64,000 nucleotides of DNA from Blautia luti (GTDB lineage: Bacteria > Bacillota > Clostridia > Lachnospirales > Lachnospiraceae): NCBI RefSeq assembly GCF_033096465.1, contig NZ_AP028156.1, forward strand, positions 190,001-254,000. The letters are read 5' to 3'. The notes under the pieces were generated by a model. It was not told where the DNA came from, did no database searches, and saw only the letters and a list, made by a program, of their open reading frames with translations. The position numbers and the translations under genes were made by a program. This document shows, in pieces, positions 1 to 64,000 of this stretch. Numbering within the stretch: position 1 is the first letter of the stretch; each line of letters begins with the position of its first letter.

Positions 1-2500
<2,500 letters not shown>

Positions 2501-2561
2501 AATCGCAGGAAGTAATGAATCTCAAGGAAATGTCAACATGTATGTAGTTTTGAAGATATAG

Positions 2562-2597
2562 GAAAGGCCAGCTAGATGATAGCTGGCCTTTTTTATG
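2562..2597 (+). terminator. rRNA operon terminator
   Basis: An inverted repeat (AAGGCCAGCT, short loop, AGCTGGCCTT) is followed by a T-run. It lies about 60 nt after the 23S 3' end and closes the rRNA transcription unit. From here to 2800 there is no gene; the stretch holds the upstream region of the GH39 gene. Confidence 0.9.
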
Positions 2598-2738
2598 TGT
2601 TTCAAAGGGGAAACCATTTCTTTTTTCTGGCTGGGATTCGCGAAAACTAGGAAGTTAGCTGGATATGGGGATTACTAAGAAAGAGGGGTAATTTTTTTAC
2701 AGAATAGGTCGGGATTTTGACTTTGCAGTCAGGGCGTA

Positions 2739-2768
2739 TTGCATGGATGGAAATGGCATGTTTATAAT
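2739..2768 (+). promoter_or_regulatory. possible promoter of the GH39 operon
   Basis: TTGCAT and TATAAT are separated by 18 bp, ending 32 bp before the GH39 start codon. The -10 matches consensus and the -35 is weak. A YesN-type activator, such as the one encoded downstream, could compensate for a weak -35. That is an inference. Confidence 0.35.
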
Positions 2769-2800
2769 AAAAAATAAAAATGCACTTTCAGGAGGAAAAG

Positions 2801-4267
2801 ATGGAGAATTTGAAGTTTTATGTAGATCAGAATGCGCCGAAAACTAAATTTGATCACTATTGGGAGAAATGCGTAGGTGCTTGCCATGCATATACTGCAC
2901 TGCGTGAAGATTACAGAATGATGCTGAGAAAAGCCAAGAAGGATCTGGGATTTCAGTATGTACGTTTTCATGGACTTTTTAATGACCAGATGAGTGTGGT
3001 CAGAGAAGTTGAGCCTGGAAAATACGAATACAATTTCGTCAATATTGACAATATCTTTGATTTCTTATTAAGTATTGACATGAAGCCATTTGTGGAATTG
3101 AGTTTCATGCCCACACCATTTGCATCAGGTGATCAGACTTGCTTCTATTATAAAGGAAACGTTACCATGCCTAAGAGCTTCGAACTGTGGGATGGATTGA
3201 TCGTTGAGTTGCTGAAACATCTGGAGAGCAGATACGGAATGGAAGAACTGGAGAAATGGTTCTTCGAAGTGTGGAATGAACCGGATCTGGATTTCTTTTT
3301 TGCAGGAGGCCAGGAAGATTATTTCTTATTATATGAACATACTGCCAGAGCAGTAAAAAGTGTAGGCGCAAACCTGAGAACCGGCGGACCGGCCACTGCC
3401 AATAATGAGTGGATCCCGGATTTTGTCAACTACTGTGAGAAAAATTTCGTACCACTTGATTTTATTTCCACTCATCACTATCCATCAGATGATCCCAACT
3501 GGAATGCAGATATGCATCTGGATAATTTCTTCGGAGAAGAAGTCAACTTAAACAGCGATGAGATAGACCGTAGAGGACTGCTGACCAAGATGGTACGTAT
3601 TGCGAAGCATGAAGCAGGAAACCTTCCATTATATTATACAGAATGGAACACTTCAGCCAATGAGGGAGACGAATTCCATGATACACCTTACAGCTCCGCA
3701 TTGGTAACCAAGACTCTCATTGATAACTATGGATATGTAGAAGCATATTCATTCTGGACATTTTCTGATATCTTCGAAGAACATGGACAGGTTCCGGGAG
3801 AGTTCAGGGGTGGATTCGGACTGCAGACCATTCATGGAATTCCGAAACCTGTATACCGTGCCTTTGAACTGATGCATCAGCTGGGAGAGGAACGGCTTCC
3901 GAAGGTAGAAGAACAGGGACATGTGGGAATCTGCCCGGTTGTGGACAAAGACGGCAGCCTTGCAATTCTGGTTTATAATCAGGAAATGATCGGAAAACCA
4001 GTCTCTGAAGAAAAAGTAGAAATTCATATCAAAAATGCCCCCGGTAAAAAAGCAGAGATCCAGAGGATCGATGATAACCATGCAAATGCGAAAAAACAAT
4101 GGGAAGAAATGGGATGCCCTACTTATCCCACACCTGCTCAGGTGAAGGAATTAAAAGAGGCTTCTGAGTTGAAAACAGAGGAATTACCTGTTAAGGTAGA
4201 AGGAGAAGAAGCAGTGCTGGAATTTGCTCTTCCGGCATATGGTGTGGCATTGATAAAATTGGTATAA
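2801..4267 (+). CDS. GH39 family glycoside hydrolase (beta-xylosidase-like)
   Basis: A 488-residue enzyme of glycoside hydrolase family 39, whose members usually release xylose from the non-reducing end of xylo-oligosaccharides with retention of configuration. The acid/base glutamate sits in WNEPD (E160) and the nucleophile in TEWN (E281), both in the expected order of a clan A (beta/alpha)8 barrel. The C-terminal ~100 residues look like the usual beta-sandwich. There is no signal peptide, so it should act in the cytoplasm on imported oligosaccharides. The start at 2801 is chosen over an upstream in-frame ATG because AGGAGG lies 5 bp before it. It heads a block with a YesM/YesN pair and a sugar importer, which fits a xyloside utilisation locus. 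Exact substrate is inferred. Confidence 0.9.
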   Translation: MENLKFYVDQNAPKTKFDHYWEKCVGACHAYTALREDYRMMLRKAKKDLGFQYVRFHGLFNDQMSVVREVEPGKYEYNFVNIDNIFDFLLSIDMKPFVELSFMPTPFASGDQTCFYYKGNVTMPKSFELWDGLIVELLKHLESRYGMEELEKWFFEVWNEPDLDFFFAGGQEDYFLLYEHTARAVKSVGANLRTGGPATANNEWIPDFVNYCEKNFVPLDFISTHHYPSDDPNWNADMHLDNFFGEEVNLNSDEIDRRGLLTKMVRIAKHEAGNLPLYYTEWNTSANEGDEFHDTPYSSALVTKTLIDNYGYVEAYSFWTFSDIFEEHGQVPGEFRGGFGLQTIHGIPKPVYRAFELMHQLGEERLPKVEEQGHVGICPVVDKDGSLAILVYNQEMIGKPVSEEKVEIHIKNAPGKKAEIQRIDDNHANAKKQWEEMGCPTYPTPAQVKELKEASELKTEELPVKVEGEEAVLEFALPAYGVALIKLV

Positions 4268-4288
4268 GAAATAAGAAGAGGTGGATGC

Positions 4289-6037
4289 ATGAAGGGTTTG
4301 AAAAGGATGAAGATAAAGACAAAAATATGGGTATTGTTCCTTGCCTGCATTTTAATGTCGTCTGTCATTTCCATAGGAACAGTGGTATACAGCAGTCAGA
4401 AATCCAATCTGAAGCATATCGGTGAAATGACAACACAGACTCTTCATGCCATCGACAGCAACCTGGAGCTGATGATCGATCATGTAAATCAGGATACCTA
4501 TGCAGTGTTCTGGAGCAAAATGTTTCAGGATACTCTGGAAGAGGTATCCAAAGGAAATCTGACTGTGAAGACTAGAACAGAATTGCAGGACTGCCTGACC
4601 AATATCATGCTGGCAGGAGATTATATTTCCTCTATTGTATTTTATGACAATATAGGAAATTCTTTTATGTGCAACAGAGAAGAGGTTGTTTTGAAGAAAG
4701 AAATTGCTGTAGAAGATGCCTACTGGTATGAAAAAGCCATAAAAAAGGATGGGGACTGGATCTTTGAGACAGATGGTGGAGGAATCGTCAGCTATAAAAG
4801 CAAAAACAGAAATATTCTCTCCATGATCCGTGTGATCAAGAAAAAAACAGATTATTCCAAATTGGGAATCCTCATGGTAAATATCGATGAGAAAACCATC
4901 CGCGAGATCTTCGATTCTGTGGGCGGAAATCTGAATTCCAATTTTTATGTGTTGATGAATGACACTTTGATCTTCGGACCGGAGGAAAAAGAAAACTATG
5001 ATGTAAGCAAGGATATTATCGGATCCCTGGAAGAAAATGAGACAAAGATTGTACGCAGCGAAGAGAATTCCATGGTGTATAAAAAGATCTCATCTATGAT
5101 AGATGGCTGGACCCTAGCTATAGAGACACCTATGAGCAGTTTTTCCAACAGTATCAGTTATTTCAATACGCTCATCGTCCTGATCGTCAATATAGGTATG
5201 CTGATCCTGTGCTGGCTTTTTATTTCCCGTACAGTGAGCAGACCGATCCAGAAAATGGAAGAACAGATGATGTATTCTAAATCTATTCCTGAGAACTTGG
5301 AGGTGGATGAAGAATGTGAGGATGAGATCACCAACCTGAAACGGACCTATAATAATCTGTTGAATTCTATCCGTAAGCTTCTGGAGAGAACCAAGGAAGA
5401 AGAGAAGATCATTCGGAAAAATGAACTGGATCTGATCCTGGAGCAGATCAATCCCCATTTCCTGTATAATACTCTGGATGTGATCAGCGGCCTTACTCTG
5501 ATCGGGGATCAGGACAAAAGTTTCCAGATGACACAGGCGCTGGGAAGATTTTACAGAAACAGCTTAAACAGTGGATGTCAGGTGATCACGGTGAGGGAAG
5601 AACTGGATATTATCAAAAGTTACATGACGATCATCAATATCCGGTATAATAATGAAATCAGCATTGAATATAAAGTGGATGAAAATCTGCTGGATATTCT
5701 GATGCTGAAACTGATCCTGCAGCCTTTGGTGGAGAATGCAGTCCATCATGGAATGCGCCAGAAAGAGGGCAAAGGGGAACTGTGTATTTCTGTGCATGCA
5801 CTGGACGACAAACTGATGGAAGTTTCTGTGAGAGATAATGGGGTAGGGATTCCGGAGGATAAGATCCGGCTGATCCTGGAAGGCGGATATAAAACTTCCA
5901 AGTCAGGATTCGGGCTTCACAGTGTGAAACAGAGAGTTGAACTATTTTATGGGATTGAGGATGCAGTATCCATATCCAGCCAGCCGGGATGCTGGACGGA
6001 AGTGAGGGTACGTTTTTCATACAAAACAGATGGTTAA
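4289..6037 (+). CDS. YesM-type sensor histidine kinase
   Basis: A 582-residue membrane sensor kinase. It has a first membrane segment at about residues 10-32, an extracytoplasmic sensor region of about 255 residues (probably Cache-like), a second membrane segment near 292-314, a HAMP linker, then a His_kinase domain with the phospho-acceptor His in NPHFLYN (about residue 389), and a HATPase_c domain with the N box in LVENAVHHG and a G box in DNGVGIP. This layout is typical of YesM/LytS-type kinases that sense sugars outside the cell and pair with AraC-type response regulators. It lies 21 bp after the GH39 gene and 20 bp before its partner. The ligand is probably a sugar or a liganded binding protein; that is an inference. 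Confidence 0.93.
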   Translation: MKGLKRMKIKTKIWVLFLACILMSSVISIGTVVYSSQKSNLKHIGEMTTQTLHAIDSNLELMIDHVNQDTYAVFWSKMFQDTLEEVSKGNLTVKTRTELQDCLTNIMLAGDYISSIVFYDNIGNSFMCNREEVVLKKEIAVEDAYWYEKAIKKDGDWIFETDGGGIVSYKSKNRNILSMIRVIKKKTDYSKLGILMVNIDEKTIREIFDSVGGNLNSNFYVLMNDTLIFGPEEKENYDVSKDIIGSLEENETKIVRSEENSMVYKKISSMIDGWTLAIETPMSSFSNSISYFNTLIVLIVNIGMLILCWLFISRTVSRPIQKMEEQMMYSKSIPENLEVDEECEDEITNLKRTYNNLLNSIRKLLERTKEEEKIIRKNELDLILEQINPHFLYNTLDVISGLTLIGDQDKSFQMTQALGRFYRNSLNSGCQVITVREELDIIKSYMTIINIRYNNEISIEYKVDENLLDILMLKLILQPLVENAVHHGMRQKEGKGELCISVHALDDKLMEVSVRDNGVGIPEDKIRLILEGGYKTSKSGFGLHSVKQRVELFYGIEDAVSISSQPGCWTEVRVRFSYKTDG

Positions 6038-6057
6038 TACGAAGAAGAGGGACAGTA

Positions 6058-7617
6058 ATGGAGAAGGATGTCATTAATATACTAATAGTAGATGATGAGA
6101 AATATGAAGGCATATTAATGGAAAAAAGCGTAGCCTGGGAATCGGAGGGGTTTCACATTATGGGCAATGTCCAGTGTGCAGAGGATGCGCTGGCACTGAT
6201 GGAGAAACAGACGCCAGATATTGTGTATACAGACATTAATATGCCGAGAATAGATGGACTGGAACTGAGCAGGCGCATCCGGGAGACATATCCGGCAGTG
6301 CATATTGTGATCGTTACCGGATACCGGGAGTTCGAATATGCCAGAGAAGCCATACACATAGGAGTGGAAGAATTTCTGTTAAAACCTATCCAGTCAGATG
6401 AACTTCTGGCTGCTGCGGTGAAGCTGCGGGAACAGATCCTGAAAGAACGGGAACAGCAGTCGAAAGATGTGGAAATCTATCCGGTTCTCTGCCAGGAACT
6501 GCTTCGAAGGATCGTCACCGGGTACATTAAATCTGAGGAATCTGGGGAAAAGCTTTCCGAATATCAGATCCGGCTGTGGAAAAACAATGGAGTCCGGGGA
6601 TTTTTGCTTCTCATGGATCTGGAAGACCATGATGTGCTGCTGAAACTTCTGGAGATCATGAATAAAACCATAGGAGAGAAAAAGTACGGATATTTTTTCC
6701 TGGAAAAAAACAAGATATTCTTTGTCATAGAGGAAACTCCGGAGATCAAAGATCTGCTTGGGACTGCATTTGAACAGATCACGGAACTGGGCAAAAACGG
6801 CACAGCAGCTGCATCTGTCAGCAGCTATTATGAAAAGAGAGATGACAGCCCGAAGATCCTCTCAGAATGTGAGGAAGCACTGGTAGACACTATGCGGGAT
6901 GAGAGAAAGACTCTGATCTTCTATGAGGATTATATTGAATATATGCAGCAGATCAGTCATTCTTACCCGGTGAATTTCGACAGTTACAGGATCGCAGTGA
7001 AAAGTGGTGACCAGGAAGCGGCTGTTGGATTTATAGACCATTATCTGGAACAGTATATTTTTAACGGTCCGTTGATGATCTCTCAGCTTCGTAATCTGGG
7101 GGTTCTGCTCTTCCATAATACGATGTCTGTATTGAAGGAAAGCAATAAACACCTGGATAATGAAGAACAGGTAAAGATCCTGGAAAATATTTCAGGGATT
7201 AATACACTGCAGGAGTTCTGCAGAACACTGTATGCTCTGATCGAGGGAACCATACAGACGATTTCACGGAATGCAGGAGGAAATACAGTAGCTCAGAAAG
7301 CACAGGAATATATTGAACAGAATCTGGACAGGGAGAAACTGTCCCTGAACCTGATCGCATCGGATCTGTTTGTAAATGCCAGTTATCTCAGCCGTATTTT
7401 CAAACAGTCTGTAGGGGAAAGTATTACGAAATATATTATGCGCAAGCGCGTGGAGAAGAGTATGGAGCTTTTTGATACTACGGATCTGAAAGTATATGAA
7501 GTAGCGGCGGCCGTGGGAATGCCTGATGCACATTACTTCGGAACATCCTTTAAAAAGTACACCGGAAAAACAGTAAATGAGTACAAAAGTAAAAATCGCA
7601 CCCTTTCAGGTAAATAA
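6058..7617 (+). CDS. YesN-type response regulator (REC + AraC HTH)
   Basis: A 519-residue response regulator. The receiver domain (about 1-120) has the acidic pair DD at 12-13, the phospho-acceptor Asp59 in YTDINMP and the conserved Lys in LLKP. A long middle region of about 270 residues is typical of YesN proteins. The C-terminal ~100 residues form an AraC/XylS double helix-turn-helix. The start at 6058 is preferred to an upstream in-frame ATG because that one lies inside the kinase gene, while a purine-rich AAGAAGAGGG precedes 6058. It should be phosphorylated by the adjacent kinase and activate this locus, probably at the promoter in front of the binding-protein gene. Confidence 0.93.
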   Translation: MEKDVINILIVDDEKYEGILMEKSVAWESEGFHIMGNVQCAEDALALMEKQTPDIVYTDINMPRIDGLELSRRIRETYPAVHIVIVTGYREFEYAREAIHIGVEEFLLKPIQSDELLAAAVKLREQILKEREQQSKDVEIYPVLCQELLRRIVTGYIKSEESGEKLSEYQIRLWKNNGVRGFLLLMDLEDHDVLLKLLEIMNKTIGEKKYGYFFLEKNKIFFVIEETPEIKDLLGTAFEQITELGKNGTAAASVSSYYEKRDDSPKILSECEEALVDTMRDERKTLIFYEDYIEYMQQISHSYPVNFDSYRIAVKSGDQEAAVGFIDHYLEQYIFNGPLMISQLRNLGVLLFHNTMSVLKESNKHLDNEEQVKILENISGINTLQEFCRTLYALIEGTIQTISRNAGGNTVAQKAQEYIEQNLDREKLSLNLIASDLFVNASYLSRIFKQSVGESITKYIMRKRVEKSMELFDTTDLKVYEVAAAVGMPDAHYFGTSFKKYTGKTVNEYKSKNRTLSGK

Positions 7618-7623
7618 TCTGAA

Positions 7624-7652
7624 TTGAGAAAACGCCTTCCGGATTTTATAAT
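7624..7652 (+). promoter_or_regulatory. sigma-A promoter of the sugar ABC operon
   Basis: TTGAGA and a perfect TATAAT are separated by exactly 17 bp, ending 47 bp before the binding-protein start codon. The position fits separate, higher expression of the binding protein compared with the upstream regulators. Confidence 0.7.
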
Positions 7653-7699
7653 ATCAACATAACAAGTCACTTAGAGTTCATAATTCAGGGAGGAAAAAA

Positions 7700-8986
7700 A
7701 TGAACAATTGGAAAAAGTTTACAGCAGCGTGCATGGGTGCTGCAATGGTTGGAACAACAGTTTTCGGAGCATCTGCAACAGTTTTCGCAGCTGATACAGT
7801 AACACTGGATGTATGGCATCAGTTTACAGACCCGGAAAGTGCACAGACACAGGCATTCGAGGCAGCGGTAGAAGAATACGAGAAAGAACATGAAAATATC
7901 AAAATTGAACTTCACGGTCTGGATACAGAATCCTATAAGACAAAAATCTCTACAGAATTCGCAAGCAGCGCTTCCGGAGTAGATGTATTTTATTACTGGG
8001 CACCTGGAAAACTGAAACAGCTTACAGATGCTGATAAAGTTTTACCGTTAAATGATTATGTAACAGATGATATTAAGAGCAGAATTAAAGAAGGTTCCAC
8101 AAGCAACTTTGAACTGGATGGAAATTTATATGCACTTCCGATCGACAGCTATATGATGTGCCTGTTCTGCAACAAAGATTTATTTGACCAGGCAGGAGTA
8201 GAGATTCCTACTACTTATGATGAACTGATCACAGCCGGCGAAGCGCTTGCGAAACTGGACGGAGTAACACCATTGGCTATCGGCGCAAAAGATGCATGGC
8301 TTGCAGGTGCTCTGTATGAATCACTTGCACTGAGAGAAGTAGGTGCTTCTGAAGTACAGTCCGCACTTCTGGGCGAAACAGAATTCACAAACGAGGGATT
8401 CAAGAAAGCAGCAGAAGATGTTGTTGAATTATACGACAAAGGAATCCTTGGCAAGAACCCTCTGGAAGACGGCGAAGCAGAAGCTACCGCAGACTTCCTC
8501 AACGGAAAAGTTGCAATGCAGCTTGACGGAAGCTGGTTCGCAGGAACTATCGACAATGCAGAAGACAGCGCTGTTAAAGATGTAGAAGTGATCACATTCC
8601 CTGTAGTTTCTGACGAGCAGGATGCAGCTGATTATGCAGGCGGTGCAAGTGCTTCCTTCTTTGTAAACAAAAACACAGATACACCGGAAGAGTCCGCAGA
8701 TTTCGCAATGTATATTTCTGAGAAAATGGGCGAGCAGGCTCTGGAAATTGGCACAGGATTCCCATGCTGGAATACAGATGTTGACACAGACACGATTTCC
8801 CCGACATTTGTAAAATTAATGGATCTCTATGATGGCGTAAAAACAGGTGTACAGAACTGGGATGGTATCATAAATGCAAACGCAGCAGCTGTTCATCTGG
8901 AGCAGGCTCAGTCCTTACTTTCCGGAAGCGCAGATATTGACAGCTTTATGACTGCACATCAGGATGCAATCAGCGCAGCAGAATAA
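7700..8986 (+). CDS. extracellular sugar-binding protein of a CUT1 ABC importer
   Basis: A 428-residue family 1 extracellular solute-binding protein. A signal peptide of about 30 residues ends in an AxA-type site (VFAAD). The mature start (VTLDVWHQF) and the aromatic-rich periplasmic-binding-protein pattern resemble oligosaccharide-binding proteins. No lipobox Cys is visible, which is unusual for a Gram-positive binding protein. The ribosome binding site AGGGAGG lies just upstream. Two permease genes follow at 15 and 10 bp. No ATPase is encoded here, so a shared MsmK/UgpC-type ATPase elsewhere probably energises it. The ligand is likely a xylo-oligosaccharide by context. Confidence 0.93.
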   Translation: MNNWKKFTAACMGAAMVGTTVFGASATVFAADTVTLDVWHQFTDPESAQTQAFEAAVEEYEKEHENIKIELHGLDTESYKTKISTEFASSASGVDVFYYWAPGKLKQLTDADKVLPLNDYVTDDIKSRIKEGSTSNFELDGNLYALPIDSYMMCLFCNKDLFDQAGVEIPTTYDELITAGEALAKLDGVTPLAIGAKDAWLAGALYESLALREVGASEVQSALLGETEFTNEGFKKAAEDVVELYDKGILGKNPLEDGEAEATADFLNGKVAMQLDGSWFAGTIDNAEDSAVKDVEVITFPVVSDEQDAADYAGGASASFFVNKNTDTPEESADFAMYISEKMGEQALEIGTGFPCWNTDVDTDTISPTFVKLMDLYDGVKTGVQNWDGIINANAAAVHLEQAQSLLSGSADIDSFMTAHQDAISAAE

Positions 8987-9001
8987 CGCAGGGATGAAAC
9001 T

Positions 9002-9889
9002 ATGAAAAAACTTTTAAGTAATAAGGCCTATATCGCTGTTTTCGTCGCACCGGGTCTGATCCTGTTTCTGGTAATGGCGGTGATCCCGCTGTTTACCACA
9101 GGATATTACGGACTGTTCAATTACGACGGAATCGGAGAAAAAGTCTTTATAGGATTAAAAAATTACAAAGAACTATTTACAACAGATCCTTATTTCCTGA
9201 GATCTGTATTGAACTCATTTATTCTGGCAGCAGGTTCTTTGTTTATTCAGATCCCTATCGCGTTATTCCTGGCCATCCTTCTGGCAAACGGGATCAAGGG
9301 AGAGGGCTTTTACAGAACTGTATTTTTCCTGCCGGTAGTAATCTCCAGTATGGTAATCGGACAGCTCTGGTGCAAGATCTTCAACAGTGAGGGACTTCTG
9401 AATGCGATCCTGGGTGCACTGGGAATGGTAAACGATACTGCATGGCTGGTAAATCCGAAAACTGCTTATATGACAACGGTGATCCCGGCAATCTGGCAGA
9501 GCATCGGATACCATATGGTCATCCTCTATGCAGGTGTGAAGAATATTTCGCCGGAATATTATGAAGCTGCGAAACTGGACGGAGCTACAGGATTCAAGGC
9601 AGCTACGAAGATCACGATCCCGCTGCTGATGCCGACGATTAAAGTATGTGCCACATTTGCACTGGTTGGTTCTCTGCGTGTATTTGACCTGGTATATGTT
9701 ATGACAGGCGGCGGCCCGAACCATGTCAGTGAAGTTCCTGCAACATTGATGTATGATAATCTGTTTGTAAAATGCCGCTATGGTTACGGCAGCGCCCAGG
9801 CGTTCTTTATCGTATTTGAGTGTCTGGTGTTCAGCTTCCTGATCAACCGCATTTTCAAAAAATCCGAAGAAAATGCATCGATGATTTGA
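9002..9889 (+). CDS. sugar ABC transporter permease, MalF/UgpA-like
   Basis: A 295-residue inner-membrane permease with six predicted membrane helices. The EAA loop that contacts the ATPase is seen as YYEAAKLDGATGFKAATKI, followed by IPLLMPT. The N terminus (NKAYIAVFVAPGLILF) is typical of the first CUT1 permease. It forms a heterodimer with the next gene product. Confidence 0.94.
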   Translation: MKKLLSNKAYIAVFVAPGLILFLVMAVIPLFTTGYYGLFNYDGIGEKVFIGLKNYKELFTTDPYFLRSVLNSFILAAGSLFIQIPIALFLAILLANGIKGEGFYRTVFFLPVVISSMVIGQLWCKIFNSEGLLNAILGALGMVNDTAWLVNPKTAYMTTVIPAIWQSIGYHMVILYAGVKNISPEYYEAAKLDGATGFKAATKITIPLLMPTIKVCATFALVGSLRVFDLVYVMTGGGPNHVSEVPATLMYDNLFVKCRYGYGSAQAFFIVFECLVFSFLINRIFKKSEENASMI

Positions 9890-9899
9890 GAGGAGCCAG

Positions 9900-10739
9900 A
9901 TGAATATGAGTGCTATGAAATTAAAAAAGACTTTAATCTATCTGTTCCTGGCGGTATTTACTTTTATTCAGATATTCCCGTTCTACTGGCTGGTAACATT
10001 CTCATTCAAGAGTAATACAGAAATATTTGATTCCAACAATCTGGTAGGTCTGCCGAAAGTATGGCATCTGGAAAATTACTCCAAGGCCCTTATGGGAGGA
10101 GAAATCTTACGATATTTGTTAAACTCTGTTTTCTATGCAGTAGTGACAGTTGTGGTTTCAACACTTCTGGCATCTATGGTTGCATATGCCATTAACAGAA
10201 TGTACTGGAAGGCCAAGGGAATTGTGGCAGCGATCTTCAGTCTGGGAATCATGATCCCTGTACAGGCAACACTGCTTCCATTGTTCCAGGGACTGGACCG
10301 TCTGGGAATCAGAGGGGGATATTTGGGACTGATGCTTCCGTATATCACATTTGCTATGCCGATGACGGTTATGATATTGAGCGGATTTTTTAAATCTCTG
10401 CCAAGAGAGATCGAAGAAGCTGCATGTATCGACGGATGTAATATTTTCAATATGTTTTTCAGGATCATCCTGCCTATGATACGTCCCGCAATTGCCACTT
10501 CCTGTATCTTCGCATTCCTGAATACATGGAACGAGCTTTTATTTGCTAACACATTCGTAGACAGTTCCCAGTATAAGACACTTCCTGTAGGAATCATGTC
10601 CTTCGTAGGCGAACATTCCACGAACTGGGGAATTATCGGAGCCGGTATGGTGATCGCCACACTGCCTACAGTAGTGATCTATCTGCTGTTGAGCAAACAG
10701 GTTCAGGAGAGCTTTACAGTTGGAGCTGTAAAAGGTTAA
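9900..10739 (+). CDS. sugar ABC transporter permease, MalG/UgpE-like
   Basis: A 279-residue second permease of the CUT1 importer, with six membrane helices and the EAA motif EIEEAACIDGCNIFNMFFRI followed by ILPMIRP. The C terminus (QVQESFTVGAVKG) is the conserved ending of this family. The start at 9900 follows GAGAGGAG and lies 10 bp after the previous stop. The operon ends at the terminator at 10756. Confidence 0.94.
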   Translation: MNMSAMKLKKTLIYLFLAVFTFIQIFPFYWLVTFSFKSNTEIFDSNNLVGLPKVWHLENYSKALMGGEILRYLLNSVFYAVVTVVVSTLLASMVAYAINRMYWKAKGIVAAIFSLGIMIPVQATLLPLFQGLDRLGIRGGYLGLMLPYITFAMPMTVMILSGFFKSLPREIEEAACIDGCNIFNMFFRIILPMIRPAIATSCIFAFLNTWNELLFANTFVDSSQYKTLPVGIMSFVGEHSTNWGIIGAGMVIATLPTVVIYLLLSKQVQESFTVGAVKG

Positions 10740-10755
10740 AAAGTGAACATAAGGA

Positions 10756-10808
10756 GAAACTGCATTTGCTGATCGGATTGTAATGGATCAGTGATGCAGT
10801 TTCTTTTT
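10756..10808 (+). terminator. terminator of the sugar ABC operon
   Basis: GAAACTGCAT and ATGCAGTTTC form a perfect 10-bp stem around a loop of about 30 nt, followed by TTTTTTC. It separates the sugar operon from the peptidase gene. It also shows that in-frame start codons near 10791 are not used for that gene. Confidence 0.85.
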
Positions 10809-10898
10809 TCTTGTTCCATTCCCTTTTCTATGCTAAAATACTTTCATGATATCACGAACAGCTTTTCATCGTACAATATCAGGAAAGAGGCGAAGAAA

Positions 10899-12920
10899 TT
10901 GAACATTAAAAATTCCTGTATTTCCTACATTGACACAGACTGGTCCTATCAGCTTGCCAAACGCATGGAAAAAGAAAAAACCAATTCTGTCCTGGGTTAT
11001 CGTACTGCAGGTTCTGATGCAGAGACGGCCACAGGGGAGATGCTTTATAAAGAAATGGAGCAGATCGGCCTGAAAGATGTAACGAAGGATAGGTTTACAC
11101 TGGATGGCTGGGAATTTAAGAAAGCTGTACTGAAGTTCACGGATGAAGCAGGCCAGACTCATGAATTCCAGATGGGCGGTTACCAGACGAACTTCGAAAC
11201 GGACGAATTTCAGGATTACGAACTTGTCTATCTGGGAAAAGGCACAGCAGCTGATTACGAAGGAGTGAATGTAAAAGGCAGGCTGGTTATGGTGGAGATC
11301 AACCAGAGGGATGAATGGTGGATCAGCTTTCCGGTATATCAGGCCTATTTAAGAGGGGCAGCAGCTCTCATTGCAGTGCAGGCCAACGGTTACGGTGAGA
11401 TCGCGGAGACAGCCCTGAATGCACAGGATATTGCTGGGCCGGATTTCGCACCTGCATTTTCCTTGTCACAGGCAGATGCCCGGGTACTGAAAGATGCCTT
11501 GAGGGAGAAAGAATTCGTTACCGTTTCCCTTGATGCCTGCTCCAGGGTGATGCCTGATGTGAAAGCCAGCAATATTGTGGGAAAAATCCCAGGTACAGAG
11601 ACAGATTCCATGATCCTGTTATCTGCCCATTATGATTCCTATTTCGATGGATTTCAGGATGACAATGCAGCCATCGCCATGATGCTGGGAATTGCCAGGG
11701 CTTTGGTAAAGGGAGGATATCAGCCTGCTCATACCATCGTCTTCTGTGCCATGGCAGCGGAAGAATGGGGAGTGATCGACTCCAAGTACGACTGGTCCAC
11801 AGGGGCTTACAATCAGATATTTCGCGTACATCCGGAATGGCAGGGAAAAGTAATTGCAGATCTGAACTTTGAACTTCCGGCCCATGCACATAATACCCGG
11901 GATGCCATCCGCTGTACCTATGAATATGCAGATTTTATCCGGGAGTTTACAGAATCACTCACTGTGCCAAAAGAGGCGTATCCGGATGGGATTACAGTTC
12001 TGTATCCCATTGAAACCTGGTCCGATGATTTCTCCATGGCGATCGCGGGGATTCCTTCTACAGTCAATGATTTCAGTGCAGGTCCCTTCATGCAGAATTA
12101 TTATCATTCACAGTATGATAATCAGGATGTATATCAGGAACCGGTCTATCGTTTCCATCATGAATGTTATCTGAAACTGATCATGGAATTGGACCGTCTG
12201 GTACTGCCGCCGATGAATTTCGGCAATACCATGCATGCAGTGGCAGCCAGTGTGAGGGATACAGCTTCTGACTGTGCATCAGGAGATCAGAAGGAACTTC
12301 TGACACAACTGGAGGCAGCAGAAGAACTGGGATCACAGATCTATGACTGGATTTGCAGGATCAACGGAGAATATCAGAGTTTGACAGAGCGTTCAGCGAA
12401 GAAAGCTTTCCGTGAGAAATGGCAGCCACAGGGACAGAAACTTCTTCATATTTTCCGCAAGACTCAGGATTATCTGGTGCGCCTGAACTGGCAGGATGAA
12501 GTAATGTTTCCGCAGGAAGCAGCAGCCTGGAATATCCGCCAGCTTGAGAAAGCAAGGATATCCCTGGAGAAAAATGACATCACAGATGCGCTGAAAGCCC
12601 TTTACCGGGTAGATAATAATATGTATGCCTTTCTTTTTGACGAAGAGGTTTACTATCATTTCACAGAATACATCCTTCACCAGCCCAAGGACCGCCTGAT
12701 GTGGGGAGCAGGACGCATCATGCATCATGAGAACCTCTACGGGATCGTTCAGAAACTGAAAGAGCGGATGAATGAAAAAGAGCCTGAACTGGATGAAGAG
12801 ATCCGCCGCCTGGAGGCTGCCCTGCGCAGACAGAGAGCTTACTACAGAGATGATATCCGCTATCTGAAACAATCGGTTTCCAGGATTTACGTAATGCTGG
12901 AAGAAATAAAAGGATGTTAG
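10899..12920 (+). CDS. M28 family zinc metallopeptidase
   Basis: A 673-residue predicted M28 peptidase. A PA (protease-associated) insert spans roughly residues 120-225. The co-catalytic zinc ligands appear in order: His/Asp in SAHYDSYFDG, DD in QDDNAA, Glu-Glu in AAEEWG, and Asp in ADLNFE. After the catalytic domain comes a helical C-terminal extension of about 230 residues with no recognised family. There is no signal peptide, so it is probably cytoplasmic. The start is taken as TTG at 10899, behind AGGAAAGAGG; earlier ATG codons fall in or next to the preceding terminator. It is probably monocistronic and may trim peptides. Specificity cannot be read from the sequence. Confidence 0.85.
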   Translation: MNIKNSCISYIDTDWSYQLAKRMEKEKTNSVLGYRTAGSDAETATGEMLYKEMEQIGLKDVTKDRFTLDGWEFKKAVLKFTDEAGQTHEFQMGGYQTNFETDEFQDYELVYLGKGTAADYEGVNVKGRLVMVEINQRDEWWISFPVYQAYLRGAAALIAVQANGYGEIAETALNAQDIAGPDFAPAFSLSQADARVLKDALREKEFVTVSLDACSRVMPDVKASNIVGKIPGTETDSMILLSAHYDSYFDGFQDDNAAIAMMLGIARALVKGGYQPAHTIVFCAMAAEEWGVIDSKYDWSTGAYNQIFRVHPEWQGKVIADLNFELPAHAHNTRDAIRCTYEYADFIREFTESLTVPKEAYPDGITVLYPIETWSDDFSMAIAGIPSTVNDFSAGPFMQNYYHSQYDNQDVYQEPVYRFHHECYLKLIMELDRLVLPPMNFGNTMHAVAASVRDTASDCASGDQKELLTQLEAAEELGSQIYDWICRINGEYQSLTERSAKKAFREKWQPQGQKLLHIFRKTQDYLVRLNWQDEVMFPQEAAAWNIRQLEKARISLEKNDITDALKALYRVDNNMYAFLFDEEVYYHFTEYILHQPKDRLMWGAGRIMHHENLYGIVQKLKERMNEKEPELDEEIRRLEAALRRQRAYYRDDIRYLKQSVSRIYVMLEEIKGC

Positions 12921-13001
12921 GGTCAAAGCGTGCAGGCACGAACGGCTTTTTGAACTTTAACTCTGATATTATAGAATAATTGAAGGAGATTTATACATAA
13001 T

Positions 13002-13643
13002 ATGGAAAGCAATAAGTTATACAGAGTACAGGAAGACGATTTGCCGCGATTGCAGAAACTGCTGACGGTCTGCTTCGCCCAGGATCCGTTATATCATGCA
13101 CTGATCCCTGATGACGATACCAGAGAACGGCTTCTCCCGGAGCTTTTTTCCTGCGATCTGACGGAGTTTTTTCACACCTGTGAGATCTATTCCGACAGCA
13201 GTGAACTGAACAGTATTCTGGTGGTTTCTGATGAAACAGAGCATTATAATTTCCTGGAGTACTGCCTCACAGAGGCGAAGGCCATGCTTACCACAGATGG
13301 CTGGCTGATCAAAGAGGATCCCAGCCTGAAGACCTTCTGGAATTTCGTTCAGGGAAAGGATTACCTGAATTCCAGCTGGACGGACCAGCTTCATCAGACC
13401 GAACGGCTTCATGTAATTTACCTGGCAGTGGATCCGGGCCATCAGCACCATGGACTGGCAGAACTTCTGATGGATGAAGTGATCGATTATGCACAGGAAC
13501 ATAAGATGCTGATCTCCCTGGAAACGCATAATCCCAACAATGTTCCCATCTATGAGCATTTCGGCTTCAAGACTTATGGAATTGTGGAGAAACCTCATTT
13601 CGGACTGAAGCAGTATTGTATGATCAAAGAAGCATCTGTATAA
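13002..13643 (+). CDS. GNAT family N-acetyltransferase
   Basis: A 213-residue GNAT protein. The acetyl-CoA binding region is seen as VIYLAVDPGHQHHGLAELLM (a Q/RxxGxG/A-like loop, here QHHGLA), followed by the typical beta-bulge segment NPNNVPIYEHFGF. The N-terminal half matches the small-molecule-acetylating GNAT type more than ribosomal ones. GAAGGAG precedes the ATG. The substrate is unknown and the neighbours give no clear clue. Confidence 0.88.
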   Translation: MESNKLYRVQEDDLPRLQKLLTVCFAQDPLYHALIPDDDTRERLLPELFSCDLTEFFHTCEIYSDSSELNSILVVSDETEHYNFLEYCLTEAKAMLTTDGWLIKEDPSLKTFWNFVQGKDYLNSSWTDQLHQTERLHVIYLAVDPGHQHHGLAELLMDEVIDYAQEHKMLISLETHNPNNVPIYEHFGFKTYGIVEKPHFGLKQYCMIKEASV

Positions 13644-13773
13644 AAAAATAGCCTATTTTGCAGTTGGATTTTTGTATAAATCTTCATCTGGTAATCTTTG
13701 CAGATTTATATTATAATAAGATATAAATATGTTGTACTATATCAAGAAAGATAACTAATAAGGAGGACTTATA

Positions 13774-14151
13774 ATGGTACGCAACGCGATGAGCGCAACT
13801 GAATATTATATTTTGAATTATTTATGGTCCAGAGAAACACCAGGGACTTTTTCCGAGATTATGAATTACTTTAATAACGAGGCAAATAAAGAATGGAAAA
13901 AGCAGACTGTAAATACATTCCTTACACGCCTTGCTCAGAAAGGTTTTCTGAATATTGACAAAAGCGGTAAACGTGCGATCTATATTCCGGCCGTTACGAA
14001 GCAGAAATATTTCGAGAATTATGCTCAGCAGATCGTTGACGATTCTTATGAAGGTTCTCTGAAGAATTTTGTCAGTGCATTTACCAATGTCCGTAAGCTG
14101 ACTGAGAGCGAGAAAGAAGATCTGATCAATTATATTAAAGGACTGAATTAA
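13774..14151 (+). CDS. BlaI/MecI-like winged-helix repressor
   Basis: A 125-residue protein of the BlaI/MecI/CopY penicillinase repressor family. The N-terminal winged helix includes SATEYYILNYLW and TVNTFLTRLAQKGFL, the recognition region of the family; the C-terminal half would form the dimerisation domain. AAGGAGG precedes the ATG. No BlaR1-type sensor protease or beta-lactamase gene is next to it, so its target and inducer are unknown. It stands alone between its own promoter region and a terminator. Confidence 0.88.
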   Translation: MVRNAMSATEYYILNYLWSRETPGTFSEIMNYFNNEANKEWKKQTVNTFLTRLAQKGFLNIDKSGKRAIYIPAVTKQKYFENYAQQIVDDSYEGSLKNFVSAFTNVRKLTESEKEDLINYIKGLN

Positions 14152-14175
14152 TATAGAAGAGAGACATCAGTGGAA

Positions 14176-14208
14176 AGAAGAATCCTGCAGGCAGGGTTCT
14201 TTTTTTTG
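14176..14208 (+). terminator. terminator after the BlaI-like gene
   Basis: AGAATCCTGC and GCAGGGTTCT pair over 10 positions (one G-U) around a 2-4 nt loop and are followed by eight T residues. Confidence 0.9.
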
Positions 14209-14294
14209 TATGTTTTTTGATACAATTCAATTTTTTTTCGTAAATACTAGACAAAATATAAAAAGTTGTTTTATACTGTTCAGGCAAAAAATAA

Positions 14295-14500
14295 ATAACA
14301 TTTATTGGTTTTGAACCAGTCGTTGTAAGTTCCGCAAGGATTAATAGAGAAACCGGTGTAAGTCCGGTACGATCCCGTCACTGTAATAGGGAGCTTCGTA
14401 ATGATAAATGTCACTGGACCATGTGAAGTTAAAGTTGGTCTGGGAAGGCGATTTCGAAGTGATGATTTTAAGTCAGGAGAACTGCTTACAATTGGGATAG
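14295..14500 (+). ncRNA. cobalamin (B12) riboswitch
   Basis: The leader contains the conserved cobalamin-riboswitch core in order: GGTGTAAGTCCGGT (about 14355), GATCCCGTCACTGTA (about 14371), CACTGGACCATGTG (about 14412), TCTGGGAAGGCG (about 14440) and the B12 box AGTCAGGAGAACTGC (14471-14485). Binding of a cobalamin normally shuts down expression of the downstream genes. Here a terminator (14551-14588) follows, so control is probably at transcription elongation. It places the following ABC importer under corrinoid supply. Confidence 0.95.
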
Positions 14501-14550
14501 GAATGATTCTTACGGTAGATAGGAAGCATAATTTTTTCGTGTCATTTTGT

Positions 14551-14588
14551 GTCCGTATGTATGGTATTTTATATACGGGCTATTTTTT
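14551..14588 (+). terminator. riboswitch-linked terminator
   Basis: GTCCGTATGT pairs fully with ATATACGGGC (two G-U pairs) around a 10-nt loop, followed by TATTTTTTT. It sits 65 nt after the B12 box and is the natural expression platform of the riboswitch. Confidence 0.85.
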
Positions 14589-14601
14589 TGCGTAAAATTA
14601 A

Positions 14602-14651
14602 GCCCCCTGGGGGGATTTTTCCGCGTTACTGAACAAAAGGCGCTCAGTAAC
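14602..14651 (+). other. two extra hairpins between riboswitch and first gene
   Basis: A GC palindrome GCCCCCTGGGGGGA (14602-14615) is followed by five T residues. A perfect 8-bp stem GTTACTGA/TCAGTAAC (14625-14651) then ends 32 nt before the ribosome binding site. They may be a backup terminator and an mRNA-stabilising or translation-linked hairpin. The function is inference only. Confidence 0.55.
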
Positions 14652-14699
14652 AATTCTGAAATTGGTTTAATTCACGAAAGATGTAGGAAGGAGATTATT

Positions 14700-15638
14700 T
14701 TGACGAAAAAACAAATCGGGAAAAGATTTCTGCAGATTCTGATCGTCCTTTTCGGTATCAGTTTTCTGACCTTTGGACTGACTTATCTGTCTCCTGGTGA
14801 TCCGGCTGAGATCATGCTGACAGAGTGCGGTAATCTTCCCACACCGGAGCTTCTGGAACAGACAAGACATGAGCTGGGTCTTGACCAGCCGTTTCTTGTA
14901 CAGTATGGAAGCTGGCTCAAGGGTGTGCTTACCGGAGATATGGGACAGTCCTATTCCTTTAAGATGCCGGTAGTACAGAAACTTGTATCCTGTTTCTGGC
15001 CAACCCTGAAGATGTCTTTGCTGGCATTGCTGATGATGATCGTGATTTCCATCCCATTGGGAATCCTGGCAGCAGTGTATCAGAACAAATTCCCGGACTA
15101 TTTTGTAAGAGGAATTACTTTTATCGGGGTGTCCGTACCAAGCTTCTGGCTGGGTCTGATCTTACTTAGCATCTTCGGTGTACAGCTTCGCTGGGTAAAT
15201 GTAGCAGGAGGAAGCACCGACTTAAAGGCGATGATCCTGCCGTCACTTACGTTGGCCCTTGCCATGTCTGCGAAATATACAAGACAGGTAAGAAGTGCGG
15301 TTCTGGAGGAGCTTCACCAGGATTATGTAACAGGTGCACGAATGAGAGGAATCAAAGAGAGCGTAATCCTCTGGAGACATGTTCTTCCGAATGTAATGCT
15401 CCCACTGGTAACTCTGCTTGGACTTTCTCTGGGAAGTCTTCTTGGCGGTACTGCGGTCGTTGAGATCATCTACAACTGGCCTGGTATGGGAAATATGGCA
15501 GTCAAAGCAATCTCCTGCCGCGATTATCCGCTGGTTCAGGGATATGTACTGTGGATCGCTATCCTGTATATGTGTATCAATCTGCTTGTGGATCTGTCCT
15601 ATACTTATCTGGATCCAAGACTTAAGGAGGATAGATAA
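14700..15638 (+). CDS. ABC transporter permease, nickel/dipeptide type (NikB/DppB-like)
   Basis: A 312-residue permease of the peptide/nickel importer class. The N terminus shows the family signature (RFLQILIVLFGISFLTFGL, then LSPGDPAE) and the C-terminal half carries the inner-membrane binding-protein-dependent transport domain (GARMRGIKES and HVLPNVMLPL). The start is TTG at 14700 behind AGGAAGGAGA; longer in-frame readings run back into the riboswitch terminator. It is the first gene under the cobalamin riboswitch and abuts the second permease. The usual length of the family is 300-340 residues. Confidence 0.92.
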   Translation: MTKKQIGKRFLQILIVLFGISFLTFGLTYLSPGDPAEIMLTECGNLPTPELLEQTRHELGLDQPFLVQYGSWLKGVLTGDMGQSYSFKMPVVQKLVSCFWPTLKMSLLALLMMIVISIPLGILAAVYQNKFPDYFVRGITFIGVSVPSFWLGLILLSIFGVQLRWVNVAGGSTDLKAMILPSLTLALAMSAKYTRQVRSAVLEELHQDYVTGARMRGIKESVILWRHVLPNVMLPLVTLLGLSLGSLLGGTAVVEIIYNWPGMGNMAVKAISCRDYPLVQGYVLWIAILYMCINLLVDLSYTYLDPRLKEDR

Positions 15639-16463
15639 TTGAAGTTAGCGAAAGTATTTAAAGAAAATAAGCAGTTTACCCTTTTTTCGATACTGGCGCT
15701 GGTGGTAGTCGGTGTAGCTGTGTTTGCTCCGCAGATCGCACCCTACGACCCGCTGGATGCAGTAATGCTGGAATCCCTTCAGGCGCCAAGTTCTGCACAT
15801 CCCTTTGGAACAGACAAGCTGGGACGTGACCTGTTATCACGAGTGATCTTCGGAACCAGAACTTCTCTGGTCATGACATTATGTCTGGTAGCAGTTATCT
15901 TTGTGATCGGTACATTTCTTGGAGTTATCGCCGGATACTTCGGTGGAATCATAGACAGTGTGATCATGCGTATCGCAGATATGATGATCTCTTTCCCTGG
16001 TCTGGTACTTGCCATCGCAATCGCCGGTATGCTGGGACCGAACCTTGTAAATGCGGTTATCTCCATTGCAGCAGTAAGCTGGACCAAATATGCCCGTCTT
16101 GCACGAAGCATGGTACTGAGAGTAAAGAAAAACCTTTATATTGAAGCAGCAGTCGTAAACGGAACCAAGACATGGAAGATTCTGCTTGTACATGTTCTCC
16201 CGAACATGGTTACTCAGATGGTAGTAACTGCAGCAGCAGATATCGGAACCATGATGCTGGAGCTGGCATCCTTGTCATTCCTTGGTTTTGGTGCTACAGC
16301 GCCGACACCTGAATGGGGACTGATGCTCAACGAGGGAAGAACTTACATGGCAAAAGCACCTTGGCTGATGATCTACCCAGGTATTGCGATCGTGATCTGC
16401 GTAGTTATCTTCAACATGCTTGGTGACAGCATCCGTGACGTTCTCGATCCGAGACAGGAGTAA
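15639..16463 (+). CDS. ABC transporter permease, nickel/dipeptide type (NikC/DppC-like)
   Basis: A 274-residue second permease. The family signature HPFGTDKLGRDLLSRVIFGT is present near residues 48-67, followed by the transport domain (AAVVNGTKTWKILLVHVLPN). The start is TTG immediately after the upstream stop codon, with AAGGAGG 8 bp before it, so translation is coupled. It forms the membrane channel with the previous gene product. Confidence 0.92.
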   Translation: MKLAKVFKENKQFTLFSILALVVVGVAVFAPQIAPYDPLDAVMLESLQAPSSAHPFGTDKLGRDLLSRVIFGTRTSLVMTLCLVAVIFVIGTFLGVIAGYFGGIIDSVIMRIADMMISFPGLVLAIAIAGMLGPNLVNAVISIAAVSWTKYARLARSMVLRVKKNLYIEAAVVNGTKTWKILLVHVLPNMVTQMVVTAAADIGTMMLELASLSFLGFGATAPTPEWGLMLNEGRTYMAKAPWLMIYPGIAIVICVVIFNMLGDSIRDVLDPRQE

Positions 16464-16701
16464 GAAAGCAGGCTGTTGTTTCTTATATAATGAGGACAGC
16501 TCAAATATATCCGCATGGTAAAAAAATGCCGGGTATAAAAAGTTCTGCGGCTTCCGTACTGAACCGTAGAAGATAAGGTAAGATAGAGTAACAATCAACC
16601 GGTGCAGACAGCAATCGGACTTCTGCACAAGTAATAATGATAAATGATCAACCATAAAGTGGAAATGAATCCCACTTACCTAATTTTTTCAGGAGGAATA
16701 T
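16464..16701 (+). other. 238-bp intergenic leader with hairpins
   Basis: No gene is seen between the second permease and the binding-protein gene. The stretch holds a perfect 7-bp stem GTGCAGA/TCTGCAC (16602-16628) and a small AAGTGG/CCACTT hairpin (16656-16680 region) followed by a T-run, just before the ribosome binding site CAGGAGG. This could be an attenuator or a processing site setting a different level for the binding protein. I see no second cobalamin riboswitch core. Confidence 0.4.
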
Positions 16702-18258
16702 ATGAAAAACACATTATTCAAAAAAGTTTTAGCAGTAGCACTTGCATGTACAATGACATTTTCCATGGCAACTGTAACTCACGCAGCAGATGCAAAAGAG
16801 ATCACAATCGGTGTAACAAGCTTCGCTGATACTCTGGAGCCTACAGAGCAGTACTTCAGCTGGGTTGTTTCCCGTTATGCTATTGGTGAGTGCCTTACTA
16901 AATTCGATGAGAACGGTGAAATCGTTCCTTGTCTGGCAGAGAGCTGGGAAAACAGCGAAGACGGACTTACATGGACATTCAAGATCCGTGAAGGCGTGAA
17001 ATTCTCCAACGGTGATGACATGACACCGGAGATGGTAATGGCATCTATCCAGCGTACAGCTGACAAGAGCGACCGTGTACAGGAGTTCTTTGACCTGGAC
17101 AGCATGGAAGTTGACGGACAGAACCTGATCTTCCACTTAAACAGAGCAAACGCAAACATGGCAGGAAGCCTTGCAGACCCGTTATTCCTGATCGTAGATA
17201 CAAACGTAGATGACTCTACATTTGCAATGGAAGGACCGATCTGTACAGGACCTTACGCAGTAGAATCTTTCAGCCCTACAGACTCCTGCGTTGTGGTTAA
17301 GAATGAGAATTACTGGGATGGAGAAGTGCCGCTGGATAAGGTTACACTGAAATGTGTAGATGATCAGACAACACGTTCCATGGCTCTTCAGACAGGTGAG
17401 ATCGATATCGCTTATAACTTAAAGACAGAGAACCTTATTGAGTTTGAAGGAAATGACAATTATGAGATCCAGGAGCTTCAGTCCCTGCGTTCCACATACG
17501 CATTCATGAACCAGAGTGAAGGTCGTGCACTCAGCGATAAAGCGCTTCGCCAGGCACTTCTGCGCGGACTTGATAAACAGACATACTGTGACGTTCTTCT
17601 TGAGGGTGGAGCTACAGCAGGTAAAGCACCGGTACCTCCGACACTTGACTTCGGATTTGATGATCTGAACGATGAGAACAGCTATGATCCGGAAGGTGCG
17701 AAAGCAATCCTTGAGGAAGCTGGATACAAAGATACAGACGGTGACGGATTCGTGGAAACACCGGACGGAGATCCGCTGACACTTGATTTCGTTATCTATA
17801 CAAGCCGTGCAGAGCTTGGTGTTTACGCACAGGCAGCACAGGCAAGCTTAAAAGATATCGGTATCAATGTAAACCTGAACACAGTAAGTTATGAAACACT
17901 TCTCGACATGAGAGATTCCGGTCAGTATGACCTTCTTATCTGGAACGTACTTGTTGCAAACACAGGTGACCCGGAAAACTACTTAAGAGAAAACTGGTAC
18001 AGCAAATCTGCAAACAACACAGCAGGATACAATAATCCGGAAGTAGATGAACTTCTTGATGAGCTTGCAGGAACATTTGACGAAGAAGAAAGAAAAGACC
18101 TGATCATCAAGATCCAGCAGGATATCATGGATGATGCAGCAACTGTATTCTTCGGATATGAGACAACTTATCTGTTCTCCAACAAGAGAGTTACAGGCGT
18201 GAAGATGTATCCGATGGATTACTACTGGCTGACAAAAGACATTACACTTGCTGAGTAA
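16702..18258 (+). CDS. family 5 extracellular solute-binding protein
   Basis: A 518-residue periplasmic-type binding protein of the dipeptide/oligopeptide/nickel family (SBP_bac_5). A signal peptide of about 29 residues ends at THAAD. Family marks include GECLTKFDENGEIVPCLAES, the segment TWTFKIREGVKFSNGD and the conserved NENYWDG. No canonical lipobox Cys is seen. It lies between the permease pair and the ATPase pair, making a complete importer. The ligand cannot be read directly; the riboswitch points to cobalt, a cobalt chelate or a corrinoid precursor, although peptides remain possible. Confidence 0.92.
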   Translation: MKNTLFKKVLAVALACTMTFSMATVTHAADAKEITIGVTSFADTLEPTEQYFSWVVSRYAIGECLTKFDENGEIVPCLAESWENSEDGLTWTFKIREGVKFSNGDDMTPEMVMASIQRTADKSDRVQEFFDLDSMEVDGQNLIFHLNRANANMAGSLADPLFLIVDTNVDDSTFAMEGPICTGPYAVESFSPTDSCVVVKNENYWDGEVPLDKVTLKCVDDQTTRSMALQTGEIDIAYNLKTENLIEFEGNDNYEIQELQSLRSTYAFMNQSEGRALSDKALRQALLRGLDKQTYCDVLLEGGATAGKAPVPPTLDFGFDDLNDENSYDPEGAKAILEEAGYKDTDGDGFVETPDGDPLTLDFVIYTSRAELGVYAQAAQASLKDIGINVNLNTVSYETLLDMRDSGQYDLLIWNVLVANTGDPENYLRENWYSKSANNTAGYNNPEVDELLDELAGTFDEEERKDLIIKIQQDIMDDAATVFFGYETTYLFSNKRVTGVKMYPMDYYWLTKDITLAE

Positions 18259-18284
18259 TCTTAATCAAAAAGGAGCGTTAATTT

Positions 18285-19070
18285 ATGCTTGAAATAAAGG
18301 ATCTCTCAGTCCAGTATGGAAAGCAGGCACCTACCATCGAACATTTCAACCTGAACATGAAGAAGGGCGAGATCATCAGTGTTGTAGGTGAGAGTGGAAG
18401 TGGAAAGACCACTGTTATCAGAGCTGTCCTCGGCGCACTTGCCGGAGGCGGTAAGGTAACACAGGGAGATATCCTCTTTAACGGAAAATCCCTGCTGACC
18501 AATACCAAGGATGAATGGAGACAGTTAAGAGGAACACGTATATCCATGATCTTCCAGGACTGCGGCGGAACCCTGAATCCGATCCGTAAGATTGGAAGCC
18601 AGTTCGTGGAATATATCTGTACTCATTCAAAAATGTCAAAAGAAGAAGCATGGAAAAAGGGTGTCAGCATGATCGAGAAGATGCGTCTTCCGGAAGCAGA
18701 GAATATCATGAACAGTTATCCTCATCAGCTTTCCGGTGGTATGCGTCAGCGTGTCGGTATCGCCATGGCAATGACCTTTAATCCGGAACTGCTTCTGGCA
18801 GACGAACCGACCAGTGCGCTGGACGTTACCACTCAGGCACAGATCGTACGTCAGATGATGGAACTTCGTGATGATTTTCACACAAGTATCATCATCGTAA
18901 CCCATAACATTGGTGTAGCTGCTTACATGGCGGATCAGCTGATCGTTATGCAGCACGGAAAAGTCGTGGATCAGGGAACAAGGGATGAGGTTATGAATCA
19001 TCCGACAAGTGATTATACAAAGAAACTTCTGGCAGCAGTACCGGAAATGGAGGGACGCCGTTTTGTTTAA
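18285..19070 (+). CDS. ABC transporter ATPase, NikD/DppD-like
   Basis: A 261-residue ATP-binding subunit. It has Walker A GESGSGKTT, Q loop MIFQD, signature LSGGMRQR, Walker B LLLADEPTSALD and the switch His in VTHN. It lacks the longer oligopeptide C-terminal extension often found in DppD/OppD. Its end overlaps the next ATPase gene by 8 bp, implying coupled translation. Confidence 0.93.
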   Translation: MLEIKDLSVQYGKQAPTIEHFNLNMKKGEIISVVGESGSGKTTVIRAVLGALAGGGKVTQGDILFNGKSLLTNTKDEWRQLRGTRISMIFQDCGGTLNPIRKIGSQFVEYICTHSKMSKEEAWKKGVSMIEKMRLPEAENIMNSYPHQLSGGMRQRVGIAMAMTFNPELLLADEPTSALDVTTQAQIVRQMMELRDDFHTSIIIVTHNIGVAAYMADQLIVMQHGKVVDQGTRDEVMNHPTSDYTKKLLAAVPEMEGRRFV

Positions 19071-20037
19071 GGAATCAGATATCGTGCTGAGTGCAAAGCA
19101 CATCGTAAAACAGTTTCCGGCATCCCATGGACGGACACTGACAGCCTGCAATGACATTAACCTTAATGTATATAAAGGCAAGACATTAGGAATTGTAGGA
19201 GAGAGTGGATGCGGTAAATCCACATTCGTAAGAATGGTCATCTCCCTCGACAAGCCTACCAGCGGTGAGATTCTGTATCATGGCAAAAACCTTGCTGATC
19301 TTTCCAGGAAAGAAACATGGTTAAACCGCCAGAACATGCAGATGGTTTTCCAGGATCCGCTGGCATCATTTAACCCGAAGATGAAGATCGTGGATATCCT
19401 TACAGAGCCGCTGATCAATTTCGGAAAATTAAAGAAAAGCGAAAAAGAAGCCAAAGCAAGAGAACTGCTGGAAATGGTAGAACTGCCGGGTGATTTCGTA
19501 GATCGTTATCCGCACAACATGAGTGGTGGACAGAGACAGAGAATCAGTATTGCAAGAGCGCTTTCACTGGAACCGGAGATCCTGGTTTGTGATGAGGCGA
19601 CATCTGCACTGGACGTTTCCGTACAGGAATCTGTGATCGAGCTTCTGGTACGACTTCAGAAAGAAAAAAATATCAGCATGCTTTTTATCTGTCATGACCT
19701 GGCGCTGATCCGCTCTTTTGCCCATCAGATCGCTGTTATGTATCTGGGAAATATCGTAGAGGTTATTCCCGGTGAAGATGTTACAGAGCATGCAGTACAT
19801 CCGTATACACAGGCACTTCTGGGTGCACAGTTCTCAATCCACATGGATCCCAGTCAGAAAATCCAGAGTATCGAGAGTGAAGCACCAAGTCCTCTGGATG
19901 TACCTAAGGGCTGCCCTTTCCAGAACCGCTGCGAGCATTGTATTGACAGATGTAAGGCAGAGATGCCGAAGCTGAAAGAAATTGCTCCCGGACATGAAGC
20001 AGCTTGTTTCTATGTGGAGGAGCATCTGAAAAATTGA
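19063..20037 (+). CDS. ABC transporter ATPase, NikE/DppF-like
   Basis: A 324-residue ATP-binding subunit with Walker A GESGCGKST, Q loop MVFQDP, signature MSGGQRQR, Walker B ILVCDEATSALD and switch CHD. The C-terminal oligopeptide/nickel extension carries a Cys cluster (GCPFQNRCEHCIDRCK and a later AACF), a common feature of this family. The start is TTG at 19063 behind GGAGG, overlapping the upstream ATPase gene; longer readings begin deep inside that gene. With the previous subunit it forms the heterodimeric motor. Confidence 0.92.
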   Translation: MFKESDIVLSAKHIVKQFPASHGRTLTACNDINLNVYKGKTLGIVGESGCGKSTFVRMVISLDKPTSGEILYHGKNLADLSRKETWLNRQNMQMVFQDPLASFNPKMKIVDILTEPLINFGKLKKSEKEAKARELLEMVELPGDFVDRYPHNMSGGQRQRISIARALSLEPEILVCDEATSALDVSVQESVIELLVRLQKEKNISMLFICHDLALIRSFAHQIAVMYLGNIVEVIPGEDVTEHAVHPYTQALLGAQFSIHMDPSQKIQSIESEAPSPLDVPKGCPFQNRCEHCIDRCKAEMPKLKEIAPGHEAACFYVEEHLKN

Positions 20038-20056
20038 AGGAAAGGGGGAAGGTGTA

Positions 20057-21298
20057 ATGAGAAGAAAGTTTATCAGTCTGACACTGAGTGCAGCTCTTGT
20101 GCTTGGAGTTACACCCCCTGCCTGGGCTGCCGCTGAAACCTATGCAGATGGTGAGGCGCATACAATTGGTGTCATCGTATATGATCCGGATTCTTCAGAG
20201 ATGGAAATGTTCGCTGACTACTACCGTGATTATATCCAGGCAGGTTTTCCTGTGAAATTCATTTTCTCCGGCAGGACAACCAACGCAGAGGATGAGATTC
20301 AGTATATTGATAAAATGAAAGAGCAGGGTGCAGAAGGAATCATTTCTTTTGCAGGTTTTGCAGCAGGACTTCAGGATATCATCGGGGAATGTGAAAAGGA
20401 AGAGGTGTATTATGCACTTGGTTCTAACACGATCAGCGATGAGAATTATGAAGTAGTAAAAGATAATACCTATTATATGGGAAGTGTGGGACCGAAGCTT
20501 GAAGATGTGTACCAGAGCGGATGTGATATGACAGAGTATTTTCTGGATAAGGGTGCGAAGAATTTCGTGATCATGTCCGGTGGCGCTTCTTCAGGGAACC
20601 GTCTGCATCAGGTGAGAACCTGGGGAATGCTCAATACATTGGAAGAGAAAGCAGGGCTGGTTCTGACAGAAGAAGCAGAAACACTTTCTACAACAGAAGA
20701 AGTTACAAAGCTTTCCAGTGAAGACGGTTCTGTACAGGTTACGATCTGTCCGGGATACACAGAGCAGGATGGACCGGGACTTGACAATCTGAGTACTGCA
20801 TTTGCAGATGGAAACTGTGATGCATTGATGAGTGCATTCCATGTTTCTACTTATCTGGACAAAATTGCAGATAAAGAGAAAGAACAGAACAGCAATATTC
20901 TGGTAGGTTCTATCGACAGTTTTACCGATGGAAATTATGAGCTTTTCCAGGAGAAAGATATGTTCGGAAATCCACCTGTTGATTATGTACAGGGTAAATA
21001 TGCATCTCTGGCAGGCCCTGCATTTGCCATGATCTACAATGCCATCACAGGAAATTCGGATGCAGTGAAAGAGAACGGACAGGCAGCACGTCTGTACCAG
21101 GGCTTCTGGACCGCAACAGACGAGAAAGATTATGAAGAGCTTTATGGATATGCAACAGGTATTTATGAAAACGCATACAGCTGTGATGATCTTCAGGGCG
21201 TGATCAAGGTATTTGATGAAAGTGCTACACCTGAGAAGTTCAAAGAGCTGACAGAGAGCTATTCTGTAGAAGATGCTAAGGCGCGTATCTTTGATTAA
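20057..21298 (+). CDS. second solute-binding protein, type 1 periplasmic-binding fold
   Basis: A 413-residue secreted protein with a clear signal peptide (cleavage near AWAAAE). The mature part starts HTIGVIVYDPDSSEMEMFAD and resembles the type 1 periplasmic-binding fold seen in sugar- or autoinducer-binding proteins, with motifs such as GAEGIISFAGF and FVIMSGGASSG. This fold is unrelated to the family 5 binding protein encoded two genes upstream. It lies 19 bp after the ATPase gene, preceded by GGAAAGGGGGAAGG. No partner transporter of its own class is nearby. It may present an alternative ligand or act as a sensor; the function is unknown. Confidence 0.8.
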   Translation: MRRKFISLTLSAALVLGVTPPAWAAAETYADGEAHTIGVIVYDPDSSEMEMFADYYRDYIQAGFPVKFIFSGRTTNAEDEIQYIDKMKEQGAEGIISFAGFAAGLQDIIGECEKEEVYYALGSNTISDENYEVVKDNTYYMGSVGPKLEDVYQSGCDMTEYFLDKGAKNFVIMSGGASSGNRLHQVRTWGMLNTLEEKAGLVLTEEAETLSTTEEVTKLSSEDGSVQVTICPGYTEQDGPGLDNLSTAFADGNCDALMSAFHVSTYLDKIADKEKEQNSNILVGSIDSFTDGNYELFQEKDMFGNPPVDYVQGKYASLAGPAFAMIYNAITGNSDAVKENGQAARLYQGFWTATDEKDYEELYGYATGIYENAYSCDDLQGVIKVFDESATPEKFKELTESYSVEDAKARIFD

Positions 21299-21382
21299 GA
21301 ATAATATTTACTTATGAAAACATCTGCGTGTTTCTGTTTTTATTTGACAGGAATGTGAAAGAATGTTAAAAATGAAAAGGCA

Positions 21383-21418
21383 GGGAGTTGATACTTCAGG
21401 TATCCGCTCCCTGTTTGA
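21383..21418 (+). terminator. hairpin between binding protein and AstE-like gene
   Basis: CAGGGAG/CTCCCTG with an inner GATAC/GTATC pairing forms a strong stem, followed by TTTG only. It could be a weak terminator or a processing site, so the AstE-like gene may be partly read through from the ABC operon. The surrounding 236-bp gap holds no other gene. Confidence 0.55.
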
Positions 21419-21534
21419 AAATATGGAAGTTTTACACAACTAACTGCTAAAACTGGTATTTATTGAACAATATAAGGGCCTGCCGGTGGATGATAAGATC
21501 TGGCAGACATGGAATGAGTAGAGGAGAATATAGG

Positions 21535-22614
21535 ATGAGGACATTACGAGTAGCAGACCTGGAAGCGAAGCCGGGTGAGAAAGTATCCGGATTTGTGCAT
21601 ATCATTGGCGCAGAATTTGGAATTCCGGTAACACTGATCTGCGGAGAGAAAGAGGGCGAGACAGTCCTGATCTCCGGTGGTGTACATAATGCTGAATATG
21701 TGGGAATTCAGGCTGCCATGCAGCTTGCGGATGAACTGGATCCAAAGAAGATCGCAGGAAATATCATAGTGATCCGCCTGATGAACAGAACCGGATTTGA
21801 GCATCGTACCATGAGTCTTACCTATGAGGATGGAAAAAACCTGAACAGAGTTTTTCCCGGAAATCCGAATGGTACACTCAGTGACAGGATCGCTTATACT
21901 GTTGTAACAGAATTTTTCCCGAAAGCGGATTACTATGTGGATCTGCACTGTGGTGACGGATTTGAGGGCCTGGTATCCTATGTATACTGTACAGGTGCAG
22001 CAGCGCCGGAAGTAGCCGCAAAGAGCCGCGAAATGGCTGAGATCGCACATGTGGACTATCTGGTAACTTCCATGTGTGGAACAGGCGGAGCTTATAACTA
22101 TGCCGGAAGCATGGGAATTCCGAGTATCCTGCTGGAACGTGGTCACAGCTCCCGCTGGTGTGAAGATCTGGTTGCTGAGGATGTTCATGATGTGAAGAAT
22201 ATCCTCAGACATCTTGGAGTTCTTCGCGGTAAATCTCATATGCATGGCAAACCGCCGGTAGAAGTAAGTCCTGTTATCTATGAGGATGCACCGGTATCAG
22301 GATGCTGGTACCCGGCGAAACAGCCGGGTGAGACTTTCAAAGAGGGAGAAGTGCTGGGAAGGATCTGCGATTATTTTGGACGGGAACTGTTTGTGTACAG
22401 AGCCAAAATGGGCGGAATTATTCTTTACCAGACGATCAGTTTATGTATTATGAAAGACACGCCGATGGTTTCTTATGGAACCTGGGATGAGGATACACAG
22501 GGTAAGATCGAGGTTGAATGTGAAGTGTGTGGAAATGCAAAACATAAGCATGGACATCACCATAAGAAGGATGATAAGCACCATAAACGTCATGAACATC
22601 ATAAAGAAATGTGA
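21535..22614 (+). CDS. succinylglutamate desuccinylase/aspartoacylase-like zinc hydrolase with His-rich tail
   Basis: A 359-residue M14-like deacylase of the AstE/AspA group. Zinc ligands are visible as His and Glu in GGVHNAEYVG and as His in VDLHCGDG. The segment around ILLERGHSSRWC may carry the later active-site residues. A barrel-sandwich-like C-terminal part follows (residues about 245-330). The last ~30 residues contain CEVCG and then at least ten His among Lys/Asp/Glu, a likely metal-binding tail. The start at 21535 follows GAGGAGA at 7 bp. There is no signal peptide, so it would act inside the cell on an amide or ester, perhaps a chelator brought in by the upstream transporter. That role is inferred from context. 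Confidence 0.82.
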   Translation: MRTLRVADLEAKPGEKVSGFVHIIGAEFGIPVTLICGEKEGETVLISGGVHNAEYVGIQAAMQLADELDPKKIAGNIIVIRLMNRTGFEHRTMSLTYEDGKNLNRVFPGNPNGTLSDRIAYTVVTEFFPKADYYVDLHCGDGFEGLVSYVYCTGAAAPEVAAKSREMAEIAHVDYLVTSMCGTGGAYNYAGSMGIPSILLERGHSSRWCEDLVAEDVHDVKNILRHLGVLRGKSHMHGKPPVEVSPVIYEDAPVSGCWYPAKQPGETFKEGEVLGRICDYFGRELFVYRAKMGGIILYQTISLCIMKDTPMVSYGTWDEDTQGKIEVECEVCGNAKHKHGHHHKKDDKHHKRHEHHKEM

Positions 22615-22670
22615 TGTCTGTGAAAGTCAGAAATTAGAGTATAAATAAGTAAGAACTGCAAACTGTAAAA

Positions 22671-22728
22671 AATACGGCTGCGCTATATCTGTAAAGTGAA
22701 TTTCAGATACAGTGCAGCCGTGTTTTAT
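22671..22728. terminator. bidirectional terminator
   Basis: AAATACGGCTGC and GCAGCCGTGTTT pair with an inner ATCTG/CAGAT stem. A-rich and T-rich flanks make it usable from both sides, between the AstE-like gene and the convergent DUF2284-like gene. Confidence 0.8.
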
Positions 22729-22729
22729 A

Positions 22730-23212
22730 CTAATCTTCATGAAACAGAATCTGTGTAAAGAATCTCACATCTGAGTCATCTGCCCAGCAGACCATACCAA
22801 CTGCGTCAGCCATTTTCTGGGCATCCACACTGTAAGCAGACATACAGGAACAATTCTTATACGGTCCTGCACTCATGATCAGGACATCTTCTTTTCCATT
22901 TTCCTGCATCCATTTGGCAAGCTGTTCGGTAAGGATATTCTGTGCATGCTTCGCCTGTTTGAAAAGAACCGGATCCATGACCGGATCTTTCAGAACCGTC
23001 TGGAGAACCAGCGCTTTCTCATATTTCATTGCTTTCTCCTGCATTTCCTCAACAGTGCCGCAGGCAGGCGGACATGCAGGAACCAGGTTATAATTTCCGC
23101 AGAGATTGTCCTCGCAGAACTGTCTGTATTCCGGTACAAATACCAGGTCTTTTGTATCCATGATCGCTGCATTTGCGAATCCCATGGAAAGTGCTTCCTT
23201 TATTAAATCCAT
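22730..23212 (-). CDS. DUF2284-like Cys-rich predicted metal-binding protein
   Basis: A 160-residue protein matching the DUF2284 pattern, with Cys clusters in FCEDNLCGNYNLVPACPPAC and in GPYKNCSCMS, and a conserved end of the domain (SVDAQKMADAVGM). The family is predicted to bind metal, perhaps an iron-sulfur cluster; biochemical function is unknown. AGGGAGA precedes the ATG on the minus strand. It converges on the riboswitch-controlled importer operon, so a shared role in metal handling is possible but unproven. Confidence 0.8.
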   Translation of the reverse strand: MDLIKEALSMGFANAAIMDTKDLVFVPEYRQFCEDNLCGNYNLVPACPPACGTVEEMQEKAMKYEKALVLQTVLKDPVMDPVLFKQAKHAQNILTEQLAKWMQENGKEDVLIMSAGPYKNCSCMSAYSVDAQKMADAVGMVCWADDSDVRFFTQILFHED

Positions 23213-23399
23213 AAAAAAGTCTCCCTTCTTAAGTTGGATTGTTTGTCTTTAATCTGTCATGATTATAACATTTTGAAGTAAATAAAGACAGAGTTATTGA
23301 GGTAAAAAAGTATGCATTTTAAACAGAAACTGCGCTGGAAATACAGGGCAGTAATTGATATAATAAATGTAGTAAGTTTTATCTGTGAGAGGAATTTGT

Positions 23400-23606
23400 A
23401 TGGATATGATAAATGAAACGGGCAAAGGAGTGAAAACGAAATATCGTCTTGCACAGTCAATGAAAGAATGTATGAAAACAATGTCTGTAGATAACATTAC
23501 GGTGAAGCAGATCACGGAAAATTGTGGAGTTACCAGGCAGACTTTCTACCGGAATTTTATGGACAAATTTGATCTGATAAACTGCGGAGCAGTTATTCGG
23601 TTATGA
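23400..23606 (+). pseudogene. truncated TetR family regulator
   Basis: The reading frame encodes only the TetR N-terminal DNA-binding domain: SMKECMKTMSVDNITVKQIT, then NCGVTRQTFYRNFMDKFDLI. It then changes to an unrelated ending (NCGAVIRL) and stops at 68 residues, whereas TetR proteins are 180-220. Immediately after, another frame reads GYEQVAKRIANIRLIIVKY to a stop near 23637, apparently the tail of a different gene. This is a deletion remnant. The intact relative may have controlled the MATE gene that is also broken at 25.1 kb. Confidence 0.75.
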
Positions 23607-23871
23607 GCAAGTAGCGAAGCGGATTGCGAATATCCGCTTGATTATTGTAAAGTACTGATTCAGTTTAACAACCGTAGCAAGAATTCCCTCACCTCTATAG
23701 GTGATGGGATGAATTGCACATACTTAAATGAAAAACTAAATTCCAGCTGTGGATTATCTTAGAATATATTTGCAATCATATACTATAAAATATATTCAAA
23801 TCTCCAATAACTATTCCTATAAAAGTAAATAATATTAATAGCAAATACAACCAAAATGCCAGTTTACAGGG

Positions 23872-23900
23872 TTGACAATAACACCACTTTAGCCTACTAT
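23872..23900 (+). promoter_or_regulatory. sigma-A promoter of the phosphoribosyltransferase-like gene
   Basis: A perfect TTGACA and TACTAT are separated by 17 bp, 88 bp before the start codon. Between promoter and gene AGCTGGCT occurs twice as a direct repeat (about 23913 and 23938), which could be a regulator site. From 23640 to the promoter no gene is seen; the stretch is AT-rich. Confidence 0.75.
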
Positions 23901-23987
23901 TATTTCTAACAGGAGCTGGCTTTTGGGAATGGAAAAAGCTGGCTGTTTTACTGATGTGGTACATAAGAGAAGATGGAGGATAAGTAA

Positions 23988-25076
23988 ATGGAAAACTGGA
24001 ATGATGTAAAACTGGTGCCGGAGTTTTCAGAGCAGGGCGTAGACTGCTATCGTCTGGAGGGCGGAAACTACGAGAATGAATATTATGTGGTTTCTGAAGC
24101 AGAAACCAGAAAGCTTTTGAATACACCGGAGGTAGTTGGATATGAGGTATATCATTGCCTGATCCCGTCCACTTCTCAGATGCTTTACTACTTCAAGGAG
24201 CAGAAGAAAGTCACAACAGCAAACATTCTCTCAATCCTTCGCGGTGCGTTAAACTACCCGCTTGAAGAGAGCTGCTACAGAGAGCATATCCGCGTTCATG
24301 ATATCAGCTTTCTTTCCAGCGAGCGTGTGTTTAATGAAGATGAGATCGCAGGCCTGGAGATCAAATACAGCAAGCTGACTATGGTGCCGGACAGCACACT
24401 GCTGATCGGTGATATCATTGCTACAGGTGAGACTCTGATCCACTGCTTACGTTATGTGACAGATTTCTACAGAGAACACGGAGCAAGACTCCGTAATATT
24501 ATTATCTTTACAATCGGAGGAACTACAGGAATTAAGATTCTTGAGCGCCTGACAAAAGAGATTCGTGAGTTCTGGCCGGAGTTTGAGGGATTTATCACGG
24601 TATATTATGAAGGAATCTTCAGCACTTACCAGGACAAAGGTGTATCAGGAATCAATCTTCCGGATGTAGATTTCTACTGGAAAGACGGCATCATTGCACC
24701 GCAATTCAGAAGAGAGACTTTATCTATGAGAAATCCACTGTTTGAGAAATGCATCATCTATGACGGAGGTGCGAGACGTTATGAGATCCATGAGCATGTA
24801 GAGGAAGTTCTGGAATTCTGGAAAGAAATGCTGGCGCGTGCAGACAAGATTGATTTCAAAGCGCTGCTGGACGAAAAACTGGGATATGCCACACCGATCA
24901 GCTTTGAAGACTGGGTGAAAGCAAATCATTACGAAAAGATCAGTTCATCTGTGAATAAATGGTTATATAAACAGGAACAGGGATATATCCAGAGTATGCA
25001 GGACGTTACATTGAGAGAGATCGCAGAAGAACGGATCGAACAGTTTACCACTGCATTAAAGAAATATATTCTGTAA
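23988..25076 (+). CDS. phosphoribosyltransferase-like protein, function unknown
   Basis: A 362-residue cytoplasmic protein. Residues about 135-155 contain LLIGDIIATGETLIHCLRYV, which matches the PRPP-binding loop of type I phosphoribosyltransferases (hydrophobics, D, two residues, TG, then T/S). Upstream, ILSILRGALNYPLEE fits the loop found early in the same fold, and later IIIFTIGGTTGIKILE is another sheet-loop segment. It is longer than nucleobase salvage enzymes (about 180-240), with a C-terminal extension of about 110 residues. AGATGGAGGA precedes the ATG. It stands alone among decayed genes. The acceptor substrate cannot be told. Confidence 0.65.
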   Translation: MENWNDVKLVPEFSEQGVDCYRLEGGNYENEYYVVSEAETRKLLNTPEVVGYEVYHCLIPSTSQMLYYFKEQKKVTTANILSILRGALNYPLEESCYREHIRVHDISFLSSERVFNEDEIAGLEIKYSKLTMVPDSTLLIGDIIATGETLIHCLRYVTDFYREHGARLRNIIIFTIGGTTGIKILERLTKEIREFWPEFEGFITVYYEGIFSTYQDKGVSGINLPDVDFYWKDGIIAPQFRRETLSMRNPLFEKCIIYDGGARRYEIHEHVEEVLEFWKEMLARADKIDFKALLDEKLGYATPISFEDWVKANHYEKISSSVNKWLYKQEQGYIQSMQDVTLREIAEERIEQFTTALKKYIL

Positions 25077-25116
25077 TCCCAAGCAGATAAAACAGAAGTA
25101 AAGCAGGTTTTTAACT

Positions 25117-25780
25117 ATGTAATATAATCTTACGGAAGGCAATATAACAGGAAATCTTCTGAAATTTGCTTTTCCTCTTATGATAGGAAATCTTTTGCAG
25201 CAATGCTATAACATAGCGGATACCCTGATCGTAGGGCGCTTTCTGGGAGCAGATGCGCTGGCAGCAGTGGGATCTGCCTATACTTTGATGGTATTTCTTA
25301 CCTCCATTATCCTGGGACTCTGTATGGGAAGCAGCGCATTTTTCTCCATGCAGTTCGGTGCAGGAAATACAGAACGGCTGAAAAAGAGCTTTTTTCTGGC
25401 ATTTGTGCTGGTTTTTCACTGGGGAGTAAAAGGGGCAGCAGTCTATTATGAATCTGGGTATCCTGATGGTTCAGGGGCTGGTAAACAGTTTCGGAACTGC
25501 AGTTATGGCAGCCTTCGCAGCAGCAGTGAAAATTGACTCTTTTGCCTACATGCCGGTGCAGGATTTCGGAAATGCCTTTTCCACATTTGTGGCGCAGAAT
25601 TTCGGGGCAGGAAAAAAAGACCGGATCCACAGAGGAACGAGAGTTGTGCTGGCATATGTACTTTCTGCCATTCCGGCAGTAGGAGTGACCGGAATCTGGA
25701 TGTCTGTCCCCATCGGCTGGATACTGGCAGATGCCACCGGAATTCTTTATATGTATAAACTGGAAAAGAATAAAAGGTAG
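25117..25780 (+). pseudogene. MATE family efflux pump remnant
   Basis: The start codon at 25117 is followed at once by a TAA. The frame then continues with MATE features (YNLTEGNITGNLLKFAFPLM, ADTLIVGRFLGADALAAVGS, SSAFFSMQFGAGN). After about 100 codons the middle of the gene is missing, and a second frame from 25448 to 25780 carries part of the C-terminal half (AAVKIDSFAYMPVQDFGNAF, then FVAQNFGAG). About 200 of the usual 450 residues remain. Nonsense mutation, frameshift and deletion together make it non-functional. Confidence 0.9.
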
Positions 25781-25948
25781 AGAAATCAGATTTTCTAGAA
25801 ATTATCAGTTAATTTCTGAGTGGGTTGGAGTATTGCGTATAAAAACAAAAGAATATTCCTTTTATACCTTGCAATTTTGAACTAAAAAACTAAAAAACAT
25901 ATAATGTTATTATTAAAACACTTAAAATAATTAATATTAATGGCATCA

Positions 25949-25990
25949 AGAAGTACAGAACAAACAACCGCTTGCTCTGTACTTTTTTAT
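25949..25990 (+). terminator. terminator-like hairpin
   Basis: AAGTACAGA and TCTGTACTT form a 9-bp stem around a loop of about 17 nt and are followed by TTTTTAT. It sits in the 570-bp gap between the MATE remnant and the giant surface protein, and probably belonged to a lost gene. Confidence 0.7.
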
Positions 25991-26021
25991 ATCGCAACAG
26001 GAAAATTATAGAACAAACAGG

Positions 26022-26138
26022 TTTGATCTGAAGGAGGGTAAAACCTATTATGTACGGATACGCACTTATAAGACGGTATCCGGCAAAAAGTATTACTCTG
26101 ACTGGAGCGCAGTAAAGAGTGTTAAAGTATCAAAATAG
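26022..26138 (+). pseudogene. C-terminal stub of an FN3 surface protein
   Basis: In one frame, without a start codon, the DNA reads FDLKEGKTYYVRIRTYKTVS, then GKKYYSDWSAVKSVKVSK and a TAG. This is the last beta-strands of a fibronectin type III domain of the kind that ends large Lachnospiraceae surface proteins, and it resembles the end of the giant protein encoded just downstream. It looks like the tail of a deleted paralogue. From here to 26330 no other gene is seen. Confidence 0.75.
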
Positions 26139-26348
26139 TTTATTCAGAAAAAATCTGAAAACAGCAAAAAAAACATCAGTTTTTACAGTAGACAATTATA
26201 GATTCAGCCGGTATACTGAATTTATAATTGCCTACGGAAATATAGCCTGTAAATCAGGCAGATATAAGTCAAAATCCCATCGCCGCAGGCGATTTTCAAT
26301 GGATCTTGTATGAAAGAAAGGGAAGAAAGAGAAAAAGGAGGCAGAGGT

Positions 26349-29300
26349 ATGAAGAAAAAGAACCTTGCATGGCTTCTGACTGCAGCCATGGTAGCAGGCA
26401 GTGTAGAAGGACCGGTGGCAGTAGCCAGCGGTGCGGAATTTTCGGCAGGGCCGGAGGAAGTCCAGGAAACAGAAACCGTAGTAGAAGAGAGTGGTTCACA
26501 GGAGCAGGACGTTTCCCTGACAGATGGAAATGAAACAGTTTCTGAATTCACAGATCCGGAACAGAGTGAATCTTTGGGGACAGAATTTACGGCTCCTCAG
26601 CAGAATGAGTCAGGAGATGCAGTGACTGCTTTTGACAGTGACGACGAAGACGAGGACGACGATGAAGTAGATGACAGGTGGGAGCAGGCCAAAGCCAGTG
26701 CAGTAGAGATGATGCTGGGCGAAAAGGCTGAGATCCAGGTAGATGAATCTTATGAAGATTACTACTTCAAGTTTACTGCTCCGGAAGATGGTATTTATAC
26801 ATTTGATTATGACGGTACAGATCTGGATGGAGAATATGATCCGGATATTAATTATAGTGTGTCATATCTGGATGAAGATGGGGAATACACCGGTGAAACT
26901 GTAGAACTGCAAAAGGGCTGCAGTATATATGTTAATTTACAGAACTATGGATACTGTGGATATAAATTCTTTATCACTGCATCCAGCAAACCCTATATGG
27001 TAAAAAGTCTGGAATTAGTAAGCGGACCTTCTGACACAGAATATATAGAGGGAATCGACTGTAAAATCAATAATACTCCGAATAATGATAGTATGAAGCT
27101 GGATGGTCTGAAAGTACGTGTGACTTATTCAGACGGCGAAACAGAAGAACTGACTCCGGGCATGACCGGACGTGATGGAAAGACCCAAATTTTCGCTTAT
27201 GCTGACTGGTCAGAAGAAGACACAGAAGAAAACGGAATTGTGTGGGAAGGAAATCTCCGGGTATCCTACGACGGAGAGGCATTAACTGACAACATTCCAT
27301 TGACTTTTAAGAGTATTTCTTCTTATATTACAGAGTCGGGAACGTCTGTAGAAGCTATTGCGTCAGGGAACCAAAAAGCAGTCACCTGGAACGGATATGG
27401 AGGATATCTGTATAAATTCGTTCCTTCCAATACAGCCGAATATATTTTCTCATCCAAAACAGTCGTAGAGGATGAAGATGACGAAAATTATCTGGATACT
27501 TACGGATATCTTCTGGATAATAAGGGTTTCATCCTGAGCGAAGATGATGATAACGGTGGAAATGGCAACTTCAGTGTTCGGGCGGAACTGGAAGCAGGAA
27601 AAACCTACTATTACCTGGCACGTCCGTATTCCGCTACTTATAGCAAGAGCACACTGTCCCTGCAGGAGATCCGCAGTCTGAAGAGCATTACCCTGGATTC
27701 CACAGAAACACAGAAATATATTGGGATAGATGATTTGTCCTACAGTGGATTGGAAAAGATGGCAAAGAAACTGAATGCTACCCTGCATTTCAGTGACGGC
27801 TCAGAAGAGACGATCGGCTGGGGAGATACAACTGCAGACGGATATTCTCTCAGCATAGATATTCCGGATGTAGACCGGGAGAAGCCGGGAACTTATGTAT
27901 TGAAAGTTTCCTCAGATTCTGTAAGCGCAGACTATACGATCAAAGTACTCTCTGCTATGGACTATATGAAAGACCATGCACAGGAACTCCAGGCCGGAAA
28001 GAGAACCGCAGTGACGATTCCTGTAGATACCTCTGTCGCATACTGTGTGACTGCACCGGAAACAGGATATTATGGTGTGAAATATCAGAGCCATTCTGAG
28101 GCAGATCTAGCATTGTTTGACGAACAGGGAAATAAATACAGTCATCATGTCAGAGTGGAAAAAGGACAGAAATTCTATTTCTCACTGGCTAACACAGGAA
28201 ATATGGATATTAAAGCACTGGTAACACCGCAGCAGCTGGATGTAGTGCTTAAGAATGCGTCAGTTACTACACCTCCGACAAGTACAACACTGATCGAGTA
28301 TGTTGACTGTGACAATGGTGAGACAGATCCGGAAAATGCAAGTCAGATCATGAAAGGCCTGGAAGTTACAGCAGAATATTCTGATGGAGAGAAAGAAACC
28401 CTGTCTTATGGAGACACCGGACGTCTGGGAGATAAACTGTCAGGATACCTGAAATGGGAGTATAAATATGATTCTAAAGAAGGAACCTCTAAACAGACTG
28501 TTGTTATGATCCTGACCATGGGTGAAGAGAACATTGCAGAAGTTCCTCTGACCTGGATTCCTTTCAGTGAATATTTAAGTAAGGGTGAAGGAATCGAAGC
28601 CCTGACTGTCAATACGGATAAACAGGTAGAAACAGATAACGTATATAGCTTCACAGCTGAGAAAGACGGGGAGTACACTTTCCTCTCCAAAGGTGAGGGC
28701 GATCCTTTTGGATATCTGTATTCTGAAAATGGAGACTGTCTTACCAGCAATGATGACAGCGGAGATGGAATGAATTTCCGCATCACCTATGAACTGGAAA
28801 AAGGTTCGAAATATTATCTGCGGGTAAGAACCAACGGTACGTCCTGTTCCGTAAAGGTTTCTGACGGAAGTAAACAGGAAACAGAAGAATTATCTGATTT
28901 CCAGTTAATATCTGCACCTGTAAAAACAACCTTCTTCTCCCATGCTGCAGATAGAGATCTGAATACAAACCGTCTTCCGGCTGCAGGACTGAAGATCAGT
29001 GCGAAGAATAAAGATGGTGAAACAGTAGTGTATTCCTATGATGATGACGATGAATTCCCGTTTGAGATCAGTGCAGAATTTAAGTATGACGAAGATGATT
29101 ATTATATCATACCGGGCGAATATACTGCGAAAGTCCTCTATCAGGGTCAGACAGCAGCAGAATATCCGATCGTTGTAAAGAGCTTCAGGGACTATCTGAA
29201 GGAAAACACAAAGACTCTCAAACCAGGAGAAACCATTGGAAATGAAATCGGTGAGTATACAAACAGCGGAACATATCTGTATGTGAAGCTTCCTTCCGAC

Positions 29301-32300
29301 CTGAAGGGCAGATATACATACTGTAATCAGTACAGATGGAATCCGGACTGCATTTATGACAGCGACGGCAATGAAACAAATCTGCGGTTTGATCAGGGTG
29401 ATGACTGGGATTTCAATGGCAAAGACTACTATCTCTGCCTGGAAAACGGTTATGTGGATGATGATGAGGAGGAAAATGTTTTCTGGTATGATCAGATCCC
29501 GTCCAGTGGACTGATCCAGAACCTGGAGATCATCAGCCAGCCGGAGATCACAGAGTATCCGCAGGGAATGGAACAGTCTGTAAATCTTAAGGGTATGGTA
29601 ATACGTATCACTTATAAAGATGGTACTCAGAAAGTGACAGAAGCAGAAGACTACAATGGTATGTATCTGAAATACACCAGCATTAAAGACAAAGATGGCA
29701 CAACAGTCTATGATGTTTCAGGGTTGCCATTGGGTGAGAATCAGTTATATCTTACCATGAGCAATGCGAAAGTTCCGTTCACGATCAATGTTAAGAAACT
29801 TTCTGAAATGAATGCAGATCCTCTGACTCTGGAAAAAGAAGAAGTATTCAGCATTACTGAGAGCAGTCCGTACCATGTATATTCTTATACACCGGAGAAA
29901 ACCGGAAGTTACAAACTGTCAGCAGCATTTAAAAATATTGCAGACAGTACTACTGTAGGCGGCACAAAGGTAAGATGGTATATGGCAGATGAGAACGGAG
30001 AATCACAAGGAGAAAATTATTCTTCCTATAGACTCCGTGCAGACAAAAAGTACTATTTCGTTGTCTATTCACCGGAGGAATCCTTTGCAGATATTTCCGT
30101 TAAGCTTTCCGGAAAAAATATAAACAGCGGTATCGTAGACCTGGAACTGACAGCTCCGTCCAAGACAGAATATCAGCCGGATGAAGAAGCCATTTCCTAT
30201 GAAGGAATGATCGTCAAAGCTGTCTATGAAGATGGAACTGAGAGAGATTTCACAGCTGAGGAAGCAGAAGCTGCAGGCATTCAGATTAAGAATGATGTAA
30301 ATTACGGATATCAGAAGAAATTCCCGGGAAGTTATAAGATCACTGTTTCTTATGAGGATCCGGAGGATTATTATACGGTAGAAAAGACCTTACCGATCAC
30401 TGTAGCAGAAGCAGATACAACGGAGATCACATTAGGAGAAACTCCTGTAGAATTAGCAGAATCCAAAGATGGCAGATTCTATAAATTCCAGATCAGTGCG
30501 GATGGTTATTATCAGCTTCATATTACAGGACAGGATGCAGAAGGTTTCAGTGCGAAGTTCAAAGATGAATGGATGAATATGAATGGATATTCTTCACTTC
30601 ATGAACTGAAAGCAGGAACGTATTATCTCTATATCGATGGTGCTGCATGCTCTGTCAGTATGACTGCCTACAATTCTGAACCGACAGCAGTAGTTATAGA
30701 GAAGCTGCCGGAGAAGACAGAGTTTGTCTATGGACAGGATGAAGTCACATTTGCAGGAGCACAGTTCAGAGTAACTTTCGCAGATGGCTCAGAGAAGATC
30801 GTGACAGTACCGGAAGGCTTCGGTGCATTTGATATTATGGAAACCGGAATCGAATTCCAGCGCTACACTACAGATAAAGTAGGAAGCTATTCAGTGACAA
30901 TTAGTATTCCATCCGGACAACATAATACTAAAATGGATTATTCCATTGTCTTTCCTGAGGATATGGTAACTCTGGAAGACGGAAAATCCTATGAGGTCAA
31001 AGCATCCCAGTTAAAGAACAACAAACAGGTAGTCTATAAAGTAGTTGGATCCGACCAGGGCGGACAGATCATAACTGTAGAGTATGGACAGGCTTATGCA
31101 CGTGTTATACCTGCGCAGGGATATGGAATAGGATATGTGACATCACAGAATCCGGGAGTTCTTTACTTCGCAGCAGAAAAAGGTAAAACATACTATGTGG
31201 TTCTTTCCGGACTGAAAAATGGACAGGAACAGCCAGATATCACAGTGAAATACAGTACTTCCAAGGCTATTACCAAACTTACACCTCTGGAAGATACCGG
31301 AACCTATTATTACGGTGTGAATGATTCTATATTAGGAAGTGTGCGTCTGCAGCTTACTTATGTAGACGGCAGCACAGAAGTGATCACACAAAATGAGACC
31401 AAAGGCTGGCTGACAAGGCTGGATATGGAGCAGGTTCCGATCCGTGGAACAGGAACCTATCAGGGAACCATCAGTCTGGCAGGTATCAAGACCAGTTATT
31501 CCCGTAAGATCGAGATGCTTCCTGAGGAAGAGATCAAGGCAGAACAGCTGGTAGAAGCCCAGTCAGAGAAACGTTATAAATTCGTACCGGAGAAGACACA
31601 GAGTTATTATCTGCTGAGCAATGTCAAAGGCGAATTAGATGTGGATATTGAGAATGCAGATGGTGCGAATCTGGACAGCTGGGCATTGGGAAGCGAGTGC
31701 AGGGAAGGAAAGATGGTCCTCACTGCTGGCAGGACTTATTACTTCAGAGTGATTGGTATTCAGGGAAACTTCGCTATTTCTACAGATGTGGGAGTAGCAG
31801 TCAGCCTGAAAGACAGTAAAACAACTTATACTTACAGCGGCGAACCCATCAGACCGGAACTGACAGTAACCTATGATGGAAACACACTCCAGGAAGGTAA
31901 AGATTATCAGATCAGATACTATGATAATGTTGAGTTCGGTACAGCCCGTGCAGAAGTAGTTCCGGTTTCCGGAGGAATGAATTTCGTTTCCAGAACTGTT
32001 TACTTCGGCATTGACAGATGCAGCCTGAAAGACAGTGAAGCCAGGATTGAAGAAATCCCGGATCAGGAATGGACAGGTGAGGCTATCACACCAGATCTGA
32101 AAGTAACCTGCAACGGAAGATATCTGGAAAACGGTGTGGACTATCAGGTATCCTTCAAAAACAATGTAGAGATTGGTACTGCAGAAGTAACAGTAGAAGG
32201 TATCGACAATTACACAGGAACGCTCAAAGCTGAATTTACGATCAGGGAACAGCAAAAGAAACCGGTAGAGAAGATCAGCCTGAACAAAACTTCTGCCAAT

Positions 32301-33017
32301 GTAGTGGCAGGTAACAGCGTACAGCTGACAGCAACTGTTTCACCGGATGATGCAGCAGATACATCCGTTAAATGGACCAGCAGTTCCAAATATGCATCTG
32401 TAGATGACACTGGAAAAGTAACTGTAAAATCAAATGCTCTTGGTGGTTACATTACCATAACAGCATCAGCTAATGATGAAAGCGGTGTAACAGCATCCTG
32501 CAAGATTAAGGTTTACAATAAGATCACCTATAATCTCAATGGCGGTAAGCAGAACAAATCAAACAAGACAAGCTTCTGCAAGCAGACAGTGAAACTTTAC
32601 AGCCCGACCAGAGCGAAATATACATTCGGCGGCTGGTACACAGATAAGGGACTGAAAAAGAAGATCACATCCATCAGCAATAAGACTACGAAGAATGTAA
32701 CCTTATATGCGAAGTGGAAAAAAGTTACCCAGTGCAGTGCACCGTCCAAAGTAACGCTGAAAAACTCCAAAGCAAAGACCATGGCAGTTTCCATCAAGAG
32801 TGTATCCGGAGCCAAAGGTTATGAGATCACATATTCCACAAGCTCCAAATTCTCAGGTGCGAAGAAGAAAACGATCACAGGCAAAACTGTGAATATCGGC
32901 AGTCTTTCCAAAAGAAAAACTTATTATGTGAAAGTCCGCGCATACAAGCTGGATTCCACAGGAGCCAAGGTTTATGGAAAATACAGCAAGACTGTAAAAG
33001 TTCAGATCAGGAAGTAA
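26349..33017 (+). CDS. giant secreted multi-module surface protein
   Basis: A 2222-residue protein with a signal peptide (about 1-28), an acidic Asp/Glu-rich linker (about 90-111), then a long alternation of two module types. One resembles bacterial pre-peptidase C-terminal (PPC) sandwiches (FTAPEDGIYTF, LEAGKTYYYLAR). The other resembles group 3 bacterial Ig-like domains (GLKVRVTYSDGETEE). I count roughly nine of the first and eight of the second up to residue about 1815. Then follow two YSGEPIRP/DYQIRYYDN-type domains (about 1820-1965), a Big_2 domain (about 1972-2057), an InlB B-repeat (about 2059-2128; GGWYTDKGLKKKI) and a final FN3 domain. There is no LPXTG signal or membrane anchor. AGGAGG at 26336 fixes the start at 26349. 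A role in adhesion or glycan contact is inferred. Confidence 0.88.
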   Translation: MKKKNLAWLLTAAMVAGSVEGPVAVASGAEFSAGPEEVQETETVVEESGSQEQDVSLTDGNETVSEFTDPEQSESLGTEFTAPQQNESGDAVTAFDSDDEDEDDDEVDDRWEQAKASAVEMMLGEKAEIQVDESYEDYYFKFTAPEDGIYTFDYDGTDLDGEYDPDINYSVSYLDEDGEYTGETVELQKGCSIYVNLQNYGYCGYKFFITASSKPYMVKSLELVSGPSDTEYIEGIDCKINNTPNNDSMKLDGLKVRVTYSDGETEELTPGMTGRDGKTQIFAYADWSEEDTEENGIVWEGNLRVSYDGEALTDNIPLTFKSISSYITESGTSVEAIASGNQKAVTWNGYGGYLYKFVPSNTAEYIFSSKTVVEDEDDENYLDTYGYLLDNKGFILSEDDDNGGNGNFSVRAELEAGKTYYYLARPYSATYSKSTLSLQEIRSLKSITLDSTETQKYIGIDDLSYSGLEKMAKKLNATLHFSDGSEETIGWGDTTADGYSLSIDIPDVDREKPGTYVLKVSSDSVSADYTIKVLSAMDYMKDHAQELQAGKRTAVTIPVDTSVAYCVTAPETGYYGVKYQSHSEADLALFDEQGNKYSHHVRVEKGQKFYFSLANTGNMDIKALVTPQQLDVVLKNASVTTPPTSTTLIEYVDCDNGETDPENASQIMKGLEVTAEYSDGEKETLSYGDTGRLGDKLSGYLKWEYKYDSKEGTSKQTVVMILTMGEENIAEVPLTWIPFSEYLSKGEGIEALTVNTDKQVETDNVYSFTAEKDGEYTFLSKGEGDPFGYLYSENGDCLTSNDDSGDGMNFRITYELEKGSKYYLRVRTNGTSCSVKVSDGSKQETEELSDFQLISAPVKTTFFSHAADRDLNTNRLPAAGLKISAKNKDGETVVYSYDDDDEFPFEISAEFKYDEDDYYIIPGEYTAKVLYQGQTAAEYPIVVKSFRDYLKENTKTLKPGETIGNEIGEYTNSGTYLYVKLPSDLKGRYTYCNQYRWNPDCIYDSDGNETNLRFDQGDDWDFNGKDYYLCLENGYVDDDEEENVFWYDQIPSSGLIQNLEIISQPEITEYPQGMEQSVNLKGMVIRITYKDGTQKVTEAEDYNGMYLKYTSIKDKDGTTVYDVSGLPLGENQLYLTMSNAKVPFTINVKKLSEMNADPLTLEKEEVFSITESSPYHVYSYTPEKTGSYKLSAAFKNIADSTTVGGTKVRWYMADENGESQGENYSSYRLRADKKYYFVVYSPEESFADISVKLSGKNINSGIVDLELTAPSKTEYQPDEEAISYEGMIVKAVYEDGTERDFTAEEAEAAGIQIKNDVNYGYQKKFPGSYKITVSYEDPEDYYTVEKTLPITVAEADTTEITLGETPVELAESKDGRFYKFQISADGYYQLHITGQDAEGFSAKFKDEWMNMNGYSSLHELKAGTYYLYIDGAACSVSMTAYNSEPTAVVIEKLPEKTEFVYGQDEVTFAGAQFRVTFADGSEKIVTVPEGFGAFDIMETGIEFQRYTTDKVGSYSVTISIPSGQHNTKMDYSIVFPEDMVTLEDGKSYEVKASQLKNNKQVVYKVVGSDQGGQIITVEYGQAYARVIPAQGYGIGYVTSQNPGVLYFAAEKGKTYYVVLSGLKNGQEQPDITVKYSTSKAITKLTPLEDTGTYYYGVNDSILGSVRLQLTYVDGSTEVITQNETKGWLTRLDMEQVPIRGTGTYQGTISLAGIKTSYSRKIEMLPEEEIKAEQLVEAQSEKRYKFVPEKTQSYYLLSNVKGELDVDIENADGANLDSWALGSECREGKMVLTAGRTYYFRVIGIQGNFAISTDVGVAVSLKDSKTTYTYSGEPIRPELTVTYDGNTLQEGKDYQIRYYDNVEFGTARAEVVPVSGGMNFVSRTVYFGIDRCSLKDSEARIEEIPDQEWTGEAITPDLKVTCNGRYLENGVDYQVSFKNNVEIGTAEVTVEGIDNYTGTLKAEFTIREQQKKPVEKISLNKTSANVVAGNSVQLTATVSPDDAADTSVKWTSSSKYASVDDTGKVTVKSNALGGYITITASANDESGVTASCKIKVYNKITYNLNGGKQNKSNKTSFCKQTVKLYSPTRAKYTFGGWYTDKGLKKKITSISNKTTKNVTLYAKWKKVTQCSAPSKVTLKNSKAKTMAVSIKSVSGAKGYEITYSTSSKFSGAKKKTITGKTVNIGSLSKRKTYYVKVRAYKLDSTGAKVYGKYSKTVKVQIRK

Positions 33018-33040
33018 TCAGGATATAATGTAAGTCAGGT

Positions 33041-33084
33041 GGGAAACCTCCGGCATGGCAATGGCCAGCCGGAGGTTTTTACGG
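33041..33084 (+). terminator. terminator of the giant surface protein gene
   Basis: AAACCTCCGGC and GCCGGAGGTTTTT form a strong GC-rich stem around a loop rich in GGCA/TGGC, followed by T residues. It separates the surface protein from the GGDEF gene. Confidence 0.9.
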
Positions 33085-33174
33085 TCTTGTGTTATAGAAC
33101 AGAATCATATAAAATAAATAATGGAAAAAAATAGTATGGAAATAAAAAAGAGGAAAAGAGGGGAGAGGAATGGC

Positions 33175-34848
33175 GTGAAATATAACCAAAAGAAACGGGG
33201 ACAGGAACTGGAAATGTTTCTGTTTATCATAGTGCTGACTGTATTTGCAGCTGTCCTTGGGGTAGTAGCCAAGGGTGGAAAGACACAGACGATGGAACAG
33301 TTCAGAACGTTATCGTCAGGCTGGTACTATATTGAAAACGGGGAAAAAACAGAGATTTCCCTTCCGGCAGTAATAAAAGCAGACGGGCAGAAGAAGCTGG
33401 TGCTCTATAATGACAATATTACAGAAGAAGACGCAGGAAAAACCATAACAACCAAAGGTGCACAGCATGAACCTGAGATACGGCTGAATGATGAAATTCT
33501 GTATCAGTATGAGAATTCGGCATTTCCCAGAAATACCCAGATGAAATCCAAGCTGGACTGTGACGGGGAAATTCCCGCGGACAGCCGGGGAGGAACTCTG
33601 ACAGTTACTTATTCGGAACCCCAAAGGGGAGAGTATGAGATTGCAGAGTACTATATCGGAAGCGGAAGTACAGTCACCCTGTACCATATCGAGTGTTCCC
33701 TGGTAATTGTGGGAATCGCGTTCTGCTTTATTGTACTGAGTCTTATTGCATTTCTGACAGCAGTTTACCTGAAGATCCGGAAAATGCCGGCTGGAAGATT
33801 CCGGGATGTGGCATTGTTTCTGTTTATCTGCGGAACATGGCTGATCACAGATTCGCCGGTGATTCAGATGTATACCAGTCATCCGGCTGCCACCTGCATC
33901 ATTTCGTTTTATATGTTTATGATCCTGGCAGTGCCCATGCTGCATTTTGCCCAGGAGGTGCGTAACATGAAGAAATATCGGATCCTGAATGTGGGGATCG
34001 TTCTTTTTTATTTTAATGCACTGATCCAGGGAATCCTGAATTATCTGGGGGTCTTCGAATTTATTGACATGCTTTTTGTAACCCACATCCTTCTGTGGAT
34101 ATGGGTATGGATCTCAGCAGTACTGCTGTGGAAAGAATACAGGAAGGATCCGGCGAAAGATCTGCGGAATATCATGGCTGCGTATACCATTGTATCTGTA
34201 AGCGGCATTCTGGCCCTTGTGTTGTACTGGCTGTTTCAGATTTCCTATTATGGGGCAATCTTTGCCCTGGGAATTCTGGCATTTCTTGTTCTGATCCTTG
34301 CAGATGCAGTGGCTAATCTGGCAGAGAATATACATTTCAGAACAGAAATGCAGGCATATGAGCGGCTGATGAAAGAAGACAGCATGACAGGCATGCCCAA
34401 TCGTGAGCCCTTCGAAAAGCTTATTGCAGGCATTACGCAGGAGGCACACAATTACCGGAATATCCTGCTGGTATTTATGGATATCATTCATCTGAGAAGG
34501 GTAAACCATGAGATCGGCAGAACCGCCGGGGATGAGATGGTCATAGCAGCAGCCAGATGTATGGAAGCGGTGTTCGGAGAACATGGGAAATGCTACAGGA
34601 TCGGCGGAGACGAGTTCGCAGCAGTGGTTTATGATCCGGATGCAGATACAGATGTATTTTCGGAAAGACTGGATGAACAGATCAGAAACTATAACAGGAA
34701 CAGTAAATACAGATTATCAGTAGCCAGAGGATTCAGCCTGATCCGTGATGAAAACGGAAAAATGAAATCTGTGGGTGAATGGAAATACGAAGCAGATACA
34801 GAGATGTATCAGAATAAAGAGAAGGAGGAAGGCTCACGTGAATTATAA
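33175..34848 (+). CDS. membrane GGDEF protein with 7TM sensor region
   Basis: A membrane protein of about 557 residues with an N-terminal membrane anchor, an extracytoplasmic region of about 150 residues, seven further membrane helices (7TMR-DISM-like layout) and a C-terminal GGDEF domain, the catalytic domain of diguanylate cyclases that make cyclic di-GMP. The signature GGDEF is intact (RIGGDEFAAV), but the usual DxDxFKxxND segment reads MDIIHLRRVNHEIG, so one acidic metal ligand and the Asp of ND are replaced. No RxxD inhibitory site is seen upstream of GGDEF. GTG at 33175 behind GGGGAGAGG is preferred; ATG at 33121 lacks a ribosome binding site. Activity is therefore uncertain. Confidence 0.8.
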   Translation: MKYNQKKRGQELEMFLFIIVLTVFAAVLGVVAKGGKTQTMEQFRTLSSGWYYIENGEKTEISLPAVIKADGQKKLVLYNDNITEEDAGKTITTKGAQHEPEIRLNDEILYQYENSAFPRNTQMKSKLDCDGEIPADSRGGTLTVTYSEPQRGEYEIAEYYIGSGSTVTLYHIECSLVIVGIAFCFIVLSLIAFLTAVYLKIRKMPAGRFRDVALFLFICGTWLITDSPVIQMYTSHPAATCIISFYMFMILAVPMLHFAQEVRNMKKYRILNVGIVLFYFNALIQGILNYLGVFEFIDMLFVTHILLWIWVWISAVLLWKEYRKDPAKDLRNIMAAYTIVSVSGILALVLYWLFQISYYGAIFALGILAFLVLILADAVANLAENIHFRTEMQAYERLMKEDSMTGMPNREPFEKLIAGITQEAHNYRNILLVFMDIIHLRRVNHEIGRTAGDEMVIAAARCMEAVFGEHGKCYRIGGDEFAAVVYDPDADTDVFSERLDEQIRNYNRNSKYRLSVARGFSLIRDENGKMKSVGEWKYEADTEMYQNKEKEEGSREL

Positions 34849-36748
34849 CATAAATTTTCAGATTGCAGCATTGATCATTGTGATCTTACTTCTGTATCAT
34901 TTTCTCACACAGAAAAAACTATATAATATAAATGCCAGAACTTTTACATATGTGCTGGTCCTGGGTGGACTGTATATCCTGCTTGACCTGCTCAGTACGC
35001 TGGTGTTCATGAATTACCGCGCAGAACATGAAACGGTAATTCTGCTGGTCATTACAATCGCATATTTATTTGACGTTATGCTGCCATATATCCTGTACTG
35101 CTGTGTCTGCATCATATCAGGAGAAAAGCAAAGGAAAATCAGCGGAACCTCAGCTGTGTGTACTGCGATCACAGTGGTGATGCTGCTTCTGATCCTGGGA
35201 AATATCAAAAGCGGCTGGTTCTTTTACTTTGATGAAAGTGGTACATTTGTAACCGGTTCCGGATATATTTTTCTTTATATCTATGCCCTTGCCTATGCAG
35301 TGCTTGTTATTGTTTCTGCCATCAGAAACCGGGGAGAAAATATTACCCGGAAGATGGGGATTGTGGGAGAATTTCTGGTGCTTGAAGGAGTATGCATGGT
35401 CATCCAGATGTATACCCAGAGGCTGCTTCTGACTGGATTCGGGCTGGCACTGGGACTGGTTTTTCTTTATCTGACCATCAACAATCCGGGAGATTATGTG
35501 GACAGTATTACCGGTGTATTTGATAAACAGTATTTCGATAAGTGGATCGAGGAAAAACTGGACAAGAAGGCAGAGTTTCATCTGATCGCAACAGAGTTTT
35601 ATATGCTGAAACAGGTGAATAAGGTATACGGAAGCAGTGTGGGGGATCAGATGCTGATCCAGGCTGCACAGGGAATTCAGGAGATCACAGGTTCTTCCCA
35701 GGTATTCAGGATCACCGGAAACTGTTTTCTGGCAGTGGCAGAGTCCATGGCAGAATATGAAACAAATAAGCAGAAAATGGAAGAGTTTTTCCGGAAACCT
35801 TTCGAACTTAACGGAGAGAAAATTGATTTCCCGGCAGTCATCTGTGGAATTATGGATGGCGGGAAAATGAAACATGAAGATGTCATTCTTTCCTATATTG
35901 AGTATCTGGCTTCACTGATAAAAAATACAGATGAAACAGTGGTAATACAGTCAGATGACAGGATTCTGGAAGGGTTCCACTATGAGAAAGAGGTGGAACA
36001 GTTCCTGAAGACTGCCGTAGAACAGGATCTGTTTGAAGTTTATTATCAGCCGATCTACTGGAACAAAGAAGAGCGTTATATCACCCTGGAAGCGTTAAGC
36101 AGACTGAGACATCCCAACATGGGCATGATCCCGCCCGATGTATTTATCGGAATTGCCGAGAAGCAGGGAATGATCGCGCAGGTGGGACTTCTTCAGTTCC
36201 GAAGAGTGTGCCGTTTCGTGAAGGAACATGAGTATCTCATGAAGACTCTGAAGAATGTGAAGTTTAATCTGTCTCCGTCCGAACTGCTGAAAACGGGACA
36301 TATCCAGCTTCTGATCAATATGATCAGGGAGTACGGACTTTCCCCGAGGTACTTCCAGTTCGAGATCACAGAGACAGTTGCCACAGAATACAGCGAGAGT
36401 TTCTGCCAGGCAGTGGAAGATTTTCAGAAGGCAGGCATTGGTCTCTGCCTGGATGATTTCGGTTCCGGCTATGCCAATCTGAACACAGTACTGAAACTCC
36501 CTTTCTCAGTAGTAAAAATGGATCGCTCCCTCCTTACAGGGGTAACCTGCGATGAACAGGCAGCAGTGTTCTACAGAAGTATCGTAATGGTCATGCAGAA
36601 CATGGGCTATCACATCGTAGCCGAAGGCGCCGAGACCAAAGAGGAAGTAGACCTTCTGCAGACCTGGGGCGTAGACATGATCCAGGGCTATTATTTCTCC
36701 CGGCCATTACCGGAAAACGAGCTGCTGAAGCTGTTTGACAAGGAATAA
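34838..36748 (+). CDS. membrane GGDEF-EAL protein (probable c-di-GMP phosphodiesterase)
   Basis: A protein of about 636 residues with six or seven N-terminal membrane helices, a degenerate GGDEF domain (RITGNCFLAV in place of the signature) and a C-terminal EAL domain. The EAL part keeps the catalytic set: EALSRLRHP, Asn in NLSPSEL, Glu in EITET, DD in LDDFGSGYANL, Lys in VKMDRSL, Glu in VAEGAET and Gln in MIQGYYFSRP. This predicts cleavage of cyclic di-GMP. The start is GTG at 34838 behind AAGGAGG, overlapping the end of the GGDEF gene, so the two are coupled. The pair probably sets local cyclic di-GMP levels; a link to the adjacent surface protein is inference. Confidence 0.88.
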   Translation: MNYNINFQIAALIIVILLLYHFLTQKKLYNINARTFTYVLVLGGLYILLDLLSTLVFMNYRAEHETVILLVITIAYLFDVMLPYILYCCVCIISGEKQRKISGTSAVCTAITVVMLLLILGNIKSGWFFYFDESGTFVTGSGYIFLYIYALAYAVLVIVSAIRNRGENITRKMGIVGEFLVLEGVCMVIQMYTQRLLLTGFGLALGLVFLYLTINNPGDYVDSITGVFDKQYFDKWIEEKLDKKAEFHLIATEFYMLKQVNKVYGSSVGDQMLIQAAQGIQEITGSSQVFRITGNCFLAVAESMAEYETNKQKMEEFFRKPFELNGEKIDFPAVICGIMDGGKMKHEDVILSYIEYLASLIKNTDETVVIQSDDRILEGFHYEKEVEQFLKTAVEQDLFEVYYQPIYWNKEERYITLEALSRLRHPNMGMIPPDVFIGIAEKQGMIAQVGLLQFRRVCRFVKEHEYLMKTLKNVKFNLSPSELLKTGHIQLLINMIREYGLSPRYFQFEITETVATEYSESFCQAVEDFQKAGIGLCLDDFGSGYANLNTVLKLPFSVVKMDRSLLTGVTCDEQAAVFYRSIVMVMQNMGYHIVAEGAETKEEVDLLQTWGVDMIQGYYFSRPLPENELLKLFDKE

Positions 36749-36805
36749 CATATGTTGAGATAATTTCGCATACACTGTAAAAACAGCGTCTTCGGAGGCT
36801 TATCC

Positions 36806-37060
36806 TTGAAAGATTATATCGAGGAACGTGCAGTGGAAATTGCGAAATATATCATTGAGACCAGGGCAACAGTACGGCAGGCGGCGAAGAAGTTCGGGAT
36901 CAGTAAAAGTACGGCACATAAGGACTGTACTGACCGCCTGGTACAGATCAATCCCGGACTGGCACAGGAGGTCCGGCTGGTGCTGGATGTGAACAAGCAG
37001 GAACGCCATATCAGAGGCGGACTTGCAACCAGAGAAAAATATCTGCATCAGCATACATAA
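36806..37060 (+). CDS. spoIIID: sporulation transcriptional regulator SpoIIID
   Basis: An 84-residue DNA-binding protein matching SpoIIID in length and sequence (DYIEERAVEIAKYIIETRAT, then the HTH VRQAAKKFGISKSTAHKD). It regulates sigma-E-dependent genes in the mother cell during sporulation. The start is TTG at 36806 with CGGAGG 8 bp upstream. It shows the organism belongs to a spore-forming lineage. In many relatives it lies near spoIID/spoIIQ; here it is isolated. Confidence 0.93.
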   Translation: MKDYIEERAVEIAKYIIETRATVRQAAKKFGISKSTAHKDCTDRLVQINPGLAQEVRLVLDVNKQERHIRGGLATREKYLHQHT

Positions 37061-37085
37061 AAACAACTGAAAAATTATAAATTAA

Positions 37086-37132
37086 GTCAAGGGGCTGTGT
37101 TACTGCCAGAAACAGTAGCGTGGCCTCTTTTT
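37086..37132 (+). terminator. terminator after spoIIID
   Basis: AGGGGCTGTGTTACTG pairs with CAGTAGCGTGGCCTCT, with small mismatches, and is followed by TTTTT. It ends the spoIIID transcript. Confidence 0.8.
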
Positions 37133-37166
37133 TAGTACAGATTCACAAAGAATCTCCAGAATCAAA

Positions 37167-37229
37167 GTGTGGTTTTGTGAGAGTTTTTTTCTTAAAATTG
37201 TTTACAAACCACACAAAACAATATATAAT
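37167..37229 (+). promoter_or_regulatory. rhaD promoter with inverted repeat
   Basis: TTTACA (37201-37206) and TATAAT (37224-37229) are 17 bp apart, 79 bp before the rhaD start. A perfect 9-bp inverted repeat, GTGTGGTTT (37167-37175) and AAACCACAC (37206-37214), flanks and overlaps the -35 region. It is a candidate operator, perhaps for an AraC- or DeoR-type regulator. Confidence 0.6.
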
Positions 37230-37307
37230 ACACTCGTAAACAACAAGAAACAACTAAAAAAGGAAATTAATACAACAGAAAACCACATAAACGGGAGGAT
37301 ATATATT

Positions 37308-38138
37308 ATGAAAATTCTGGAATCTAAATTTGTACGGGGATTTATAAAGATGGCAGACGACGGTTATCAGCAGGGCTGGCATGAGAGAAACGGCGGAAAC
37401 TTAAGTTACCGTCTGAAACCTGAAGAAGTAGAGATGATCAAGCCCCGTCTGAATGCACCTGGAGAATGGACACCTATCGGAGTAGAAGTTCCGGGACTTG
37501 CAGGAGAATTTTTCCTGGTAACAGGAAGCGGTAAATATTTCAGAAACATTATCGTAGACCCGGAAGTATGTCTGGCGATCATTGAACTGGATGAAACAGG
37601 AACCAATTACAGGATCCGTTGGGGACTGGTAGAAGGGGGAAGACCTACCAGCGAACTTCCCACACATCTGATGAACCACGAAGTAAAGAAGAAACTTACC
37701 AACGGCAGACACCGTGTTATCTACCATGCCCATACCACCAATACCATTGCGCTGACTTTCGTACTTCCACTGGATGATAAAGTCTTTACCAGAGAACTCT
37801 GGGAATCAGCCACAGAATGCCCGGTAGTATTCCCGGACGGTGTAGGTGTAGTTGGCTGGATGGTACCTGGCGGCAGGGAGATTGCTGTAAAAACAGCAGA
37901 ACTGATGAAGAAATATGATGTGGTGATCTGGGCTCATCACGGAATGTTCTGTTCCGGAGAGGATTTCGATCTGACCTTCGGCCTGCTCCACACAGTAGAG
38001 AAATCCGCAGAGATTCTGGTAAAGATCCTGTCCATGACTCCACGCAAACTCCAGACCATCACACCGGATAATTTCCGCGCTCTGGCGAAAGACTTCAAAG
38101 TCAGCCTTCCGGAAGAATTCCTGTATGAGAAAGAATGA
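37308..38138 (+). CDS. rhaD: rhamnulose-1-phosphate aldolase
   Basis: A 276-residue class II aldolase that splits L-rhamnulose 1-phosphate into dihydroxyacetone phosphate and L-lactaldehyde. RhaD-like features are the N terminus (GWHERNGGNLSYRL), the zinc histidines in YHAHTTNTIAL and the late WAHHGMFCSG. The start at 37308 follows GGGAGG at 9 bp. Kinase, isomerase and transporter genes for rhamnose are not adjacent, so the rest of the pathway must be elsewhere. L-fuculose-phosphate aldolase is a less likely alternative. Confidence 0.88.
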   Translation: MKILESKFVRGFIKMADDGYQQGWHERNGGNLSYRLKPEEVEMIKPRLNAPGEWTPIGVEVPGLAGEFFLVTGSGKYFRNIIVDPEVCLAIIELDETGTNYRIRWGLVEGGRPTSELPTHLMNHEVKKKLTNGRHRVIYHAHTTNTIALTFVLPLDDKVFTRELWESATECPVVFPDGVGVVGWMVPGGREIAVKTAELMKKYDVVIWAHHGMFCSGEDFDLTFGLLHTVEKSAEILVKILSMTPRKLQTITPDNFRALAKDFKVSLPEEFLYEKE

Positions 38139-38190
38139 TCAGATCGAAATATAAGTATAAAATATAGCTCACTGAGAACACATCCATATT

Positions 38191-39009
38191 TCAGGACTGA
38201 AGAAGCGACTGTATGGTATATTCATGCAGCGCTTCTTTTTTCTGCCTGTCAATCTGCAGATAACGGGAATACAGAACATCCAGCATCAGCAGGATAGGAA
38301 ACTGCGGAGAAATGATGTTCCCACGCTCCAGATGTTCTTTACTGGCGAAGATCAGGGTTTCATCGCAGAATTCCTGGTATCCTTTGTCCTGTCTGGCAGT
38401 CATAAGAATAGTACAGGCGCCCTGCTTTTTCGCAGCACGAAGAGAAGAAATGATCTCTGCAGTTTCGCCGCTGACACTGATGGCAATAACCAGGCAGTCT
38501 TTTCCCAGAATAACAGAATTCATCTTCATCACGTGGCTGTCTGTAACTGCTTCAATATTCAATCCGATACGCATGAAACGCAGCTGCATCTCCTGTGCCA
38601 CCAGCCCGGAACTGCCTCGCCCGTACACATATACTCGTGGCATGGAAACCAGAAGATTCACGATCCGGGTGATCTGACTGTTGTCCAGAAGCGCGTTGCT
38701 CTTGTTCAGAAGTTCCTGGTAAGTATTGAATTCCTGAATATCGAAATCAGAAACCGTTTCCTCTTCATCCGGTTTCAGGATCTGCTTGTATTCATAGATA
38801 AATTCCCGGTATCCGTGAAAGCCACATTTCTGCGCGAAACGTGACAGAGATGCCTCAGATACGAAAAGCTGTGAAGCGATGGTACGTGAAGAAAAATCCT
38901 GTTCCTCTGTATTATGGATAAAAAAATCCCCAATGGTTCGTTCAAGGGGTGTAAATGTATGGTAATAAGATTCGATCAAAGGGATAATATTATGTCTGGC
39001 AGATGTCAT
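38191..39009 (-). CDS. RpiR family transcriptional regulator
   Basis: A 272-residue regulator with an N-terminal RpiR helix-turn-helix (about 1-80; SRTIASQLFVSEASLSRFAQ) and a C-terminal SIS phosphosugar-binding domain (about 110-245; RVYVYGRGSSGLVAQE and LVIAISVSGETAEI). Such proteins sense phosphorylated sugars. The start at 39009 has AGGAGG on the minus strand 6 bp upstream; earlier in-frame ATGs lack one. It is divergent from nagB across 314 bp, so it probably senses GlcNAc-6-P or GlcN-6-P and controls the nag operon. Confidence 0.9.
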   Translation of the reverse strand: MTSARHNIIPLIESYYHTFTPLERTIGDFFIHNTEEQDFSSRTIASQLFVSEASLSRFAQKCGFHGYREFIYEYKQILKPDEEETVSDFDIQEFNTYQELLNKSNALLDNSQITRIVNLLVSMPRVYVYGRGSSGLVAQEMQLRFMRIGLNIEAVTDSHVMKMNSVILGKDCLVIAISVSGETAEIISSLRAAKKQGACTILMTARQDKGYQEFCDETLIFASKEHLERGNIISPQFPILLMLDVLYSRYLQIDRQKKEALHEYTIQSLLQS

Positions 39010-39128
39010 AAGGCTCCTCCTGAAAAATATGTCCGGCTCAGACAGCCGTGTTCTGGTTAAAGTATACCACCCGATGGGCTCTGGTTTCAATATAGGAATG
39101 TAAATAATTTCAAATAATATAAAATATG

Positions 39129-39142
39129 TGAAAGAAATTTCA
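39129..39142. promoter_or_regulatory. possible RpiR operator
   Basis: TGAAA-GAAA-TTTCA has perfect 5-bp arms around 4 bp and lies between the divergent RpiR gene and nagB; a further TTTCAAATAA motif lies nearby at about 39108. The rest of the 314-bp gap shows no gene. Confidence 0.4.
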
Positions 39143-39219
39143 AAAACAACATAAAACCAGTTGAAAACAGGGATTTGTAAGGAAAACACTGAAAGAAGAT
39201 TCTAAACCAGACTGCTTTA

Positions 39220-39248
39220 TTGAAAATAAAATCAACAGGAATTATAAT
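39220..39248 (+). promoter_or_regulatory. sigma-A promoter of nagB-nagA-GH20
   Basis: TTGAAA and a perfect TATAAT are separated by 17 bp, 76 bp before nagB. Confidence 0.7.
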
Positions 39249-39323
39249 GAACTCACGAAACAAGATCAGCAGCTGACACTGCTGTAAAAAGATATAGAAA
39301 ATTACAAAAACAGGAGAATAAAT

Positions 39324-40064
39324 ATGACTATTTATGAAGGAAAAGATTATCAGGATGTAAGCAGAAAAGCAGCCAATATCATGTCTGCACAGATCATTAT
39401 GAAACCAAGAGCAGTTCTGGGACTGGCTACAGGTTCCACACCGGTGGGAATGTACAAACAGCTCATCGAATGGTATAAAAAAGGTGACCTGGATTTCTCA
39501 CAGGTTACCTCTGTAAACCTGGATGAGTACAAAGGTTTATCCGGAGACAACGACCAGAGTTACCGATACTTTATGAACCATAACCTGTTCGATCATGTAA
39601 ATATTGATAAAGCCAGAACCTACGTCCCCAATGGCCTGGAAGAAGACAGTGAAAAAGCCTGCGCAGAATACAACGAAATCATCCGCAGTGTAGGCGGCAT
39701 TGACATGCAGCTTCTGGGAATTGGTGGTAACGGACACATTGGTTTCAACGAACCAGGAGAAGCATTTGAAAAAGAAACCCACTGTGTAAATCTGACAGAA
39801 AGCACCATCAAAGCCAATGCCAGATTCTTCGAAAACATGGACGAAGTGCCGAAACAGGCGTATACTATGGGTATCAAAAGTATTATGTCAGCAAAAAAGA
39901 TCCTTCTGATCGCCACAGGTGCAGCGAAAGCAGATGCTCTTTATAAATCCCTGTATGGACCGATCACTCCGAATGTTCCTGCATCTATCCTGCAGCTCCA
40001 TCCGGATGTAACCGTAGTGGCAGACGAAGAAGCATTAAGCCTGATCAGAGCGAAGGGGCTGTAA
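39324..40064 (+). CDS. nagB: glucosamine-6-phosphate deaminase
   Basis: A 246-residue enzyme converting glucosamine 6-phosphate to fructose 6-phosphate and ammonia. Family motifs are clear: the phosphate loop LGLATGSTPVGMYKQL, the catalytic segment NLDEYKGLSG and LGIGGNGHIGFNEPG. Length fits the family (about 240-265). CAGGAGA precedes the ATG. It is the first gene of a three-gene operon with nagA (17 bp gap) and a GH20 enzyme. Confidence 0.97.
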   Translation: MTIYEGKDYQDVSRKAANIMSAQIIMKPRAVLGLATGSTPVGMYKQLIEWYKKGDLDFSQVTSVNLDEYKGLSGDNDQSYRYFMNHNLFDHVNIDKARTYVPNGLEEDSEKACAEYNEIIRSVGGIDMQLLGIGGNGHIGFNEPGEAFEKETHCVNLTESTIKANARFFENMDEVPKQAYTMGIKSIMSAKKILLIATGAAKADALYKSLYGPITPNVPASILQLHPDVTVVADEEALSLIRAKGL

Positions 40065-40081
40065 AAGGAGTGTAGATTTTC

Positions 40082-41185
40082 ATGATTATCACAAATGGTA
40101 AGGTCTTCCAGGAAGACGGAAGTTATAAAGTAATGGATCTGTATGTGGAGAACGGCAGACTGGTATCTTCACCGGAAGAAGTAACGGACAAAACACAGCT
40201 TGATGCAGCAGGGCTTAAAGTTCTTCCGGGACTGGTGGATATCCACAGCCACGGTGCGAAGAGACATGATTTCTCAGATGCAGACACTGGCGGACTGAAA
40301 GTGATCCTTCAGTATGAGAAATCACAGGGCGTGACTTCCTACTGCCCTACATCCATGACTCTTCCGAAAGAAGAACTTCTGGCTATTTTCCAGACAGCAG
40401 CAGATGTAGAACAGGATGACACCTGTGCCCATATCGTAGGTATCAATATGGAGGGACCTTTCCTGGATCCTGCGAAAAAAGGCGCTCATGTGGAAGGATA
40501 TATCCGCAAACCGGATGTAGAATTTTTCCGCGAATGCAATAAGGCAGCCAATGGCATGATAAAAGTAGTAACTCTGGCTCCCAACATGGAGGGCGCAGAA
40601 GAATTTATCAAAGAACTGCACGACGAAGTAGTGATCTCCCTGGGGCATACAGGTGCTGATTATGACTGCGCGGCGAAAGCCATGAAAGAGGGTGCTCTTC
40701 ATGTAACCCATCTTTATAATGCCATGAATCCTATGGGACACCGTGCACCGGGAATGATCGGTGCAGCAGCAGACAATGAAGAATGTATGGTGGAACTGAT
40801 CGGTGACGGAATCCATATCCATCCGGTCACAGTCCGCAACACATTCCGCCTGTTCGGACCGGAGAGAGTGGTTCTCATCAGTGATTCCATGATGGCCACA
40901 GGTATGGAAAACGGTACCTATGAACTGGGCGGACAGGAAGTAACCATGAAAGACCGTAAGGCTACTCTGGCAGACGGAACCATCGCAGGCTCTGCTACCA
41001 ATCTTTTCGAGTGCATGAAGTGTGTGATCTCCATGGGAGTTCCGGAAGGGGAAGCAATCCTGGCAGCTACCAGAAACCCGGCGAAGAGCATCGGTATTTA
41101 TGAGGAAACAGGTTCTCTTACACCTGGAAAAAGAGCAGATATCGTGCTTGCAGACGATAATCTGAATATTGTAAAAGTCCTTTAA
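40082..41185 (+). CDS. nagA: N-acetylglucosamine-6-phosphate deacetylase
   Basis: A 367-residue amidohydrolase that removes the acetyl group from GlcNAc-6-P. Metal-binding and substrate motifs are present: the HSHGAKRHD loop, NMEGPFLDP, SLGHTGADY, HLYNAMNPMGHRAPG and LISDSMMATG. It supplies the substrate for NagB. AAAGGAG lies about 12 bp before the ATG. Confidence 0.96.
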   Translation: MIITNGKVFQEDGSYKVMDLYVENGRLVSSPEEVTDKTQLDAAGLKVLPGLVDIHSHGAKRHDFSDADTGGLKVILQYEKSQGVTSYCPTSMTLPKEELLAIFQTAADVEQDDTCAHIVGINMEGPFLDPAKKGAHVEGYIRKPDVEFFRECNKAANGMIKVVTLAPNMEGAEEFIKELHDEVVISLGHTGADYDCAAKAMKEGALHVTHLYNAMNPMGHRAPGMIGAAADNEECMVELIGDGIHIHPVTVRNTFRLFGPERVVLISDSMMATGMENGTYELGGQEVTMKDRKATLADGTIAGSATNLFECMKCVISMGVPEGEAILAATRNPAKSIGIYEETGSLTPGKRADIVLADDNLNIVKVL

Positions 41186-41207
41186 ATGGATCACATATCA
41201 TACATAG

Positions 41208-41236
41208 AATCGGGCGTGTAACAACGCCCGATTTTT
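41208..41236 (+). terminator. terminator after nagA
   Basis: AATCGGGCGT and ACGCCCGATT form a perfect stem with a short loop, followed by TTT. Expression of the GH20 gene would need read-through or its own promoter, so it may be expressed at a lower level than nagBA. Confidence 0.85.
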
Positions 41237-41264
41237 AACCAAATCAAGCCGAGGAGAAAATTCT

Positions 41265-43166
41265 ATGAAAATAAAATTTCAGGGAACTGCGCAGGACATT
41301 GCACAGATCGAAGAAGGAACCTGCCTGATGCTGCAGGACTCGGTTCTTCACAGCTGCCTGTCAGGGAAAGACAGCATGACAGCAGAACTGAAAGTAACCT
41401 TTACAGACGCTCCGGATCTTACTGTAAAGAGAACCGGCACACAGGCAGAGATCACCTGCCAGAAACCGTCCCATTATTACCGTGGACTTACCTGGCTTCT
41501 GCACAATCTGGATCAGGAAACATATGAAAAAAGGGAAACTGCGTATTTCCCACGAAACGGTCTGATGCTGGACTGCTCCCGCAACAGCGTCTTCACTGTG
41601 GAGAAAGTGAAATCCATGATCCGCATCCTGGCACGCATGGGAATGAATGTGCTGATGCTTTACACAGAGGACACTTACGAGGTAAAAGACGAACCGTATT
41701 TCGGAGCTTACAGAGGCAGATACAGCGCAGCGGAAATCCGTGAAATGGATGATTATGCGCAGAAATTCGGAGTAGAACTGGTTCCCTGTATCCAGACTCT
41801 GGCCCATCTCCACAATGCCCTGAAATGGCCTGGTGGGGAGAAGATCAAAGACACTGCCGACATCCTTCAGGTAGGAAAGGAAGAAACCTATCAGTTCATC
41901 GAAAGGATGCTGAAATCTGTAAAAGAAGCTTTTCATACTGATCGCGTTCATCTGGGAATGGATGAGGCAGTGCAGCTTGGACTGGGAAATTATCTGCAGG
42001 AAAACGGATACAAAAAGAGTTCCACGCTGATCCGGGAACACTGTGACAGAGTACTGGCAATCTGTAAAAAACTTGACCTGAAACCAATGATGTGGAGCGA
42101 TATGTACATCACATCCAACACAGGCGGCGGATACTATGAAGTACCGGAAAATGCAGACTGCAGTACTTGGGAAAAACCAGATCCGGATCTTGGAATGGTG
42201 TACTGGGATTACTACAATGCAGATCCGAAAGTGTACGAAAAAATGCTCCGGGTTCATGAACAGCTTTCTCCAAACACCGTTTTCGCCGGAGGCTGCTGGA
42301 TCTGGAATGGCATTGCGCCAAACTATTCCAGAAGCTACGTATGTACGAAAGCAGCACTGCAGGTATGTAAGAAATACCAGGTACAGGAAGTACTTTGCAC
42401 TGCATGGCAGGACAATGGTACAGAGACACCGGTGGACACCATTCTTCCGGGTGCAGCTCTGTTTGCACATCTGGGATTTCATAAAGATTTCGACCAGAAA
42501 GCTCTGGAAGAGGAATTTGCCAATGCCACAGGTGGAAATCTGGAGAACTTCCTGAAACTGGATCGTTTTGACCGGCTGTTTCTGGGAGAGAAGGACAATC
42601 TGGCATCCGAGAATCCTTCGAAATATCTCCTGTATCAGGATGCACTTCTGGGAATTTTTGACTATCATCTGCAGGGAAAAGATGCTGCAGGATACTACCG
42701 GAGACTGGCACAGGAACTGGAAGGCTGTGTGCTGGAAGCAGGCTGCTACACCAGGTTATTTGCCTATTACCACTGTCTGGCACAGGTGCTCTCCGAGAAA
42801 GCAGATCTGGGAGTAAAGATCAAAGCTGCCTATGATGCACATGATCTGTCCACATTGCAGAGCATCAGTGAGGAAAAAATCCCACATATCATCACTCAGA
42901 TGTGGAAACTGAAAGATCTCAGAGAGGATCTGTGGATGGAAGACGGGAAACCATTCGGATACGAACTCATCGATCTTCGTCTGGGTGGGGTGCTCACACG
43001 CCTTGAAAGCTGCAGCCGAAGACTGGAGAAATATATGCAGGGAGCTCTTCCGAAACTGGAAGAATTGGAAGGGGAAAGACTTCCCTATTTCGGCGAAGGA
43101 GAAACAGCTATCGAAAACAGATGGCAGAGAGCCATCAGCGGAGCTGATCTGACAGATACCATCTGA
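41265..43166 (+). CDS. GH20 beta-N-acetylhexosaminidase
   Basis: A 633-residue glycoside hydrolase of family 20. The catalytic Asp-Glu pair is in HLGMDEAVQLG, in a (beta/alpha)8 barrel starting near FPRNGLMLDCSRN (about residue 95). The N-terminal ~90 residues form the usual alpha/beta domain, and a long helical C-terminal region of about 220 residues follows. There is no signal peptide, so it should remove terminal GlcNAc or GalNAc from imported oligosaccharides in the cytoplasm. GAGGAGA precedes the ATG. Its place after nagBA supports a catabolic role on mucin- or chitin-derived sugars. Confidence 0.92.
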   Translation: MKIKFQGTAQDIAQIEEGTCLMLQDSVLHSCLSGKDSMTAELKVTFTDAPDLTVKRTGTQAEITCQKPSHYYRGLTWLLHNLDQETYEKRETAYFPRNGLMLDCSRNSVFTVEKVKSMIRILARMGMNVLMLYTEDTYEVKDEPYFGAYRGRYSAAEIREMDDYAQKFGVELVPCIQTLAHLHNALKWPGGEKIKDTADILQVGKEETYQFIERMLKSVKEAFHTDRVHLGMDEAVQLGLGNYLQENGYKKSSTLIREHCDRVLAICKKLDLKPMMWSDMYITSNTGGGYYEVPENADCSTWEKPDPDLGMVYWDYYNADPKVYEKMLRVHEQLSPNTVFAGGCWIWNGIAPNYSRSYVCTKAALQVCKKYQVQEVLCTAWQDNGTETPVDTILPGAALFAHLGFHKDFDQKALEEEFANATGGNLENFLKLDRFDRLFLGEKDNLASENPSKYLLYQDALLGIFDYHLQGKDAAGYYRRLAQELEGCVLEAGCYTRLFAYYHCLAQVLSEKADLGVKIKAAYDAHDLSTLQSISEEKIPHIITQMWKLKDLREDLWMEDGKPFGYELIDLRLGGVLTRLESCSRRLEKYMQGALPKLEELEGERLPYFGEGETAIENRWQRAISGADLTDTI

Positions 43167-43183
43167 TCATATAATTTATGTAA

Positions 43184-43237
43184 CGAAGCGCAGGCATACC
43201 GCAGACCCGGACAGGGTGCACAATGGCCTGCGCTTCT
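43184..43237 (+). terminator. hairpin after the GH20 gene
   Basis: GAAGCGCAGGC and GCCTGCGCTTC form a perfect 11-bp stem around a loop of about 30 nt. The T-tract after it is weak (TTGTCAATT), so termination may be partial. Confidence 0.65.
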
Positions 43238-43308
43238 TGTCAATTATGCAGGGGTATGATATATTTGAAAATAGATATATTTGAAAAGACGAAAGGACGG
43301 AACCAACA

Positions 43309-44040
43309 ATGAAATTACTGATCGTACGTCACGGAGATCCGGATTATACCATTGATTCACTGACAGAAAAAGGCTGGAGAGAGGCCAGGTATCTCGCACA
43401 GAAACTGTCGAAGCTGGAGATAAAAGATTTCTATGTTTCTCCTCTGGGAAGAGCAAAAGATACAGCCTCCTGCACCCTGAAAAAAATGAACCGCACAGCC
43501 ACAGAATGTGACTGGCTGAAAGAATTTGACGTATTTATCAACCGGCCGGATGTGACAGACCGTAAGATCATTCCATGGGACTGGCTTCCCCAGGACTGGA
43601 CAATGGACGAGAGATTCTATCAGTATGACCACTGGTTTGAGAACGAAAGAATACAGGATTCTGATGTAAAAGAGTATTATGATCATGTAACAGGGAAGTT
43701 TGATGAAGTCCTGGCTAAACATGGATATGTACGGGAAGGACACTATTACAGGGTGGAGAAAGAAAACGAAGATACACTGGTATTTTTCTGCCATTTCGGT
43801 CTGGAATGTGTGCTGGTCAGCCACCTTCTCAGTGTTTCACCTATGGTATTGTGGCATGGAGCATGTGCGGCACCAAGTTCTGTGACGACCTTTCATACAG
43901 AAGAGAGAAGACAGGGGATCGCCAGCTTCCGTATGAGTTCTTTCGGAGATATTTCACATCTGTATGCCAACGATGAACCGCCGGCATTTGCTGCCAGATT
44001 CTGTGAAACATACAGCAATGATAAACAGCGTCATGATTGA
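43309..44040 (+). CDS. histidine phosphatase family protein
   Basis: A 243-residue member of the phosphoglycerate mutase-like superfamily. The catalytic RHG motif is at the N terminus (LLIVRHGDPDY) and the second His lies in FFCHFGLECVLVSHLL. Family members are phosphatases or mutases acting on small phosphorylated metabolites. A loose AGGACGG precedes the ATG. It lies 27 bp ahead of the esterase gene and may be cotranscribed with it. The substrate is unknown. Confidence 0.88.
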   Translation: MKLLIVRHGDPDYTIDSLTEKGWREARYLAQKLSKLEIKDFYVSPLGRAKDTASCTLKKMNRTATECDWLKEFDVFINRPDVTDRKIIPWDWLPQDWTMDERFYQYDHWFENERIQDSDVKEYYDHVTGKFDEVLAKHGYVREGHYYRVEKENEDTLVFFCHFGLECVLVSHLLSVSPMVLWHGACAAPSSVTTFHTEERRQGIASFRMSSFGDISHLYANDEPPAFAARFCETYSNDKQRHD

Positions 44041-44067
44041 TCATGGCAGCAGAAAGAGGAAAAAATA

Positions 44068-45042
44068 TTGATATCGAAGACAATGAAAACTGTTTTACAC
44101 GCACTTTCTTATGGAAATATAGAGGTGGATTCTTCCAGAAAACTGGCTGATCTTAAGCAGTTGGATGCAACCCGGATTTTTTTGAAAAAGCTGGATGCCA
44201 GGGTATATAATGGAGATCATGAAGTACCTGTACGCCTGTATTTCCCCACAGAAGAAGCCATGGAGGCAGGAATTGCAGAGGGAACTACCTTTCCTGTACT
44301 TCTGTTTTTCCATGGAGGCGGATGGGTGACAGAGAGTGTGGAAAATTATGACCGTGTGTGTTCCAGAATGGCACAGGCTACCGCCCATATCGTAGTATCT
44401 GTGGAATACAGACTGGCACCGGAGCATAAATTTCCGATACCGCTGGAAGACTGTTATGCAGCTGCGAAAGCACTTTATACCAACCAGCTGATCCTTCATA
44501 CAGATCCGGAGAAGATTACGATCATCGGTGACAGTGCAGGTGGAAATCTCACAGCAGCAGTATGCCTGATGGCCAGAGACAGGGGAGAATTTACCCCCAG
44601 ACGACAGATCCTGATCTATCCGGCAGTAGGAAACTGCTATACAGAAGAATCTCCTTACAGATCGGTGCATGAGAATGGCAGTGATTATCTGCTTACAGCA
44701 GTAAAAATGGAAGATTATCTGAACCTTTATCAGAGAACAGAGGAAGACAGAAAGAATCCGTATTTCTCTCCACTTCAGGAAAAAGATCTAAAGGATCTGC
44801 CGGAAACGCTGATCCTGACAGCGGAGTATGATCCTCTCAGAGATGAAGGAGAAGTATACGGGAGGAAGCTGGAAGCAGCAGGAAACAGGGTGGAGGTACA
44901 CCGGATCCGCGGTGCATTTCATGGATTTTTTGCATTGGGGATTAAATTTCTGCATGTGCAGGAGAGTTTCAGATTTATCAATGGATTTCTGAATGACAGT
45001 TATTTACGAAACAATATACTGGCTTCTTCAGAAACGAAATAA
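44068..45042 (+). CDS. alpha/beta hydrolase, hormone-sensitive-lipase-like esterase
   Basis: A 324-residue alpha/beta hydrolase. The oxyanion-hole motif HGGGW (in FFHGGGWVTES), the nucleophile elbow GDSAGGN, the acid in AEYDPLRDEGE and the final His in AFHGFFALG give a complete triad. This pattern is that of the HSL/acetyl-esterase group. The start is TTG at 44068 after AGAGGA. It is followed 15 bp later by a condensation-type acyltransferase gene, so both may act on one acylated product. The substrate is unknown. Confidence 0.9.
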   Translation: MISKTMKTVLHALSYGNIEVDSSRKLADLKQLDATRIFLKKLDARVYNGDHEVPVRLYFPTEEAMEAGIAEGTTFPVLLFFHGGGWVTESVENYDRVCSRMAQATAHIVVSVEYRLAPEHKFPIPLEDCYAAAKALYTNQLILHTDPEKITIIGDSAGGNLTAAVCLMARDRGEFTPRRQILIYPAVGNCYTEESPYRSVHENGSDYLLTAVKMEDYLNLYQRTEEDRKNPYFSPLQEKDLKDLPETLILTAEYDPLRDEGEVYGRKLEAAGNRVEVHRIRGAFHGFFALGIKFLHVQESFRFINGFLNDSYLRNNILASSETK

Positions 45043-45057
45043 GAAAGCAGGAGAAAG

Positions 45058-46878
45058 ATGGAAGCAGGTTATTCAAAATGGAGAAAACTTGATAATGCAG
45101 CATTGGCTTTTCCTCTGGTTACAGGGAAAAATGACACCAGAGTTTTCAGATTTTACTGCCAGCTGAAAGAGGAGGTTGCCGGTGAAGTTCTGCAGACAGC
45201 ACTGGATCAGACCATGGAGAAATATCCGCTGTTTCAGACTGTGCTGAGAAAGGGATTGTTCTGGTTTTATCTGGAGCACAGGGAACTGCGTGCCCTGGCA
45301 GTACCGGAGACAGAACCGCCCTGCAGCAGACTGTATATTCCGGACAAAAAGACCCTGCTGTTTCAGGTAAGCTATTATAAAAATAGGATCAACTTCGAGG
45401 TATTTCATGCGCTGACAGATGGAACAGGAGCTATGCATTTTCTGCAGGAACTGGTGCAGAATTATCTGATCCTGGCACATCCCCAGGCAGGACTTCCCCG
45501 GATAGAAACAGCAGAAGAAACAACCTGGGGAGACCAGGAAGAGGATAGTTTTTCCCAGTATTATTCTTCAGATATGCCCAGAGACAAAGAGAAGAAAAAG
45601 CCTGCTGTAAAGCTGAAAGGGGAGAAACTTCTTCATTCAGATATGCACATCACAGAAATTGGAATCCCAGTAAAAGAAATCCATGCAAAGGCGAAATCCT
45701 ACGGTGTTTCCATTACAGTACTGCTTACGGCCATGATGCTGTGTGCCATTCATGAAGAAGTTCCCAGGAGCCGCCAGAACCGGCCGGTGGCATTGATGAT
45801 CCCTGTGAATCTGAGAAATTATTTTCCGTCACAGTCTATGGCGAATTTCTTCGGATGGATCGAAGTGGGTTATACTTTTACAGATCATACAGTGTTTACG
45901 GAAGTCCTTCAAGCAGTGAAGGATCAGTTTAAACAGGAACTGGTAAAAGAGAAGATTGCCATGCACATGAATGGATATGTGCGGCTTGAGAAGAATCCTC
46001 TGGTGCGAGCAGTACCGCTGGAAATCAAAAAATATTTCCTGATGGTAGGTGCGGAGCTTGGAAGCAGAAGCATTACTGCTGTGTATTCCAACATCGGGAT
46101 TGTACGTTTTCCGGAAGAATATCAGAAATTTATTGAACGTTTCGGCATTTTTGCAAGCACGGATTCTCTGCAGATGTGTTCCTGTTCCTATGGAGATGCG
46201 ATGACGCTTGGCTTCACTTCGAAGATCCCGGATAACAGTATTGAGAGGAATTTTCTGCGGATGCTGAAGGAAGAGGAGATTTCCTGCAGGGAAGAGCGAA
46301 ATGATTTCCCGGGCTGTACAGAAGCCGGAAAGCTGGTGAAAAAGGAGAACCGGAAAGTGGTACAGGAGTTCAGTTTTCTGTGTCTGGTGATCGCGGTGAT
46401 CTGTGGAATGGTAAATTATCTTGCAGAAGGAACTCTGAACTGGTTCTGGTTTGCAGGGGCAGGCTGTGTCTGTGCATGGCTGGTGGTAATGGTGGCGTAT
46501 TTCAAGAGAAGAAATATTCTGAAGAATGAAATGTGGCAGCTTTTGATCGTGACGGTGATCGCCATCTTGTGGGATGTTTTTACAGGATGGAGAGGCTGGT
46601 CTGTGGACTTCGTTTTTCCGGTGGGAGTGCTTGCAGTGCTGATCTCTGTTCCGGTGATCGCGAAGATCAGCAGGCTGGCCCGGGAAGAATATCTTTTCTA
46701 TCTTATCCAGGCCTGTCTGGCAGGTCTTGTTTCCATTATTCTGATCTGTACCGGACTTGTAACTTTCCGGTATCCTTCTGTAATCTGCGCAGGGATCAGT
46801 TTTCTTACCCTTGCAGGACTGTTTATTTTCAGGCAGAAGGAGATGCTGCGGGAGTTTCATAAGAAGCTGAGAATGTAG
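45058..46878 (+). CDS. condensation-type acyltransferase fused to a membrane tail
   Basis: A 606-residue protein. The first ~420 residues resemble the chloramphenicol-acetyltransferase/condensation superfamily (alcohol acetyltransferase-like), with the active-site motif HALTDGTGAMHFL (HxxxDG) near residue 120 and PVALMIPVNLRNYFP near 250. The last ~170 residues hold about six membrane helices, matching a domain I recall as DUF6320, found in Lachnospiraceae. Thus the catalytic part is probably tethered to the membrane. AGGAGAAAG precedes the ATG. Paired with the upstream esterase, it may acylate a lipid, glycolipid or alcohol. That is an inference. Confidence 0.8.
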   Translation: MEAGYSKWRKLDNAALAFPLVTGKNDTRVFRFYCQLKEEVAGEVLQTALDQTMEKYPLFQTVLRKGLFWFYLEHRELRALAVPETEPPCSRLYIPDKKTLLFQVSYYKNRINFEVFHALTDGTGAMHFLQELVQNYLILAHPQAGLPRIETAEETTWGDQEEDSFSQYYSSDMPRDKEKKKPAVKLKGEKLLHSDMHITEIGIPVKEIHAKAKSYGVSITVLLTAMMLCAIHEEVPRSRQNRPVALMIPVNLRNYFPSQSMANFFGWIEVGYTFTDHTVFTEVLQAVKDQFKQELVKEKIAMHMNGYVRLEKNPLVRAVPLEIKKYFLMVGAELGSRSITAVYSNIGIVRFPEEYQKFIERFGIFASTDSLQMCSCSYGDAMTLGFTSKIPDNSIERNFLRMLKEEEISCREERNDFPGCTEAGKLVKKENRKVVQEFSFLCLVIAVICGMVNYLAEGTLNWFWFAGAGCVCAWLVVMVAYFKRRNILKNEMWQLLIVTVIAILWDVFTGWRGWSVDFVFPVGVLAVLISVPVIAKISRLAREEYLFYLIQACLAGLVSIILICTGLVTFRYPSVICAGISFLTLAGLFIFRQKEMLREFHKKLRM

Positions 46879-46889
46879 GAAATTGAATG

Positions 46890-46940
46890 ATAAAAGCCGT
46901 ATTTCGACGACTCAAATTGTGTTGAAATACGGCTTTTGTT
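46890..46940. terminator. bidirectional terminator
   Basis: AAAAGCCGTATTTC and GAAATACGGCTTTT form a perfect 14-bp stem around an 18-nt loop, between the convergent acyltransferase and thiC genes. Confidence 0.92.
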
Positions 46941-47072
46941 TATTGTAGAAAAGACAGTAACTATGGCAAAAACTATCTTTCTATAAGCATTTGTTTCGAA
47001 AACAATGTAACAGACCTATTGTTAAACGTATAAAATCATTTATTTCAATGTTTGCCTGATCTGGCTATAAGA

Positions 47073-48383
47073 TCATTCGTCGAATATAGTAACGATCTCT
47101 CCATCCAGAATACGATTGGTGTTCTTTACAGCACAGAAATTTCCGCACATACTGCAGGTGTCTTCTTTTTCAGGTTTGGCTTCTGCGCGGTAGCGTCTGG
47201 CTTTTTCAGGATCCAGGCTGAGCTTGAACATTTCTTCCCAGTCCAGATGTTTTCTGGCTTCACTCATCTTATAATCCCAGTCAGCAGCACCAGGAATACC
47301 TTTAGCAATATCTGCGGCGTGGGCTGCGATCTTGGCTGCGATAATTCCCTCTTTTACATCTTCTGCATTAGGCAGGCGCAGATGTTCTGCAGGTGTTACA
47401 TAACACAGGAAAGCAGCTCCTGAATAAGCTGCAATAGCACCACCGATGGCAGAAGTAATATGGTCATATCCAGGTGCAATATCTGTTACCAGAGGTCCCA
47501 GTACATAGAATGGGGCACCATGACACAGTGTCTTCTGGATTTCCATATTTGCGGCGATCTGGTTCAGCGGCATATGTCCCGGACCTTCGATCATCACCTG
47601 GACATCTTTTTCCCATGCACGTTTCGTAAGTTCACCCAGAGTGATCAGCTCCTCGATCTGTGCGGTATCGGTAGCATCAGCAATACATCCCGGACGGCAT
47701 GCGTCACCCAGACTTAAAGTGATATCATACTCACGGCAGATATCCAGGATCTCATCGAAATGTTCATAGAATGGGTTCTCCTGTCCTGTCATTTCCATCC
47801 ATGCAAACATGATGGAACCGCCTCTGGAAACAATGTTCATCAGACGTTTATTCTGCTTGAAACGGGCTGCTGTTGCACGGTTCATACCGCAGTGGATAGT
47901 CATGAAATCCACGCCGTCTTCTGCATGCATACGTACAATATCGATCCATTCTTCGGAAGTAATTTTGCCAAGGGCTTTGTGATAATATACCACTGCATCG
48001 TAGATCGGAACAGTTCCGATCATTGCCGGACATTCAGAAGTAAGTTTGCGGCGGAAGCTTCTGGTATCGCCGTAGGAGCTGAGATCCATGATGGCTTCAG
48101 CACCCATTTCTACTGCAGAATGTACCTTTTTATACTCCATATCAACGTCTTTCCAGTCTCTGGAAACACCCAGGTTTACATTGATCTTGGTGGTGAGTTT
48201 CGCACCTACACCGCTTGGGCTGATGCATTTATGATTCTTATTGCAGGGAATGATCACCTGTCCTTTCGCGATCAGTTCTCTTAATTCGTCTGCATCCATG
48301 TGCTCCTTTTCTGCTACGATCTCCATCTGAGATGTAATGATTCCGTGACGTGCTGCGTCCATCTGTGTTGTGTACTGTGTCAT
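47073..48383 (-). CDS. thiC: phosphomethylpyrimidine synthase
   Basis: A 436-residue radical SAM enzyme that turns aminoimidazole ribotide into the hydroxymethylpyrimidine phosphate of thiamine. Family features are the N terminus ([16 protein letters not shown]), [26 protein letters not shown] and the C-terminal iron-sulfur motif CSMCGNFC, here spaced C-x2-C-x3-C. AAGGAGG supports the start at 48383 rather than an upstream in-frame ATG. It is controlled by the TPP riboswitch upstream. No other thiamine genes are next to it. Confidence 0.96.
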
Positions 48384-48646
48384 TTTTTCCTCCTTGCCCT
48401 GCACTGCGGGCTGCTGATCATTGTACGTTCCTCACGTATAATGATAATAAATGAAATGCGCCTCCTGTATAGAAACAGGGACTTGCACCTGCGCATATCT
48501 GTAAGTTTGTAAGTGAACTTCTGAGATTCAGCAGAGAGTGGTGCCCCCGGTCTGCCATGTGAAACTAAGATAAGGGGGGATAACAATGAATGAAAGTATA
48601 AATATCCATCTGTGCGGATCGGAAAACCTTCCGTTTATCCGTGGAT

Positions 48647-48685
48647 AAAAAAGAAAAACTGCAATACGCCAACAGCATACTGCAG
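48647..48685 (-). terminator. terminator linked to the TPP riboswitch
   Basis: On the minus strand CTGCAGTATGC pairs over 11 positions with GCGTATTGCAG around a 5-nt loop and is followed by TTTTTCTTTTTT. It begins 15-20 nt after the aptamer and would stop transcription when thiamine pyrophosphate is bound. The 260 nt between it and thiC hold no gene. Confidence 0.88.
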
Positions 48686-48699
48686 TCCGAAAGAACGAT

Positions 48700-48790
48700 A
48701 ACTTTCCCTACGTTGGCATTATCCAAATCAGGTTATGGGTTAAAGCGATACAGCTTACTCTCAGCCTGTTTACACAAGCTCCCCTTGTCT
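48700..48790 (-). ncRNA. TPP riboswitch (THI element)
   Basis: Read on the minus strand, the conserved blocks occur in order: GGGGAGC, GGCTGAGA (CTGAGA at 48764-48759), AACCTGATTTGGATAATGCC and AACGTAGGGAA. This is the classic thiamine pyrophosphate aptamer. It lies about 320 nt upstream of thiC, whose synthesis it represses when thiamine is ample. Confidence 0.96.
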
Positions 48791-48837
48791 TAATCTTCCT
48801 GCATTGTAGCACTATGACGCGAAGAAGTCAAGAAAAA

Positions 48838-48880
48838 GGTTCCGCAGTTACTGTTTTTTTTGTAACTGCGGAACCTGGAT
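48838..48880 (-). terminator. terminator of the FN3 protein gene
   Basis: GGTTCCGCAGTTAC and GTAACTGCGGAACC form a perfect 14-bp stem around a loop of about 10 nt. On the minus strand it is followed by TTTTTCTTG. It lies just after the FN3 gene stop and before the thiC leader. Confidence 0.88.
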
Positions 48881-48911
48881 TGAATTTAACGTTTCTGAAC
48901 GGTTCAGCGGA

Positions 48912-49922
48912 TTAACTGAGGCTCATATTATAGGTTTTGAAAGCGGAACGCCACTGCTTTCCGTAGAGCTTTTTGTTTGCCACAACCCGGATCTGATACT
49001 GTTTGTTTAAACTCATATTTGTGAGGGTGTAGGTGGTTTTGCCTGTGGTCTTTACTTTTTTGAAAGAAGAACCTGGAGCTTTAATATAAATGCTGTAGCT
49101 GTCTGCTCCGGAAACCTTGTTCCACCTTACTGTCATTGTATTACGGGTATTGCCTGCTTTGGCAAGTATAATTTCTTTGGAAACAATGTAGTTGGTAGGT
49201 GTAGGGCTTACGCAGCGTTTGTTATTCAGCTGAATGTACGGATAAATGGATACTTTGTAAAAACTGTTCCGGGCCAGCGGAAGAGTGAAGGAGTAGCGGG
49301 TGTTAAAAAGTTTGGTTACTTTTTTATGATTGGCGGAACTTTCGTAAACGACTTTATATCCGCTGATGGAGTTGGCGGCCTGGGGAACGGTCATGTTAAA
49401 GGTATATCCTGTGGCAGCATTGGAAGACCAGGACGATCTTACAGATACTGTTTTATAAAGGGTGGTGCAGTCTACGGTTCTGGTGGAAATGGCTTTTCCG
49501 GAAGAATTGATGGCTGTGACCTTTAAGGTGTAAACGGTTCCTGGAAGCAGGTTCTTTATGGTTACAAACCGTCGTGGAGTATATCCCATGAGTTTGAATG
49601 AATTTTTACCATAATGGCTGATGCTTACCGCGTATTTCTCTGCGCGGGATACGGCATCCCACTGAACTTTTATTTTATAGCTGTTATTCTGATAAAGTGC
49701 ATCAGTCTGCCGGATGCCGCTGTTGGAGTAGCTTGGATAATAAGCTGCAGATGCTGCCGGAGCGTCCCCGGAAGTCACGCGGGAATCTGTATTTCCAGAT
49801 GTCTCTACTGGCTGTAAAGTGGCAGTAGTGGTATCTGCAAAAGCAGCAGATGTCATTCCGAATGTGAGGGCAGCGCTTAATCCAATGCTGACCAGCAGTT
49901 TGTGAAATCTTTTCATTTTCAT
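48912..49922 (-). CDS. secreted fibronectin type III domain protein
   Basis: A 336-residue protein with a signal peptide (about 1-30, SAAFADTT) and about three FN3-like domains. The clearest are near residues 88-165 (VQWDAVSRAEKYAVSISHYG, then LLPGTVYTLKVTAINSSGK) and near 250-330 (MTVRWNKVSGADSYSIYIKA). A Ser/Thr-rich linker follows the signal peptide. There is no sorting signal, enzyme domain or membrane anchor. The start at 49922 follows AAAGGAGG at 8 bp. It is probably released or wall-associated; the function is unknown. Confidence 0.85.
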   Translation of the reverse strand: MKMKRFHKLLVSIGLSAALTFGMTSAAFADTTTATLQPVETSGNTDSRVTSGDAPAASAAYYPSYSNSGIRQTDALYQNNSYKIKVQWDAVSRAEKYAVSISHYGKNSFKLMGYTPRRFVTIKNLLPGTVYTLKVTAINSSGKAISTRTVDCTTLYKTVSVRSSWSSNAATGYTFNMTVPQAANSISGYKVVYESSANHKKVTKLFNTRYSFTLPLARNSFYKVSIYPYIQLNNKRCVSPTPTNYIVSKEIILAKAGNTRNTMTVRWNKVSGADSYSIYIKAPGSSFKKVKTTGKTTYTLTNMSLNKQYQIRVVANKKLYGKQWRSAFKTYNMSLS

Positions 49923-49963
49923 AAATAAATCCTCCTTTATACCTGATATTATGATATAGAAAA

Positions 49964-50006
49964 AGCTCCGCTTATGTTTAATGGAATTGTAACATAACAG
50001 AGCCTG
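49964..50006 (-). terminator. terminator after the HicB-like gene
   Basis: On the minus strand GGCTCTGTTATGTT pairs imperfectly with AACATAAGCGGAGC around a loop of about 12 nt, followed by TTTTT. It ends the HicB-like transcript. Confidence 0.7.
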
Positions 50007-50023
50007 TTTTCTGTAATTTCACC

Positions 50024-50302
50024 TTATTCGTCCCATCCGTCATACATGCGGATATTTACCTGAATATTTCTGACGATTTCCCCTTCCTGAAGGTCCAGAT
50101 CAGATTCATCAGAGACAGGCGGAAGATCCATTTCGTCTTCCATTACTTCTGCATAGATCCAGTTGTAAGCTGCTTCATTGGCATTATCAATGGCATCATC
50201 CAGGGTATCGCCCTCTGCTTCACAGCATGCCAGATCAGGGAAAAATGCCTTATATTTGCCTTCTTCATTTTTGCGGAAAACCGCAGGATATATAAATTTC
50301 AT
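50024..50302 (-). CDS. HicB family antitoxin-like protein, orphan
   Basis: A 92-residue protein with the HicB partial RNase H-like fold: YPAVFRKNEEGKYKAFFPDL, then the helix GDTLDDAIDNANEAAYNWIY. A full HicB often carries a C-terminal DNA-binding domain; none is present. No HicA toxin lies on either side, since the divergent ogg-type gene begins 136 bp away. AGGGGTT precedes the ATG on the minus strand. It may be a solitary regulator or leftover antitoxin. Confidence 0.82.
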   Translation of the reverse strand: MKFIYPAVFRKNEEGKYKAFFPDLACCEAEGDTLDDAIDNANEAAYNWIYAEVMEDEMDLPPVSDESDLDLQEGEIVRNIQVNIRMYDGWDE

Positions 50303-50437
50303 TGGTAAGAACCCCTTTCTGCTTTACGTTTATACTGAGAATAGTATATAATACATTCATATATTCATCAAGAATAAAAAGTAATCAGTTACGAAGATGC
50401 GCTGATGGCTTGGCAATTTTACAGAGGGGATTAGGAT

Positions 50438-51253
50438 ATGCTGACAATAGAGGTGGACAATTTTGACCTGGGGCAGATCTGCAGGTCCGGACAGTGTTTC
50501 CGGATGGATCAGATCAGTGATGACCGCTACCGGGTGATCGCGGGAGATAAATATCTGGAACTGACTCAGGAGGGGGGAATTGTCAATTTCTTTTGCCCGG
50601 AAGAGGACTTTATCTTCTTTTGGATCCGGTATTTCGATCTGGACTGTGATTACAGCGAATACATAAATAAGATCAACCCTCGGGATAAATATCTGATGAC
50701 AGCAGGAGAGCTGGGAAGCGGGATCCGTATTCTGCAGCAGGATCTGTGGGAGATAACCATTTCCTTCCTGATCTCTCAGCAGAATAACATCACCAGAATA
50801 AAGAAGTGTATTGAAAATATCAGCCGGGAATTCGGAGTAAGAAAGATAAGCAGTACAGGTGCAGAGTATTATGCATTTCCCTCTGCAGATGCACTGGCTT
50901 CAACGACAGAAGAACAGCTTCGGGGGTGCAATCTGGGATACAGAGCGAAATACGTACTGGACACAGCCAGGAAGGTCTGTTTTGGAGATATTTCACTGGA
51001 TAGTCTGTACGATATGACATATAAAAATGCTAGAAAAGAACTTCTGGGACTGTATGGAGTTGGGGAAAAAGTAGCAGATTGTATCTGTCTTTTCGGTCTG
51101 CATCAGCTGGATGCATTTCCCGTAGATACTCACATCCGTCAGGCACTGGATGCTCATTACAAACGGGGATTTCCAAACAGACGTTATAAGGGCTGCCGGG
51201 GCGTGATGCAGCAGTATATATTCTATTATGAACTGATGAACAGCAGTAAATAA
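50438..51253 (+). CDS. ogg: 8-oxoguanine DNA glycosylase/AP lyase (OGG-type)
   Basis: A 271-residue base-excision repair enzyme removing 8-oxoguanine. The N-terminal OGG domain (DLGQICRSGQCFRMDQI) is followed by an HhH-GPD domain. The catalytic Lys lies in GVGEKVADCICLFGL and the catalytic Asp in AFPVDTHIRQAL; LISQQNNITRIKKCIE is the usual helix. GAGGGGAT precedes the ATG. It is followed 16 bp later by a small gene and, convergently, by endonuclease III. Confidence 0.93.
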   Translation: MLTIEVDNFDLGQICRSGQCFRMDQISDDRYRVIAGDKYLELTQEGGIVNFFCPEEDFIFFWIRYFDLDCDYSEYINKINPRDKYLMTAGELGSGIRILQQDLWEITISFLISQQNNITRIKKCIENISREFGVRKISSTGAEYYAFPSADALASTTEEQLRGCNLGYRAKYVLDTARKVCFGDISLDSLYDMTYKNARKELLGLYGVGEKVADCICLFGLHQLDAFPVDTHIRQALDAHYKRGFPNRRYKGCRGVMQQYIFYYELMNSSK

Positions 51254-51269
51254 AAGGAGGATTGTTATT

Positions 51270-51557
51270 ATGGAAATCGGAGCTATGTTAGACGAGTTAA
51301 GAGAAAAAGCACTGAAAGATCATAATATCTGGCAGGAACTGATGGACACCAGAAAAGCAGAACAGCCTCTGGAAGCATTCTGCGCCAAATGTCGGGAACT
51401 GGGATATCAGATTTATGAAATGGATCTGATCACAGCGGGAGAAGAATTCTATGCAACCATGCGCAGAAGCACCAATGGCGGCGGAGAGAACTCTCCGAAA
51501 CTGGCAGGAGAAGACGATTTCTATGAACTCTTCTTCGCCAGCCTGGAGCAGATTTAA
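51270..51557 (+). CDS. small Nif11-like protein
   Basis: A 95-residue acidic protein. Residues about 8-58 (ALKDHNIWQELMDTRKAEQP, then FCAKCRELGYQIYEMDLI) resemble the Nif11 domain pattern, which occurs in nitrogen-fixation clusters and as leader peptides of some ribosomal peptides. A Gly-Gly-Gly lies near residue 71 (STNGGGEN). No maturation enzyme or ABC peptidase is nearby, so a leader-peptide role is unlikely. AAGGAGG precedes the ATG. Its stop overlaps the stop of the convergent nth gene. The function is unknown. Confidence 0.65.
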   Translation: MEIGAMLDELREKALKDHNIWQELMDTRKAEQPLEAFCAKCRELGYQIYEMDLITAGEEFYATMRRSTNGGGENSPKLAGEDDFYELFFASLEQI

Positions 51558-52195
51558 TTGTCCACACCATTTTTCGAACAGATATCATTCAGGCAACATC
51601 TGTCACAGTATGGTTTGGTACGGGCGGTACAGACATCACGGCCGTGATTAACCAGACGGTGGCAGAAATCGTTGCCTTCTTCCGGCGGAATGATCTTCCA
51701 TAAAGCCATTTCCACCTTCTTAGGTTCTTTTATATTATCCACCAGGCCAATACGATTAGACAGACGAATACAATGGGTATCCGTAACGATCGCCGGTTTA
51801 CCAAACACATCCCCCATGATCAGATTCGCACTCTTTCTCCCAACTCCCGGAAGCTTCAAAAGCGCATCAAAATCTTCCGGAACATGATCATGATACTGTT
51901 CATGCAGGATCTTCATACAGGCACTGATATCCCTTGCCTTACTCTTACCCAGCCCACAAGGCCGCACGATCGCCTCAATATCTGCAACATCCGCATTTGC
52001 AAGCGCCTCCACAGTAGGAAACTTCGCATACAGATCCTGCACGACTACATTCACACGCGCATCTGTACACTGCGCCGCCAACCGCACACTTACCAGTAAT
52101 TTCCACGCATTATCATAATCCAGGGTACAATCAGCATCCGGATATTCTTTCTTCAATCTCTCAATAACCTCAAGAGTCAGTTCCTGTTTTGTCAT
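51554..52195 (-). CDS. nth: endonuclease III
   Basis: A 213-residue DNA glycosylase/AP lyase for oxidised pyrimidines. The helix-hairpin-helix with the catalytic Lys is LPGVGRKSANLIMG and the catalytic Asp is in IVTDTHCIRLSNR. The C-terminal 4Fe-4S site is CTARTKPYCDRCCLNDIC, giving C-x7-C-x2-C-x5-C, one residue longer in the first gap than the E. coli enzyme. The start at 52195 gives the normal length; longer readings add an unlikely leader. Its last codons overlap the stop of the convergent small gene. Confidence 0.95.
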   Translation of the reverse strand: MTKQELTLEVIERLKKEYPDADCTLDYDNAWKLLVSVRLAAQCTDARVNVVVQDLYAKFPTVEALANADVADIEAIVRPCGLGKSKARDISACMKILHEQYHDHVPEDFDALLKLPGVGRKSANLIMGDVFGKPAIVTDTHCIRLSNRIGLVDNIKEPKKVEMALWKIIPPEEGNDFCHRLVNHGRDVCTARTKPYCDRCCLNDICSKNGVDN

Positions 52196-52353
52196 ATGTG
52201 TATATCTCCATTTCATAATAATCAATTTTAAGTCTCCATTTCTAATATCATAACACAAACAACAACCCCTTGCATTTCCTATTTTCCTATATTAAAATAA
52301 AATCAGCCGTTGTATTTACAACAAAGAATAAAAAATCATCCGAAAGGAATTCT

Positions 52354-53025
52354 ATGATAGATACAGACTTTCTATGTAAATCCCGATTATTCCAGGGATT
52401 TACAGAAGAAGAAATAAAAAGCCTGCTGGAATGCCTGAATGCCTCCTCCAAAACCTATAAAAAAGGAGAATACATTTTTCAGACCGGAGAAATAACTGAG
52501 AATTTTGGAATGATCCTGGATGGCAAAGTTCAGATCATCAGTGACGATTACTGGGGGGAACGCCAGATTCTGGCAGGATTTGGAAAAGGACAGCTTTTCG
52601 GCGAAGCATACGCATGTATGGAAAAAATGCCTCTTCTGATCAGTGCTGTAGCAGTAGAAGAAACACAAGTACTGATGCTGAATGCTCACAGAGTCTTACA
52701 GACCTGTACCTCAGCCTGCGACTTCCATCGCAGACTGGTAGAAAATCTGGTAGGAATTCTTGCAAAAAAGAACCTGACACTCACCAGAAAAATCGACCAG
52801 ATCAGCAAGAAAACAATCCGTGGAAAAGTTCTTGCCTATTTATCGAGTGAGGCTGGAAAACAGGACAGCAATGACATCATTGTCCCGTTTAACAGACAAC
52901 AACTGGCTGAATATCTTGCTGTAGACAGAAGCGCATTGTCAGCAGAATTGTCGAAAATGCAGAAAGAGGGTATTATCAGTTATAAGAAAAATCACTTTAT
53001 TCTAAATAAAGAGAGCATGGAATAG
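52354..53025 (+). CDS. Crp/Fnr family transcriptional regulator
   Basis: A 223-residue regulator with an N-terminal cyclic-nucleotide-binding-like beta-roll (about 15-125; KGEYIFQTGEITENFGMILD and GKGQLFGEAYAC) and a C-terminal Crp winged helix (VPFNRQQLAEYLAVDRSALS). The N-terminal Cys cluster of oxygen-sensing Fnr proteins is absent. The start at 52354 follows GAAAGGA; longer readings begin in the divergent promoter region. It may regulate the adjacent MBL-fold gene, 54 bp downstream, but no operator is evident. Confidence 0.9.
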   Translation: MIDTDFLCKSRLFQGFTEEEIKSLLECLNASSKTYKKGEYIFQTGEITENFGMILDGKVQIISDDYWGERQILAGFGKGQLFGEAYACMEKMPLLISAVAVEETQVLMLNAHRVLQTCTSACDFHRRLVENLVGILAKKNLTLTRKIDQISKKTIRGKVLAYLSSEAGKQDSNDIIVPFNRQQLAEYLAVDRSALSAELSKMQKEGIISYKKNHFILNKESME

Positions 53026-53079
53026 AAAAAAGCATTAGAGCGTGTTTGAAACAGGCTCTGGCACATAAGAGGGAAAAGA

Positions 53080-54240
53080 ATGAAAGTACGAATGTATAAT
53101 GTAGGTTTCGGAGACTGCTTCTGCCTCCGGGACAGAAAGAAAAGTCTGCTGGTGGACTTCGGAACCAACAACAGCAGGATAGAAGGACGCCCCAGAAGAG
53201 AAATCTTCGATCTGATCATCTCAGATTTATCAACGATCAGCAGTAAAAATCTGCTTCTGACACATTTCCATATGGATCATCTGTCAGGTCTTCTTTATAT
53301 GATGAAGAAGAAAGATATTTCTGTTGACTTCGGTAAAATTTACCTGCCGGATGTTTTTTCGAAAAAAGAGATGAGCAGAACTCTGGTATTGCTGCTTCTT
53401 GCAGACCTGTTGAAAGAATCTGGCCTTCCAAGCCGTCAGGTCAGCCTGTTTGCACTGGTGGATGCACTTCTGGAGAATAAGCAGAATGTGGAGCTTCTCA
53501 GCAGAGGAAAACTCTTTGAGAACAAATATCAGGCACTGTGGCCGGATGTATATGTTATTCAGAAAGAAACAGATGAAGTATATGACCAGCTCAGTAAAGA
53601 TGAGAGATTTACTGAAGTAATGGAAGTTCTGCTGGAGTTTGCAGAAAAACTGCGTAAGATCATCTGGTCCATGACAGAAGAGGGAAAAGAGCAGTCTGAA
53701 GAAGAACAGGAGAAAATCTCTCTGGCATATGTGTATGACAGAGAATTCAGAAGAATTAAAGCAATTTCGAAGTTCAAAGATCTGTTGAACTATTTAAACG
53801 AGAATAAAGTGAATCTTAGACAGTTCAAGCATAAGATCAGTATCATATTCCAGAATGCCCACGATGGAGAGTTGAATCTGTTATTTACCGGAGATGCCCA
53901 GCCGGAACATATGAAGATGATCGCAGAGAACTATGACGGAAAACTGCCGTTATATGAACATTACTGGTGCATCAAAGTACCCCATCACGGAACGCAGGGA
54001 CATTACTTCGACTTCTCCCGATACGAACCGGAGAATATGCTGATCTCTAATGGAATCCACTTTGCGAACAGCAAGAAAGAATCCAAAGAACTGCGTACTT
54101 CACCGCTCTATGGCGGATTATTCTATATCCCGGATACACATATGTACTGTTCGAACTGTGACTGCTGTGACAGTTACGAGAACGGATGCTCCTGCAAGGA
54201 AGCAGATGTGATTTCTCCGGCTTATTACAAGGATATATAA
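53080..54240 (+). CDS. MBL-fold metallo-hydrolase with Cys-rich C terminus
   Basis: A 386-residue metallo-beta-lactamase-fold protein of the ComEC/Rec2-like group. The metal motif is LLTHFHMDHLSG (HxHxDH), with LLFTGDAQPEH and VPHHGTQGHY as later ligand regions. An insertion of about 130 residues (about 105-240), mostly helical, separates the first motif from the rest. The last ~30 residues carry seven Cys (MYCSNCDCCDSYENGCSCKE), a likely extra metal site. There is no signal peptide or membrane helix. Partner genes that would identify a nuclease or defence role are absent. Activity is unknown. Confidence 0.82.
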   Translation: MKVRMYNVGFGDCFCLRDRKKSLLVDFGTNNSRIEGRPRREIFDLIISDLSTISSKNLLLTHFHMDHLSGLLYMMKKKDISVDFGKIYLPDVFSKKEMSRTLVLLLLADLLKESGLPSRQVSLFALVDALLENKQNVELLSRGKLFENKYQALWPDVYVIQKETDEVYDQLSKDERFTEVMEVLLEFAEKLRKIIWSMTEEGKEQSEEEQEKISLAYVYDREFRRIKAISKFKDLLNYLNENKVNLRQFKHKISIIFQNAHDGELNLLFTGDAQPEHMKMIAENYDGKLPLYEHYWCIKVPHHGTQGHYFDFSRYEPENMLISNGIHFANSKKESKELRTSPLYGGLFYIPDTHMYCSNCDCCDSYENGCSCKEADVISPAYYKDI

Positions 54241-54250
54241 AAACAAAACA

Positions 54251-54300
54251 GCAGGCATTGTATATCCCATCGGATATACAATGCCTGCTGCTGAATTTTT
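54251..54300. terminator. bidirectional terminator
   Basis: CAGCAGGCATTGTATATCC pairs perfectly with GGATATACAATGCCTGCTG (19 bp) around CATC, with A-rich and T-rich flanks. It lies between the convergent MBL and glgP genes. Confidence 0.95.
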
Positions 54301-54306
54301 ATTAGA

Positions 54307-56574
54307 TTATTTAGCCGGTGTCAGGTGCCAGATATCATTATTGTACTGCTCGATCGTTCTGTCAGAAGAGAAGAATCCAGCTTTTGCGATATTGACAAGC
54401 ATCTTCTTAGCCCATGTCTTTCTGTCTGCATAATCAGCCAGAGCCTGATCTTTTGTTTTAACATAGTCGTTGAAGTCAAGCAGTGTCATGAACCAGTCTT
54501 TGCTTACCAGTTCGTGATGCAGTCTTTCCAGATTTTCTTTATGACCAAGTGCCAGCATCTTGTCACTTACGATGAAGTCAACGCATTCTTTGATATGTTC
54601 ATCGTTCTCGTAGATATCTTTGGAGCAATAGTCTGCTTTCTCATAATGTTCGATCACTTTCTCACTGGATTCACCGAAGATATAAATGTTATCTTTGCCA
54701 ACCAGTTCACTGATCTCTACGTTAGCACCGTCCATAGTTCCCAGAGTAACAGCACCGTTGAGCATGAACTTCATGTTACCTGTACCACTTGCTTCTTTGG
54801 AAGCCAGGGAGATCTGTTCGGAAATATCGCATGCAGGGAATAATTTCTCGGCTGCGGATACATTGTAGTTCTCAACCATAACAAGCTTCATGTATGGTGC
54901 AACTTCCGGATCATCTTTGATGAGATCCTGGAGTGTGAGCAGAAGATGAATGATGTCCTTTGCGATCACATAAGCAGGAGCTGCTTTTGCACCGAAGATA
55001 AAGGTTACAGGCTGAGCTGGTTTCTTTCCACCCTTAATCTCCAGATATTTGCTGATGATGTACAGAGCGTTTAACTGCTGACGTTTGTACTCATGGAGAC
55101 GTTTGATCTGGATATCATAAATGCTGTTCTCATCAATTTCAACACCTGTGTTGGACAGGATAAATTCTTTACAGGTTTTCTTAGCTTCTGTTTTGATCTC
55201 AAGGAGCTTGTTCAGAACTGCTTCATCATCCTTATATTTCAGGAGATTTTCCAGTGCAGTTGCATTTGTTTTAAACTCATCACCGATCAGGGAGGTAATA
55301 TAGTCTGTCAGCGGATGATTGCAGTGCATTAACCAGCGGCGGAATGTGATGCCGTTAGTTTTGTTGTTGAATTTCTCCGGATAAATATCATAGAAAGCTT
55401 TCAGCTCGCTTGTTTTCAGGATTTCTGTATGCAGGGCAGCAACACCGTTGATGGAGAATCCATAGTGAATATCCATATGTGCCATGTGAACCAGGTTGTT
55501 TTTGTCAATGATGGCTACATTTTCCTGGGGATATTTTGCTTTGATCTTCTCATCCAGCTTTTCGATGATCGGTACAAGGTGAGGAACTACATCAAGAAGG
55601 TAGTCCATGGGCCATTTTTCCAGAGCTTCTGCAAGGATAGTATGGTTTGTGTAAGCACATACTTTGGATACGATTTCGGTAGCCTCATCAAAGTCGATTC
55701 CGCGCGCTGTCAGGAGACGGATCAGTTCCGGAATGACCATACTTGGGTGAGTATCGTTGATCTGGATCACTGCATAGTCTGCAAGGTCATGCAGGTTGCA
55801 GCCTTTCTTTGTTGCTTCGTCCAGGATGAACTGAGCGGCATTGGATACCATGAAATACTGCTGGAAGATACGGAGCTTACGTCCGTCATCATCACTGTCA
55901 TCCGGATACAGGAACAGTGTCAGGTTGTGAAGGATGTCCTTTTTGTTAAAGGAAATTCCATCGTGAACCATGGATTCATCTGCCAGATCAATGTCAAATA
56001 AGTGCAGATGAATGGATTTGTTATTGTAGCCTGCAACGTCGATATCGTACAGGGAAGATTTCAGTGAGAATCCGCGGAACGGTACAGTGTAGGAAACACC
56101 TGCAGGTGTAAGCCAGCTGTGTTCTTCAATCCATGGGTTCGGAGTTTCTTTCTGAAGTCTGTTCTCAAAGAGCTGTTTGAAAAGACCCAGATGATAATTC
56201 AGACCAATACCTTCGCCCGGAAGACCGAGAGTTGCGATGGAATCCAGGAAGCATGCTGCCAGACGTCCAAGACCACCGTTTCCAAGAGATGGTTCCGGTT
56301 CAACTTCTTCGATGTCAGCAATGGCTTTTCCATTCTCTTTTAAGAATGCAGCAACATCATCATAGATTCCCAGGTTGATCAGGTTATTGGATAATAATTT
56401 ACCGATCAGGAACTCTGCGGAAATATAATAAATTTTCTTCTTTCCGTCCTGATAGCCTTTTTCGAAGAGCTGGTTTTTGGTATAAATCAATAATGCATTG
56501 TAAATTTCTTCGTTTGTGCACTGGCGTACATTTTTCTTATACAGGTCATAGATGAGCTTTTCTAAATTTTCCAT
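54307..56574 (-). CDS. glgP: glycogen/starch/alpha-glucan phosphorylase
   Basis: A 755-residue GT35 enzyme that releases glucose 1-phosphate from alpha-1,4-glucans. Typical segments are [32 protein letters not shown], the pyridoxal-phosphate site [12 protein letters not shown] and the following [11 protein letters not shown]. It is somewhat shorter than the E. coli type (about 800-815), as is common in Firmicutes. GAAAGGGAGA precedes the ATG. No other glycogen genes are adjacent; an AraC regulator lies just upstream on the same strand. Confidence 0.96.
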
Positions 56575-56745
56575 CGTAATCTCCCTTTCTGAAATAAATA
56601 TGTGTTTTTTTTATGAGTTAGATTGCTTATTTTTTAGTTTTGAATAGTGTATTGTTTTTGATTTATATCAGGAAGAGAAGTTCTCTTGCTGACATCTATA
56701 ACTATATCAGCAGTCTATTCGAAAAAATACAACAAAATTGCGATT

Positions 56746-57630
56746 TTATGACAGGTTTCTGCGAAACTTGTGGGGAGACATTCCGGTTGCCTGCTGGAAT
56801 TTCTTAATGAAGTAGCTGGTGTTGTTGAAGCCTACTTCCAGTGCGATCTCTGTGACAGAGGAATCGGAGTGCAGAAGCATAGGCTTGGCTTTCTCAATGC
56901 GCAGGTCATTGATGTAGGCAATCAGGGTCTTGCCTGTATATTGCTTGAACAGTTTCATAAAGTAGTATTCGCTGTAATTGGAGAGAGCAGTAAGCTCTGC
57001 TGCGGTCAGTGACTGTGAATAATTGAGGTTGATGTAGTCCAGGATCTTTTTAATAGAAGCAAGACTTTTGTTCTCTTCCTTATCTGCGGGAGTGATGTAA
57101 TTTCCCATGAGCATTTCGTAGAAAAAGCTGAAGAACAGAGCCTTTAATTTTACGAAATAATATGGCTTTTTTTCTTTATGGCAGGCATGGATCCTGTCAA
57201 AAAGCTGGCAGATATTTCCGTAATTCTCATCAGATCTGGAAATAATATGGGTAAATTCCGCCTGATTATCCATCAGTAAGGAAATGACACGTTCCTGACA
57301 TAAATCGCCCGCCGGGCCTGACAGGAAGTTCAGGTCAAAAACAATACTACGGAAATAAAGGATATTCTTCAGATCTGTTTTTATGCCATGGAGAACTCCG
57401 CGGTTCACAATGATCAGGTCTCCGGTCTTGACGCGGAGGATCTCTTTATTCAGACGGACCAGTCCGCTGCCAGATTCAATATAGATCAGTTCCATCTCGT
57501 CATGCCAGTGGTTGTAGAGAGAATGGAAGATTTCGCAGTTGTCTGTATAGGTTTCTATGGGAAGCTCAAAGGAGCCGTGAGAGCTTCGTTCTTTGAGAGT
57601 GTCATCTACTTCAATCGGGGGAGTTGGCAT
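56746..57630 (-). CDS. AraC family transcriptional regulator with cupin domain
   Basis: A 294-residue regulator. The N-terminal half is a cupin-type sensor (HWHDEMELIYIESGSGLVRL, then GDLIIVNRGVLHGI). The C-terminal ~100 residues form the AraC double helix-turn-helix (YSEYYFMKLFKQYTGKTL and VTEIALEVGFNNTSYFIKKF). Such proteins usually sense a sugar. It is located 170 bp upstream of glgP in the same direction, with no clear terminator seen between, so regulation of glgP or alpha-glucan use is possible. Confidence 0.92.
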   Translation of the reverse strand: MPTPPIEVDDTLKERSSHGSFELPIETYTDNCEIFHSLYNHWHDEMELIYIESGSGLVRLNKEILRVKTGDLIIVNRGVLHGIKTDLKNILYFRSIVFDLNFLSGPAGDLCQERVISLLMDNQAEFTHIISRSDENYGNICQLFDRIHACHKEKKPYYFVKLKALFFSFFYEMLMGNYITPADKEENKSLASIKKILDYINLNYSQSLTAAELTALSNYSEYYFMKLFKQYTGKTLIAYINDLRIEKAKPMLLHSDSSVTEIALEVGFNNTSYFIKKFQQATGMSPHKFRRNLS

Positions 57631-57780
57631 GGAAAATCTCCATTTCTTAAATATGATATTAAAAATGTTGCAGAAATATATGTATGGAATAATGCTGTTT
57701 ATATGATAGTTGAACCGAGGGTGTTATTTGTATTATGAAAGCTTGGCTCGGGAATGTCAATCATAAAACAAGAACCTTTT

Positions 57781-57969
57781 TCAAGCGAATTCTGATAGGA
57801 TATAAATGTCATAACCGTACATTCCTGCCAGATCACCTGTCTTTTCTTCGCCGATGGAATAATCTTCACATATCATTTCAATAGCTTCTTTGTACAGAGA
57901 TTTCAGCTTTTTATCTTTGAGTTTTTTCAGAAATTTTGCTGCAGGTGGAAGGATCTGTACCTGTGTCAT
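57781..57969 (-). pseudogene. truncated RelE/ParE-type toxin
   Basis: A 62-residue reading frame with the N-terminal half of a RelE/ParE superfamily toxin (ILPPAAKFLKKLKDKKLKSL, then IGEEKTGDLAGMYGYDIY). It diverges after GYDIY and stops, whereas family members have about 90-110 residues and need their C-terminal strands for catalysis. It begins in an ATGA overlap with the upstream antitoxin-like frame, the typical arrangement of a toxin-antitoxin operon. Confidence 0.75.
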
Positions 57970-58208
57970 TTTTCATCCTCCGTTCCGAAAACATCCTCTA
58001 AGGAGTATCCTCCTGATTTAGATTCTGCGACTCGGTCTGCTTCGGCAAGCATTGCTTCAACTGCCGGACGGACTTTTCGCTGTGCCTGTTTGAATTTCTC
58101 AAGTGATTCTTCGCCGCTATATCCCTGTCTGATCAGATCGGCAAGAATCTGTTCGGCAAATTCACCACTGGTATTTTCTTTAACGGGGCGTAAAATCAGT
58201 TTCTTTAT
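57966..58208 (-). pseudogene. antitoxin-like frame without a start codon
   Basis: On the minus strand an open frame reads ...KKLILRPVKENTSGEFAEQI, then LADLIRQGYSGEESLEKFKQ, to EDVFGTEDEK and TGA, which overlaps the toxin ATG. No ATG, GTG or TTG occurs in frame before LILRP; the expected start position is ATA at 58208. It looks like an antitoxin whose start has been lost. Between 58208 and 58399 no gene is seen. Confidence 0.65.
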
Positions 58209-58398
58209 TGAATAGAAAATTTTTTTATTTGGCAGAAAATATGATTAGTGCTATCATAAAAATATATCTGTAAAATTGTACAAATGTATCCTGCTTCTGC
58301 ATTGCGGTAATTCCATGAAACGATGCAATGGATTTTCTTATCAAGTGTGTTAAACAGAATCGGCGAAAGACATTGTACAGAAACAGCAGGAGTTAAGG

Positions 58399-59382
58399 AT
58401 GGAAGATATAATGGAAGATAATTTTGAAAAATTAAATCTGCTTCTGGAGCAGGAACTGTGTGAGTTTGTGGATATTTCGGACGGCTTTACCGGACAGACG
58501 GAGAATGGAGAGTTACGTCTGATTTATCTGATGAATGATGCGGTGGAGAGCTTTCTGGTTTTGAAAAATGCCAGAATGACAGGAAATTATGTAAGGGATT
58601 ATGAAGGGGAATTTGAAGGTTCTCTAGAGAAAGCGGACAGGGATTTATGTGAGGCAGAGTATATTCTGGTGGTTCATCAGGGGCGGAACGTGTTTACTGT
58701 ATTCTTTGAAGATATTTTGCTGGAAACACATTTGTTCAACTATGGAGAGCTGGGACATTTCTGGGTGAAGGGCTATGAAAATCTCAGGGTAATGGAGTAC
58801 CAGATTGCTATATTGCGTGATAAATATGAGTATCTGGGAGAAGAATATTGCACTGAGCAGGAACGAAAGCTGGCGATGCTGCGGGATTTCCCGCCGTTAA
58901 ATTATCTTTTTTATCCTGCAGTATCGGAGAAGTATATTGTTCCGGTGGACAACCCATGGGAGGTAACAGCGGAAGCACTGGCAGTTATGCAGGAACTGGC
59001 AGAAGAAGCTGGAGATGAAAAACTGGGAAAAATGCTCAGGCGTTATGGAGAAAATCCGGATATATCAAATGCCAGAAAGATAGCCGAAATGCTTTGCAGG
59101 AGCAGTCATTTACCGGTGGTTACTCTGTTGAGAGAAAAAATCAGGGAAGCAGCTTCGGTCTACCCGGACAGAGATTTTGGGAAAGAAAAGAATCAGTATC
59201 TCTGTAAATTGCTGGCAGAGGCGGAAAGAAAAAGAAGTGAACTGCATCAAAAGAATGTGCAGGCTATTATATACAGAGAAGAACCTTTCATTTATGACTG
59301 TGATTCCATATCGTTTCAGGTATATCTTATGATTGTGAGAAAAGGTGTATGGAAGCAGAAAATAATGGTTGAGAAAATGTAA
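58399..59382 (+). CDS. uncharacterised protein (DUF3878-like)
   Basis: A 327-residue acidic cytoplasmic protein without signal peptide or membrane helices. It may belong to DUF3878, a family I recall from Lachnospiraceae, but this is from memory. Visible features are a beta-rich N-terminal half (ELRLIYLMNDAVESFLVLKN, YILVVHQGRNVFTVFFEDIL) and a helical C-terminal half with PPLNYLFYPAVSEKYIVPVD between them. AGGAGTTAAGG precedes the ATG. The neighbours give no clue, and no enzyme motif is seen. Confidence 0.7.
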   Translation: MEDIMEDNFEKLNLLLEQELCEFVDISDGFTGQTENGELRLIYLMNDAVESFLVLKNARMTGNYVRDYEGEFEGSLEKADRDLCEAEYILVVHQGRNVFTVFFEDILLETHLFNYGELGHFWVKGYENLRVMEYQIAILRDKYEYLGEEYCTEQERKLAMLRDFPPLNYLFYPAVSEKYIVPVDNPWEVTAEALAVMQELAEEAGDEKLGKMLRRYGENPDISNARKIAEMLCRSSHLPVVTLLREKIREAASVYPDRDFGKEKNQYLCKLLAEAERKRSELHQKNVQAIIYREEPFIYDCDSISFQVYLMIVRKGVWKQKIMVEKM

Positions 59383-59473
59383 TTCTTTGGATAAAGCCTT
59401 TATAATTTGTGTAAAGTATATTGTATTTGTTTTTGAGTAGTAATCTGAACAGGAATAAAGAAGGGATTAAACA

Positions 59474-60277
59474 ATGGATAAATTATTGGACTTAACAAGA
59501 GACTTTGATGCAGCGAAAGCTGCTTTTGAAGCATATCTGGATGAATATGACAGAACGGATGATAAGATTCATCTAAAAATTGTACATACTTATGGAGTAG
59601 TTGATGCAGCAGAGGACATTGCCCGCCGCATGGGACTTGATGAGGAAGATGTACAGCTGGCGAAAGTAATAGGATTGCTCCATGATATTGGCAGATTTGA
59701 ACAGATCAGGAGATTTGACAGCTTTGAACCGGGAACTATGGAGCATGCAGTATATGGTGCACAGCTTCTGTTCGGACCGGAGAAAATGATTCGCAGATTT
59801 GTGAAGGATGACAGGTTTGACAGTCTGATCTGCACTGCGATTGAGAAGCACAGTGATTTTAAACTGGAAGGAATTACGGATGAGAGAACTCTGCTTCATG
59901 CAAAGTTAATCCGGGATGCAGACAAGCTGGATAATTGCAGGGTAAAGCTGGAAGAGTCCATGGAAACACTTCTGGGAGTGGATGAGAAGGGAGCAGGTGA
60001 AGGAGTGATCGCACCAAAGGTATGGGAATCCTGTATGGCAAAGGAATCTGTATTATCTTCAGACCGGGTTTCAAAAGTGGACTACTGGATTTCCTATATT
60101 GCACAGTATTATGACATCAATTTCCCGGAAACCTATGAGATTATGGGTGAACATGATTATGTGAAACGGATTAAGGACAGAGTTCCCTATGCATTGCCGG
60201 AAACACAGGAAAAGATGGATATTCTGGAGACTGAGCTGGAGAAATATATGGATGAGAGAATTCGAAACAAAAAATAA
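59474..60277 (+). CDS. HD domain phosphohydrolase
   Basis: A 267-residue metal-dependent phosphohydrolase. HD motifs are H in KIVHTYGVVDAAE, HD in IGLLHDIGRFEQIRRF, and Asp in LIRDADKLDN. The sequence resembles small-molecule phosphohydrolases rather than ppGpp or HD-GYP enzymes. AAGAAGGGATT precedes the ATG. Its 3' end overlaps the next gene by 26 bp, so the two are coupled. The substrate, perhaps a nucleotide, is not known. Confidence 0.9.
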   Translation: MDKLLDLTRDFDAAKAAFEAYLDEYDRTDDKIHLKIVHTYGVVDAAEDIARRMGLDEEDVQLAKVIGLLHDIGRFEQIRRFDSFEPGTMEHAVYGAQLLFGPEKMIRRFVKDDRFDSLICTAIEKHSDFKLEGITDERTLLHAKLIRDADKLDNCRVKLEESMETLLGVDEKGAGEGVIAPKVWESCMAKESVLSSDRVSKVDYWISYIAQYYDINFPETYEIMGEHDYVKRIKDRVPYALPETQEKMDILETELEKYMDERIRNKK

Positions 60278-60839
60278 TCAGGAGAAATTCACCTGCGGAG
60301 AATTCGAATATCAGGTTATAAGAAGTGCCAGAAAAACCATGACTCTGGAGGTACGCAGGGACGGAAATGTGATTGTCCGTGCACCTCTTCGTACAGGTCT
60401 GCCACGGATTAAAAGATTTGTAAGCCAGAAGCAGGACTGGGTTCTGGGATGTCTGGAACGGACAAAAGAATACCGGGAAGAGAAGCCATTGAGTGCAGAT
60501 CTGAGCGAGGCAAAACGGAATGTCTATATACGAAAAGCAAAAGAAACGATTACCAAAAGAGTCTCGTATTTTGCCAGACTCATGGGTGTTTCTTACCGCA
60601 ATATCACCATCAGAGAACAGAAAACAAGATGGGGAAGCTGCAGCAGTGAGAAGAATCTGAACTTTAACTGGAAACTGATACTTGCACCGCCGGAAGTGCT
60701 GGATTATGTAGTAGTACATGAACTTTGCCATCTGAAAGAAATGAACCATTCGAAGGCATTCTGGGATGAAGTAGGAAAAGTAATGCCGGATTATGAGACG
60801 CACAAATTGTGGCTGAAAGAGAATGGATGGAGGTTGTAA
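60252..60839 (+). CDS. YgjP-type M48-like metal-dependent hydrolase
   Basis: A 195-residue protein of the YgjP/DUF45 (WLM-like) family. The zinc motif HELCHLKEMNHSKAFW (HExxH plus a downstream His) and the signature TRWGSCSSEKNLNFNWKLIL are present. The start is placed at 60252, inside the end of the HD gene, with GGAG 10 bp upstream; longer readings give an implausible Arg/Trp-rich leader. Family members are often near DNA-repair or restriction genes; biochemical function is unclear. EndoQ follows 6 bp later. Confidence 0.88.
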   Translation: MREFETKNNQEKFTCGEFEYQVIRSARKTMTLEVRRDGNVIVRAPLRTGLPRIKRFVSQKQDWVLGCLERTKEYREEKPLSADLSEAKRNVYIRKAKETITKRVSYFARLMGVSYRNITIREQKTRWGSCSSEKNLNFNWKLILAPPEVLDYVVVHELCHLKEMNHSKAFWDEVGKVMPDYETHKLWLKENGWRL

Positions 60840-60845
60840 TTAATA

Positions 60846-62081
60846 ATGAAAATGATAGGGGATCTGCACATTCATTCCAGATTTTCCATGGCGACAAGCA
60901 GAGAGGGTACGCCTGAGAATCTGGATTTCTGGGCGAGAAAGAAAGGGATTTCTCTGATCGGAACAGGGGATTTCACGCATCCGGTATGGAGAGAAGAACT
61001 GAAGGAGAGACTTGTTACAGAGGGAAACGGTCTGTATCGTCTCAGAGATGAATATGTAAAAGAAGAAAGCCGGAAGTTTCCGGGAAAAGGAACACATTTT
61101 GTGGTATCCGGGGAGATCAGTTCTATCTACAAGAAGAATGGAAAGACCAGAAAAGTACACAACGTAATCCTGCTTCCGAGCCTGGAGGCTGCAGATACCA
61201 TGGCACAGCGCCTGGAGAAAATCGGAAATATTCATTCAGACGGACGTCCGATCCTGGGTCTGGACAGTCATGATCTTCTGGAAATGATGCTGGATGTCTG
61301 CCCGGACGGAATCCTGATCCCGGCACATATCTGGACACCTCATTTCTCCGTACTTGGAGCGAAATCAGGATTTGATTCTGTAGAGGAATGCTTTGAAGAA
61401 CTGACACCATATGTACATGCACTGGAAACAGGACTTTCTTCTGATCCTGCTATGAACTGGAGAATTTCCAAACTGGACCGCTATCAGCTTGTATCTAATT
61501 CAGATGCGCATTCTCCATCTAAACTGGGACGTGAAGCGAATCTTTTAGATATTGAGTGTTCTTATGAGGGACTTTATCAGGCAATCCAGACTGGCAAAGG
61601 GCTGGAAGGCACAGTAGAATTTTTTCCTGAAGAAGGGAAATACCACTTCGATGGACACAGAAAATGCGGTGTATCGTTAAGCCCGGTGGAAGCAGAACGC
61701 CTTGGCGGAATTTGCCCTGTCTGTGGAAAAAAGCTTACTATGGGTGTAGACCACAGAGTAGAGCAGCTTGCAGATAGAGAAGAAGGTTTTGTAAAAAAGG
61801 ATGGCAAGAAATATGAAAGTCTTGTACCTCTGCCGGAAGTAGTCGCTGCGTGTATGGGATATTCTACTGCAAGCAAGAAAGTGCAGGGGTGTTTTGAACA
61901 GATGATGCAGACACTGGGAACAGAATTCGACATTCTGCGAAACGTACCGGCAGAAGATATCAAATCCTGCGCAGGAGAACGGATCGCAGAAGGAATTGAG
62001 AATGTAAGAACTGGAAATGTGAAGAGAATTCCAGGTTATGATGGTGAATATGGAAAAATACAACTGTTTGATGAAAATTAA
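60846..62081 (+). CDS. endonuclease Q-like PHP domain protein (TIGR00375 type)
   Basis: A 411-residue PHP-domain protein. The metal motifs are DLHIHSRFSMATS, GTGDFTHP, PAHIWTPHFSVLG and SNSDAHSPSKLG. A zinc-binding insert (KCGVSLS, then CPVCGKK) and a C-terminal helix-hairpin-helix-like tail (about 345-411) follow. This matches endonuclease Q, which in archaea and some bacteria cuts DNA next to deaminated bases. It is translationally close to the YgjP-like gene (6 bp). Repair activity here is inferred from family membership. Confidence 0.85.
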   Translation: MKMIGDLHIHSRFSMATSREGTPENLDFWARKKGISLIGTGDFTHPVWREELKERLVTEGNGLYRLRDEYVKEESRKFPGKGTHFVVSGEISSIYKKNGKTRKVHNVILLPSLEAADTMAQRLEKIGNIHSDGRPILGLDSHDLLEMMLDVCPDGILIPAHIWTPHFSVLGAKSGFDSVEECFEELTPYVHALETGLSSDPAMNWRISKLDRYQLVSNSDAHSPSKLGREANLLDIECSYEGLYQAIQTGKGLEGTVEFFPEEGKYHFDGHRKCGVSLSPVEAERLGGICPVCGKKLTMGVDHRVEQLADREEGFVKKDGKKYESLVPLPEVVAACMGYSTASKKVQGCFEQMMQTLGTEFDILRNVPAEDIKSCAGERIAEGIENVRTGNVKRIPGYDGEYGKIQLFDEN

Positions 62082-62208
62082 TGAACCCTGAAAAATGAAT
62101 TGCATGTAATCGTATATAAAATTTGTGGAATGTTTTGAAGGAATTAAATGTGAGTTATTTTGGGGTTAGTAATCTGTTCATAGAGAATGATCAGCGAGGA
62201 AATGACAT

Positions 62209-62673
62209 ATGAAGAAAATAGGAATTATCTCAGACACTCACGGCCTGCTCAGACCGGAAATACTTGAAATTTTAAAAGACTGCGACTGCATTATCCACGC
62301 AGGTGATGTAAACAAACCGGAAATTCTTGATACGTTGCGCATGATGGGTTCCATCTATGTAGTCCGCGGAAATAATGACAAAGACTGGGCAGAGGGAATT
62401 GCGAAAACTTTACATTTCACCATAGAAGGCGTGAAATTTTTCATGACCCACAATAAAAAGGACGTAGACTGGGATTTAAAAGATACACAGGTGGTAATCT
62501 TCGGACACACCCATAAATATTTCGAAAAAATGATAGACAACCGTCTATGGCTTAACCCGGGAAGCTGCGGTCCCAGACGTTTCGACCAGGAAATCACCAT
62601 GGCAGTAATGACAGTTGACAATGGAACTTATCAGTGGGAAAAAATTGCAATGATTCCGGGAAAGGAAAAGTGA
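62209..62673 (+). CDS. YfcE/MJ0936 family metallophosphoesterase
   Basis: A 154-residue phosphodiesterase of the calcineurin-like fold. Metal ligands appear in IISDTHGLL, CIIHAGDVN, VVRGNND, MTHNKKD and IFGHTHKYF; NPGSCGPRR is the usual C-terminal signature. Members hydrolyse phosphodiesters in vitro, with unclear natural substrates. GCGAGGAAATG precedes the ATG. It lies 127 bp after the EndoQ-like gene. Confidence 0.93.
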   Translation: MKKIGIISDTHGLLRPEILEILKDCDCIIHAGDVNKPEILDTLRMMGSIYVVRGNNDKDWAEGIAKTLHFTIEGVKFFMTHNKKDVDWDLKDTQVVIFGHTHKYFEKMIDNRLWLNPGSCGPRRFDQEITMAVMTVDNGTYQWEKIAMIPGKEK

Positions 62674-62724
62674 AATGAAGGTAAAGCAGATAAGTTCGGA
62701 GAGAAGAAAAAGAAACATACAGTA

Positions 62725-63690
62725 ATGAAAGTGGGTGACAATATGCAGAAGTGGAATGAAATTAGAGATGAGGATTCACTGAAGGAATTTATGGAAAGAG
62801 TGTCATTTTTTCATGATAGTTGCATCAAAGAGATGCATTATCTGAGCGGTGCATATGTTAATGAAAATATGGATATGTATCCTGTAAACGATCGCAGGAT
62901 CCTGAGAGTAATTATACAACGGCAGTATGAAGAAGATTCAATGATTGAAATGGAATTTCAGGGATTAAAATACTTAAAATTATTTCCGGCAGATGAGCAT
63001 TATACATGCGAAATCCTTGGCTCCAATATAATTCTGAAAGAGGATCGTGTGATCTGGAGTGACTGCGAAGATAAGACAGATCTGGAAGATGGAGATACAG
63101 GAACTTTGGTATGTGCATCTAAACTTCGATGGCGTCCGATTTCCGGATGTATGGGAGAAAAGGAATTTCTTAAAGATGTGGATATAAATCATATTCTGGA
63201 TATGCTGAACTGGAATAATTCCGCAGAAATTCAGGCAGAGGGGCGTCGGTTAGCGGAACATATTAATTGTTTAAGCATTTTTATGCAGCCGATGGGTGAG
63301 CGGTACAATAAAAACATATGGGAAAATTGTGCGCTTATTTTGAGCGGAAAGAAAGACGCTTTATTAGAACCATATTTGCCCGAATTACTGGACTGGATTC
63401 GAGACTTAAACTGGCCGGGAGCAATGATTATTCTGGAAAGACTGAAGAGATTTCGGAATTATGAATGGTTAAGCTGTACGATGAAAGAAAAGATTAAGAT
63501 AGCCTATGTGCTGAATGCGGAACAATGGCTGGATAATCTATTTGAATTGTTCACACAGGAAGAATTGAAAGGGTATTTAGAGGATGAATACTGTCAGAGG
63601 CTTTATGAAGAATATCTGAATGATACAAATCCGGAGAAAGAGGAAAAATATTCTCTGGAGGAATGTAAAAAGGAGTGGGAGCTTACTTAA
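62725..63690 (+). CDS. two-domain uncharacterised protein (DUF5071-like C terminus)
   Basis: A 321-residue cytoplasmic protein. The N-terminal ~150 residues (FFHDSCIKEMHYLSGAYV, then DRRILRVIIQRQYEEDSMIE) look like an immunity-type beta-sandwich. The C-terminal part (LPELLDWIRDLNWPGAMIIL) carries the NWPGA signature I associate with DUF5071, also found in polymorphic-toxin immunity contexts. Start codons at 62725 and 62743 are both possible; neither has a strong ribosome binding site. No toxin gene is adjacent in the window. The function is unknown. Confidence 0.6.
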   Translation: MKVGDNMQKWNEIRDEDSLKEFMERVSFFHDSCIKEMHYLSGAYVNENMDMYPVNDRRILRVIIQRQYEEDSMIEMEFQGLKYLKLFPADEHYTCEILGSNIILKEDRVIWSDCEDKTDLEDGDTGTLVCASKLRWRPISGCMGEKEFLKDVDINHILDMLNWNNSAEIQAEGRRLAEHINCLSIFMQPMGERYNKNIWENCALILSGKKDALLEPYLPELLDWIRDLNWPGAMIILERLKRFRNYEWLSCTMKEKIKIAYVLNAEQWLDNLFELFTQEELKGYLEDEYCQRLYEEYLNDTNPEKEEKYSLEECKKEWELT

Positions 63691-63704
63691 CGTATTGGAT
63701 TGTC

Positions 63705-63768
63705 CTCAAAAGAAAAAACTTCTTTTTAGAAATCTATCATGATTTTCGAAAAGAAGTTTTTTCTTTGT
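63705..63768 (+). terminator. terminator-like hairpin
   Basis: AAAGAAAAAACTTCTTTT and AAAAGAAGTTTTTTCTTT form a long imperfect stem ending in a T-rich tract. It separates the unknown gene from the last gene of the window. Confidence 0.8.
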
Positions 63769-63827
63769 TCTATTTGTCAGTTTTTCCGCTCCTTTTTTGG
63801 TAGATTTGTGGAACTTAAAAAGTTAAG

Positions 63828-63856
63828 TTGACGGTAGATTAATTATTAAGTATACT
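63828..63856 (+). promoter_or_regulatory. sigma-A promoter of the last gene
   Basis: TTGACG and TATACT are separated by exactly 17 bp, 80 bp before the start codon at 63937. Confidence 0.7.
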
Positions 63857-63936
63857 AAAACCAAAGACAAGAACCTGTATCTTGAAGTACCGTAGAAATG
63901 ATATATACAGCAGGTGTATGACAGAAAGGAGCAGAA

Positions 63937-64000
63937 ATGGCTGTTCATTTTAATGAAGACAAGAAAATCTTCCGTCTGGATACGGAAACAAGTACTTACT
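63937..64000 (+). CDS. start of a probable GH36 alpha-galactosidase (partial)
   Basis: Only the first 21 codons are in the window (MAVHFNEDKKIFRLDTETST). Intracellular GH36 alpha-galactosidases of Firmicutes start in a closely similar way, with a short beta-strand opening of this type. GAAAGGAG lies 7 bp before the ATG. The identification rests on this short stretch and needs the following sequence. Confidence 0.55.
   Translation, partial: MAVHFNEDKKIFRLDTETSTY

Follow-up and report, generated by a model that had tools for sequence, protein, structure and literature searches.

How cells obtain sufficient cobalt for B12 when other metals are in excess is the wider question behind a Blautia luti locus in which a cobalamin riboswitch precedes an importer of the nickel/peptide type, a second binding protein and a zinc hydrolase. 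What does this importer carry, and do the two additional proteins belong to it? The window analysed here is the whole stretch of 64,000 nucleotides, and the features that bear on the question are the following:

14310..14503, + strand: cobalamin (B12) riboswitch aptamer, RF00174 (cmscan 96.9 bits, E 6.4e-23)
14551..14588, + strand: Rho-independent terminator of the riboswitch expression platform (fold z -4.3)
14700..15638, + strand: nikB-like permease, 312 aa (BPD_transp_1; NCBIfam Opp2B 394.4 bits, cut-off 350)
15639..16463, + strand: nikC-like permease (BPD_transp_1; NCBIfam Opp2C 333.3, cut-off 300)
16702..18258, + strand: nikA-like family 5 solute-binding protein (SBP_bac_5 302.6 bits)
18285..19070, + strand: nikD-like ATPase (ABC_tran)
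19009..20037, + strand: nikE-like ATPase, start not fixed, ORF overlapping nikD (ABC_tran, oligo_HPY)
20057..21298, + strand: SBP1, type-1-fold binding protein of sugar-SBP descent (Peripla_BP_4 below cut-off)
21378..21416, + strand: strong hairpin, terminator- or attenuator-like, with a short U run (-24 kcal/mol, z -5.5)
21535..22614, + strand: astE, AstE/AspA-type zinc hydrolase (start by orthologue ends)
22519..22611, + strand: C-terminal CxVCG and His-rich tail of AstE (pLDDT <50 from residue 334 on)
22730..23212, - strand: convergent DUF2284 gene, predicted metal-binding (PF10050 78.4 bits)

A single strand carries the whole gene order, nikB-C-A-D-E, SBP1 and astE, behind the riboswitch and terminator. 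The aptamer matches the full RF00174 model (1-189; gathering score 31.5), and the terminator, a stem at 14551-14580 followed by TATTTTTTT, folds at -14.9 kcal/mol, a stability equalled by 0 of 200 shuffles. The longest nikB ORF begins at 14547, within the terminator, but the orthologues, several of which have 312 aa, fit a start at TTG 14700, preceded by GGAAGGAG. Likewise, the astE start that fits its orthologues is ATG 21535, rather than TTG 21463. The initial annotation had listed a B12 riboswitch with a terminator, two permeases, a family 5 binding protein, two ATPases and, in the same direction, a type 1-fold binding protein and an AstE-like zinc hydrolase, and all of these were recovered. 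It is established, at the level of sequence, that riboswitch, terminator, five importer genes and SBP1 lie in an operon, with AstE directly downstream.

The host genome encodes de novo B12 synthesis (a cbiD operon and two CbiK) and contains neither CbiM, a cobalt transporter, nor NicO. Besides that of the nik operon, it has five cobalamin riboswitches; in two other riboswitch operons, FecCD-type importers are accompanied by Peripla_BP_2 binding proteins. The genome also contains a Ni-CODH gene and a second Nik operon, which has no B12 riboswitch. Among 38 genomes of at least 90% completeness, the clade of Nik importers to which the window belongs is anti-correlated with CbiM, which occurs in 1 of 13 genomes with the clade against 17 of 25 others (p 5e-4; CbiM matches weaker than E 1e-20 ignored, contamination not filtered, and G216 taken as Nik-bearing from a contig with a partial NikE and SBP1). 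With all 64 genomes included, the relationship weakens (p 0.03), and on the tree, where the comparison is underpowered, 0 pairs went the same way and about 3 in the opposite direction (median p 0.25). Both the Nik clade and CbiM are missing from seven near-complete genomes that have CbiD, and further routes therefore exist.

The initial annotation had proposed a search of other genomes for the same order behind cobalamin riboswitches. A riboswitch lies upstream in 28 of the 29 Nik-clade loci that have at least 400 bp of upstream DNA and before none of eight paralogous Nik operons (NikB2); it is RF01482 in L111 and RF00174 in the other riboswitch-bearing loci of the clade. This count includes L016, where the aptamer (4135-4385) precedes the 312-aa start, sets aside L012, L014 and L077 (<300 bp of sequence before their first nik gene) and excludes L015, L079, L113, L091 and L093, whose stretches hold no intact nikB. 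Three pairs of loci come from the same contigs (L068 and L010, L069 and L016, L073 and L014), and one scoring step took at most five candidates per genome. Several arrangements were each seen in 1 of 32 loci: nik genes immediately upstream of cbiD (G226), a CbiL-like gene downstream of nik, P1B and MATE genes (G324), CbiK downstream of SBP1 (L010), and Nik-SBP1 adjoining a NiCo riboswitch (G292). P1B-ATPases near several relatives carry a CPC motif (7 of 7 examined), which I take to mark the Zn/Cd/Cu type; other metals may therefore be handled at these loci. As side observations, L093 is a remnant, yet has a riboswitch, and the Rfam family 'Clostridiales-1' has matches in L007 and L101.

Predicted cobalt uptake under B12 control is thus well supported by context, and I consider it probable that the window encodes a B12-repressed ABC importer of the NikABCDE type that provides the cobalt needed to make B12 de novo, SBP1 being an addition derived from a sugar SBP. 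NikA itself says little about the cargo. Its best PDB sequence match is a nickel-binding protein (3t66, E 5e-62), and it falls under the cut-offs of all listed NikA, CntA, Opp and Dpp models, among them those of canonical nickel NikA (TIGR02294, 206.5 against 393; NF045468, 331.7 against 600) and of the staphylopine-binding CntA (NF047575, 135.6 against 800). In a pairwise HMMER alignment of low identity, the His region of E. coli NikA aligns to non-His residues of the window protein; since this region, to which the metal-binding residues presumably belong, is not conserved, the metal is not readable from NikA. A peptide importer was considered and rejected, NikA being far under the Opp and Dpp cut-offs, and B12 control also speaks against it.

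Two other cargoes have to be weighed against cobalt. One possibility is that the importer carries nickel, or both nickel and cobalt, and is switched by B12 because nickel and corrinoid enzymes are used together; nickel models are the closest curated models for the permeases, the genome has the Ni-CODH gene, and a NiCo riboswitch adjoins one relative. However, the host's second Nik operon could serve nickel, single loci of the clade have cbi genes as neighbours, and clade and CbiM are anti-correlated, which together make a nickel or mixed cargo improbable. The other possibility, to which I give a distinctly slim chance, is an importer of corrinoids or B12 precursors in which AstE would be a corrinoid amidohydrolase acting like CbiZ, an enzyme of that activity. 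It would account for the B12 riboswitch, and in G224 an AstE relative is the last gene of an operon that follows a riboswitch and also encodes Peripla_BP_2, FecCD, an ATPase and a CbiK relative. Yet the host has B12 synthesis genes and separate riboswitch-led importers of the Peripla_BP_2/FecCD type, the Nik clade is rare where the cobalt carrier CbiM is present, and AstE relatives also lie by Nik operons without a riboswitch, P1B-ATPases and ArsR. Of the cobalt-chelate or corrinoid-related uptake put forward in the initial annotation, cobalt uptake under B12 control therefore stands on its context, while the corrinoid option is weakened by the separate importers.

SBP1 has the type-1 periplasmic binding fold, although it scores 25 bits against Pfam Peripla_BP_4 (PF13407), short of the gathering cut-off of 35.1. 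The Foldseek matches listed comprise one LacI-type regulator and otherwise SBPs of sugar type, and SBP1 is, by its sequence relationships, descended from the binding proteins of sugar operons, which in its tree were recognised by eye from permeases and RbsA-size ATPases nearby (the tree omits L029 and L031, both partial homologues of sugar type). Unlike SBPs of the Rbs/Mgl type, it sits in B12-controlled Nik operons without a sugar permease: 27 of the 28 rows of its clade adjoin Nik genes, the remaining one being an orphan, and in L075 and its near copy L076 one riboswitch serves SBP1 and a second one the nik genes. It is also the fastest-diverging part, at 45-60% where importer genes keep 80-95% (e.g. 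L070, L008), as expected of a component that meets a varying ligand. Relative to its sugar-operon kin it has gained no conserved His or Cys; the idea of a metal-chelating SBP recognisable from sequence was rejected, as H184 and C112, conserved in the Nik group, also occur in most or all rows of the sugar group. SBP1 is absent from the four Nik-clade loci outside the host's taxonomic family and from G226, G218 and G324, and the importer therefore works without it.

AstE scores 91.2 bits against AstE_AspA_cat (PF24827; gathering cut-off 25) and, aligned to DoeB, keeps the HxxE...H zinc ligands, the NxNR substrate motif and the catalytic Glu, in the segments GGVHNAEY, KNLNRVFPG, DLHCGD and ERG; the roles of these residues are assumed. 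With the N-acetyl-diaminobutyrate deacetylase DoeB/EutE (6twm) it shares the fold, the zinc ligands and the NR substrate motif, but identity is 22%, and the CxVCG/His tail and the Nik context set it apart; membership of the DoeB family was rejected (TIGR02994, 88.9 bits against a cut-off of 402.7). The His-tailed deacylase of the initial annotation does have a real His-rich C-terminus, with CEVCG just ahead. Among the 104 core-complete proteins of 120 homologues listed, the part after the core has at least 4 His in 51 and a CxxCG-like motif in 58, and the CxVCG plus His-rich tail is a sequence trait of the window's AstE subfamily. Of 28 loci, 18 have an AstE relative no more than 8 kb away, where the estimate for chance is well under one, and in 10 none is within reach (L112, found through AstE, and L009, L072 and L081, with a cut flank, set aside; AstE of L075 and L076 taken from the next stretch, L106 and L105). 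Relatives of several subfamilies lie inside the nik operon, as first gene after the riboswitch in L109 and, by ORF ends, 28-72 nt downstream of SBP1 or NikE in L113, L015 and L092.

The membership of these two partners can be disputed separately. That SBP1 works elsewhere, with an importer of a sugar or signal, and has only its regulation in common with the operon would agree with its fold and descent, and no RbsC-type permease was found among the operon's genes; it is nonetheless very unlikely, since Nik genes adjoin nearly all rows of the clade and sugar use leaves B12 control unexplained. The case that importer and SBP1 make up the system, AstE being an independent neighbour with its own cargo, is possible if somewhat doubtful. 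A promoter-like site lies upstream of astE, and because of the strong hairpin behind SBP1 astE may, in the window, be a separate or attenuated transcription unit; in G223, astE (99%) stays in place beside a different Nik cassette, and 10 of 28 loci lack AstE within reach. Against independence, however, stand the operons elsewhere that include AstE relatives and the excess of nearby relatives over chance.

On the cobalt reading, falling cobalamin would leave the terminator unformed, so that the importer is made; NikA and/or SBP1 would catch cobalt, probably complexed with an organic ligand, and NikBCDE would carry it inward. The least certain steps are that cytosolic AstE might cleave an amide (N-acyl) bond of the cobalt ligand and that its CxVCG/His tail might keep the released metal for the cobaltochelatase CbiK. 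It is plausible that cobalt would enter in an organic chelate and that AstE would cut this chelate. Tentative, and rather unlikely in its entirety, is a clostridial cobaltophore-like route in which cobalt with an amide ligand enters by NikA, SBP1 and NikBCDE, is freed by AstE and passes from the tail to CbiK, the P1B-ATPase of relatives exporting co-imported zinc-like metals and the MATE protein perhaps the ligand. By eye, no metallophore synthesis genes were recognised beside the window operon, and none of the papers in the open-access literature searched contains the word 'cobaltophore'.

Cnt and Opp1 are staphylopine importers of the Opp type, for a metal chelate; the window importer is likewise of Opp type, but the CntA, CntC and Opp1B models stay under their cut-offs. 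NikABCDE operons behind B12 riboswitches are predicted cobalt importers in C. tetani and D. hafniense (Zhang 2009, PMC2667541, where E. coli NikA metal-site residues served as discriminators), and the nikA riboswitch of S. ovata has been tested (PMC9600662). These systems share with the window the riboswitch, the Nik/Opp-type genes and the predicted use of cobalt, but the available passages of both papers do not mention the type-1-fold SBP and the tailed AstE-type hydrolase that the window has. CbtJKL of Sinorhizobium meliloti, as far as described in the portion of PMC7689651 drawn on, is a cobalt ABC importer under an adenosylcobalamin riboswitch, as predicted for the window, but has a BtuF-like SBP and a FecCD permease in place of SBP_bac_5 and BPD_transp_1. 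The core of the operon as a predicted cobalt importer is therefore already known, which leaves the initial annotation's view of the combination as undescribed half right: the partners SBP1 and AstE have no description in B12-riboswitch Nik operons in the accessible parts of the open-access literature searched. New here are the constancy of the riboswitch in the Nik clade (28/29 against 0/8 paralogues), the sugar-SBP-derived SBP1 adjoining Nik in 27 loci, with its own riboswitch in one lineage, and the AstE link (18/28 loci within 8 kb) with the CxVCG/His-rich tail in the window's subfamily. A B12-switched operon with a recruited SBP of organic-ligand type and a linked, tailed amidohydrolase makes cobalt uptake as an organic chelate testable, and would give the annotation of gut Lachnospiraceae without CbiMNQO a further B12/cobalt trait. 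The convergent DUF2284 gene, which I do not claim as a member of the system, is a constant neighbour at the site, kept in G261, G223 and G262.

The B12 riboswitch that the initial annotation had placed with a terminator ahead of two permeases, a family 5 binding protein and two ATPases was recovered as a full-length RF00174 hit followed by a stable terminator, with the genes in that order. The window spans bases 190001-254000 of a single 3.74-Mb contig. Seven same-strand genes follow, namely nikB, nikC, nikA, nikD, nikE and, as had also been described, the gene of a type-1-fold binding protein of sugar-SBP descent (SBP1) and that of an AstE/AspA-type zinc hydrolase (astE).

Features of the window
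14310-14503: cobalamin riboswitch, full-length
22674-22727: probable two-way terminator separating astE from the convergent DUF2284 gene; inverted repeat and T run, by eye
48687-48795, minus strand: TPP riboswitch, 60.4 bits

The permeases score above the curated cut-offs for Opp2B and Opp2C nickel permeases, and NikA falls below every NikA, CntA, Opp and Dpp cut-off among the models listed. Since the 236-base gap between SBP1 and astE contains a -24 kcal/mol hairpin, astE is only a putative co-transcript. By eye, a clear match to the lipobox motif was seen in the N-terminus of neither NikA (16702) nor SBP1 (20057), which is unexpected of monoderm binding proteins.

The neighbourhood search proposed in the initial annotation found the riboswitch-Nik-SBP1 unit to be conserved. 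Scanning genome contigs with an SBP1 alignment yielded 10 loci, in all of which the Nik genes in the stretch lead directly to SBP1; a cobalamin riboswitch is present in seven, the other three (L012, L014, L015) being cut at a contig end. More were added by searching the family (14 of 200 genomes with a match) and the genus (24 of 64) with SBP1, distant sugar-type homologues being included in both, and by searching the genus and the class (7 of 391 genomes in the latter) with NikB. A NikB identity of at least 54% defined 32 loci of the window type, hereafter the Nik clade. Of the 29 having at least 400 bp upstream, 28 carry a riboswitch there (L016 being assigned by hand), the sole exception being L108; the riboswitch of L111 matches the AdoCbl model RF01482. 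Seven of the eight loci fetched via NikB have a riboswitch. In paralogous operons (NikB2, 46-49% identity), no riboswitch was found upstream of nikB (0/8); the two cobalamin riboswitches in these stretches (L098, L099) precede cbiM-like genes. SBP1 is likely a dedicated extra binding protein.

What is the cargo? The window's own genome encodes CbiD, CbiA, CobQ, one protein matching the CbiJ, CbiE and CbiT models, two CbiK (cobaltochelatase) proteins and a Ni-CODH. A search of this genome for the cobalt transporter CbiM and for NicO found neither; other cobalt routes are possible, and BtuF-like systems such as the S. meliloti importer CbtJKL, itself regulated by an adenosylcobalamin riboswitch, are able to carry cobalt (PMC7689651). 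Four contexts, one locus each among the 32, link the importer to cobalt: riboswitch-nik genes lead straight into cbiD (G226), or stand ahead of genes for a P1B-ATPase, a MATE carrier and, named by eye, a CbiL-like protein (G324); CbiK (PF06180, 304.7 bits) lies 3' of SBP1 (L010); and a NiCo riboswitch (41.1 bits against a cut-off of 37), upstream of a gene that is CDF-like by eye, adjoins the Nik-SBP1 unit (G292). Among the 38 genus genomes at least 90% complete, CbiM occurs in 1/13 with the Nik clade versus 17/25 without (p 5e-4), and among all 64 in 7/20 versus 29/44 (p 0.03). A CbiD tree with 37 rows shows frequent changes of the Nik clade and CbiM (10 and 12); independent pairs on well-supported branches number none in the same direction and only about three in the opposite one (median p 0.25). 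The window operon is thus likely a cobalt importer under B12 control, of a known kind. The initial annotation knew of no description of the combination. This does not hold for riboswitch-NikABCDE, which had been predicted earlier in C. tetani and D. hafniense, members named as the exceptions to nickel specificity (PMC2667541, Zhang 2009); an S. ovata nikA riboswitch, termed promiscuous, has lent its aptamer to a chimera (PMC9600662). It stands for the partners: no description of an SBP1 or AstE link was found in the titles and abstract openings of open-access papers.

AstE keeps the catalytic residues of its family and has a fold like that of DoeB, the N-acetyl-diaminobutyrate deacetylase. Among the 28 Nik-clade loci with enough flank that were not found through AstE, a relative lies within 8 kb in 18 and is absent in 10; by my own estimate, chance proximity is below 1% per locus, given 42 such genes (E 1e-40 or better) in the 64 genus genomes. 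Its position varies.

Position of the AstE relative
First gene 3' of the riboswitch: L109
After SBP1: L012, L015, L113 (L113 fetched via AstE)
After NikE: L092, L108
Upstream: L013, L070, L071, L094
Divergent: L107
Convergent, in a riboswitch-led FecCD operon: L074

A P1B-ATPase lies near the AstE relative in L011, L077, L078, L105, L106, L107 and L115, with an ArsR relative also beside them in five of these seven (L011, L078, L105, L106, L115). The window's AstE subfamily ends in CxVCG and a His-rich stretch. In the best 120 of 999 AstE homologues, the core end was readable in 104, of which 51 have at least four His after the core and 58 a CxxCG-like motif; in the AstE tree, the ten tailed rows group in a single clade together with a truncated member, G223. 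Similar tails bind metal in HypB- and SlyD-like proteins. The genomic linkage of AstE is strong; that it may be a chelate hydrolase with a metal-binding tail is a testable hypothesis. Members of a second AstE clade have long reading frames, lie near NikB2 or cbiM-like genes and, in both cases examined, are fused to SAM-dependent methyltransferases, as MT-AstE-MT and AstE-MT (L096:8121-10646, L102:7664-9358). The non-riboswitch Nik operons near this clade include those of the NikB2 neighbours in L097-L104; in the window's own genome, the AstE of this clade and the non-riboswitch Nik operon are not adjacent.

Related genomes carry different cassettes at the same site. In G261, the cassette of the window recurs at 94-99% identity (importer genes 98-99%), adjoining DUF2284, whereas the upstream M28-GNAT-BlaI-like block is inverted and only 71-92% alike (window 10791-14151, L067:3190-6874); since this block is less similar than the cassette, the latter could have been recently exchanged. 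G223 shares the flanks (inverted block, AstE 99%, DUF2284 99%) around a different Nik cassette (NikB 58%, SBP1 35%) with MATE, P1B-ATPase and ArsR genes. In G262 (L093:8235-10406), the locus has decayed to the riboswitch, a partial nikB and a nikE fragment, SBP1 and astE being gone. CbiM is present in both G262 and G261.

Other B12-switched loci occur in the window's own genome. One riboswitch (L018:12438-14178; G000:C1:1512437-1514177) lies 5' of a gene whose 486-aa product carries a CbiK domain (PF06180, 251.6 bits) and, by eye, a signal peptide, seemingly a secreted cobaltochelatase-like protein under B12 control; a NEAT-like protein lies 3' of it (31.4 bits, just under the cut-off of 32.8). 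Two riboswitches head operons with a Peripla_BP_2 binding protein, a FecCD permease and an ATPase: one (L018:18094-20000 and L019:1-4981; permease tested) has as its first gene a large ORF of surface type (by eye), and the other (L021:1227-4995; permease by eye) ends with a CGGC-domain protein. Of two more (L017:7385-11549 and L020:10765-11518, minus strand), one precedes the gene of a protein of 1301 aa that contains CarboxypepD_reg and Big_2 domains, and the other that of a Cys-rich small-domain protein (PF04071). A MATE carrier (PF01554) lies immediately 5' of cbiD (L087:10156-11496), and MATE-like genes occur near B12-switched nik genes in L023, L024, L075, L107, L109, L110 and L111.
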